From Candidatus Sulfotelmatobacter sp. (GTDB lineage Bacteria > Acidobacteriota > Terriglobia > Terriglobales > Acidobacteriaceae): a DNA stretch of 37,358 nucleotides. Both the position numbers and the translations under genes were made by a program. The notes under the pieces are model-generated. The model made no database searches. It was not told the origin of the DNA and worked only from the letters and a program-made list of their open reading frames with translations. The stretch covers positions 1 to 37,358 of the forward strand of contig JASHNU010000106.1 of NCBI GenBank assembly GCA_030041475.1, in the 5' to 3' direction. Below are positions 1 through 37,358 of the stretch, piece by piece (within the stretch, counting starts at the first letter, position 1; every line of letters begins with the position of its first letter).

Positions 1-83
1 GAAAGCCCGGCACGGCAGTGCCGGGTCGATGTCGTAAGAACACATAAGTCCCGTAGGGACGTTACATCCCTCAAGGAAGATAA
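1..83. repeat. purE leader with two short palindromes
   Basis: The 83 bases before purE hold two perfect hairpins. The first has 8-bp arms at 6-13 and 18-25 with a 4-nt loop; the second has 5-bp arms at 48-52 and 56-60 with a 3-nt loop. Both look like pieces of a dispersed palindromic repeat, not a gene-specific regulator, because there is no T-tract and no riboswitch-like fold that I can recognise. An AAGGA stretch at 74-78 lies 5 nt before the purE ATG and is a plausible ribosome binding site. Confidence 0.5.
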
Positions 84-581
84 ATGACCAAACCACTCGT
101 TTCCATCGTGATGGGCAGCGATTCCGATCTCGAAATCATGCGCGAAGCTGGCAAAGCCCTCGACGACTTCGGCATCGCCTACGAAATCGACGTGACCTCG
201 GCCCACCGCTCGCCAGACCGCACCGCCGACTTCGCGCGCAAGGCCGCCAGTCGGGGCATTCGCATCATCATCGCCGGTGCCGGCGGAGCCGCGCATCTGG
301 CCGGCGTCATCGCCGCGCACACCACCCTGCCCGTCATCGGCGTTCCCATTCCTTCAACGTCTTTGAACGGCCTGGACTCCCTGCTCGCCACCGTTCAGAT
401 GCCGGCCGGAATTCCCGTCGCGACCGTCGCCATCGGCAAGCCTGGGGCAACGAACGCCGGCATCCTCGCGGCGCAGATGATCGCGCTGGCGGATGCCTCG
501 GTCGCGAAGAAATTGGAGGGCCACAAGGAAAAGCTCGCCCGCGGCGTGGAAGAAAAGTCGAAAAAACTAAAGGGAGAGTAG
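84..581 (+). CDS. purE: N5-carboxyaminoimidazole ribonucleotide mutase PurE
   Basis: Catalyses the carboxylate shift that converts N5-CAIR to CAIR in purine synthesis (class I PurE, working with PurK), in the cytoplasm. At 165 aa it has normal family length. Visible family motifs are the N-terminal MGSDSDLE phosphate-binding loop (residues 10-17), SAHRSPDR with the catalytic His (about 39-46), [12 protein letters not shown] (about 65-76) and [13 protein letters not shown] (about 106-118). The C-terminus ends in a Lys/Glu-rich tail. The start ATG is supported by the upstream AAGGA. No purK follows: the next gene, galU, converges on it, so a partner would have to lie upstream of the window or elsewhere. 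The gene is C-rich at third positions, like its left-half neighbours. Confidence 0.96.
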
Positions 582-605
582 CATTCAGCGGCGGTTCAGT
601 TTGGT

Positions 606-710
606 TGTCATCCTGAACAAGCGTTCTTTGCGCAGTGAAGGATCTGGGCGAGCCGCGCGAAACGCCGCGGCTTTAGCGGCGTAATTATCGCGCGTTTGGC
701 TCGCTTCCCT
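606..710 (+). repeat. dispersed palindromic repeat, family A, copy 1
   Basis: Sits between the convergent ends of purE and galU. It begins with a GTCATCCTGA motif, then GAAGGATCTGGGCGAGCCGC (637-656), an inner perfect hairpin (7-bp arms ACGCCGC/GCGGCGT, 662-682), and ends in TTGGCTCGCTTCCCT (696-710). The same ends with a different middle recur at 8624-8725 and, inverted, at 31776-31930. No coding potential is seen. It could also act as a transcription stop for the two convergent genes. Confidence 0.75.
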
Positions 711-739
711 AACTGACTCACTACCAGATTTGTTTCCCA

Positions 740-1615
740 TCACAGTTTCAGCCCCTTCAAATACTCCCGAAACGCCCCGCCCAGATCGTCGCGCTTCAGC
801 GCGAATTCCACCGTCGCCTTCAGGAATCCGAGCTTGTCGCCGGTATCGTAGCGCCGGCCCTCATAGACATAGGCGTACATTTTTTCCTGCTTCAGCAGCG
901 TCCGCATTCCATCCGTCAGCTGTAACTCCCCACCCGCGCCGGTCCCGGTCTTGGCCAGGCAATCGAAAATAGCCGGCGTCAGAATGTAGCGCCCGATGAT
1001 CGCCAGGTTCGAAGGCGCTTCCTCCGGTTTCGGCTTCTCCACCATGTTGCGAATCTCGAACAGCCGCCCGTTAAACCCATCCGCCGGATGGGCGTCGAAC
1101 ACGCCATATGACGAAATCATTCTGCCTTCGATCACCTGCGCCGCAATCACCGAGCACTGCTTCTGATTGAACACGTCCACCATCTGTTTCAGCGCCGGCA
1201 CCGGATTGTCGATGACGTCGTCCGCCAGGAGCACGGCAAACGGCTCGTTGCCGACGAGTTCGCGCGCCATCAAAACGGCATGTCCCAGGCCCAGCGCCTC
1301 TTTTTGCCGCACGTAGGCCACATGCATCATGTCGGAGATGGAGCGCACAATTTTCAGCAGATCGGTTTTGCGCCTTTCCTCGAGCATTTTCTCGAGCTCA
1401 TAGCTCACGTCGAAGTGGTCTTCGATGGCCTGCTTGCCCCGCCCCGTGATGATGATGATCTGGTCGCAGCCCGAGTTGATCGCCTCCTCCACGCCATATT
1501 GAATGATCGGCTTGTCCACCAGCGGGAGCATTTCTTTGGGCTGAGCTTTGGTGGCGGGCAGGAAGCGCGTGCCCAGTCCGGCGGCGGGAAATACGGCTTT
1601 GCGAAGTTTCATCAT
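740..1615 (-). CDS. galU: UTP--glucose-1-phosphate uridylyltransferase
   Basis: Makes UDP-glucose from UTP and glucose-1-phosphate, feeding cell-envelope and exopolysaccharide synthesis. The 291-aa protein matches the bacterial GalU length. Visible motifs are the N-terminal nucleotide-binding signature GLGTRFLPATKAQPKEM (about residues 14-30), the LGLGHAVLMA loop (about 107-116), the LADDVID metal/substrate segment (about 128-134) and the VEKPKPEEAPS segment (about 192-202). Two adjacent ATGs (1615 and 1612) could start the protein; neither has a convincing Shine-Dalgarno. The leader is occupied by an unusual tandem repeat (1625-1686). Transcribed toward purE; no operon partner is visible. 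Confidence 0.95.
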   Translation of the reverse strand: MMKLRKAVFPAAGLGTRFLPATKAQPKEMLPLVDKPIIQYGVEEAINSGCDQIIIITGRGKQAIEDHFDVSYELEKMLEERRKTDLLKIVRSISDMMHVAYVRQKEALGLGHAVLMARELVGNEPFAVLLADDVIDNPVPALKQMVDVFNQKQCSVIAAQVIEGRMISSYGVFDAHPADGFNGRLFEIRNMVEKPKPEEAPSNLAIIGRYILTPAIFDCLAKTGTGAGGELQLTDGMRTLLKQEKMYAYVYEGRRYDTGDKLGFLKATVEFALKRDDLGGAFREYLKGLKL

Positions 1616-1624
1616 GCGGTTGTT

Positions 1625-1686
1625 GGTCGTTCGTCGTTAGTCGTTAGCTCTCTGGTCGTTAGTCGTTGGTCCTTAATCGTTAGTGG
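1625..1686 (-). repeat. tandem GTCGTTAGTCGTT-type repeat in the galU leader
   Basis: The bases immediately 5' of galU (galU reads leftward) consist of imperfect tandem copies of a 7-9 nt unit, GTCGTTAGT / GTCGTTGGT on the + strand (ACTAACGAC on the galU strand), starting about 9 bp before the start codon. It is low-complexity, non-coding and lies in the presumed 5' UTR. Slippage could change unit number. No function is evident. Confidence 0.7.
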
Positions 1687-1727
1687 CCATGGGATGCCCC
1701 ATAGCCTGCCCTGAGCTTGCCGAAGGG

Positions 1728-1787
1728 TCTCGCTGGTTTTGCGAGACATGGGAAAACACACGGGAAGGGCATGGCTTAAGCCGTGCC
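1728..1787. repeat. palindromic repeat remnants between galU and the 1953 gene
   Basis: Two palindromes lie close together: arms GTCTCGC/GCGAGAC around a 7-nt loop (1728-1748), and a 20-bp near-perfect palindrome GGCATGGCTTAAGCCGTGCC (1768-1787). Just upstream is CCTGCCCTGAGCTTGCCGAAGGG, related to the CCTGCCCTGAG motif at about 10,713 and 11,284. The rest of the 1616-1952 gap shows no gene. Confidence 0.55.
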
Positions 1788-1874
1788 GTATAGCTCCTGT
1801 ATTTGATTCTGGGCTTCGGCCCCTGAGGCCTTCGATTCATACGTTAATCTCATCGCGCCGCCCAATTGTAACTG

Positions 1875-1917
1875 GTCGGGTCAGCGGCTAGCGAACCCGA
1901 CGATACGGCGCTAGAAT
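1875..1917 (+). promoter_or_regulatory. inverted repeat and -10-like box before the small membrane protein
   Basis: A perfect 7-bp inverted repeat (GTCGGGT at 1875-1881 and ACCCGAC at 1895-1901, 13-nt spacer) lies just upstream of TAGAAT (1912-1917), a -10-like hexamer about 36 bp before the start codon at 1953. I do not see a good -35. The repeat lies where an operator would be placed, but a hairpin remnant of a dispersed repeat is equally possible. Confidence 0.3.
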
Positions 1918-1952
1918 GTCTCAACGCACTCTTAGGGACAACGGAGTCGCAC

Positions 1953-2264
1953 ATGAAGGAAATCGCATATCGATCAGTGCGCGGGGGATATTTTGGGGCG
2001 GTGACGCTCATGGGGATCCTGGCATTTCTGAGGGTCGCGATCATGATCAAGCATGCTGCAACGTGGCTCGATTGGCTTGACATCGCGACCATGGCCTTGG
2101 CCGTCATCCTTATCTACGTCTCGTTTTTTCGTCACTCAAGAGCACTGGATCGGCTAAGCACCAATTTTGAAAATAAAGCTCTGCTAAACCTCTCGGCGTA
2201 CGCCTACTTTATGGCATTCTTTGCGTACCTGCTGCTCTTCGTAGCTGCACACGCCCTTCACTGA
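1953..2264 (+). CDS. small membrane protein, unknown function
   Basis: A 103-aa protein with about three predicted transmembrane helices: GYFGAVTLMGILAFLRVAIM (about residues 12-31), ATMALAVILIYVSFF (about 45-59) and AYFMAFFAYLLLFVAAHAL (about 84-102). I do not recognise a family. The ATG is supported by GGAG 6 nt upstream. Its stop codon overlaps the end of the convergent mfd gene by 7 bp. It is less G+C-biased than mfd and has no operon partner. A genuine gene is likely because of the ribosome binding site and the clean helical pattern, but homologues would be needed to confirm it. Confidence 0.65.
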   Translation: MKEIAYRSVRGGYFGAVTLMGILAFLRVAIMIKHAATWLDWLDIATMALAVILIYVSFFRHSRALDRLSTNFENKALLNLSAYAYFMAFFAYLLLFVAAHALH

Positions 2265-5200
2265 GGTTCGCCCGCACTCGCGCCCGATCCCACTTCTGAT
2301 GCCGCGCCCTCACTGGCCAGTTGCTCCAAAACCGTGCGCAGCGCCCGCAGCACCTCATCTGCCGACGTTGCTTTCAAAGCAAATTTCAGCATTCCATCCG
2401 GCGTGAACTGCGCTCCGCGCTGCGCCGAGACGAACCGCGCCAGCTGCTCGGGATCGACCGCCGCATTCTGCCGGAACTTCAGCGTCACCGCGTCGCGCTT
2501 GCGCTCGATGGCATTCACACCTACGCGCATGCACAACAACTTCAGCGATGCATAATCCAGCAGATTCTTCACCGCCTGCGGCGGCGCCCCATACCGGTCT
2601 TTTATCTCAACCTCGACATCCTCCAGCGCGGATTCTCTTTCTACCCCCGCCACGCGCTTGTACATGCGCAGCCGCTGATTTTCTTCCGGAATGTATTCCG
2701 CCGGAATTCGTATGTTCAGTCCCAGGTTCAGCTGCGTCTCGGCTTCTTCCGGCGCGGCCTCGCCATTCATCTCTCGCACGGCCCGATCAAGCATCTGCGT
2801 GTACAACTCGAATCCGACCGCTTCGATGTGCCCGCTCTGCTCGCCACCCAGCAGATTGCCCGCGCCGCGCAACTCCAGGTCGAGCGCGGCAATCTTGAAT
2901 CCCGCGCCCAGATCGGAAAATTCCTTCAACGCGGCGAGCCGCCGTCGCGCAAGCGGCGTCAACTCCACTTCCCTCGGCACCAGGAGATACGCATACGCCC
3001 GCCGATTCGACCGCCCCACTCGCCCGCGCAACTGATATAGCTCCGACAATCCCAGCCGGTCGGCGCGGTTGATCAGGATCGTGTTGCACAGCGGAATGTC
3101 GAGGCCGTTTTCAATGATCGTGGTCGCGACCAGAATGTCAGCCTCGTGATGCATGAATTGCAGCATCACTTTTTCCAGTTCGGTTTCCGACATCTGCCCG
3201 TGGCCCACAATAATCCGCGCCTTCGGCGCCAGTTCCTGCAGCTTGGCCGCAATCTCCCAGATGCTCTCCACGCGGTTGTGCACGAAATAGACCTGTCCGC
3301 CGCGCTCCAATTCCTGCTCGATCGCTGACTGAATGAGCTTGTCGTCCCAGCTCGCAACGAGTGTCTGAATAGCCATGCGATCTTTCGGCGGCGTCTCGAT
3401 CACGCTCATGTCGCGCAGTCCGACCAGCGACATGTGCAGCGTCCGCGGAATCGGTGTCGCCGACATGGTCAGCACATCGACCTGCTTGCGCATCTGCTTG
3501 ATGCGCTCTTTGTGGCGCACGCCGAAGCGCTGCTCTTCGTCGACGATCAGCAGCCCCAGATCGGCAAACTTCAAGTCCTTCGACAGCAGCCGGTGCGTTC
3601 CGATCAGAACATCGATCTTCCCCGCATCCAGCTTCTCAAGAATTTCCTTCTGCTGCCTGGGATTCCGGAACCGGCTGATCATTTCAATCGTCACTGGGAA
3701 CGGCCCGAAGCGCTGCTTGAACGTCTCATAGTGCTGAAACGCCAGAACCGTGGTCGGCGCCAGCACCGCCACCTGCTTGTTGTCGCTTACCGCCTTGAAC
3801 GCCGCCCGCATCGCCACTTCCGTCTTGCCGTAGCCCACGTCGCCGCACAGCAGGCGATCCATCGGCTGCGACGATTCCATGTCGCGCATCACGTCCGTGA
3901 TCGCCTGCGCCTGATCTTCCGTCTCGCTGAACTCAAACGCGTCCTCGAACTCGCGGATAAATTCATTCCCCGGAAGAAACGCATGCCCCTCGGCCATTTT
4001 GCGCGCGGCATAAAGTTTCAACAGTTCATCGGCCATGTCTTTCATGGCCTTGCGCACGCGTGCCTTCGTCTTCGCCCAGGCTTGCGTGCCCAGATGGCTG
4101 AGCGCCGGCTTCGCCCCTTCCGACGACCGGTATTTCTGGATCAGATCCAGCCGCGTCAGCGGCACATACAGCCGCGCCGCCTCGGCATACTCCAGCAACA
4201 TAAACTCCGCATTGCCGTCGCCCTGATTGATCTCCTTCAGCCCCTGATACTGCCCAATGCCGTGCTCCACGTGCACCACGTAGTCGCCCACTTGCAGATC
4301 GCGAAAGTCCGAGAGAAACGCCGACACTTTCGACTTCTGCCGCTGCGGCCGCGAACTCACCGTGTCCGATTCATCAAACAGATCGCGCGCCCCGAAAATC
4401 GCCAGGTGCGCATCGGGCAGCATCACGCCGTCCGGCAGGTAGGCTTTGGCGAGAGTCGTGGTCAGCACTTCGCCGGCAAAATAGCTCGTTTCGTCCGCAT
4501 AGCTTTCCCCGCCGCGCGTGCGGCTTCCCAGCCGGAAGCTCACGTTGTATTCCGTGAAAATATCCGCCAGCCGCTCCACTTCGCCCGTGTTCGGCACGGC
4601 AAACATCACTTGATTCCCCTCGCGCGTCAGTTTCTGGACCTCTTCCAGCATCGACGGAACCGCGCCATGGAAGCGCGGAGTCGGCTGCGTCAGAAACGTC
4701 ACCACCGCATCGCCATCTTCGGCCCGCGTGATGCCCAGATGCTCCACATCCGCTCCGGTCAGCGACATCACTTTCTTCCACCACGCCTCCGGCGGCGAAT
4801 ACAAATCCTCCGGCCGCACCAGATTACCCACGCCGCTGCGCTCGTGCGCCTCCGCCACGCGCGTCCAGAAGCGGTCAAACTCCTGCCGCAACATTTCTGG
4901 CTCATCCAGCAGCACCGCCGCCCGCGGCATCAGATCAAACACCAGCCGGTCTGCTCCCGCCACAGGCGCGTAAAACTCCCACCCTGGAAACACCGTCACT
5001 CCGCCCGCGCGCACCGCCGCCTCAACAATCTCCTCGGAAGACCCGGCAATCCGCTTTCCCGACAGCCGCGTGTGAATCGCCCCCAGCAGATGATCGCTGA
5101 CCGGCGTCTCCGTCAAGGGCAGCAGCAGCGCCTCGTCCATCGGGTTCGACGACCGCTGCGACTCCGGATCGAATCGCCGGATCGAATCGACCTCGTCGCC

Positions 5201-5824
5201 AAAAAACTCCATGCGCACCGGCCGCTCCGCCTCGGGCGAGTACACATCCAGGATTCCTCCCCGCAGCGCGTACTGCCCCGGCATTTCCACCACGTCAGCC
5301 GGCGCGTAGCCCACCGTGTTCAAATGCCCGAGCAGCGCCTCCACGTCAAACGACTCGCCCCGCCGCACCACCCGCGCCAAATCTGTGTAATACTCCGCCG
5401 AGCGCTGCAGAATCGCCGTCGCTGCAATCGGAGACACCACAATCTCCGCCTTCCCCGTGGCAATCTTCCACAAGGCGGTAGCCCGTTCTTCCTGCAGCTC
5501 AGGATGTGGCGACAAATTCTGGAAAGGGAGTACGTCGCGCGCCGGCAACGCGACCACCCCTTCGGGATCGCACGCCGCCGTCAGCTCTGCAAACCCGCGC
5601 AGCACCGGCACGAACTCTTCCACCGCGCGGTTGTCGTTGACCACCACCACCAGCGGCCGCTCCGCCGCCCGCCGCAACAGCACCAGCAGCAAGGCCTTCG
5701 CCGTCGGCGTCACTCCGGAGACACGAATCCGCCCCGTGCCCTCTTTCAGGTGGGAGGCAACACGCGTAAAGCCAGGAAGCATTTCCACGTCCGCGAAGAG
5801 TTCGCGGACGAAGGGAAGAAGCAT
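2258..5824 (-). CDS. mfd: transcription-repair coupling factor Mfd
   Basis: A DNA translocase that removes RNA polymerase stalled at lesions and recruits UvrAB. The protein is 1188 aa, normal for Mfd. In order it has the UvrB-like N-terminal module, the CarD-like RNA-polymerase-interacting domain (GDYVVHVEHGIGQYQGL, roughly residues 510-530), RecG-like helicase motifs with Walker A CGDVGYGKTEVAMR (about 660), DEEQRFGVRHKE (about 760) and SATPIPRTLHMSL (about 790), motif VI QLRGRVGRSNRRAYAYL, and the UvrA-binding-type C-terminal domain. I chose ATG 5824 (MLLPFVRELFADVE), which matches usual Mfd N-termini; a TTG at 5896 would add 24 residues unlike the family. The stop overlaps the small membrane gene by 7 bp. 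Upstream on the same strand are two methyltransferases, 90 bp away. Confidence 0.97.
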   Translation of the reverse strand: MLLPFVRELFADVEMLPGFTRVASHLKEGTGRIRVSGVTPTAKALLLVLLRRAAERPLVVVVNDNRAVEEFVPVLRGFAELTAACDPEGVVALPARDVLPFQNLSPHPELQEERATALWKIATGKAEIVVSPIAATAILQRSAEYYTDLARVVRRGESFDVEALLGHLNTVGYAPADVVEMPGQYALRGGILDVYSPEAERPVRMEFFGDEVDSIRRFDPESQRSSNPMDEALLLPLTETPVSDHLLGAIHTRLSGKRIAGSSEEIVEAAVRAGGVTVFPGWEFYAPVAGADRLVFDLMPRAAVLLDEPEMLRQEFDRFWTRVAEAHERSGVGNLVRPEDLYSPPEAWWKKVMSLTGADVEHLGITRAEDGDAVVTFLTQPTPRFHGAVPSMLEEVQKLTREGNQVMFAVPNTGEVERLADIFTEYNVSFRLGSRTRGGESYADETSYFAGEVLTTTLAKAYLPDGVMLPDAHLAIFGARDLFDESDTVSSRPQRQKSKVSAFLSDFRDLQVGDYVVHVEHGIGQYQGLKEINQGDGNAEFMLLEYAEAARLYVPLTRLDLIQKYRSSEGAKPALSHLGTQAWAKTKARVRKAMKDMADELLKLYAARKMAEGHAFLPGNEFIREFEDAFEFSETEDQAQAITDVMRDMESSQPMDRLLCGDVGYGKTEVAMRAAFKAVSDNKQVAVLAPTTVLAFQHYETFKQRFGPFPVTIEMISRFRNPRQQKEILEKLDAGKIDVLIGTHRLLSKDLKFADLGLLIVDEEQRFGVRHKERIKQMRKQVDVLTMSATPIPRTLHMSLVGLRDMSVIETPPKDRMAIQTLVASWDDKLIQSAIEQELERGGQVYFVHNRVESIWEIAAKLQELAPKARIIVGHGQMSETELEKVMLQFMHHEADILVATTIIENGLDIPLCNTILINRADRLGLSELYQLRGRVGRSNRRAYAYLLVPREVELTPLARRRLAALKEFSDLGAGFKIAALDLELRGAGNLLGGEQSGHIEAVGFELYTQMLDRAVREMNGEAAPEEAETQLNLGLNIRIPAEYIPEENQRLRMYKRVAGVERESALEDVEVEIKDRYGAPPQAVKNLLDYASLKLLCMRVGVNAIERKRDAVTLKFRQNAAVDPEQLARFVSAQRGAQFTPDGMLKFALKATSADEVLRALRTVLEQLASEGAASEVGSGASAGEPQ

Positions 5825-5914
5825 GCCCTTCGATTCTAGCAGGATTGCTGAATGGCAGATTCTAGGATTCTGAGGGCAATTGCGGTCTTGTACCAACCAT
5901 GGTGAACCGCAGGT

Positions 5915-6604
5915 CTAGCGCGGCGACTCGGCAAGTATCAGGTACTCACGCCCGTGGGACTGGATCAGGCGGTATTTTATGAACGCCACGTCGATCATCC
6001 GCAAAATATTCCTTTCCAGCTCTTGATCTATTCTGTCGTTGTAACTGAGAAGACGGATAATACGCCCGTAGAAGAAGGCAACCGCCTTCCCAACTCGGCC
6101 GGATGGGATCGAAAGTACCCCGCCGAGTTTTGGAGGAAAGTAGCCAACCAAGAAGACGCCGCCCGGGCGAAGCACTCGGCGGACCTCGTCCAGAACCCGC
6201 TGAGGTTCGGGGAAGTGACGCCACGCGCCCATGCAGGTAACCACATCGAAGCAACAGGGGCTGAATGGAAGTGCAGCCGCATCAGATTGGATGAGTCGAA
6301 TGGTTCTAGTGGTCGGGTTCAGACGGCGGAGTGATTCAAAAGAAAAATCCAACCCTATAACGCAGAACCCTTCCTCGTCCAGCCGACGGCTGAGAGCGCC
6401 CGTCCCGCAAGCCATGTCGAGAACCTTGATGCCGCACTCAGCGCCAAAGTGTTCTCTGACGGCAGCTGCCATCTTTCGAATGTGTGGCAAATGATCTGTG
6501 AACACTAATTCATAGAAGGGAGAAACCCGATCATAGAAAACTTGCGTGGAGCGCGAAGTTGCGGTAATAACGGCCAATTTCAGCAGCAGGCGTAGGCTAC
6601 GCAT
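5915..6604 (-). CDS. class I SAM-dependent methyltransferase (1)
   Basis: A UbiE/Methyltransf_11-type enzyme of 229 aa. Motif I is VLDMACGTGALSRRL (about residues 61-75), the acidic end of beta-2 is IGLDFS (about 83-88), the post-motif segment is SDAAALPFSPCCFDVVTCMG (about 106-125) and motif III is VLRPGGVFLVGYFPP (about 143-157). The substrate is not predictable. The start ATG overlaps the stop of the upstream methyltransferase in an 8-bp ATGCGTAG overlap, so the two are probably translationally coupled. Both are A+T-richer and lack the strong C-bias of the + strand seen in mfd and the neighbouring hydrolase, which suggests acquisition as a unit. Confidence 0.85.
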   Translation of the reverse strand: MRSLRLLLKLAVITATSRSTQVFYDRVSPFYELVFTDHLPHIRKMAAAVREHFGAECGIKVLDMACGTGALSRRLDEEGFCVIGLDFSFESLRRLNPTTRTIRLIQSDAAALPFSPCCFDVVTCMGAWRHFPEPQRVLDEVRRVLRPGGVFLVGYFPPKLGGVLSIPSGRVGKAVAFFYGRIIRLLSYNDRIDQELERNILRMIDVAFIKYRLIQSHGREYLILAESPR

Positions 6605-7412
6605 GACGTTTCCCGACGTAGTAGATGCGAACCGGGAAGAGAGATACGTGGCTCACCTTTGTGTACTCGATGCTCAATGACGGCGCGAGTTTCAGATACT
6701 TGCTCAGGGCAATCGGTCGGCAGTGAGGTGCGTAGCCCGCAAACAGAAATTTCCAGATACCGTTCCATCTGCCTCGGTGGTATCCCAGGCAGTAGAGTTC
6801 GTTTGTGACACGGCACAGAAACCGCGCCGGCCAAGGCATGTCGCCCAGTTCCGTAGTCATGGTTATCAAAATGGCATGGCCATCCGGAGCCAGGACGCGC
6901 TCCATCTCCTTCACGGTCGAGTCAATCTCCTCGTCATTCAACAGATCGAACAAATAACTTGAGACGTAGAGGTCGAAAGTCCCATCGGAGTAAGGAAGAC
7001 GCCTGCAATCGCTTCTCACGAAGAGAAGGGCGGAGGAGAGAAGATCCTTCTTCGTTAAATAGTTCTTGGCCGAGAAAATCATTTGGGGCGAAAGATCAAC
7101 CGCGCTGATTGTTCTTGCATTCTTGGCCCCCTTTACCAACTGGGCTAGGAAATACCCGGTCCCAACGCCCGCTTCCAGGACGTTTGTTGTTCTCTCCAGC
7201 ACGGGACCGCGTAGTGCGGCCCTGTTCGACCAGCGTTCGTGAAAACCCATGATCCAGTCGTAGAAGGGATACGGATTGGGAATAACCTTCAAGAATTTAA
7301 GCGGCCGGCTGATCGTCTCGAATTGATTAGCGACCGCGACGGATGAGCCATACCAGACAGGGACTTGGCGGTATCCGAAGCCGCGGAAATAGTGTCGAAT
7401 CGCTTGCCACAT
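6597..7412 (-). CDS. class I SAM-dependent methyltransferase (2)
   Basis: A 271-aa class I methyltransferase. The SAM-binding glycine loop is NVLEAGVGTGYFLAQLV (about residues 77-93), with AVDLSPQMI following (about 104-112), then RSDCRRLPYSDGTFDLYVSS (about 132-151) and ERVLAPDGHAILITM (about 170-184). The N-terminal 70 residues are aromatic-rich (YPFYDWIMGFHERW), as in small-molecule or lipid/quinone methyltransferases. It lies 19 bp downstream of the DDAH-like hydrolase and overlaps the next methyltransferase by 8 bp, so the three probably form one transcript. Base composition resembles methyltransferase 1 more than the hydrolase. Substrate unknown. Confidence 0.83.
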   Translation of the reverse strand: MWQAIRHYFRGFGYRQVPVWYGSSVAVANQFETISRPLKFLKVIPNPYPFYDWIMGFHERWSNRAALRGPVLERTTNVLEAGVGTGYFLAQLVKGAKNARTISAVDLSPQMIFSAKNYLTKKDLLSSALLFVRSDCRRLPYSDGTFDLYVSSYLFDLLNDEEIDSTVKEMERVLAPDGHAILITMTTELGDMPWPARFLCRVTNELYCLGYHRGRWNGIWKFLFAGYAPHCRPIALSKYLKLAPSLSIEYTKVSHVSLFPVRIYYVGKRHA

Positions 7413-7431
7413 TTAGGTTCCAGGAAATTAC

Positions 7432-8421
7432 TCACTCCGTCACCAGCGGACGCGTCAGGCACGTCGGGCCGCCACTGCCGTTGATGCAAATCTCGCTCCC
7501 CGCAAACGTTCTCACATCGAACCCGGCCCGCCGCAGCCGCTCATTCGTCCTCTGATTCTCTTCGATCGCCAGCAATCGCCCGCCGCCGAGAGCGAGCACA
7601 TTGCAGGCCAGCGTCTGCCGCTCCGCCGCGTCAATCTCGATAAACCCATACCCGCGCGCCTTTAGCAGCTCGATCGTCTCGACTGCCAGCCACGCCGAGT
7701 CCACCAGCGCCGTCTGCGCATCGAGCAGGCTTATGAGCGACATCAGATGCAAACACTCCCCCGGCCCCGCGCCATGCGGCAGCGGCGCCGCAATCACCTC
7801 CACGCCCTTCGGCGCGAGCAGCGCCCGCATCTGCTCAATCCCCGCCGCATTCGTACGATACCCGCGCCCGACGAGCAGCGTCTTCGCGTCTACCCACAAC
7901 ATATCTCCGGCCTCCGTCGTCCCCGGCGCCATAATCGCGCCCAGAATCGGAGTGCCCATCCGCCGGAACAACAATTCCTGGCTTCTGCTCTCCACAACGC
8001 GATTCGCCTTCCCCGGCCGCATCACGATCACACCAAAGTCCGTCGCCAGCGACGCATCGTGCGCGTACACCGCATCCAGCGTGAGCTCGCCCAGCGTAAG
8101 TTCGTCCAGAGGAAGCTCATCTCCCGCGAGATCAGCGCCAGATTCCGCACGAAGCCCCGCACGTAGCCCCGCCACAAGCTCCACTACCTCAGCTCCCGCC
8201 GCCCTCAGTTCGCGACATAGCGCCTCATGTTCCGCCTGCGCCTTCGCCGCATCCGGAGCATGCCGGAACCCGAGCTCCCGCCAGCGCGCCGCGCGCTCCG
8301 CCCGATCCCACCCCGCGCCTCGCGGAGAACACACCAGCACCCGCCGCAGCACGCCCACCATGCTGTGCCCATTCAACGCAGATTGATTCTTTGGAAACCT
8401 CGCCTCGGAAACCGCCGACAC
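7432..8421 (-). CDS. DDAH / arginine-deiminase-fold amidinohydrolase
   Basis: A guanidino-group-modifying enzyme of the dimethylarginine dimethylaminohydrolase / amidinotransferase superfamily; DDAH converts methylarginines to citrulline plus methylamines. In this 329-aa protein I see the substrate-side segment VYAHDASL (about residues 118-125), TTEAGDMLWVD with the catalytic acidic residue (about 168-178; EGGD is more usual), GRGYRTN (about 185-191), the catalytic His in CLHLMS (His225) and the catalytic Cys in GGPTCLTRPL (Cys321). The GTG at 8421 has GGGGAG 6 nt upstream; ATG at 8361 (residue 21) is the alternative start. An acidic tandem stretch ELPLDELTLGELTLD (about 102-116) looks like a short internal duplication. 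Two methyltransferase genes follow. The substrate (methylarginine, arginine or another guanidine) cannot be read from the sequence. Confidence 0.82.
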   Translation of the reverse strand: MSAVSEARFPKNQSALNGHSMVGVLRRVLVCSPRGAGWDRAERAARWRELGFRHAPDAAKAQAEHEALCRELRAAGAEVVELVAGLRAGLRAESGADLAGDELPLDELTLGELTLDAVYAHDASLATDFGVIVMRPGKANRVVESRSQELLFRRMGTPILGAIMAPGTTEAGDMLWVDAKTLLVGRGYRTNAAGIEQMRALLAPKGVEVIAAPLPHGAGPGECLHLMSLISLLDAQTALVDSAWLAVETIELLKARGYGFIEIDAAERQTLACNVLALGGGRLLAIEENQRTNERLRRAGFDVRTFAGSEICINGSGGPTCLTRPLVTE

Positions 8422-8493
8422 GCCGCGCTCCCCGGCCGTTCCGGCCGCGGAACGATTCTAGCAGCGACCCTGCACAACACGGCGCTCTGTGTT

Positions 8494-8557
8494 CCGTGGA
8501 AGAGCGGCGCTTCAGCGCCGCGTACGCGATCGAAAAGGTGGAGGGCTTTAGCCCCTG
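8494..8557 (+). repeat. dispersed palindromic repeat, family B, copy 1
   Basis: A CCGTGGAAGAGCGGCGCTT...GCGCCGCGT hairpin (8494-8523) is followed by a second palindrome GGGCTTTAGCCC (8543-8554). The same two-hairpin arrangement recurs at 9718-9781 and inverted at 18037-18098 and 33140-33201, with a partial copy near 10,853. It lies between the starts/ends of two minus-strand genes. Non-coding. Confidence 0.75.
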
Positions 8558-8578
8558 TGGACACTCCAAAACACCTTG

Positions 8579-8725
8579 TCATTCCGAGCGCAGCCTTACC
8601 GCGCGAGGAACCTGCTTTTGATCGTCATCCTGAGGAGGGGGCTTTTGCCCGACGAAGGACCTGGGCGAGCCGCGCGATGCGCGAGTTCGTTGCGCGCAAC
8701 AACCGCGCCCTTGGCTCGCTTCCCT
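8579..8725 (+). repeat. family A repeat, copy 2, preceded by a GTCATTCCGAGCG unit
   Basis: First unit (8579-8620): GTCATTCCGAGCGCAGC, then GCGCGAGGAACCTGCTTTT, very similar to 10,618-10,660. Second unit (8624-8725): GTCATCCTGAGG, GACGAAGGACCTGGGCGAG, a variable GC-rich core, then TTGGCTCGCTTCCCT (8711-8725), matching copy 1 at 606-710. The right end supplies part of the stop codon of the PilZ gene (8724-8726), so the element sits exactly at the gene's 3' edge. Confidence 0.75.
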
Positions 8726-9470
8726 ACTCCGCGTATTCCACCGCCGCATCTTCCTGAGGCAGCAGACTCCGCGCCCCATGCCCAGCCCGATGATGATGCG
8801 CCCGGTTCTCCGCGCTCCTTCGCCCCAGCCACTGCTTCAGACTCTTGCGCGCCGCCGGCGACATCTGCGAAAAAAACATTCCCGCCCGCCCCCGGTCGCT
8901 CGCCCAGATCACCTCCGCATGCCCTTGTATGCTCGCCGTCGACCCCGGCAACACGCAGCGGAACACCATCTCACCGCTCATCGGCACCGGCTCGGTCGCC
9001 TGCACCGCCAGCCCATGTTCGCTGATGTCCAGGCTGATCGCCGTCAGCTCGCGCTTCTCGCACTCCAGGTGCACCAGCGTCTTCATCTCGTAGCGCGCCG
9101 CCTTCCGCGGATGCCGTTTTCCCTGCGCCTTCAGCGCCTCCTTCACCTGCTCCTCCGCAATCGGACGATACAGGATCCGGCTCGCCCCCGAATGGAATGC
9201 CTCGCCCGTGCCCGGCCACGCCCGGCTCGCCACTGCCAGCAGCGTCGGCTTCTGTGCCGGAGGCAGCAGCGCCGCCATGCGCACCACCTCCTCCGCACCC
9301 GGCAAGTCAAAGTCCACGATGAGCGTGGAGCACCTCCCCGCCACCACCATCTCCAGCGCCTCCTCGCCGCTCACGCACGGCAGCAACCGCATTCCAAAAT
9401 CCGCCAGCGTGGTTCGTAACGTTGCCAGCGACCGATTATCCCGGCACAACACCGCAGCTGATTGACGCAT
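8724..9470 (-). CDS. degenerate receiver + PilZ domain protein
   Basis: A 248-aa two-domain signalling protein. Residues about 5-115 have a CheY-like receiver pattern (AVLCRDN, LIVDFDLPG with a possible phospho-Asp at about 53, GASRILYRPI), but the usual conserved Lys is Arg in YRP and the acidic pocket is reduced to Asp-Asn, so phosphorylation is uncertain. Residues about 120-220 are a PilZ domain: RKAAR fits the c-di-GMP RxxxR motif and DISEHG fits the DxSxxG motif. A likely role is a c-di-GMP effector acting on motility or envelope functions. The C-terminal 30 residues are His/Arg-rich and end at the edge of a family A repeat whose sequence supplies the stop codon. Transcribed alone. Confidence 0.8.
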   Translation of the reverse strand: MRQSAAVLCRDNRSLATLRTTLADFGMRLLPCVSGEEALEMVVAGRCSTLIVDFDLPGAEEVVRMAALLPPAQKPTLLAVASRAWPGTGEAFHSGASRILYRPIAEEQVKEALKAQGKRHPRKAARYEMKTLVHLECEKRELTAISLDISEHGLAVQATEPVPMSGEMVFRCVLPGSTASIQGHAEVIWASDRGRAGMFFSQMSPAARKSLKQWLGRRSAENRAHHHRAGHGARSLLPQEDAAVEYAE

Positions 9471-9938
9471 AAGCCCAACTTACGGTGCAGCCCCGCTCCG
9501 GTAAAGTCACACGCGTAATCGCCTCCCCGGTTACCAAAGCCCCCTTTACCGCACGAAGAAATCTGCCCGCTGGGACGAAGCATTGTCATCCCGAGCAACG
9601 CGGAGCGACTGCGACGCCGCCTCGAGGGATCCCTATGGCTGCCCGAGAAGCATGTGGGACGGCCCTCAGACCCGTCGATGCGTCCCGGCCCGCTTCGTAT
9701 CGGACCCGCTCGGGTTTCCGTGGAAGAGCGGCCCTTTAGGGCCGCGTAAGCGGCCGAAATCCTGACGGGCTTTAGCCCCGGTGCGCACAGAGGCGGCTTC
9801 AACCGACCTCAACCCTTGTCAATATGCAAAAATTACCCGATCCCACCTAACGCACTGATTCCATTCCCAAAAAATACCCTCCCTCCCTTTCCGGTTTACT
9901 CTTCCCAATTTGGTATTCTAAAAATATAGACACAAATC
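9471..9938. repeat. repeat-rich intergenic region with family B copy 2
   Basis: No gene is seen. At about 9587-9640 there is a GTCATCCCGAGCAACGCGGAGCG-type unit followed by CTCGAGGGATCCCTATGG. Family B copy 2 is at 9718-9781: a CCGTGGAAGAGCGGCCCTTTAGGGCCGC hairpin followed by ACGGGCTTTAGCCCCG. From about 9815 to 9938 the sequence becomes markedly A+T-richer than the surroundings (runs of A, CCCTCCCTCCC, TTCTAAAAATATA), like a promoter region or the edge of transferred DNA. Confidence 0.6.
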
Positions 9939-9971
9939 AAGGCGCGGCCTCCGGGTCGCGCCTTTTCTTTT
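9939..9971 (+). terminator. terminator-like hairpin upstream of the endonuclease gene
   Basis: AAGGCGCG (9939-9946) pairs perfectly with CGCGCCTT (9957-9964) across a 10-nt loop, followed by TTTTCTTTT on the + strand, the form of a Rho-independent terminator. No + strand gene lies upstream between 9471 and 9938, so it either ends a short non-coding transcript started in the A+T-rich stretch before it, or acts as an attenuator for the gene at 10024. Confidence 0.5.
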
Positions 9972-9993
9972 GCGCTTTTTGGCGTTCAGAGGG

Positions 9994-10021
9994 CTCTGGG
10001 GTCCAAGATCTGGGGTTCAGG
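9994..10021 (+). repeat. 14-bp tandem repeat before the endonuclease start
   Basis: CTCTGGGGTCCAAG (9994-10007) is followed directly by ATCTGGGGTTCAGG (10008-10021), three mismatches, ending 2 bp before the ATG at 10024. The second copy contains the only Shine-Dalgarno-like AGGA. Confidence 0.6.
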
Positions 10022-10023
10022 AA

Positions 10024-10509
10024 ATGACGCGATGTAAGGGGTTCCCGACGTTTAAGCAACGCGGCGAGTGGGTCGAGCTGAAATTCATGGCCAAGGCGGC
10101 CGAGCACGGCCTGCAGGTCCTCAAGCCCTGGGGCGACTCCCTCGCCTACGACGTCGGCCTCGACCCCGGCCGCGGGCTCCTCCGCGTCCAGGTCAAATCC
10201 ACTTCCGTCCGTACTCAGTACGGATACCTCTGCCAGTTCAAGCCCGGCGCCCTCAGCCACCGCCAGTACACCGCCAAGCAAGTCGACTTCTTCGCCGCCT
10301 ATGTCATCCCCCAGGACGTCTGGTACGTCATCCCCTCCGCCGAGCTTTTCAAGCGCCGCCAGCAAGCCATCACCCTTTGCCCCATCGAACCGCTCCATCC
10401 CGAGCGTTACCGCTTCGAGCAGTTCCGCGAAGCCTGGCAACTGATGCGGCGCGGCCGCTGCGTCAACTGCCGTCTGATGATCGAGACGAAGCGAGCAGAA
10501 GGCGAATGA
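10024..10509 (+). CDS. PD-(D/E)XK endonuclease, I-Ssp6803I-like (group I intron-associated family)
   Basis: About 161 aa. The nuclease core is readable in order: KQRGEWVELKFMAKAAEHG (helix with the Glu), PWGDSLAYDVGLD (the Asp), then RVQVKST (the QxK strand), then DFFAAYVIPQDVWYVIP. This order of E, D and QxK and the trailing aromatic WYVIP strand are typical of the PDDEXK_5 family that includes the cyanobacterial intron homing enzyme I-Ssp6803I. A C-terminal CVNC pair follows about 20 residues later. ATG 10024 is preferred; a TTG at 9970 in frame would translate the terminator tail and tandem repeat. No host intron or tRNA is visible, so it appears free-standing. The + strand is strongly C-rich here, matching the left half of the window, so it is not a very recent arrival by composition. 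Confidence 0.72.
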   Translation: MTRCKGFPTFKQRGEWVELKFMAKAAEHGLQVLKPWGDSLAYDVGLDPGRGLLRVQVKSTSVRTQYGYLCQFKPGALSHRQYTAKQVDFFAAYVIPQDVWYVIPSAELFKRRQQAITLCPIEPLHPERYRFEQFREAWQLMRRGRCVNCRLMIETKRAEGE

Positions 10510-10611
10510 GCGACCTCGTCGGAATTTTTCATTCCGAACCCGAGCGAAGTCGAGGGCAGAAATCTGGGTTGCCCCACCCTTGTCGTGCTCTTTGCGACTG
10601 GGTAACCAAAC

Positions 10612-11293
10612 AGACTTTGTCATTCCGAGCGCAGCTTCATCGCGCGAGGAATCTGCTTTTCCCGCCGATCGAAGATGCGCGAACGGGAAGGACACGGCTT
10701 CAGTTCTTAAGCCTGCCCTGAGCGACCCGAGGAACGAGGGGAGCCGAAAGGATCCGCCCTGCGGAGCGAAGCTTCCGCATGGTGCGTGCCCGCGTCGTCC
10801 GCAAATCTGTCATCCCGAGCGGAGCGGGATCGTTTGCAAAAGGATCCTGTAGTCCCGTGGAAGAGCGGCCCTTTAGAGCCTGCCCTGAGCAAGCGCAGCG
10901 CGTCGGGGCCGCGTCAAGCGAGGGAAAAAAGAGAACAACTCCACTCTGCCGAAGGCTACTGCCGAGTGCGTGCCCGCGTCGTCCGCAAATCCGTCATCCC
11001 GAGCGGAGCGGGATCGTTTGCAAAACGATCCTGCACAGTCGAGGGACCCTGTGCTGCACCGGGCGGTGGCGAAGCCTTGCCATCGCCGAACGCCAGCCCC
11101 GGAGGGGCGGCAGATGATAGCCCCGGACGGAAGTCCGGGGTAGTCGAGAGAAAAGAAAAACAACTCCACTCTGCCGAAGGCCGTTGCCGGAGAGCGAAGC
11201 TCGCAGGCAACACAAACATTCCGCGCGTTCGTCGAAGCCGGCCGCCGCGCCGAACGGGAAGGGCGCGGCTTCAGCTCTTAAGCCTGCCCTGAG
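10612..11293. repeat. mosaic block of duplicated dispersed repeats
   Basis: Non-coding. Direct repeat 1: 10681-10722 and 11252-11293 (42 bp, GAACGGGAAGG...CCTGCCCTGAG, about 3 mismatches). Direct repeat 2: 10782-10849 and 10966-11033 (68 bp, GTGCGTGCCCGCGTCGTCCG...GATCCTG, about 2-3 mismatches). Direct repeat 3: 10934-10956 and 11159-11181 (AACAACTCCACTCTGCCGAAGG, then C). It also contains a partial family B unit (about 10,853-10,890), a GTCATTCCGAGCGCAGC unit (10,618) and a perfect hairpin with 8-bp arms and a GGAA loop at 11121-11140. Weak open frames cross it on both strands but are explained by lack of stops in GC-rich repeats. Confidence 0.8.
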
Positions 11294-11506
11294 GCGTCTG
11301 GCCCACCCTTTCGGTGGCGTTGTTTCTCGCGGACACAATCCGCGCCGAGGGCGCCCCATCCTTCGCACCTTTGGCGAAGGGTGGGAGGCACGGGCTACAA
11401 TTATCAATGCTTGGACTTCCAGCAGGATAGCAACGAGAAACCCCAATCCTCCGATAGGGACGCGCTCGCCCTCGGAAAGCCCCCTGCCTCGCAACAGCCG
11501 CAGTCT

Positions 11507-12394
11507 ATGTTCGAACCACCCGCCAAGTCTCCGGTACTCCAGCAGAATGTCACAGTCCCACCACCCGACAATCCCACAGGCACCGAGGAAAATCAGGAAC
11601 CAACCATAACGCCAGTAAGAATCGTGAATAGCCCGTTGCTCACAAGGATCATAGAAGATGGCGGGATGAAGGAATTTGAGTGCCTGTCCCTTCGCTGGTC
11701 GCGGCTCAACGTCATATTCGTAGCTGCTACCCTCATCGCAATCCTCGTAACGGCAGCTGTCTTTTGGGGTCAATGGCAGGAAATGGCTAACCAAACCGAC
11801 CTTCTCAATATCTCTGCTCGACAGGCTAGAAGAGATTCGGCGGAGGCCAGCATTACTACCCAAAGGCAAATTGCCATCGCCCAACAGCAAGCGAAAGCGG
11901 CTCAAGATAGCGTGAAAGCCACCCAGCGACAGGTGAGCATTAGCCAAAGACCGTGGGTAAACGCTGAAAGGTTCGAGGCCGAAAGAGTTGTTTTGCCTCC
12001 AAGCGGCGCTTTTAACATCTATGGCCATCTGTGGATGAAGAATACTGGAGTATCTACTGCAAAAGATGGATGGACTATGATGACCGCGTTCCCAAACAAT
12101 ACCGCTCTGCTCAACCAGCACTGGGATGAAGCGTGTAAACTGCTCGATAAGAACAAGCGCGGTTCCAAACTTGCGGCACGAAGAAGGGCAGGGGATGTGT
12201 GGCCGATTGGTTTTGTATTGGCTCCCAACCAAGACGCTCCATCTGGATTTTCTATAGGCATGGCTATTGGGACAGAGGTTAGGCCGCAAGACTTGTCCAA
12301 TGGGTTCTATCTGCTGGGGTGCACTAGATACAGAGATCAATTTGAGCAACTGCACACCACTCGTTTCTGTTTCACTCCTAATAAACTGCCATAA
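11507..12394 (+). CDS. single-pass membrane protein with coiled coil, unknown function
   Basis: I do not recognise a named family. From ATG 11507 the protein is 295 aa: a Pro-rich N-terminus (PPPDNPTGTEENQEP), a conserved-looking segment IVNSPLLTRIIEDGG, one transmembrane helix LNVIFVAATLIAILVTAAVF (about residues 68-87), then a Gln/Ala-rich coiled coil (about 105-145) ending in SISQRPWVNAERF, and a soluble C-terminal domain. Many bacterial hypothetical proteins share this helix + coiled coil + RPWV layout. The start is uncertain: GTG 11381 extends the frame into repeat-like DNA, and ATG 11666 just before the helix is another option. No good ribosome binding site is seen. Composition is A+T-richer and less skewed than hslUV, suggesting an accessory gene. 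A long antisense frame covers it but lacks protein-like features. Confidence 0.62.
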   Translation: MFEPPAKSPVLQQNVTVPPPDNPTGTEENQEPTITPVRIVNSPLLTRIIEDGGMKEFECLSLRWSRLNVIFVAATLIAILVTAAVFWGQWQEMANQTDLLNISARQARRDSAEASITTQRQIAIAQQQAKAAQDSVKATQRQVSISQRPWVNAERFEAERVVLPPSGAFNIYGHLWMKNTGVSTAKDGWTMMTAFPNNTALLNQHWDEACKLLDKNKRGSKLAARRRAGDVWPIGFVLAPNQDAPSGFSIGMAIGTEVRPQDLSNGFYLLGCTRYRDQFEQLHTTRFCFTPNKLP

Positions 12395-12405
12395 TAAACT
12401 GCCAT
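12380..12405 (+). repeat. 13-bp tandem duplication across a stop codon
   Basis: AATAAACTGCCAT occurs twice head-to-tail (12380-12392, 12393-12405), perfect copies. The stop codon TAA of the preceding gene (12392-12394) is formed at the junction of the two copies. Confidence 0.85.
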
Positions 12406-12560
12406 ATCGTGAGAATTGGCTGGTCGAATCCTTTACTTTTGAAACCTGCAACGCTTTTGCTACTGCTGACTGACAAGCCAAACGCTAGAAAGGCGAGGGC
12501 CGAGGCCCAAATTAGGACACCACCTGCCCCGGCGCTTAGGCCCCTCCAGCCCCGACACAT

Positions 12561-12569
12561 TGCTATAAT
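12561..12569 (+). promoter_or_regulatory. extended -10 promoter element for hslV
   Basis: TGCTATAAT is a consensus extended -10 (TGnTATAAT). A start of transcription about 7 nt downstream would fall near 12576, only about 8 nt before the hslV ATG (12584), with no Shine-Dalgarno sequence in between. No clear -35 is seen, as is common for extended -10 promoters. Confidence 0.6.
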
Positions 12570-12583
12570 CAAAAATTGCCCTT

Positions 12584-13126
12584 ATGAGCGCCAAGCGACT
12601 GATTCGTTCCACGACCGTTCTGTCTGTGCGCCGCGGCGGAAGTGTCGTTCTCGCCGGCGACGGACAGGTCACGCTGGGTGAGTCCGTCATCAAGCACACG
12701 GCTAAAAAGATCCGCCGCCTCTACAACGACAAGATTCTGTCCGGCTTCGCCGGATCGACCGCCGACGCTTTCACTCTGTTCAGCCGCTTCGAAGGCAAAC
12801 TCGAGCAGTATCACGGCAACCTGGGCCGCGCCGCCGTGGAACTCGCCAAGGACTGGCGCACCGACAAGTATCTGCGCCACCTCGAGGCCCTGCTGCTGGT
12901 CTGCGACAAAGAGCAGACGTATCTGCTCAGCGGCCAGGGAGACGTGATTGAACCCGACTCGGGCATCGCCGCCATTGGCAGCGGCGGGCCCTACGCCCAG
13001 GCCGCGGCCACAGCCCTGGCCGAGCAGACGCAGCTCTCCGCCCGTCAGATCGCCGAAGAAGCAATGAAGATTGCCGGCAAAATGTGCATCTATACGAATG
13101 ATCAGGTAACGATCGAGGAGCTTTGA
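12584..13126 (+). CDS. hslV: ATP-dependent protease peptidase subunit HslV (ClpQ)
   Basis: The N-terminal-threonine peptidase of the HslUV complex: two hexameric rings capped by HslU. 180 aa. The family core starts [20 protein letters not shown]; by alignment with known HslV the catalytic Thr is residue 10, so this protein carries a nine-residue leader (MSAKRLIRS) that must be removed to free the nucleophile. [28 protein letters not shown] and [15 protein letters not shown] (about 127-141) follow family pattern. The promoter appears to be 15-20 bp upstream with almost no 5' UTR. hslU follows after 154 bp that are filled largely by an inverted repeat, so co-transcription is likely but coupling is loose. 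Confidence 0.96.
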
Positions 13127-13152
13127 TCTTGGGATAACCGCCAGCCGCTTAG

Positions 13153-13276
13153 GTTCATGTAGGGACAGCCGCCCTCGGCTGTCCCGGCCGGGTCGAAGAC
13201 CAGGCAATATGAAAGTCAGGACATGAGTCGAGCTTTATTCGACCGGACGGCCGAGGGCGGCCATCCCTACATGAAC
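13153..13276. repeat. long inverted repeat between hslV and hslU
   Basis: The left arm 13153-13184 and right arm 13245-13276 are 32 nt each and match at 29 of 32 positions as an inverted repeat (outer ends GTTCATGTAGGGA / TCCCTACATGAAC). An inner pair GGTCGAA / TTCGACC extends the stem toward a small loop region. No transposase is inside, so it resembles a MITE or a BIME-type palindromic element. The right end stops 4 nt before the hslU ATG, so the element occupies the place of the hslU ribosome binding site. Confidence 0.85.
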
Positions 13277-13280
13277 ATTT

Positions 13281-14714
13281 ATGGCCATCTATCTACCCTC
13301 CGCCGCCGAAGAAGAACAGCTCGCGCTGGATGAGCTCACGCCGCGCGAGATCGTCGCCGAGCTCGACAAACACGTGATCGGCCAGAAGGACGCCAAGCGC
13401 GCCGTCGCCATCGCGCTGCGCAACCGCATGCGCCGCCAGAAACTCGCGCCCGACCTCGCCGAAGAAATCCTCCCCAAAAATATTTTGATGATAGGGCCGA
13501 CGGGAGTGGGGAAGACGGAGATTGCGCGGCGGCTGGCGAAGCTGGCGAACTCGCCCTTCCTGAAAGTGGAGGCGTCGAAGTTTACCGAAGTGGGGTACGT
13601 GGGGCGCGACGTGGAGTCGATGGTACGCGATCTGGTGGAGATCGCGATTGACGGAGTGCGCGAAGAAAAGCTGGGCGACGTGGCGGACAAGGCGGAGCTG
13701 AACGCGGAAGAGCGGCTGCTGGATATTCTGCTGCCGCCGACACCGGCGCCGCGTCCGGAGCCGGGCGCGACTGCCGGCGGGGTGGTGATTGATGGCAGCA
13801 CGGCGCTGGCGGAGCCGTCGTCTTCTTCTTCGGCCAGCCGCACGCGGGAAAAATTGCGTCAGCAATTGCGCGAAGGAAAGCTCGACGAGCGGATGGTCGA
13901 GATCGACGTGCGCGAGCGCAACTTCCCAAGTTTCGAAATCATCAGCAACCAGGGTGTGGAGGAGATGGACGTCAACATCAAGGACATGTTGCCGAACATC
14001 TTCGGGCAGCGGACGAAGAAGCGGAAGATGAAGGTAAACGAGGCCTTCGAATATCTGATCCAGGAAGAAGAGCAGCGGCTGATTGATATGGATCACGTGA
14101 CGCGGATTGCAATCGACCGCGTGGAGAATTCGGGGATCGTGTTTCTGGATGAGATCGACAAGATCGCCGGGCGCGAAGGCGGGCACGGGCCGGACGTTTC
14201 GCGCGAGGGCGTGCAGCGCGACATTCTGCCGATTGTCGAGGGCACGACGGTGAACACGCGGTACGGCATGGTGCGCACGGATCATATTTTGTTCATTGCG
14301 GCGGGGGCGTTTCATGTGTCGAAGCCGAGCGATCTGATTCCCGAGCTGCAGGGGCGGTTTCCGATCCGGGTGGAGCTGCGGTCGCTGACCATGGAAGATT
14401 TTGTGCGGATTCTGACGGAGCCGAAATCGTCGCTGGTGAAGCAGTACACGGCGTTGCTCGATACCGAAGGCGTGAAACTGGACTTCACGCCGGAGGCGCT
14501 GGAGGAAGTGGCGCGGTTTGCGTTTCGCGTGAATGAGAATACGGAGAACATTGGGGCGCGGCGGCTGCATACGATCATGGAGCGGGTGCTCGATGAATTG
14601 AGTTTTGACGCGCCGGAGAAGAAAGGTCAGCAATACACGGTGGACGCGGATTATGTGCGGAAGATGCTGACCGATATTGTGAAGGATCAGGATTTGAGCC
14701 GGTATATTCTGTAG
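13281..14714 (+). CDS. hslU: ATP-dependent protease ATPase subunit HslU (ClpY)
   Basis: The AAA+ unfoldase that feeds substrates to HslV. 477 aa, some 30 longer than the E. coli protein. Visible: N-terminal [17 protein letters not shown], Walker [10 protein letters not shown] (about residues 73-81), pore loop GYVGRD (about 105-110), Walker [13 protein letters not shown] (about 285-296), [14 protein letters not shown], sensor region [14 protein letters not shown], and the HslV-activating C-terminal tail SRYIL. The extra length is a Pro/Ser/Ala-rich insert in the I domain ([10 protein letters not shown] ... EPSSSSSAS, about 151-190). No Shine-Dalgarno precedes ATG 13281 because an inverted repeat ends 4 nt away. 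Codon choice changes inside the gene: up to about base 13,480 it prefers C-ending codons (GCC, CGC, GGC, ATC), afterwards G-ending ones (GCG, CGG, GGG, GTG). Its 3' end overlaps the convergent VWFA gene by 28 bp. Confidence 0.97.
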
Positions 14715-16726
14715 ATGATGCCCTCTTCTATTTCTCCCGCTGAGGCGATGTTGTTTCGGGCAACGTTGGTGGAATCGGGCCGGACATGGCTGGCTGCCTC
14801 CACGCGGGCGTTGTAGCCTTTGCGCACGTGCACGTGCAGATGCTCACCCTTCTTCTCGGCAGCGACGCGGACGGGGCGAAATTTCCCGTTGGGGACGAAA
14901 TCGGCCGGGCGGTAGACGACCAGGTAACGACTGCGGATCAGTTCTTTGAGGTGATCAAGGGACTTGTCCAGCGTTTGCATATCACCGGGGAAGATGCTCT
15001 CGCCGCCGCTGCGCTCCGCCAGTACCTGGAGGATGTTGTCGGCGTCGGTTTCAGGGCGATAATGCTCGGTTGTGCTGACAGTGTAAATGGTGACGCCTGC
15101 CCGTTCCGCTTCCGCGATGGCCTGCTTGAGACTGCGGTGGCTGGAATTGTCTTCGCCATCGGTGAGGACGACCAAAACCCGCGCCACGCGGTCGTTCTCG
15201 GGATACGCAGCCAGCTTCCAGCAGGCGAAGGAAACGGCGTCAAACAGCGCAGTTCCTCCGCCGTTGGTGAGTTTCCGAATCCCCTGCCCAAGCTTTCCCG
15301 GCTCGGCGGTGAAATCCTGGGTCACATTGTTGTCACCGCTGAAACCGATGACGAAAGCGAGGTCGAGGTCCTGATTGAGCACTTTCTCGAGGAACCTTTG
15401 GGCCGCGCGCTTCTCAAACGAGAACCGGTCGACTACCGAGCCGCTGGTGTCAATCAACAGACCCAGTCGCAACGGAAGCTTCGATTGCGGGATGAATTGC
15501 ATGACCCTCTCCGGAGCCTTGTTGTCGTCATGAATTTGAATGTTGGAAAGTTCCAGATCATTCACCATGCGCCCGTGACTGCTGACGGCGAAGAATAAAG
15601 CAGTCTCGTCCACCGCCTTGTGAATCGTATACAGCCCCCCGGAAATGGCTGGAGCAGACAGAGTGGTGACGGTTGAGTTGGTGGCGCTGGCTAAGTTGGC
15701 GGTTTTCTCGGAGGGAGCGTTGGGCTCGGTCTCGCCGGCGGGCTCACGGGTCACCGCGTTCAGTTCTGCCCGCAGCCGATCACTGTTGGGGAAGGTCTGA
15801 ACGGGCCCGGAATTACCTGCGGTGGTGGCGGGTGAACCGACGGCAGCTGAGGGTTGAGCCGCAGCAGCCAGCTGCCGGGCGAGTTGATCCAGGTATTTGT
15901 GCGCGGCGGGAGCCAGAGGGTTGGTGGGATCTTCCGCCAGAAAAGTGGTCAGCTGCTGCTGCGCGACGTCGTAATTTTTGAGATTGATGGCAGCACTGGC
16001 AGCGATGTAATGCACGTTCGCCATCCCGCGATGATCGATGGCATGGACTCGCTGCACGGTCTCGAGCGTCTCCTCGTACTGATGGTTTCCGTTCTGGGCA
16101 AATGCCAACGCGACCAGGATCTTCGGGTCTTTCGCGTTCAAAGAAGCGGCTTTTTCCAGATAGGGAGTCGCGGCCGCAAAATCGTTGGCCTGAAGTTCGA
16201 GCATGCCGAGATTCAGGAAGGAGCCGGGAAATTTGTCGTCCAGCTTGGCTGCTGTCTCGAATTCGTCCTTGGCGCGTGCATCCTGCTGGTCGCAGTAGGC
16301 AAGACCGAGAGTGTTGTGAGCAAGAACGAACTTGGGGTAGGCAGCGATCGCTTTCTGGAGGTGTACGATCGCCTCTTTGGCTTTCTGCTCTTTCATCAGA
16401 GTGGCGGCGGTGTTGTATTCCTGTAGCGCCTTGTCGGACGCGTTAAGGTCCAGGGCTGACACGACCCCGGTGTCGACCAAACGCTTTCTTTGCTCTCTTT
16501 GCTCAACGTATTTCTCCTGCTCCTTGTTCGCCGTGTCCAAATATATCTGTGCAAAGTCTATTTGACTGGCACCCAGTCCGCCGTTCATGAAGGGGATCGA
16601 GCCATAGCTCTGCGCGTGGGCGGGCAGGCCGCAGCAGAAGCAAACAGCAAGCGCGGATGCCAGCAGGCGCAGCGCGGAGGGGAACGAACAGAGAGACCAG
16701 CAGGAACGAAATGGCGTTGTAGTCAT
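14687..16726 (-). CDS. secreted TPR + VWFA-domain protein (acidobacterial VWFA type)
   Basis: 679 aa. A signal peptide spans residues 1 to about 38 (hydrophobic [18 protein letters not shown], cleavage probably after AHA). TPR-like helices run from about 100 to 275 ([20 protein letters not shown] and similar), followed by a Ser/Thr/Ala-rich linker. The C-terminal von Willebrand A domain has the MIDAS motif DTSGS (about 425), a threonine in [10 protein letters not shown] and TDGEDNSS (about 521), as in the VWFA-related domain family expanded in Acidobacteria. Probably a periplasmic or surface protein-binding scaffold; no enzyme is implied. The ATG has TTGGAG 7 nt upstream. It converges on hslU with a 28-bp overlap, and its own upstream neighbour is the DUF2207-like gene on the same strand, 119 bp away. 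Confidence 0.88.
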
Positions 16727-16845
16727 AGGCGTGCTCCAACGACTTCATTTAGGACGGCACGCGAGCCCGCCCGGTAAGCGGGAAGTATTGTGGACCAGTT
16801 CCGGCAGGGAGTCAATGGTCACAAACGGCGGTCCGCTTCACGTAT

Positions 16846-17973
16846 TTATCGCAAATGCAGGTCGAGGATTTCCTGGCTGGCGCGGGCTTCTTCGGGACAA
16901 TTGTTTTCGATGCTGGATATGGCGGACTGGGGGCCGAGGCGATTGAGGACGGCGGCGGCGAACTGCTCTCCCCAGGCGTGCTCGACGTCGAGGGCGAGGG
17001 CCCAGGCCCAATATTTCTCTGCTGCGGGCGAAGGCGCGTTGGGGGCGTTGACGCGATTCACCCGGTCGGACTCGACCGCGGCGAAAAACATACGAAAATC
17101 GGCTAACTGGTGCAGCAAGGCGTGACCGGCGAAGGTGGGAGCGCGGAAGGCCGTGGAGCCGACGAGGTTCACGCTGACGAACGAGCCGAATAGCGCGGCA
17201 AGCTGCCAGGAACTGGCCCAGCCGATTACGGCGAGCGAGGCGAGGGAGACGAGGAACATGAGGGGCGCGGTGCGATCGCTCTTGACGAAGCGCAAGGGGT
17301 GCGGAGTTCCGCCGGGGAAACGGCTTTTGATCTTGTAGAACGTTGCAGGGAGCGTGCGGGTGATCGCCAGCAAGGACCAGACGGCGATTAATGCCGGCAG
17401 TACCAGTAACGCAATGGGGGCGTTGGAGTTTAGCAAGCCTTGAATTTCGGGATAGAGCGCGCCCAGAAAACACCAGAAGGAGACAGTGAGAGCGGGGACG
17501 AGAAATGGGAAATGGGGAGAGAGCAGGTCCGGTTCGACGACGGATTCGAGCGCATCGTGGACGTTGCGCGCGATTTTTTCGAGTAGGAACAGTCTAGAAA
17601 GGAGTGCGGAGGACGAGTCCGCGCGAAAAAGTGCGTTGGCGATGATTTCTTCTTCGGCTTCGAGAGGGACCGAAGGATTGACGCGGGAGATCAAGTAGTC
17701 CGAGGGGCCTTGCTCGATCTTCAAATATCCTTTGGCGGCCATGTTGACGATGGCGACTATGAAGGGCTTGTCGCTGACTCCGCGGTTGAGCAGGTATGAG
17801 GCGACGGCGGGAGAGATGCCCTTGGGTGGTTCGTAGCTGGCCACGCGCGTGCCGGTACGGGGGCGCCAGCGCAGAGCGATGCTGGCGAGAACGAAGTATA
17901 GGCCGACGGCGCCCACGCCGTACCAGGCCAACATCTGCTCGGCGGAAAGTGCGGCCGGGGTCATCGTTTTCAT
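16846..17973 (-). CDS. DUF2207-type membrane protein, lacking the N-terminal domain
   Basis: 375 aa from ATG 17973. It opens with a transmembrane helix (AWYGVGAVGLYFVLASIAL), then YEPPKGISPAVASYLLNRG and AIVNMAAKGYLKIEQ, which match the cytosolic half of DUF2207 (YciQ-like) proteins. Two more hydrophobic clusters follow (LVPALTVSFWCFLGALY / IALLVLPALIAVWSLLAI, and MFLVSLASLAVIGWASSWQLAALFG), then WAWALALDVEHAWGEQF, also a family signature. Usual members have a signal peptide and an extracytoplasmic domain before the first helix; here it is missing. Function unknown. Other possible starts are ATG 17964 and TTG 18000; none has a good ribosome binding site. The + strand is strongly G-rich although the gene is on the minus strand. 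Confidence 0.75.
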   Translation of the reverse strand: MKTMTPAALSAEQMLAWYGVGAVGLYFVLASIALRWRPRTGTRVASYEPPKGISPAVASYLLNRGVSDKPFIVAIVNMAAKGYLKIEQGPSDYLISRVNPSVPLEAEEEIIANALFRADSSSALLSRLFLLEKIARNVHDALESVVEPDLLSPHFPFLVPALTVSFWCFLGALYPEIQGLLNSNAPIALLVLPALIAVWSLLAITRTLPATFYKIKSRFPGGTPHPLRFVKSDRTAPLMFLVSLASLAVIGWASSWQLAALFGSFVSVNLVGSTAFRAPTFAGHALLHQLADFRMFFAAVESDRVNRVNAPNAPSPAAEKYWAWALALDVEHAWGEQFAAAVLNRLGPQSAISSIENNCPEEARASQEILDLHLR

Positions 17974-18036
17974 TTTGATTGGGAAAAGGAGGTGGGCCAA
18001 GTTACGTCGGTGCGGCGCAGCGGTTGGCTCCTTCCA

Positions 18037-18098
18037 GGGCTGAAGCCCCCTGTTCTTTCCGGTGGTTTACGCGGCGCTGAAGCGCCGCTCTTGCACGG
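18037..18098 (-). repeat. family B repeat, copy inverted
   Basis: GGGCTGAAGCCC (18038-18049) and GCGGCGCTGAAGCGCCGC followed by TCTTGCACGG (18071-18098): the reverse-complement of the two-hairpin unit seen at 8494-8557 and 9718-9781. It lies between divergently transcribed genes, where promoters for both would be expected. Confidence 0.72.
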
Positions 18099-18158
18099 AG
18101 TGGCGGATGGCGGTGGTGCAGGTCTGTTAGTCTGTTTTCTTCTCGTTGTTTCATCCGC

Positions 18159-19382
18159 ATGAGACTTTCAGCCAGCAGGGTAATTGCGCTCGCGGCGCCG
18201 CTTTTTTTGGCGGGGTGCGCGTCGATGGGGCCGCCGCGGCCTCCGTCGCTGGAACTGCCGAAGGCGCCGACGGATCTGCGGGCGACGCGCAAGGGCGATC
18301 GAGTGACGCTGACGTGGACGGTACCGACGATGACGACGGACCGTCAAAGGATGCGCAGCGTGGGGCCGACGCGCATCTGCCGCGGAGTGGGCGCGGTGCT
18401 CAAGGAGTGCGGCACGCCCGTGGGTGAGGCGGCAGCAGCTCGCGGCGGGACGGCGGGCGAAGCGCCTTCGCCGCGGATTAAGGCGGCCGCGACAAAATCG
18501 GAAAAGAAGAATGCTGTCGAGGAGACATATACGGACACGCTTCCGGAGGAGTTGCAGAGGTCGAATGCTTCGGGCTGGGTGACGTATGCCATTGAAGTGC
18601 TGGGACCGGATGGGCGAGGAGGGGGGCTTTCGAACGCGGTGCGTGTGCCGTCGGTGCCGTCGGCTCTGCGGATCGAAAATTTTGATGCGCAGATTACGGC
18701 GCAGGGTGTGCAGGTTACGTGGAAGCTCGGGGCGGGCGGGAGCGTCGGACCGTCGTCGTCTGCCCATTGTCTGTTGCGAATCTACCGTGAGCTGTACGCC
18801 ACGTCGCCGGCAGGCGCGGCGACGGAGGAAGCTTCCACGGCAAGAATTCCGACGCAAGAGAAGGTTGCTGATCTTGATCTGAAGCGCTGCGTGAGTGTAG
18901 TTCAGCAATCGCCACCGGCTGGTGAGGCAGCCGCGAATCCGACGAGCTATCTGGATCAGCATTTCGAGTGGGAGAAGACGTATCTTTACCATGCGACCAT
19001 GGTGACGCTCATGGCGGAGGCGGGCAAACCGGAGTTTGCGTTTGAGGGCGGGGACACGCCGTTGGTCACGGTGTTTGCGCATGACGTGTTTCCGCCGGCG
19101 GTGCCAACGGGGTTGCAGGCGGTGTTTTCGGGGCCGGGGCAGCAGACGTTTATTGATTTGATCTGGGCGCCGGTGATGGATATGGATCTGGACGGGTACA
19201 ACGTGTATCGGCGCGAGGAGGGAGCGGCGCCGGTGAAGGTGAATGGGGAACTGGTGAAGACGCCGTCGTATCGGGACACGAGCGTGGCGACGGGGAAGAC
19301 GTATTTTTATTCGGTGTCGGCGGTGGATGTTCGTGGGAACGAGAGTGCGCGATCGGAAGAGACGAGCGAGAGAGTGCCGTGA
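18159..19382 (+). CDS. lipoprotein with fibronectin type III repeats
   Basis: 407 aa. The N-terminus is a lipoprotein signal (MRLSASRVIALAAPLFLAGC) with lipobox LAGC and acylation at Cys20. Three fibronectin-III-like segments follow: about residues 35-150 (PTDLRATRKGDRVTLTWTVP), about 165-280 (IENFDAQITAQGVQVTWKLG) and about 305-405 (PTGLQAVFSGPGQQ, LDGYNVYRREEG, KTYFYSVSAVDVRGNES). The first two are interrupted by Ala/Gly/Glu-rich inserts. Probably an outer-membrane or periplasmic adhesion or carbohydrate-associated protein; no catalytic domain is seen. No Shine-Dalgarno is evident at ATG 18159. The gene is divergent from the DUF2207-like gene and is followed by a stem-loop. Confidence 0.8.
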   Translation: MRLSASRVIALAAPLFLAGCASMGPPRPPSLELPKAPTDLRATRKGDRVTLTWTVPTMTTDRQRMRSVGPTRICRGVGAVLKECGTPVGEAAAARGGTAGEAPSPRIKAAATKSEKKNAVEETYTDTLPEELQRSNASGWVTYAIEVLGPDGRGGGLSNAVRVPSVPSALRIENFDAQITAQGVQVTWKLGAGGSVGPSSSAHCLLRIYRELYATSPAGAATEEASTARIPTQEKVADLDLKRCVSVVQQSPPAGEAAANPTSYLDQHFEWEKTYLYHATMVTLMAEAGKPEFAFEGGDTPLVTVFAHDVFPPAVPTGLQAVFSGPGQQTFIDLIWAPVMDMDLDGYNVYRREEGAAPVKVNGELVKTPSYRDTSVATGKTYFYSVSAVDVRGNESARSEETSERVP

Positions 19383-19396
19383 ACCCACGGCAAAAT

Positions 19397-19445
19397 CCCC
19401 ACCCTGTCGCGGCCTTTTTATTAAAACCACGCGACGAGGGTGGGG
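19397..19445 (+). terminator. long stem-loop after the FN3 lipoprotein gene
   Basis: CCCCACCCTGTCGCG (19397-19411) pairs with CGCGACGAGGGTGGGG (19430-19445) with one bulged base; the loop contains TTTTTATTAAAA. It starts 14 bp after the stop codon and can serve as a transcription stop. The sequence GTTGCCCCACCCTTGTCG at about 10,568 resembles its reverse complement, so it is also a dispersed-repeat relative. No T-run follows the stem. Confidence 0.55.
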
Positions 19446-19479
19446 CAACCACATGCTGAATGTGGTTAGATAGAAACCT

Positions 19480-20280
19480 ATGAGATATTGCCGGTTTCAA
19501 TTCAATGGGCAGGCGCAATATGGGCTGGTCGAGTCGGTGGGCGGGCGGGATGCAATTGTGCGGATTCTGCTGACGCCGCCGGAAGAGGCCGACGGGGACA
19601 TGGAGAGTTTGCGGACGCGGCGGATTGAGGCGATTCCGCTGGAAGAGGCGACGCTGCTGGTGCCGGTGCGTCCGTCGAAGATCGTGTGCATGGGGCGGAA
19701 TTATCGCGAGCACGCGGCGGAATTGGGGAATGAAGTGCCGAAGGAGCCGCTGATTTTTTTCAAGCCGACTTCGTCGCTATTGGCGCCGGGGGGTACGGTG
19801 CGGCGTCCGAAGCTTTCCGAGCGCGTGGACTATGAGGGCGAACTGGCGGTGGTGATTGGAAGGACGTGCTACCAACCTGCGGCGGATGCGGACATCCGGC
19901 AATACATTCTGGGATACACGGCGGTCAATGACGTGACGGCGCGCGATCTGCAGAAACAGGATGGGCAGTGGACGCGGGCCAAGGGATTCGACACGTTCTG
20001 CCCGGCGGGGCCGCTGGTGACCGATGAGATAGATCCATGGGCAGGGGTAGGAGTGGAGACACGCGTGAATGGCGGGGTGCGGCAGCATGGGAACACACGC
20101 GATTTTATTTTTCCGCTGGAAGTGGTGATCCGGTACATCGCGCAGGCGATGACGTTGTATGCGGGCGACCTGGTGCCGACGGGAACGCCGGCGGGCGTGG
20201 GGCCGGTGGTGGCTGGAGATGTGATGGAAGTCAGCGTGGAGGGAGTGGGGACGCTGAGGAATCCGGTGGTGGATGAGTAG
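19480..20280 (+). CDS. fumarylacetoacetate hydrolase (FAH) family protein
   Basis: 266 aa. The fold has a short N-terminal domain plus the FAH catalytic domain. Motifs: [16 protein letters not shown] (about residues 68-83), [14 protein letters not shown], the metal-binding [12 protein letters not shown] (about 116-127), [14 protein letters not shown] (about 148-161), [11 protein letters not shown] (about 172-182) and the terminal [14 protein letters not shown] (about 228-241). The family includes acylpyruvases, oxaloacetate decarboxylases and 2-hydroxyhepta-2,4-diene-1,7-dioate isomerases; the exact substrate cannot be read. Metal ligands (two Glu, one Asp) are present, so it is likely active. 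The leader carries no evident Shine-Dalgarno. Confidence 0.9.
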
Positions 20281-20488
20281 CTGGCAGCGATCGGCACTCA
20301 GTAGCCAGCCAGGGCGCATGTCTGCTGAGTGCTTAGTTGTAACAGGCAAGACTTGGCCGCCCGTCATCCGCTCATACGCAGGGAATCATGCAAACGGCCG
20401 GTTGGCCTCGACAGCATGCCAGCTTGTTGGGGTGGGAGCACCTTTTCAACCATAGAATCTGCTACCATCACCGTTTGGTGAGGTTGCC

Positions 20489-20761
20489 ATGCCGCAATAC
20501 GTGATCGAGCGGGAGATCCCCGGCGCCGGTAGTTTAACGGATGCGGAATTGCAGGCTGTCGCCAGAAAATCGGTCGGTGTGTTGAAGGAATTGGGACCGG
20601 AAATCAAGTGGCTCCACTCCTACGTGACGGGCGACAAAGTGTATTGTGTGTACCTGGCACCAGACGAGGAAACGATTCGCGAACATGCACGCCGCGGAGG
20701 TTTTCCGGCGAATCGCATTTCAGCCGTCCGCCGCATGATCGATCCCGATACCGCAAATTAA
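20489..20761 (+). CDS. DUF4242 family protein
   Basis: 90 aa, a complete small ferredoxin-like-fold protein: YVIEREIPGAGSLTDAEL, GPEIKWLHSYVTGDKVYCVY, REHARRGGFPANRI. These are typical DUF4242 features; a streptomycete member (SCO4226) has been described as nickel-binding, but whether this one binds metal is unknown. GAGG lies 5 nt before the ATG, a good ribosome binding site. The stop TAA shares a TTAA palindrome with the stop of the convergent kinase gene (4-bp overlap). The 208 bp upstream hold no other gene. Confidence 0.85.
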   Translation: MPQYVIEREIPGAGSLTDAELQAVARKSVGVLKELGPEIKWLHSYVTGDKVYCVYLAPDEETIREHARRGGFPANRISAVRRMIDPDTAN

Positions 20762-23700
20762 TTCCCGGGCAGATCTTTGGTCCGAACGTCTGAGGTCCGA
20801 ACGCCTGATTCGGAGTGAAGCACTTCCTGGATGGCTTGATCGACCGGCATAGCCCATCCCTCCATCCACGCCGCCAGGCCCGCCTCGCTGCCGAGAGTTC
20901 TGCGGGCAAATTCCAGGGCTTTCTCCAGCCTGCGTTGCTCGCTGGGCAGTAGCGGAACGCCCAATTGTTGGCGCAGGGCAGCGGCCGTTCCTGCCAGGTG
21001 CAGCGATTGCTCAGCATGGGATTGCGCTGCGGCACTCACGGCGAGACATTCGAGCGCCCTCGCGATACCGCGTTTGTAGCCCAGTTCCTTGAACAGCCTG
21101 ATGCCTTCACCGTACAGACGGCGCGCCTCGGCGTTGTCTCCCTGATCGCAGCTTAAACTCGCCAGATCGCACAGCGTGCTCGCAATTCCCCAGTTATCAG
21201 ACAGTCGGCGAAACTCCGACAGGCTCTGTTCACAATAGGAACGCGCCGCCGCCAAGTCCGCTTTCTCCCGGGCGACGTCGCCCAGGTAGTTCAACGTCCA
21301 GGCCACACCTGTGCCGTCTCCGGCCTGACGGAACGTGCTCAGACACTCATCATAGAGTGAGAACGCGCGCTCGTATTCACGCTGCCGCTTCATCACGCTG
21401 GCGAGATTGCTCAGAGCTCGCGCGATGTCAGTGGAATCGCCGAGTTCCCTCCATATGCCAAGGCATTGCTCGAAGTGAAGAGACGCAGCAGCGAGTTCGC
21501 CACGATCGCGTTCGTTGACAGCCAATGCGTTCAGCGCTACGGCGATGCCGCGCTTATCGTTCAGCTTTACACAGGTCTCCAGGCTCTCTTCGAAAAGCAG
21601 CCTCCCAGAGGCATAGTCCCCCTGCGCCGCCGCCAAGACTGCGGCAGAGAACAGCAGGCGGGCGCGAAGCTTCGGACGCGCCGCGGTTCCTTCCATCGCC
21701 AGGACCTTGCTGAGCGCGTCGCGGCCCTCGGTAAGATGCTCCCGCGTCTCCCAGAAACGGAACAGGGCGGTGCCGAGGCGCATTGCCCATTCCGCATCCC
21801 GCGTCTTCGTTAGAGAATCAATCGCCAAGCGAAAGTTTTCGTGCTCGACCTCAAAACGGTCGAGCCATTCCGGTTGAGCGGTAATGTCCTGGGCGCCGTC
21901 TTCAGCGAGCACGAGGTAATAAGCGGCATGTGCCCGCCGGGTCGCAGAGTCGTCGTCGCTTTCAGCCAAGCGTTCGAGAGCGTATTCGCGGATGGCGGAG
22001 AGCATGGTGAACCTCGTTTCTTTAGCGACCTGCTCCACCTGCTGGGCCAGACTTTTGTCCACCAGCGAAGCCATGCCGTCGAGGACGTCCACTCCCAGAT
22101 CGCCTTTGGTGTCGCACACCGCCTCCACGGCTTCCAGAGTGCAGCCGCCGGTAAATACAGAAAGGCGCCGAAACAGAGTTTGTTCAGCGCTATTAAGGAG
22201 GCCGTAACTCCACTCGACAGTGTTGCGGAGAGTTTGCTGCCGTGCCGGCAAATCGCGCGCGCCGCCGGTCAACAGGTTCAAACGGCTCTCGAGGCGGGCC
22301 AGGAGGGCTGAGGGCGAAAGCAGCTTGATCCGCGCCGCTGCCAGCTCAATAGCCAGAGGAAGCCCGTCAAGCCGAGCGCAGATGGTCGCAACCGCCTGCG
22401 CATTCTCTTTGGTCAGGACGAATTGGTGCTTCACCGCCTGCGCGCGTTCCACAAAGAGTGCGATTGCTGGAATACAGGAAAGCACTTCCAGGGCCGGGAT
22501 GGACTTGAGATCGGGAAGGTCGAGGGGTAGCACGGGAAATTCGTGTTCGCCGTAGATATGCAGCGGCGCCTGGCTCGTAACCACAGCCTTGAGTTTTGGG
22601 CCGGCGGTAAGCATTTGCGCCACGATCGGCGCGGCAGGAACGAGGTGCTCGAAGTTGTCGAGAACGATAAGCATTGGTTGGCTTAGGCCACCGAGGTACT
22701 CCACTAAGTTTTCCTCTGGAGACTTATTTCCAGTCTCGCGCAAGCCAATTACCTGCGCGATCGCGGAAGCGATCAAGCCGCGCTCGCCGATGGCTGACAG
22801 GCCGACAAAGCAAACACCGCCCGCAAACTGGTCGGCGATTTTGCCCGCCACCTGCAAGGCGAGCCGCGTCTTGCCGATGCCGCCCGGACCGGTGAGCGTC
22901 ACGAGGTGAACGTCCGCGCGGCTCAGGAGCTGACGGAGGTCATCCTCTTCGCGTTCCCGGCCAATGAATGCGGTGCGCTGCACCGGCAGATTGTGGGGGT
23001 GCGGTTTGGATTCCCGGGGAAGCGCATCGGCCACGCGGTCGCGCACCGCGGCGAGGTCACGAGCCAAATCCCGAGTAGAGGCGTAACGCTGGTGCGGATC
23101 CTTGGCAAGGCAGCGCTCTACGATCCAGACAAAAGGAGCAGGCGCCTGCAGCGTCTTGGCGGCCAGGCGCTCGGGCTCATCGCGAAGGATTGCCGCCATC
23201 GTTTCCGCATGCGTCTTCTTTCTGAAAGCGGGAGTTCCAGTGGCCATTTCGTAAAGAACCGACCCGAATGAAAATTGGTCAGAACGAAAATCCAGCTCCT
23301 CGCCGGTCGCTTGCTCCGGAGACATGTAGCCGACAGTACCCAATATCGTTCCATGCTCGGTGATGGTGGTGCTCGAATCCGAACTGCCGCGGTCGGGTTT
23401 AAGAAGTTTCGCCAGGCCGAAATCCAGGACCTTGGCCGTACCGTCCCGAGAAACCATCAGGTTCTCCGGCTTCAGGTCGCGATGAACAAGGCCCACCTCA
23501 TGTGCTTTAGCGAGTCCGTCGGCAATCTGCGCCGCGATTGCAACCGATTTGCGAAATGGAATCGCGCCAGAGGTGAGCAGCGAACGCAGTGTTAGGCCAT
23601 CCACCAGTTCCATTGCGATATAGCGCGTGCCGTTTTCGTGCCCGAGTTCATAAATGGTCACGATGTTCGGGTGATTCAGTGCGCTGGCGGCACGAGCCTC

Positions 23701-23910
23701 CTGCTCGAAACGCGATAAGGATTCCGGATGCGAACCGCGGTCAAGCGAAAGTGTCTTGATTGCAACCTCACGATCGAGGCGTGTGTCTTTGGCGCGATAC
23801 ACCTCCCCCATCCCGCCGGCGCCCAGTCGTTGAAGGATCTCATAGCTGCCAAAGCGCGCACCCGGCGACAGAGTGGATTGCTCCGAACCTGACATCGAAT
23901 GTGGATTCAT
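20758..23910 (-). CDS. Ser/Thr protein kinase fused to NB-ARC-like ATPase and TPR repeats
   Basis: 1050 aa, three modules. Residues about 23-290 are a PknB-type kinase with everything needed for catalysis: LGAGGMGEV loop, Lys52 (VAIK), Glu71, HRDLKPEN with Asp145 and Asn150, DFG at 163-165, and YMSPEQ. Residues about 315-620 are an NB-ARC/STAND-like ATPase: GREREEDDL, P-loop GPGGIGKTRLA (about 340), Walker B LIVLDNFEH, and GLPLAIELAAARI (about 525). Residues about 680-1010 are TPR helices, then a short tail from a 15-bp tandem repeat. No transmembrane helix follows the kinase, unlike many acidobacterial PknB proteins, so it should be cytosolic. The layout resembles a sensor: TPRs bind, the ATPase oligomerises, the kinase signals. 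The start could be ATG 23910 or 23895; neither has a clear ribosome binding site. Targets unknown. Confidence 0.92.
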   Translation of the reverse strand: MNPHSMSGSEQSTLSPGARFGSYEILQRLGAGGMGEVYRAKDTRLDREVAIKTLSLDRGSHPESLSRFEQEARAASALNHPNIVTIYELGHENGTRYIAMELVDGLTLRSLLTSGAIPFRKSVAIAAQIADGLAKAHEVGLVHRDLKPENLMVSRDGTAKVLDFGLAKLLKPDRGSSDSSTTITEHGTILGTVGYMSPEQATGEELDFRSDQFSFGSVLYEMATGTPAFRKKTHAETMAAILRDEPERLAAKTLQAPAPFVWIVERCLAKDPHQRYASTRDLARDLAAVRDRVADALPRESKPHPHNLPVQRTAFIGREREEDDLRQLLSRADVHLVTLTGPGGIGKTRLALQVAGKIADQFAGGVCFVGLSAIGERGLIASAIAQVIGLRETGNKSPEENLVEYLGGLSQPMLIVLDNFEHLVPAAPIVAQMLTAGPKLKAVVTSQAPLHIYGEHEFPVLPLDLPDLKSIPALEVLSCIPAIALFVERAQAVKHQFVLTKENAQAVATICARLDGLPLAIELAAARIKLLSPSALLARLESRLNLLTGGARDLPARQQTLRNTVEWSYGLLNSAEQTLFRRLSVFTGGCTLEAVEAVCDTKGDLGVDVLDGMASLVDKSLAQQVEQVAKETRFTMLSAIREYALERLAESDDDSATRRAHAAYYLVLAEDGAQDITAQPEWLDRFEVEHENFRLAIDSLTKTRDAEWAMRLGTALFRFWETREHLTEGRDALSKVLAMEGTAARPKLRARLLFSAAVLAAAQGDYASGRLLFEESLETCVKLNDKRGIAVALNALAVNERDRGELAAASLHFEQCLGIWRELGDSTDIARALSNLASVMKRQREYERAFSLYDECLSTFRQAGDGTGVAWTLNYLGDVAREKADLAAARSYCEQSLSEFRRLSDNWGIASTLCDLASLSCDQGDNAEARRLYGEGIRLFKELGYKRGIARALECLAVSAAAQSHAEQSLHLAGTAAALRQQLGVPLLPSEQRRLEKALEFARRTLGSEAGLAAWMEGWAMPVDQAIQEVLHSESGVRTSDVRTKDLPGN
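20779..20808. repeat. 15-bp tandem repeat in the kinase C-terminus
   Basis: GGTCCGAACGTCTGA (20779-20793) and GGTCCGAACGCCTGA (20794-20808), one mismatch. It encodes the kinase tail VRTSDVRTKD-like sequence, which has no relation to TPRs, so the repeat appears to have grown into the gene end. Confidence 0.7.
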
Positions 23911-24024
23911 GGAATTTGCAGGTGCCGCTTCCGGGATCCCCAGAGGAGTTTCCCACCCGCGCAGTTATAGATAAATGCTTCGGTCGCGGCGGCGGCTGGC
24001 CCCAACGTACCCCACTTCTGCGCT

Positions 24025-24047
24025 TATAATATCCCAGATTTTGGAGG
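24025..24047 (+). promoter_or_regulatory. -10 box and strong ribosome binding site of the OsmC-like gene
   Basis: TATAAT (24025-24030) is a perfect -10 hexamer; no good -35 is seen. GGAGGGG (24043-24049) precedes ATG 24055 by about 5-8 nt and decides for that ATG over the TTG three bases earlier. Confidence 0.6.
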
Positions 24048-24054
24048 GGATTTG

Positions 24055-24555
24055 ATGGATATTCGATCGCTGCAGCGGCCTCTTAAAGACATGTACCGGC
24101 AAGACCCGGCGAGTTCACGAATCACGCTGACCGCGCACGGCACTCAGGCCGACGCCCCAATAGCTTGTTCAGTGGACTTGGGACGTGCCATCTACGCGGC
24201 GCAAGCGCACAAAGGAGTTGGCGGAGCGGGTACCGGAGCCTGCTCGGGAGACCTGCTGTTAGGCGCGTTAGCCGCCTGCGCCCAGATTACCTGCCAAATG
24301 GTCGCCGCTGCTATGGGAGTACCCACAGAGGCGATCGATGTCACAGTCGAGGGCGACCTGGATCTGCAGGGAACGCTCGGGATATCGAAAGAAGCCCCGG
24401 TCGGATTTGAGTCCATCCGAGTCACTTTCGACATCCGGGCACCGCAGGCAACTGCAGAACAGTTAGAAGCTCTGCAAGCCAAAACGGAACAATATTGCGT
24501 GGTGATGCAAACCCTGCAGCATCCGCCGCGCATTGAGAACAAATGGAAGCAGTAG
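24055..24555 (+). CDS. OsmC/Ohr-like peroxide-handling protein
   Basis: 166 aa from ATG 24055. The OsmC family reduces organic hydroperoxides through two cysteines. The first is in the segment GACSGDLLLGALAACAQITC (about residues 62-81), where several Cys are present, and the second in EQYCVVMQTL (about 146-155), the usual position of the resolving Cys. The fold pattern (VEGDLDLQGTLG, FESIRVTFDIRAP) fits. Because extra cysteines occur it may be a divergent subgroup, not Ohr proper. It is divergent from the kinase gene and converges on the FAD oxidase, 30 bp away. Confidence 0.85.
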   Translation: MDIRSLQRPLKDMYRQDPASSRITLTAHGTQADAPIACSVDLGRAIYAAQAHKGVGGAGTGACSGDLLLGALAACAQITCQMVAAAMGVPTEAIDVTVEGDLDLQGTLGISKEAPVGFESIRVTFDIRAPQATAEQLEALQAKTEQYCVVMQTLQHPPRIENKWKQ

Positions 24556-24585
24556 TGAATCAGGATTTGATCTCAGTTTCCTGGT

Positions 24586-25962
24586 TCAGTTCGGCTTGAT
24601 GTTCTGATTTACGCGGAACAAGTTCCGCGGATCGTAGCGCCGTTTGATCTTTGCCAGACGATCGTAATTCTTGCCGTAGGTCGCCCGGATGCGATCCTCG
24701 CCCTCGTCCATCATAAAGTTGACGTATGCTCCGCCGGCGGAGTAGGGATGAAGGGCACTCCAATACTCTTTCGCCCAGGTAGAGATTTTTTCCTTGTTCG
24801 CCGGGTCCGGGTCGACCCCAACGATCACCGAGCTCCACGTAGCGTCGCGGTAACTCCAGGGCGTGGCGTTGTTCTTCACCCGCCCGGCGGCGCCGTTGAT
24901 CGGGTAGAGGTGCATGGTCGACTGCATGGACGGCAGGTTGGCCGCGTATTTTAAATGCACGGCGATGGCATCGTCCGGCAGCGTGCGCACGAAATCGGCC
25001 TTCCAGTACCACTGGTGGCCCGGCGGATAGAGACCGTCGTGCATACTTTGCAGTACGGGATGCGGAATCGGCCCGACCATGTCGAGCGCCGGAGCCTTGA
25101 GACTCCGGATCGGCTTGAAGGCTTTTTCTCCCTTCTTGATCGGTCCGGTGCAGCACCACACGATCCCGCACATTTTCTTGCTATGCAGGTGCTCGGGGAA
25201 CGGAGCGACTGGAGGCACGGTGAGGAAAGCAAAAAAACCATAGAGGTCATCAGGCGCTTTCACAATGAAATCACGGTACCAGCGCATGATCTCGGCCGCG
25301 TCTGCTATCGGCCACAGCATGGGACCGCCGTAAACGGTGTGCACAGGTTGCCCCTTGAACAGAAATGATGTTACGACGCCGAAGTTGCCACCCCCACCGC
25401 GCACCGCCCAGAACAGGTCGGGATTTTCCCTGGCGCTGGCGGTAACGAAACGGCCGTCGGACAACACCATTTCGACGGCCAGCAGATTGTCGATGGTGAG
25501 GCCATACTTCCGCGACAAGTAACCGATCCCGCCGCCCAAGGTCAGTCCGGCCACGCCTGTCGTCGAAATGATGCCCGCGGGAACCGCGAGACCGAAGGAA
25601 TGGGTCGCATGGTCTACGTCGCGCCAGAGCGCTCCGCCTCCGACCTGCACCATCCTTTTCTTCGGGTCAACGCGAACATAGTTCATTGGCGAGAGATCGA
25701 TCACCAACCCGTCATCGCATACTCCCAACCCGCCAGCGTTGTGCCCGCCTCCGCGAATGGACACCAGCATTTTGTGTTCGCGGGCGAAGTTCACCGACGC
25801 CATGACATCGGCCACGTCAGCGCAGCGCGCAATCAGCCGTGGCCGCCGGTCGATCATCGCGTTGTACACCTTGCGAGCCGCGTCGTAATTCGGGTCGCCC
25901 GGCTCGATTAACCCGCCGTGCAAGCAGGCTCTGAAATTTGCAATTGTCGCTTCGTTGAGCAT
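24586..25962 (-). CDS. FAD-linked oxidase, 6-hydroxynicotine-oxidase/BBE-like
   Basis: 458 aa from ATG 25962. PCMH-type FAD domain: SIRGGGHNAGGLG, whose His is the usual covalent FAD attachment; VPAGIISTTGVAGLTLGGGI, where bicovalent members have a Cys and this one does not, so attachment is expected to be single; GLTIDNLLAVEMVLSDGR; WAVRGGGGNFGVVT. The C-terminal berberine-bridge module ends YDRLAKIKRRYDPRNLFRVN. Substrates of the family range from alkaloids to sugars; not predictable here. AGGAGG lies 11 nt before the ATG (3 nt before an in-frame GTG at 25971), supporting a start here; an upstream ATG at 26088 would add 42 unrelated residues. No signal peptide, so cytosolic. Confidence 0.88.
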   Translation of the reverse strand: MLNEATIANFRACLHGGLIEPGDPNYDAARKVYNAMIDRRPRLIARCADVADVMASVNFAREHKMLVSIRGGGHNAGGLGVCDDGLVIDLSPMNYVRVDPKKRMVQVGGGALWRDVDHATHSFGLAVPAGIISTTGVAGLTLGGGIGYLSRKYGLTIDNLLAVEMVLSDGRFVTASARENPDLFWAVRGGGGNFGVVTSFLFKGQPVHTVYGGPMLWPIADAAEIMRWYRDFIVKAPDDLYGFFAFLTVPPVAPFPEHLHSKKMCGIVWCCTGPIKKGEKAFKPIRSLKAPALDMVGPIPHPVLQSMHDGLYPPGHQWYWKADFVRTLPDDAIAVHLKYAANLPSMQSTMHLYPINGAAGRVKNNATPWSYRDATWSSVIVGVDPDPANKEKISTWAKEYWSALHPYSAGGAYVNFMMDEGEDRIRATYGKNYDRLAKIKRRYDPRNLFRVNQNIKPN

Positions 25963-26291
25963 CGTTGACACAACCTCCTGAGATTTGAAGTGTTCTACCG
26001 CCGCAGTTGGCTGTGTAAGGCGGTGGCGTCGCTTGGCGAAAACTGCGTCATCCTTAGAATTCAGCCAGAATTTACCATTTGAACGCAAACATAGTACGCC
26101 TCTTCTTCGGGCCAGGGAAACCGGAGAAGCAATTCACTATCCGCTACAGGTTTTCCCGCCGTGATACAGCGATATCGCTGAGACCGCCAACTCCCGAGTG
26201 GCCGGCAAACAAGAAACTGACAATGGATGGGGCTGAGTTCCGGTTTGCCCGTGATCCGACCGGAGTTTCAGGCCGGACGAGATCAGCGGAC
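25963..26291. other. intergenic region without a recognisable gene
   Basis: The first 25 bases hold the AGGAGG site of the FAD oxidase. The remainder contains short open frames on both strands without ribosome binding sites or protein-like character. I see no RNA fold or repeat family member. The far end borders a phosphatase remnant, so part of it may be decayed coding DNA. Confidence 0.5.
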
Positions 26292-26618
26292 CTAGGCGAC
26301 CAGTAGCGTCAGATCGTCGCTTTGTTCGCCGGCGCTGAACTGCTGCACCGCGGTGGTGACGGCTGTCAAGAGGCCACCAGCGTCGAGGTGGCGATTCTCC
26401 TGGAGGATCCGCAAAAGGGCAGCCTCGCCGAATTCCTCCTGATTTGCGTTCATGGCCTCGACGATGCCATCGGTGTAGATAACGAGGAGGTCGCTCGGCA
26501 GGAGCTGCGCTTCAGCGACTTGACAGTCCCACTCCTCAAACAACCCAAGGACTGTTACCGTCGCGCGCAGGTGCTCCACGTTCTGGCTGCGCAGCAGCGG
26601 ATAGGCATGTTTTCCCAT
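26292..26618 (-). pseudogene. C-terminal remnant of a SpoIIE/PP2C-type phosphatase
   Basis: The 108-residue frame matches only the last third of a SpoIIE-like (RsbU/PPM) phosphatase: HAYPLLRSQNVEHL where functional proteins have a GH-PPLLLR segment, LGLFEEWDCQVAEAQLLPSD, LLVIYTDGIVEAMNANQEEFG with the metal-site Asp, and AGEQSDDLTLLVA with the terminal SDD. The N-terminal half of the catalytic domain is missing. Upstream, the frame runs about 14 unrelated codons to a stop, and the next gene follows 54 bp later. A new short protein is possible but activity is not. Probably a deletion remnant. Confidence 0.75.
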
Positions 26619-26672
26619 AGCGGGACACCTACCGGGTGTTAAGGCGCGTAACGGGTGAAGACAAAGTCCAGG

Positions 26673-26966
26673 TTAGTGCAACCGGAAGCGCTCGCGCATG
26701 AGGCGCTGCAGGCGGGGCTTATAGAGAAGGTCGTAGGCGAGTTCCTTGTCGGGGAACATGGCGAGGGCGGCGCGCTTGGCGCCAGCGGCGAGCTCGGAGG
26801 CTTCGTCCAGAGTGAGGTTTGCGTCCTGGCTTATGACCGACATAACCATGCTAATCATGAGCTGCAGGCGGCGGATTTTGCGGGCTTCCTCTTCGCGTTC
26901 GAACGGGGTTTGTTGACTCCCTAGCGGAAGATTCGACTCCTGACCGGCTGACTGCGGAATGTTCAT
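26673..26966 (-). CDS. small conserved acidobacterial hypothetical protein
   Basis: 97 aa, soluble, mostly helical: FEREEEARKIRRLQLMISM, VMSVISQDANLTLDEASELA, AKRAALAMFPDKELAYDLLY, KPRLQRLMRERFRLH. I recall similar small proteins only from Acidobacteria but know no function. AGGGG lies about 6 nt before the ATG, a good ribosome binding site. Its + strand neighbours are repeats, then the DUF2007 gene (divergent). Confidence 0.72.
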   Translation of the reverse strand: MNIPQSAGQESNLPLGSQQTPFEREEEARKIRRLQLMISMVMSVISQDANLTLDEASELAAGAKRAALAMFPDKELAYDLLYKPRLQRLMRERFRLH

Positions 26967-27383
26967 GCGGTCCCCTTGCTTGCCCCAGACCTTGCCCTCA
27001 TACCTTGCACCCCGTGCACACCATTGGATGAGCCAACGCGCACGGGCGGTGCGCCCAAGCGTAGAGGCATTGTGCCTGAGCCGTGGAAGAAAGCAACTAC
27101 CCGAAGGTGCTGTTTGAGGATCATCCCCTGTGGGGCGGCGGGGAGGCTCAGCGGCTAAAGCCGTGAACGATTTTGCGGCTGTTACGGCGCGGCTTTAAGC
27201 CGCGCCCTTTCAAAGCCAGCTTTCAAAGGGCAGAGAAGGAGCCTCAGGTGGCGGCGCGGCTCGGAGCCGCGCCCTGTCAAGGCCGCCCTTTCAAAGCAGA
27301 CAAGAGTAGAATCGATGCACTGTGCAGTGCGGAGCTGAGCGAACTATGATGGAGACGATCCGGCTCCGACATTGGAGGTTCCT
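26967..27383. repeat. intergenic region with perfect palindromes
   Basis: No gene is seen. Three palindromes lie in 120 bp: CGGCTAAAGCCG (27153-27164), and two perfect 21-mers with identical outer arms but different centres, GGCGCGGCTTTAAGCCGCGCC at 27187-27207 and its counterpart with centre CTCGGAG at 27254-27274. Short TTTCAAAG/CCTTTCAAAG units are interspersed (27207-27296). Promoters for the flanking divergent genes should lie here. A GGAGG at 27375-27379 serves the gene at 27384. Confidence 0.7.
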
Positions 27384-27716
27384 ATGGCAGAGCCAGTAAA
27401 GCAAGCTGCGGAGGCGCAGCCACGCCGTGAGCCGCGGCCCGATCCGAATGAAAAGCTGGTGAAGGTGTTCGATTCCGAGGACGAATCCGAGGCGCTGGTG
27501 GTGAAAGGACTGCTCGACTCGGCGGGGATTGACAGCGATCTGGCTTCAGCCTCGCTGCTGCAGGATGCGTTTCCCGGGATGGGCGGCGCGATCATTCTGG
27601 TGAGGGCGGAGGATGAGCCAACGGCGCGGGCGCTGCTTGCCGACTACCAGCACTCGCCGGCGGATGACGAGACCGCCGAAATTGCGATCATTCAAGACCC
27701 GCCACCGAAGCTTTAA
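27384..27716 (+). CDS. DUF2007-type putative signal-transducing protein
   Basis: 110 aa from ATG 27384, chosen because GGAGG ends 4 nt upstream; a TTG at 27372 would overlap that site. The Arg/Pro/Glu-rich N-terminus is followed by LVKVFDSEDESEALVVKGLL / DSAGIDSDLAS and ILVRAEDEPTARALLADY, the DUF2007 pattern (a small PII-like or domain-swapped alpha/beta fold). Role unknown. The C-terminus overlaps the convergent comEC end by 29 bp. Confidence 0.8.
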   Translation: MAEPVKQAAEAQPRREPRPDPNEKLVKVFDSEDESEALVVKGLLDSAGIDSDLASASLLQDAFPGMGGAIILVRAEDEPTARALLADYQHSPADDETAEIAIIQDPPPKL

Positions 27717-30297
27717 CTGAATGGCCGTCGAGGTAGAAGGTAACGGCACCGTCGAGATCCGTGCGGTAGACACGCGCGTTGGCGCTGGCCAGACGGGATA
27801 GCGTTTCGAAGCGCGGCAGGCCGAAGGAATTGCCGGATCCCACCGAAATGACGGCAAGCTCGGGTTGAACGGAAGTCACGAGTTCCGGCGTGGTTGCGTT
27901 GTCGCTGCCGTGGTGGCCAACCTTGAGCAGATCCGCACGCGGGTGGTGGGCAAAGGCGATGTGGCGCTCGACCTGCTTTTCGGCGTCGCCTTCGAGCAAC
28001 ACAGACGACTCTCCATAGCTTACCTGCAGCACCATTGAATCATTATTTTCCGGCCTTGATCCGACCGGCGAATCGCGGGGCGGAAAGAGAACGCTGACGC
28101 GAGCACCGCCGAAATCAAATTCGTCGCCCTCCCAATGACGCACAATGTTCACGCCGAGAGATTGGGCAGTCGCGATCAAGTTTTCGAGCGCGCGACTCGG
28201 CGGTAGAAGGCCGACCCATAGCTCTTTCGGCTGGAAGTTCCTGAGAACCGCCGTCATCCCGCCGATGTGGTCGGAGTGGCCGTGGGTGATGGCGACGGCG
28301 TCGAGGCGCGAGAGACCGCGCGTCCAAAGATAAGGAGAGACGACGTCTTCCCCGAAGTCGAGTTGCGAGCCGCCGGGGCCGATGGGACCGCCGGCGTCAA
28401 CGAGCAGCGTGCGCCCCTGCGGGGAGACGAGAAGTTCGGAGTCGCCCTCGCCGACATCGATGGAAGTGACTTCCAGAACGCCGGCGTGGACGCGCGGCTG
28501 GGCCGGGATGAGGGCGAGAGCGACCGCAGCGGCAAAAGTGGCTGCGATTCCGCAGGCGGAAAGCCGGACACGGCGGCGCGCGGCCCACATGGCGAGCAGC
28601 AATGCAGCGGAGGCGAGCAGGATCATCAAGAGTGACGGCATGGGGACGCGGAGGTCTGCGATGCGTAAGGCACCGAGGCCGCGTACGGTTCCCGTGATGC
28701 CGTGAAGCGCAAACGATACGACGAGTACCGGACCTTTGGCGAGCCACGGCGCGAGCGAGCCCAAAAGCAGGGCGGCGACGGCGGCTGGCATCAGGAGCTG
28801 CATGAAGGGAACGACGACGAGATTGGCGGGCATCCCGATGGTCGTGGCGCGGTGGAAGTAGTACGCCATGGGCAGAGCCAGTCCCATCTGCATGACGGCG
28901 GAAACGAAGACCAGCTCCCAGACAGCGAACACGATGGTCACGGTCGAGTGGACCAGCCGCCGCGACCAGGTTTCGCCAATGAACTGGGCGATGCGCGCAA
29001 CGATCATTTGCAAATCCAGACGAAATTGCGCCACGCGGGGCGGCAGAGCCGCGGCGTACGTCGGTGAATCCCAGTTCGCGAGTGCCTGTCGGTAGAGCTG
29101 CGACGTGCGCTGCAGAATGGGGATGCCGATGGCGGCCACGATCAGGACGCAGAGAAAAGTCATCTGAAAACTGGCGGTGAAAAGCTGACGGGGATCAAAG
29201 ACCAGCAATGCCAGCGCGGCCGCGCCGAGAGCGTTGACCATGGCGCGTTGGCGATAGAGCAGGCGCGTGGCGAGATAGACCGCACACATGAGAGTGGCTC
29301 GCCAGACGGGCGCGCCGACTTCGGTCACGAAGGCGTAGGCCACGCAGAAGGCGATCGTGGCCAGGGTGGCGGGAATGTCGGCCAGGCGCAGCGAGCGGAG
29401 CGTCCAGAAGATGACGAAGGCGAGAATGGTGACGTTCATTCCGGAGACGACTAATACGTGGTACGTGCCGGAGCGCTGAAAATCGGCGCGCGAGTCGCGG
29501 TCGATGAAAGCCTCTTCGCCGATGACCATGGCGTCGAGCAGGGCGGCGTCGCGGGCCGGCCAGAGTTGGTGCACTTTGCGGACGATGGCGCCGTGCCAGC
29601 GGCTGCGCCAGAGAGCGATGCGGCTGCCAGCAAATCCGGGCAGGCGTTCGACGGTATCGAGTTTGGCGGAGCCGAGCGCCGAGATGCCGTGATCGGCGAG
29701 GTATCCCTGATAGTCGAAGGCCCCGGGATTGCGAAAGTTGCGCGGCAGCTTGAGCCGTGCGACGAAACGAAGGCGGTCGCCATAATGAAAGGACGGTAAC
29801 TCGTGCGTCGGGTTGTCTTCTGCCCGGCTGTAGAGGCTGAGGCGGATGCCGGAATGGACGGGGAGAGTTTGGCCGTCGGCCGTTGCAATCTGTTCGGATT
29901 CGACGTCGAGGGTCTGGCGGATTTCGCCGAATCCGCCAGGCTGAGTGCGACTGTCGCGCGTGACGTGGGCGGTGATCTGGAGCGGTTCGCGGTCGGCGTA
30001 GGTTTGGATGGTCGTGGCGAGACGTGGCTGGCCGCTTCGGAGTTGGATGTGAAGTGCTCCTGCGAGAAATAGTGCGCCGAGAGCGAGGAGCCATCCCAGG
30101 CCGGCGCGGCGATGAGCGAAGTAGGCAGCAGCAGCGCCGAAGGTGGCAGCGCCGACGATCCACCAGAGTGTGGGTCGCCAGAGATAGACACCCGCAACAA
30201 TTCCAAGGGAATACGCCACCGCTGCCCCCAACATCGGCTGGCGAGGCGCCTTGAAGTGGAAGGCCGATGGCGAGGCGGAAACTTGGGGAGGGGTCAC
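27688..30297 (-). CDS. comEC: ComEC/Rec2 DNA-uptake channel with metallo-beta-lactamase domain
   Basis: Inner-membrane channel that passes single-stranded DNA during natural transformation. 869 aa: N-terminal helices with a DUF4131-like segment (about residues 20-250), central competence domain with many transmembrane helices (TYHVLVVSGMNVTILAFVIF, about 280-300, is its signature), then a C-terminal metallo-beta-lactamase domain with ITHGHSDHIGGM (about 674) and KVGHHGSDNATTPEL (about 798). All domains are present and uninterrupted, so competence is plausible, although no other com genes are here. The start is a GTG at 30297 with AAGG about 8 nt upstream. The rRNA methyltransferase gene lies 18 bp upstream on the same strand, suggesting one transcript. 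Confidence 0.94.
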   Translation of the reverse strand: MTPPQVSASPSAFHFKAPRQPMLGAAVAYSLGIVAGVYLWRPTLWWIVGAATFGAAAAYFAHRRAGLGWLLALGALFLAGALHIQLRSGQPRLATTIQTYADREPLQITAHVTRDSRTQPGGFGEIRQTLDVESEQIATADGQTLPVHSGIRLSLYSRAEDNPTHELPSFHYGDRLRFVARLKLPRNFRNPGAFDYQGYLADHGISALGSAKLDTVERLPGFAGSRIALWRSRWHGAIVRKVHQLWPARDAALLDAMVIGEEAFIDRDSRADFQRSGTYHVLVVSGMNVTILAFVIFWTLRSLRLADIPATLATIAFCVAYAFVTEVGAPVWRATLMCAVYLATRLLYRQRAMVNALGAAALALLVFDPRQLFTASFQMTFLCVLIVAAIGIPILQRTSQLYRQALANWDSPTYAAALPPRVAQFRLDLQMIVARIAQFIGETWSRRLVHSTVTIVFAVWELVFVSAVMQMGLALPMAYYFHRATTIGMPANLVVVPFMQLLMPAAVAALLLGSLAPWLAKGPVLVVSFALHGITGTVRGLGALRIADLRVPMPSLLMILLASAALLLAMWAARRRVRLSACGIAATFAAAVALALIPAQPRVHAGVLEVTSIDVGEGDSELLVSPQGRTLLVDAGGPIGPGGSQLDFGEDVVSPYLWTRGLSRLDAVAITHGHSDHIGGMTAVLRNFQPKELWVGLLPPSRALENLIATAQSLGVNIVRHWEGDEFDFGGARVSVLFPPRDSPVGSRPENNDSMVLQVSYGESSVLLEGDAEKQVERHIAFAHHPRADLLKVGHHGSDNATTPELVTSVQPELAVISVGSGNSFGLPRFETLSRLASANARVYRTDLDGAVTFYLDGHSVKASVAGLE

Positions 30298-30315
30298 GGC
30301 GCCGCCTTAGCAGAC

Positions 30316-31725
30316 CTAATCGCGGCGCAGGTGCACCACGCTTTCGAGGTGGTAAGTCTGTGGGAAGAGGTCGACGAGGTGCAACTCGTCCACGCGATAC
30401 CGGGCGGCGAGCAGGTACACAAGGTCGCGGGCCAGCGTTGCCGGGTCGCAAGAGACATAGGTTATGCGCGCCGCGCGCAGGTTCACGAGCAGGCGCGCTA
30501 CGCGCTCTCCCAGGCCGCTCCGGGGCGGGTCGACCACGACTAAATCAGGCGTCTCAGCAGGAATTGGGAGGACTGCGCCCTTTCCGACCCGCCCCGGGCC
30601 ACCGGCGCGAACGTTACCCGTACGAGCCAGGTATTGCTCGGCCGTCGCCTGCACCGCCGTTGCGTTCGAGGACAGATTGTAGGAAAGATCGGATGAGGAA
30701 GTCTGTGACGACTCGACAGAAATAATGTGATTGAAGCGCAGGGCTGTGGAAAACAGTCCCACTCCGGAATAGAGCTCGAGGGCCAGGTTGCCGGAGCGGC
30801 CGCCGGCCACGATTTTCACCAGTTCGTCGGTGAGATGGCGGTTGGTCTGGAAGAATGAACCGGCGCTTACGCGGTAGCTGGCGGCTTGCGTGTGGTAGGT
30901 CAGGTACGACTCGCCGAGGGTGAGCAGTTTTTCCGGCGTGCCGGCTGTGTTGGTAGCACGATTCTGGCTGTGTTGGCCGGCGCGAAAAGCGACGATGCCG
31001 GTAATCTGGGGCATGGCGGCGCGGAGATCTTCGGCCAATGAGCGAACGGCGGCGCGGCGGGCATCGCCGGAGCAGGAGAGCTCGATCAGCAGACGGGTGT
31101 CGTCGGCGTTGGCGAAGAACTCGATTTCGAGCAAGCCCTCGGGGACCTTGCCGGCTCGGCCGCTATGCCAGAGCGCGGCGATGGCGAGGTTGATGAGCGG
31201 GGAACTGATCGGACACTGTTCGACCGGGAGCAGGTCGTGCGAGGCGAGCTTGAGATATCCGGTGGCGAATGAGGGCTGAGTGCGGACTTGCAGGCGCGAG
31301 CGATTGCGATAATTCCATGGTGGTGAGGGATGGGTCTGAATTTCGTGGCCCTGGACGCCCTGGGAGAGTTCGAGCTTCGCGGTGCGGCGCAGAGTTTCGC
31401 GCAGAATTTCTTTCTTGATTTCGAGTTGATGGTTGTAGCTGGCGTGCTGGTAGTGGCAACCTCCGCAGCGGCCGAAGTGGGGGCAGGCGGGTGGGATGCG
31501 ATGCGGCGAAGGCTCGATGACGGCGTCGACGGCTGCGCGGACGAAGCCGGGCTTCTGCTCGGTGAGCGTGGCGTCGACTTTTTCGCCGGCGAGAACGAAG
31601 GGCAGGAAGACGGCTTTGCCGCGCGTGTGAGGCTGATCGACGTGAGGTTGCTCAGCGTTGGGGTCGACAGGAAGGCGGGCCAGGCCGTCACCGCCGTAAA
31701 TCATCTTTTCGATCGTGATGAGCAA
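30316..31725 (-). CDS. rlmD: TrmA/RlmD-family 23S rRNA (uracil-5-)-methyltransferase
   Basis: 469 aa. The N-terminal TRAM beta-barrel starts LITIEKMIYGGDGLARL. A [4Fe-4S] site is given by Cys81, Cys87, Cys90 and Cys171 (CPHFGRCGGC ... EQCP). The methyltransferase domain has GSFFQTN, ALELYSGVGLFS, VVVDPPRSGLG and YVSCDPATLARD with the catalytic Cys at about 426, and a terminal HLESVVHL. Methylates a uridine in 23S rRNA (RlmD or RlmCD type; the exact position cannot be told). The gene begins at TTG 31725, needed to include the first TRAM strand; ATG 31704 would cut it. It lies 18 bp upstream of comEC. A frame-preserving Gly-rich insert (NVRAGGPGRVGKG) precedes the DPPRSG motif. Confidence 0.9.
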   Translation of the reverse strand: MLITIEKMIYGGDGLARLPVDPNAEQPHVDQPHTRGKAVFLPFVLAGEKVDATLTEQKPGFVRAAVDAVIEPSPHRIPPACPHFGRCGGCHYQHASYNHQLEIKKEILRETLRRTAKLELSQGVQGHEIQTHPSPPWNYRNRSRLQVRTQPSFATGYLKLASHDLLPVEQCPISSPLINLAIAALWHSGRAGKVPEGLLEIEFFANADDTRLLIELSCSGDARRAAVRSLAEDLRAAMPQITGIVAFRAGQHSQNRATNTAGTPEKLLTLGESYLTYHTQAASYRVSAGSFFQTNRHLTDELVKIVAGGRSGNLALELYSGVGLFSTALRFNHIISVESSQTSSSDLSYNLSSNATAVQATAEQYLARTGNVRAGGPGRVGKGAVLPIPAETPDLVVVDPPRSGLGERVARLLVNLRAARITYVSCDPATLARDLVYLLAARYRVDELHLVDLFPQTYHLESVVHLRRD

Positions 31726-31775
31726 GTGGGGATTCTAAACCAGAGGATCCTGGGGCAACCGTGGGTTAGTAGGTA

Positions 31776-31930
31776 AGGAAGCGAGCCAAGCGCGCAGTTA
31801 GTGCGGCGCGGAGAACACGCCGCATTGCGCGGCTCGCCCAGATCCTTCGCGGCGTTGAGGTCCTTCGCTACGCTCGGGATTTCGTTGCGCGGCTCATCGC
31901 CGCGCAACGCCTCAACTTGCTCAGGATGAC
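31776..31930 (-). repeat. family A repeat, copy 3 (inverted)
   Basis: Read on the minus strand it begins GTCATCCTGAGCAAGTTGAGG (31930 downward; first 20 bases shared), contains CGAAGGATCTGGGCGAGCCG and ends TTGGCTCGCTTCCT (31789-31776). The middle differs from copies 1 and 2 and includes an additional GCGCGGC...GCCGCGC hairpin (about 31,887-31,908). It fills most of the gap between the methyltransferase and the flavoprotein gene. Confidence 0.75.
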
Positions 31931-31947
31931 ATGGAATCTCTGGCATC

Positions 31948-33126
31948 TCAGATGGCCCGGCCGGCCGCGGCGCCCGAGGCCCAGGCCCACTGGAAGTTGA
32001 AGCCGCCGAGATGGCCGGTGACGTCGACAACTTCGCCGATGAAGAAAAGGCCGGGAACTTTGCGGCTTTCCATGGTCTTGGCGGAAAGTTCACCGGTGTC
32101 GACGCCGCCGGCGGTGACTTCAGCTTTCTCGTAGCCTTCGGTGCCGGAGGGAGTGATCGTCCAGGTGTGGAGCGCGCGCTCGCAGTCGGCTAGCGCCTGG
32201 TTGGTGAGCGAGGCGGGCGCGTGCAGATCGAGCCAGCGATCGGCGAGGCGGCTGGGCAGGATTTTGCGCAGTTCAGTGCGCAGTGCAGTCGGCGTGCGTG
32301 GAGTTTTCGGATCGCGAAAGGTGGATGTGAATTCGCGTCCGGGTGCGAGATCGATGCGGATCGAATTTCCCGGCTTCCAGTAAGACGAGATTTGCAGAAT
32401 CGCGGGCCCGCTCAATCCGTGGTGTGTGACCAGCATTTTTTCGCGGAAGCGATAATCGGCGGCAGACAATGATGCGATTACTTCGGCGGAAACGCCGGCG
32501 AGATCGGAGTAGCGGGAGCGGTCGCCGGCGTCGAAGACGAGCGGCACCAGCGCGGGCCAGGGATCGAGAACCTTCAAGCCGAACTGCCGAGCGAGATTGT
32601 ATCCAAAGGCGGTCGCGCCGATTTTCGGAATCGAAAGGCCGCCGGTGGCGACGACGAGGGCGGGCGCGCAAAATTCCGCGGCCTCTGTCTGAATCGTGAA
32701 ATGTGTGGTGCGCGTGACCTGAAGAATGCGGGTGTTGAGGAAAATGCTGACGCCCGCGGCACGGCACTCTACCTCGAGCATATTCAGAATGTCGCGGGCG
32801 GAGCGGTCACAGAACAACTGTCCGAGCGTTTTTTCGTGATAGGGAATCTTGTGCTTCTCGACCAGCGCGATGAAATCGGGGGGCGTGTAGCGGGCGAGCG
32901 CGGATTTGGCAAAGTGCGGATTGGAAGAAAGAAAATTTTCCGGCTGGCAGCGGAGGTTGGTGAAATTGCACCGGCCGCCGCCGGAAATGAGGATTTTCTT
33001 GCCGAGGCGGTCCGCGCGTTCGAGGACGGCGACGCGGCGTCCGCGCTTGCCGGCTTCGATGGCGCACATGAGACCGGCGCCGCCGCCGCCGAGGATAAGG
33101 GCATCAAAATGGTGGACGGATTCCAG
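31948..33126 (-). CDS. HI0933/BaiN-family FAD-dependent oxidoreductase, apparent CTG start
   Basis: 392 aa if started at CTG 33126. Residues 8-19 give FDALILGGGGAG, the dinucleotide-binding motif expected at the very N-terminus; LGKKILISGGGRCNFTN (about 40-56) is the family hallmark. Also GQLFCDRSARDIL, VVATGGLSIPKIGATAFGY, LVTHHGLSGPAIL and a C-terminal FFIGEVVDVTGHLGGFNFQW. In frame, no ATG, GTG or TTG occurs between a TAG at about 33,186 and ATG 33069, and that ATG lies after the FAD motif. CTG 33126 has GAGGAA about 6 nt upstream. The upstream flank is a family B repeat ending some 14 bp before the CTG. Function in the family is flavin-dependent reduction, often not defined. The coding frame itself is intact. 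Confidence 0.85.
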   Translation of the reverse strand: MESVHHFDALILGGGGAGLMCAIEAGKRGRRVAVLERADRLGKKILISGGGRCNFTNLRCQPENFLSSNPHFAKSALARYTPPDFIALVEKHKIPYHEKTLGQLFCDRSARDILNMLEVECRAAGVSIFLNTRILQVTRTTHFTIQTEAAEFCAPALVVATGGLSIPKIGATAFGYNLARQFGLKVLDPWPALVPLVFDAGDRSRYSDLAGVSAEVIASLSAADYRFREKMLVTHHGLSGPAILQISSYWKPGNSIRIDLAPGREFTSTFRDPKTPRTPTALRTELRKILPSRLADRWLDLHAPASLTNQALADCERALHTWTITPSGTEGYEKAEVTAGGVDTGELSAKTMESRKVPGLFFIGEVVDVTGHLGGFNFQWAWASGAAAGRAI

Positions 33127-33139
33127 ATGAGGTTCCTCA

Positions 33140-33201
33140 GGGGCTAAAGCCCCGTAAAGTTTTCGGTAGCTGACGCGGCGCTAAAGCGCCGCTCTTCCAC
33201 G
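33140..33201 (-). repeat. family B repeat upstream of the flavoprotein gene
   Basis: GGGGCTAAAGCCCC (33140-33153) and GCGGCGCTAAAGCGCCGC plus TCTTCCACG (33175-33201), inverted relative to copies at 8494 and 9718. It ends 14 bp before the apparent CTG start of the flavoprotein gene, so any transcript of that gene starting farther upstream carries the hairpins in its leader. Confidence 0.75.
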
Positions 33202-33260
33202 ACGGGGGACGCTTCCGTTTAGTGGACCAAACGTGCCTCAGCTTTTTTCGAGCTCCAAGC

Positions 33261-34004
33261 TTACATGTAGAACAGACTCAGCCGGGGCAGGCCGTGCTTT
33301 TCGAGCAGGCGCTTGTGCACGTACTGCTTTTGCAGTTGCTCGATCTGCGGGCCGGACATTTTGCGGCGATAGGGAGCGAGGTCGTGATCGGCTTCGGCGC
33401 GGATGGCGACGATCTGTTCGTCGGGCGTGGCGGCCAAGAGAGCAGCGAATAGTTTTTCCTCCAGCACGGTAAGGTGGCGCTCGAGTTCTTCCATGCGCGG
33501 GCTGGATTTCCTGCCGGTTTCTTTTTCGGTTGCTTGGGCGAGTCGGCGGAGGGTTTTGGCTGCGTCCACGGCGACGTTGCGGGATGCGCTTACCGTTGCT
33601 TGCGGCAATGCGGACTCGAGCAGATCGGCGTTGCGACGTAGAAATGTGGCGATGGCTTCCGGCTCGAAGCCTTGCGTGGGGCGGGGTTTCGCCGGCGCGT
33701 CCGGCGACTCGGAGGCACCGACTGCGGCTTCCTTCATGTCTTCGGCTGCGGTGAGCACGGCCTGCGAGCAATAGGCCAGGCTGTTGATTTTCTGCGTGCG
33801 CGAGGGGCGCTGGTCGTAGCGGTCGAACGCCGTGTCGATGCCGCGCAGGACAGCTTCCAGGGGAATGCCGGCAACCTTCCAGGTTTCAATCAGGGCCCAG
33901 TCGAGAGTCGAGAGCAGCAGGCCTCCGCCGCGGCGGCGCAGAAAGTGCTCTTCGATTTCGGTGAAGTAGTTGAAGTACGACGTCTGCCGAGCGGGATCGT
34001 CCAT
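33261..34004 (-). CDS. conserved hypothetical protein, acidobacterial type
   Basis: 247 aa from ATG 34004. No named domain is recognised. The N-terminal region (YFNYFTEIEEHFLRRRG, LLSTLDWALIETWKVAGIPL, VLRGIDTAFDRYDQRP) is well-structured and looks conserved; the middle is Ala/Pro-rich (ASESPDAPAKPRPTQG); the C-terminal half is charged and helical, possibly coiled coil (SSPRMEELERHLTVLEEKLF, LAPYRRKMSGPQIEQLQKQY, LLEKHGLPRLSLFYM). Soluble, no signal peptide. A GTG at 34046 could extend it by 14 residues. No clear ribosome binding site. The 5' end of the flavoprotein gene is on the same strand, 134 bp downstream across the family B repeat. Confidence 0.75.
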   Translation of the reverse strand: MDDPARQTSYFNYFTEIEEHFLRRRGGGLLLSTLDWALIETWKVAGIPLEAVLRGIDTAFDRYDQRPSRTQKINSLAYCSQAVLTAAEDMKEAAVGASESPDAPAKPRPTQGFEPEAIATFLRRNADLLESALPQATVSASRNVAVDAAKTLRRLAQATEKETGRKSSPRMEELERHLTVLEEKLFAALLAATPDEQIVAIRAEADHDLAPYRRKMSGPQIEQLQKQYVHKRLLEKHGLPRLSLFYM

Positions 34005-34096
34005 TTTGTTCAATCTTGACGGATGATCCCGAGCGGCAAAGAGCACCTCGCCATGAATCCCCTATTCGTCTTCATGAGTCCTGATTTTGTCGCCAG

Positions 34097-34507
34097 TCAC
34101 TTGGTTGCCTCGGGTGTGGGTGCGACTACCCATACGTACTCAAGAAGCTGCGTTCCGTTGTTGGTGACGTTGTGCCGTGTCGCGGGCGGGATATAAGCGA
34201 GCATCTTTTCCCTAAGCAGCAGGTCGGAATGCCCCTCCATGTTGACAACGCCACTTCCGTGCAGGATGACCAGAGCCTCTTCGTTTTTCGAAGTCGAGTG
34301 CCACCCAACGCTTTCACCTGGCTGGAGCTTCACGGAACCACCTCTCATCCCACTGGTCTGCGGTGCTCCCTTGAGCAGTGGGCAGTCGCCCCCTGCGCAG
34401 TCCAAGGCAAACGTCGCTGGCTCACGCCTTGCCCGATCTTGTCCCGCGATGACGCCGAATGTCACGACCACAAGGGTCAAGACCGGTACGAGCTTGACTC
34501 TCATCAT
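34097..34507 (-). CDS. secreted small cupin-domain protein
   Basis: 136 aa. A hydrophobic N-terminus (VKLVPVLTLVVVTFGVIAG) is a signal peptide with cleavage near residue 22. The single cupin barrel has motif 1 LQPGESVGWHSTSKNEEALV (one His, then a Glu) and motif 2 YIPPATRHNVTN. Only the first His of the usual HxH pair is present, so metal binding may be altered. Two Cys (DCAGGDC, about residues 36-42) may form a disulfide in the periplasm. Function unknown; such cupins often bind small molecules. Two tandem ATGs (34507, 34504) follow AGGA. The next gene upstream is the 47-residue protein, 13 bp away. Confidence 0.78.
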   Translation of the reverse strand: MMRVKLVPVLTLVVVTFGVIAGQDRARREPATFALDCAGGDCPLLKGAPQTSGMRGGSVKLQPGESVGWHSTSKNEEALVILHGSGVVNMEGHSDLLLREKMLAYIPPATRHNVTNNGTQLLEYVWVVAPTPEATK

Positions 34508-34520
34508 GCTTCCTGGGTCC

Positions 34521-34664
34521 TCAGTGAGTGTGGGGATGGTCGTGCGTCTTCATCTGGTGCTGAAGGTCGCGCACTGTCTTCTCAAGCTTCTTGACCTTCT
34601 GTTCAACTGCTTTCACGCGCTGTTCGACTTCGGGATGTTTGTGACTGTGTTTTTTGACGGGCAT
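34521..34664 (-). CDS. 47-residue His-rich coiled-coil protein
   Basis: A very small protein: MPVKKHSHKHPEVEQ, then a heptad-like helix (VEQRVKAVEQKVKKLEKTVR) and a tail QMKTHDHPHTH. Eight His cluster at both ends, four at the tail, suggesting metal binding, with an oligomerising helix between. AAGGAGGG lies 3-5 nt upstream of ATG 34664, a near-perfect ribosome binding site, which argues that it is translated; a longer frame from 34727 would be less likely. It is 13 bp before the cupin gene on the same strand, probably in one operon with it. No family known to me. Confidence 0.62.
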   Translation of the reverse strand: MPVKKHSHKHPEVEQRVKAVEQKVKKLEKTVRDLQHQMKTHDHPHTH

Positions 34665-34744
34665 GCACCCTCCTTCAAGAATGTTGAAATACCAGCGTTT
34701 CGAGAAAACGATCTGGCCTGCGTGCACAAAGCGCCACGGCCGGT

Positions 34745-35653
34745 TCAGCGCGATCGCGAGAGCGATGCGGGACGGACGGTGCCGCCGTTTTTCGATTTTG
34801 CCGCAGGTTTCTCTTTCGCCGTGGACGAATCGCGCCGCGCCGCCGCGTTGCGCTCATAAATGATGCGCAGGCCGTCGAGCGTGAGGAGTTCGTCCACGTG
34901 CTTGATGTGTTTCGAACCGGTTCCGATCATCGGCCCTAAGCCCCCGGTGGCGACGACGCGGGTTTCCGCGCCCAGTTCGGCGAGCAGAAGTTCGAGAATG
35001 CCATCGACCAGGCCGAGATATCCGTGATACAGGCCCGACTGCAGGCTGCCCACGGTGTTGGTGCCGATGACGCGCGCGGGCTTGCGGATCTCGACGCGGG
35101 GCAGGCGGGCTGTGCGCTCGAACAGGGCGTCGGCGGAGATGCCGATGCCGGGGCAAATGACGCCGCCGAGATATTCGCCCTTGGCCGAGACGCAGTCGAA
35201 GGTAGTGGCCGTGCCGAAGTCGACGATCACGCACGGGCCGCCGTATTTCTCGAAAGCAGCCACGCCATTGACGATGCGGTCGGCGCCCACTTCGGCGGGA
35301 TTGTCATAGTGAACCGGCATGCCGGTCTTGACGCCGGGCTCAATGAACAGCGGCCGCAGGTTGAAATAGCGCTCACAAACCTGGCGCAGCACGGGATCGA
35401 GCGGCGGAACAACAGACGAAATGACGATGCCGTGGATGCCGCCAGCTTCGAGACCGGCCATGGAGAAAAGATTGCGGAAGAGGACTCCGTATTCGTCGAC
35501 CGTGCTGGTGCGCGAAGTAGCGACGCGCCAGTGTGCCAGAAGACGCTCGTAGCGCGGAATTTCGTCCGTATCGCCGCCGGGATGGACTTTTGCCACCCGC
35601 GCGAAAACGCCGAGCACCGTGTTCGTGTTGCCGACATCGAGAACGAGAAGCAT
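34745..35653 (-). CDS. coaX: type III pantothenate kinase CoaX
   Basis: First step of coenzyme A synthesis: phosphorylates pantothenate. 302 aa, longer than the usual 255-260 because of a short insert near residues 20-38 (VAKVHPGGDTDEIPRYERL) and a Lys/Ser-rich C-terminal tail (about 272-302). The ASKHA-fold motifs are complete: DVGNTNTVLGVF (6-17), EVGADRIVNG with Asp125 (121-130), VIVDFGTATTFDCV with Asp145 (142-155), GGVICPGIGISADAL, and ATGGLGPMIG near 236. ATG 35653 is the natural start. The birA gene ends 30 bp upstream, same strand; nadC precedes birA. Confidence 0.95.
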   Translation of the reverse strand: MLLVLDVGNTNTVLGVFARVAKVHPGGDTDEIPRYERLLAHWRVATSRTSTVDEYGVLFRNLFSMAGLEAGGIHGIVISSVVPPLDPVLRQVCERYFNLRPLFIEPGVKTGMPVHYDNPAEVGADRIVNGVAAFEKYGGPCVIVDFGTATTFDCVSAKGEYLGGVICPGIGISADALFERTARLPRVEIRKPARVIGTNTVGSLQSGLYHGYLGLVDGILELLLAELGAETRVVATGGLGPMIGTGSKHIKHVDELLTLDGLRIIYERNAAARRDSSTAKEKPAAKSKNGGTVRPASLSRSR

Positions 35654-35683
35654 GAAAGGCTATTAGCTCTTAGCTATTCGTAA

Positions 35684-36772
35684 TCAGCGCGCTTCGCGCA
35701 CCGTTCCGCTCAAGACCGTTTGCACACCCGCCGCCGTGCGCAGGCACAGGAAGCCCCTTTCGTCGAGGCCTTCTGTGGTACCCTGCATCGGCGAACTGGT
35801 CTCTTCGATGCGCACAGCCTTACCGCGCACCCACGTAGAGTGCTCGGCAAAACGGCGCAGAATCGACTGGCGGGCGTTCGGCTGTTCGACCAGCTGACGG
35901 TACTCGCGGTCGAGAGATTTTAACAAAGCCGCGGCCATCTCCACGCGCGACCACTCACTGCCGCTTTCCAGGCGCAAGGAAGTGGCGATGAAGTCGCCGG
36001 GGAAACTGGTCTGGTTCACATTGATGCCGACGCCGACGACGATGTAGCGCACATTGGTGGCTTCGGCATTCATCTCGGTGAGAATACCGCAAACTTTCTT
36101 GCCACTCAGGAGCAGGTCGTTCGGCCACTTCAGGTCGGCCGTGATGCGAGGGTTCACTTGCTGGATGGCGGCCTGGACGGCAAGGCCCGCGGCCAGAGTG
36201 AGCACCAGAACTTCCGATGGCGGCAACGCGGGCCGCAGCACAACCGAGCAATAGATACCGGTCGAGCGCTGCGAGTCCCAGGTATTCGATCCGCGTCCGC
36301 GGCCGGCGGTTTGTTCTTCGGCCAGAAAGACGGTGCCTTCCGGCGCGCCTTCGGCGGCGGCGGCCATCGCCGCGCTGTTGGTCGAGCCAATTTTGTAGAA
36401 GTGGCGAAGGTTGGCGTCGAAGATGGTGCCGCGAAGCATGGGGCGCAGAATCTCAGGCAGGAGCAGATCGGGAACGGCACGAAGTTGGTAGCCGGTGGCG
36501 GGATGCCCAGCGACGTCGACGCCGAGCTGGCGCAGTTGCTGAATCAGCCGCCAGACTTCCGACCGGCTGGATGCGATTTCTTGCGCAATCTTGGTGCCGC
36601 TGACCACGACCATGGCGTGGTCCATGAGCAGGCGGACGATGCGGCCCAGCCGCAGATCGGTGGGTGCGTGCTCGTCGGGCGCGACGGCCCGGACCCGGGA
36701 AGGCTTGCGGCTGCGGGTTGTTGCATTGGCTTTAATGCCAGTGATTATGCGGCAAGCGGAAGGAAACGACAA
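35684..36772 (-). CDS. birA: biotin--[acetyl-CoA-carboxylase] ligase BirA
   Basis: Attaches biotin to the carboxyl carrier protein. About 362 aa from TTG 36772: an N-terminal winged-helix region (LRLGRIVRLLMDHAMVVVSG, SRSEVWRLIQQLRQLGVDV) as in regulatory BirA, then the ligase domain with IGSTNSAAMAAA, AEEQTAGRGRGSNTWDS (about residue 155), DLKWPNDLLLSGKKVCGIL (about 215) and YIVVGVGINVNQT. The C-terminal domain is present to TVREAR. The start is uncertain: an ATG at 36940 would overlap nadC by 130 bp with implausible Arg/His-rich residues; ATG 36622 would cut the winged helix; TTG 36772 lies 38 bp after nadC and is my choice, but without a visible ribosome binding site. With the winged helix, self-repression of biotin genes is possible; no operator is seen. 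Confidence 0.9.
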   Translation of the reverse strand: MSFPSACRIITGIKANATTRSRKPSRVRAVAPDEHAPTDLRLGRIVRLLMDHAMVVVSGTKIAQEIASSRSEVWRLIQQLRQLGVDVAGHPATGYQLRAVPDLLLPEILRPMLRGTIFDANLRHFYKIGSTNSAAMAAAAEGAPEGTVFLAEEQTAGRGRGSNTWDSQRSTGIYCSVVLRPALPPSEVLVLTLAAGLAVQAAIQQVNPRITADLKWPNDLLLSGKKVCGILTEMNAEATNVRYIVVGVGINVNQTSFPGDFIATSLRLESGSEWSRVEMAAALLKSLDREYRQLVEQPNARQSILRRFAEHSTWVRGKAVRIEETSSPMQGTTEGLDERGFLCLRTAAGVQTVLSGTVREAR

Positions 36773-36810
36773 ATCCGCGGGTAGGTTGATGACGCCAGAA
36801 TCCGTTTTAA

Positions 36811-37358
36811 TTATGCGGGAGAGACGCGCAGGCTCATGTCGATGGCCTGCGTTGAATGCGTGAGCAGGCCGACGGAGATGAAATCGACGCCAGTTTCGGC
36901 GTAGGCGCGGACGTTCTCGAGACGAATGCCGCCGGAACATTCGATGGGGAGACGGCGGCCGTTGCGCTGGGCATCGGGCTGCGAGCAGCGTTCGATGGCG
37001 CGGCGGACATCTTCAGGCGACATGTTGTCAAGGAGAACGGCTTCGGCACCGCCCGACAATGCTTCTTCCAATTCCTGCAAGCTGCGGACTTCGACTTCAA
37101 TGGGCTGCGACCCGCGCCGGTTGCGGTGCGCGCGCTCGAGCGCTGGCGCGATGCCGCCGGCGAGCGCGATGTGGTTGTTCTTGATCAGGACGCCGTCGGA
37201 AAGATCGAGGCGGTGATTCTGCCCACCGCCGCAGCGGACGGCATATTTGTCAATCACGCGGAGTCCGGGCGCGGTCTTGCGCGTGTCGAGAATGCGGGCG
37301 CCAGTGCCATGCACGGCGTCGACAAACTTGCGCGTGAGCGTGGCGATGCCGCTCATGC
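36811..37358 (-). CDS. nadC: nicotinate-nucleotide pyrophosphorylase (carboxylating), 5' part beyond the window
   Basis: Quinolinate phosphoribosyltransferase, making nicotinate mononucleotide in de novo NAD synthesis. Only the C-terminal about 182 residues are in the window; the frame is open to the end and the ATG at 37356 is internal (SGIATLTRKFVD is mid-protein in the family). Diagnostic motifs: ARILDTRKTAPGLRVIDKYA, VRCGGGQNHRLDLSDGVLIK, NNHIALAGG, VEVRSLQELEEAL, AVLLDNMSPEDVR, ECSGGIRLENVRAYAETGVD and FISVGLLTHSTQAIDMSL. It heads a nadC-birA-coaX order of cofactor genes. Confidence 0.96.
   Translation of the reverse strand, partial: MSGIATLTRKFVDAVHGTGARILDTRKTAPGLRVIDKYAVRCGGGQNHRLDLSDGVLIKNNHIALAGGIAPALERAHRNRRGSQPIEVEVRSLQELEEALSGGAEAVLLDNMSPEDVRRAIERCSQPDAQRNGRRLPIECSGGIRLENVRAYAETGVDFISVGLLTHSTQAIDMSLRVSPA

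Follow-up and report, generated by a model that had tools for sequence, protein, structure and literature searches.

Gene content and strand composition of the window

The window is an entire contig (C82, 37,358 bases) of a 4.63-Mb draft genome in 112 contigs (G000), and it carries an intact hslU gene preceded by hslV, with an inverted repeat between them. Genes were called with a script that is a crude ORF chooser, not a gene finder. The features used below are as follows.

1..13480, no strand: left domain in which the + strand is C-rich; fourfold skew −0.39 in purE, −0.49 in mfd, −0.61 in an ADI-like gene, −0.80 in a PilZ gene, and −0.37 in hslV
12584..13126, + strand: hslV, HslVU peptidase subunit, 180 aa; NF003964, 287.6 bits; third bases C-rich, as on the left side
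13153..13276, no strand: inverted repeat of 124 bases between hslV and hslU; arms at 13,153–13,184 and 13,245–13,276
13281..14714, + strand: hslU, ATP-dependent protease ATPase subunit HslU, 477 aa, intact; TIGR00390, 659.8 bits (cut-off 362.45)
13478..13490, no strand: flip of + strand third bases from A/C-rich to G/T-rich at hslU codons 66–70, placed by change points and codon alignment
13481..20500, no strand: right domain in which the + strand is G-rich; fourfold skew +0.42 in hslU (whole), +0.23 in a VWA-TPR gene, +0.56 in DUF2207, +0.68 in an FN3-like ORF, and +0.75 in FAH
27601..37358, no strand: second G-rich stretch with comEC, a tRNA methyltransferase gene, an HI0933-like gene, and others; − genes have a keto (G/T) fraction of 0.62

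The far end of the right domain, near 20.5 kb, was taken from the keto change-point search. The blocks of strand bias are discontinuous, because patches at 5.9–7.4 kb (two methyltransferase genes), 9.9–12.5 kb, and 20.8–26.1 kb are near neutral; the first two are also lower in GC (0.54 and 0.51, respectively) and may be newer arrivals. ORFs in the segment 9937–12481, which has low GC and neutral skew, have no Pfam match, and those at 10,994–12,481 and 11,381–12,394 have no NCBIfam match either; this segment is possibly a recent insertion between the PilZ gene and hslV. It also contains a match to the Acido-Lenti-1 RNA (RF01687, 53.2 bits) at 11095–11140 on the − strand. Another genus member, G110, is likewise near neutral to the left of hslV (194–197.8 kb of its contig C2), and its acnA step (191.8–193.9 kb) adjoins a near-neutral segment reaching hslV.

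The repeat between hslV and hslU is one copy of a REP-like dispersed element, its arms having 46 other matches in the genome (one of which is its own inverted half and one a short match outside the repeat). It is not required for the flip, because the hslV–hslU gap in G110 is only 81 bases long. The neighbors of the flip are hslV and the VWA-TPR gene, with no replication gene among them.

A codon-level flip in third-base composition within hslU

On the + strand there are 44 C and 31 G in 13,381–13,500 and 36 C and 78 G in 13,501–13,680, a recount that reproduces exactly the figures of the original prediction. That prediction had also described a switch in synonymous codon choice within hslU and a contrast in base composition between its two sides extending over kilobases in genes of both orientations, and both descriptions hold. 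Change points in third bases lie at 13,487 for G versus C (log-likelihood ratio [LLR] 273) and at 13,481 for keto versus amino bases (G/T versus A/C; LLR 210), corresponding to hslU codons 67–69 and directly preceding the Walker A codons, with GPTGVGKT beginning at codon 72. In + genes the keto fraction of third bases rises from 0.42 on the left of the flip to 0.72 on its right (up to 20.5 kb), and in − genes it rises from 0.39 to 0.61; the bias follows the chromosome strand, not the gene strand. The cumulative skew of the window has its minimum (−3.08) in the row for 12,501–13,500, and the local switch runs from negative to positive, which is the sign seen at an origin.

Skew in 1-kb windows has a standard deviation of 0.139 in the window, compared with 0.066 in contig C43 and 0.078 in contig C57 of the same genome, and change points with a contrast above 0.2 number one in C43 (240 kb; LLR 49) and two in C57 (140 kb; LLR 77 and 53). 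The hslU flip is nonetheless not unique in this genome, as the 5-kb contrast at 71.6 kb of C57 is 0.256, compared with 0.271 at hslU; this second upward jump lies at 71.3–71.6 kb (L026). The window itself also has a downward step at 20.6 kb that is equal at the 4-kb scale (−0.234 versus +0.233), and in this genome upward and downward jumps are asymmetric at 8 kb, not at 4 kb.

The flip recurs at the same codons in relatives

We assembled 81 hslU sequences (the window plus 80 loci), close relatives in the genome-collection scan bearing titles such as Candidatus Sulfotelmatobacter, Terriglobia, and Acidobacteriaceae. Strong change points (LLR of at least 10) are present in 13 of the 81, and 12 of these lie at codons 65–73; the exception, at codon 440, is in a more distant relative (L153). 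The sharpest is in L107, where G among G/C third bases rises from 6% to 83% and the keto fraction from 0.15 to 0.85, and where the bias spans about 6 kb on each side; the window's flip is weaker than the best of its relatives'. In the codon alignment, codons ending in A or C give way to codons ending in G or T at around codon 71 in the carriers, alongside genus members that have the same protein and no switch. We rejected chance or amino acid composition as the cause because of these same-protein members without a flip.

According to the original prediction, an origin would be refuted if relatives showed this hslU codon pattern with no skew switch around it. This is mostly not what we found: of the 12 strong carriers, 9 have 3-kb flanks that are negative on the left and positive on the right, L128 shows such a change only in its 10-kb flanks, and L121 and L122, for which the flanks are short, show none. 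The tables of loci and of genomes overlap (L128 and G110, for example) and hence are not independent. Two more distant relatives, L161 and L163, have hslU flanks that are strongly G-rich on both sides (+0.16 to +0.22) and no flip inside the gene; a skew jump may lie elsewhere nearby.

Within the genus, hslU is present in 44 of 45 genomes, and in 20 of the 30 genomes in which the flip was measured it is weak or absent; each locus search in the genus took in at most 30 loci. Strong hslU flips fall mostly in one clade of a midpoint-rooted FastTree tree (support values not shown), and also in G080, G000, and G164. Carriers differ from each other at 11–42% of third bases, yet the flip is still sharp. 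In 17 single-contig relatives, hslU lies about 70–782 kb from dnaA (with genome sizes rounded), and thus in the half of the chromosome nearer the origin. In a complete relative, G057 (5,650,368 bp), no change point lies within hslU, and the 20 stretches sampled, each of 20 kb, have a weak switch around dnaA and irregular signs elsewhere.

A second coding site in nrdJ and a jump at parA

A similar flip is present in a gene that we named nrdJ from its translated sequence, coding for a B12-type ribonucleotide reductase. It was found in 42 of the 45 genus genomes and measured in 29; among the 17 of 30 loci that were readable, 10 of 11 strong cases have their change point at codons 622–627, within the conserved protein motif TIGFMMDC. 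When both strands are read, 14 of 29 loci show a right-minus-left difference of 0.35 or more, and in G154 the flip has an LLR of 477. In the window's own genome, nrdJ is split between the end of contig C91 and the start of C38 at about codons 652–664, some 30–40 codons past the flip position; this contig break may be due to chance.

The G110 contig C2 (JABCZI010000002.1, 619 kb, analyzed to position 619,000) carries all of these loci together, with nrdJ at 5.5 kb (5,544), hslU at 198.8 kb (198,813), a parS cluster at 446.9 kb, and dnaA at 480 kb. Its skew rises in sharp upward jumps and declines slowly, a sawtooth that is also seen in the counts: in the first 599 kb there are seven upward and no downward jumps exceeding 0.18 with 4-kb flanks, six and none with 8-kb flanks, and three and none with 15-kb flanks, although downward steps do exist at gene scale. 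Besides hslU, the sharpest jump is that at nrdJ, and cumulative skew reaches its minimum at the end that carries nrdJ, with hslU forming only a local minimum. Forward and reverse genes agree over 53 bins (r = 0.60).

A broader jump lies at 446.7–446.8 kb, at the start of parA and beside six parS-like palindromes (446,850–447,196), 33 kb from dnaA. Clusters of the palindrome TGTTCCnnnnGGAACA precede parA in 15 of 16 genomes inspected, with none in G080; the middle letters within these clusters (that of G110 and L256–L284) are species specific and often co-vary within a cluster. We found parA in 33 of the 45 genus genomes at an E value of 1e-90, and the right-minus-left difference of its region is positive in all 30 in which it was measured, ranging from 0.01 to 0.47 and amounting to only 0.01–0.05 in four. 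The parS/parA region is probably the main origin. The asymmetry at hslU and nrdJ matches that at parA/parS in size, fading over 10–30 kb, and the strengths of the flips are correlated between genomes (hslU–nrdJ, rho = 0.57, n = 22, p = 0.006; nrdJ–parA, rho = 0.54, n = 20, p = 0.015; hslU–parA, rho = 0.39, n = 23, p = 0.07), all without correction for kinship.

How common such flips are was gauged in a census of 2.01 Mb from eight genus genomes, partly picked around known flips, using a cut of 0.40 over 80 third bases per side, which the window's own flip falls below. It yielded 12 upward and 2 downward flips, and six of the 12 upward flips are those of hslU (G110, G158, and G171) or nrdJ (G110, G171, and G154). 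Stretches of the G110 contigs C1 (200 kb) and C3 (160 kb), 360 kb in all, contain no keto change point above 0.2. On its contig C4, the segment 32–40 kb (L327) is strongly A/C-rich and rises from −0.35 to about 0, and an isolated parS-like site (40,065) lies close to where it ends.

Searches for an initiator, a shared motif, or a nuclease

The original prediction saw neither dnaA nor a cluster of DnaA boxes, and our searches agree: the best dnaA match in this genome is on contig C50, and the window contains three DnaA boxes with at most one mismatch (2.88 expected), the nearest about 1.45 kb from the flip, using the Escherichia coli consensus, which may not be that of this clade. With the same consensus, there is no DnaA box within 1 kb of the hslU, nrdJ, or parA flips of G110. 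None of dnaA, dnaN, parAB, or mnmG lies beside the switch at hslU; in the window's genome, parA is on contig C75, and the parS cluster is also on a contig other than the window's.

We considered parS as the cause and rejected it, because parS is absent from the hslU and nrdJ stretches searched and the keto fraction barely changes at three parS sites outside the cluster (0.39 to 0.47, 0.56 to 0.53, and 0.37 to 0.51, with one mild step beside the C4 site). A short motif was likewise rejected: letters resembling YATGATNGG are present at each of the coding flips, but of the seven TCATGATRG sites in the G110 contig C2 only one is at a flip. The flanks of hslU and nrdJ align with each other no better than shuffled sequences, and a k-mer scan gave no convincing common word. 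The intein splicing domain PF14890 was found in 0 of 45 genus genomes and LAGLIDADG_3 (PF14528) in 1 of 45, so that neither can be the agent in most genomes, and there is no insertion at the flip sites in the hslU and nrdJ loci read.

Interpretation of the flips

We propose, tentatively, that the flips may well mark secondary sites, fixed in position and lying around the main origin, at which replication starts. Two-way DNA synthesis would begin at the codon-level site in hslU, such that the + strand would be made as the leading strand to the right of the flip and as the lagging strand to the left, and strand-biased mutation would then shift third bases toward G/T on the leading side and toward A/C on the other. 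We favor a start of synthesis because the change occurs at a conserved codon-level point, the bias extends in both directions and is independent of gene direction, and its sign is that of a leading strand; secondary starts around a main origin are suggested because three such points lie on one contig. Judging from base composition, replication would be the cause of the bias and initiation would take place at these sites in living cells, so that a single bacterial chromosome may have several fixed points from which its copying begins. The hslU, nrdJ, and parS/parA loci are quite possibly at least three such putative sites in the genus. Rather more doubtful is the fullest form of this proposal, a natural chromosome with at least three fixed starts, two of them inside the hslU and nrdJ reading frames, and an initiator that would recognize conserved coding DNA rather than DnaA boxes.

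The origin reading of the original prediction thus survives in part. The sign of the switch, the agreement of both strands, the decay with distance, and the recurrence at the same codon in relatives are all in its favor; against it, hslU is one of several such sites, the G110 minimum lies at nrdJ, and dnaA and parS are on contigs other than the window's. Several observations count against replication starts: neither an E. coli-type DnaA box nor parS was found near hslU, nor a motif common to the flips; the asymmetry fades within tens of kilobases, unlike ordinary whole-replichore skew; the 360 kb of the G110 contigs C1 and C3 lack keto change points above 0.2; most genus genomes measured have a weak hslU flip or none; downward steps exist at gene scale; and many right-half genes in the window are head-on to the supposed fork, as had been pointed out and as our count bears out. 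Single-species changes, at face value and with a majority-rule polarity that favors this count, also run mostly away from the bias, with 16 G-to-A and 3 A-to-G changes and 9 G-to-C and no C-to-G changes on the right of hslU, and 22 C-to-T and no T-to-C changes on the left of nrdJ; these could represent fading.

The closest rival to secondary starts is replication started by a break, in which a site-specific break or nick at the conserved hslU and nrdJ motifs is followed by recombination-dependent synthesis outward in both directions and a bias of limited range. In its favor are the sharpness to the codon, the limited range of about 6 kb per side in L107, the location of the flips in those protein motifs that are most conserved (Walker A and TIGFMMDC), and the lack of origin features at the sites. 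We consider it unlikely, given the near absence of intein and LAGLIDADG_3 domains (the only nuclease families searched) and the lack of insertions in the loci read, and given that parS, which needs no break, shows an asymmetry of equal sign and size.

Alternatively, the flips could be fossils, with an ancestral main origin in hslU or nrdJ whose skew is now fading. Skew is a slow recorder, flip strength differs between species, and the drift of single-species changes away from the bias fits as well. This is improbable, however, since one contig carries flips of similar strength at hslU, nrdJ, and parS, the flip stays sharp among carriers as diverged at third bases as those described above, and the same codon would have to have served as origin in separate lineages.

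Two strong back-to-back transcripts starting inside hslU, with a transcription-linked bias, would give the same sign, and the G runs that follow the flip are prone to R-loops. We think this very improbable, because the bias spans many genes of both orientations over 10–30 kb and is common to forward and reverse genes, and a transcript running leftward from the flip would lie antisense to hslV and the first part of hslU.

An ordinary cause, be it an inversion end, a hybrid allele, or a chance local swing, has very little to recommend it: irregular skew is common in the order (the 20 stretches of the complete relative change sign repeatedly), and there are the comparable jump in C57 and the equal downward step in the window at the 4-kb scale, but the codon is conserved in 12 of 13 strong cases, a second conserved codon exists in nrdJ, the carriers come from several independent MAG sets, the inversion endpoint offered by the original prediction is untenable inside an intact, conserved hslU, and its single hybrid hslU allele conflicts both with the recurrence of the flip in diverged species and with the finding that the two halves of the gene diverge in step (Mantel r = 0.41 against a maximum of 0.27 in 500 shuffles, 30 genomes; shared base bias could inflate r).

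Whichever of these accounts applies, flips inside reading frames can, in Terriglobales, mislead programs that locate origins from skew as well as analyses of codon usage. Codon-precise, conserved sites provide exact, testable coordinates (hslU codon 72 and nrdJ codon 624), and should a break or nick be responsible, these conserved genes would harbor a DNA event that is both programmed and site specific. A search of the open-licence literature found no paper describing such a site, whether in Acidobacteria or in hslU, and none linking hslU with GC skew and a replication origin.

Comparison with known systems

The hslU switch shares with that at bacterial oriC its negative-to-positive direction, a G/T-rich leading side, and independence of gene strand. 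It differs in lying inside a reading frame, with no adjacent dnaA and no DnaA-box cluster found, in fading within tens of kilobases, and in being one of several per chromosome. Replication origins in the human genome are associated with skew jumps and N-domains, in which skew rises sharply, falls slowly, and is near zero midway. The same three traits are seen between the sites here, although in a bacterium, with a spacing of about 100–250 kb on one contig and at codon-sharp, conserved positions.

The typical GC skew given in SkewDB is about 2.5% (PMC8941118), whereas it reaches 20–28% in 1-kb windows here. A review describes a single origin in all bacterial chromosomes investigated (PMC7174701). 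The fused Vibrio cholerae strain NSCV1 has two active origins (PMC6284228), and thus shares more than one start per bacterial chromosome, which here is predicted from composition; its second origin is of a known plasmid type and derives from the fused second chromosome.

Several polarity changes per chromosome are also shared with archaeal multiple origins and with those proposed for bacteria. Xia 2012 proposed multiple origins for Wigglesworthia, Wolbachia, Synechocystis 6803, and Mycoplasma pulmonis (PMC3269012), and Gao 2015 described putative double origins and called for more evidence (PMC4403523). The adjacent replication gene and three DnaA boxes that Gao asks for are not present at hslU. 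The earlier proposals consist of whole-chromosome plots or DnaA-box sites, whereas the flips described here are fixed to a codon and traced across a genus.
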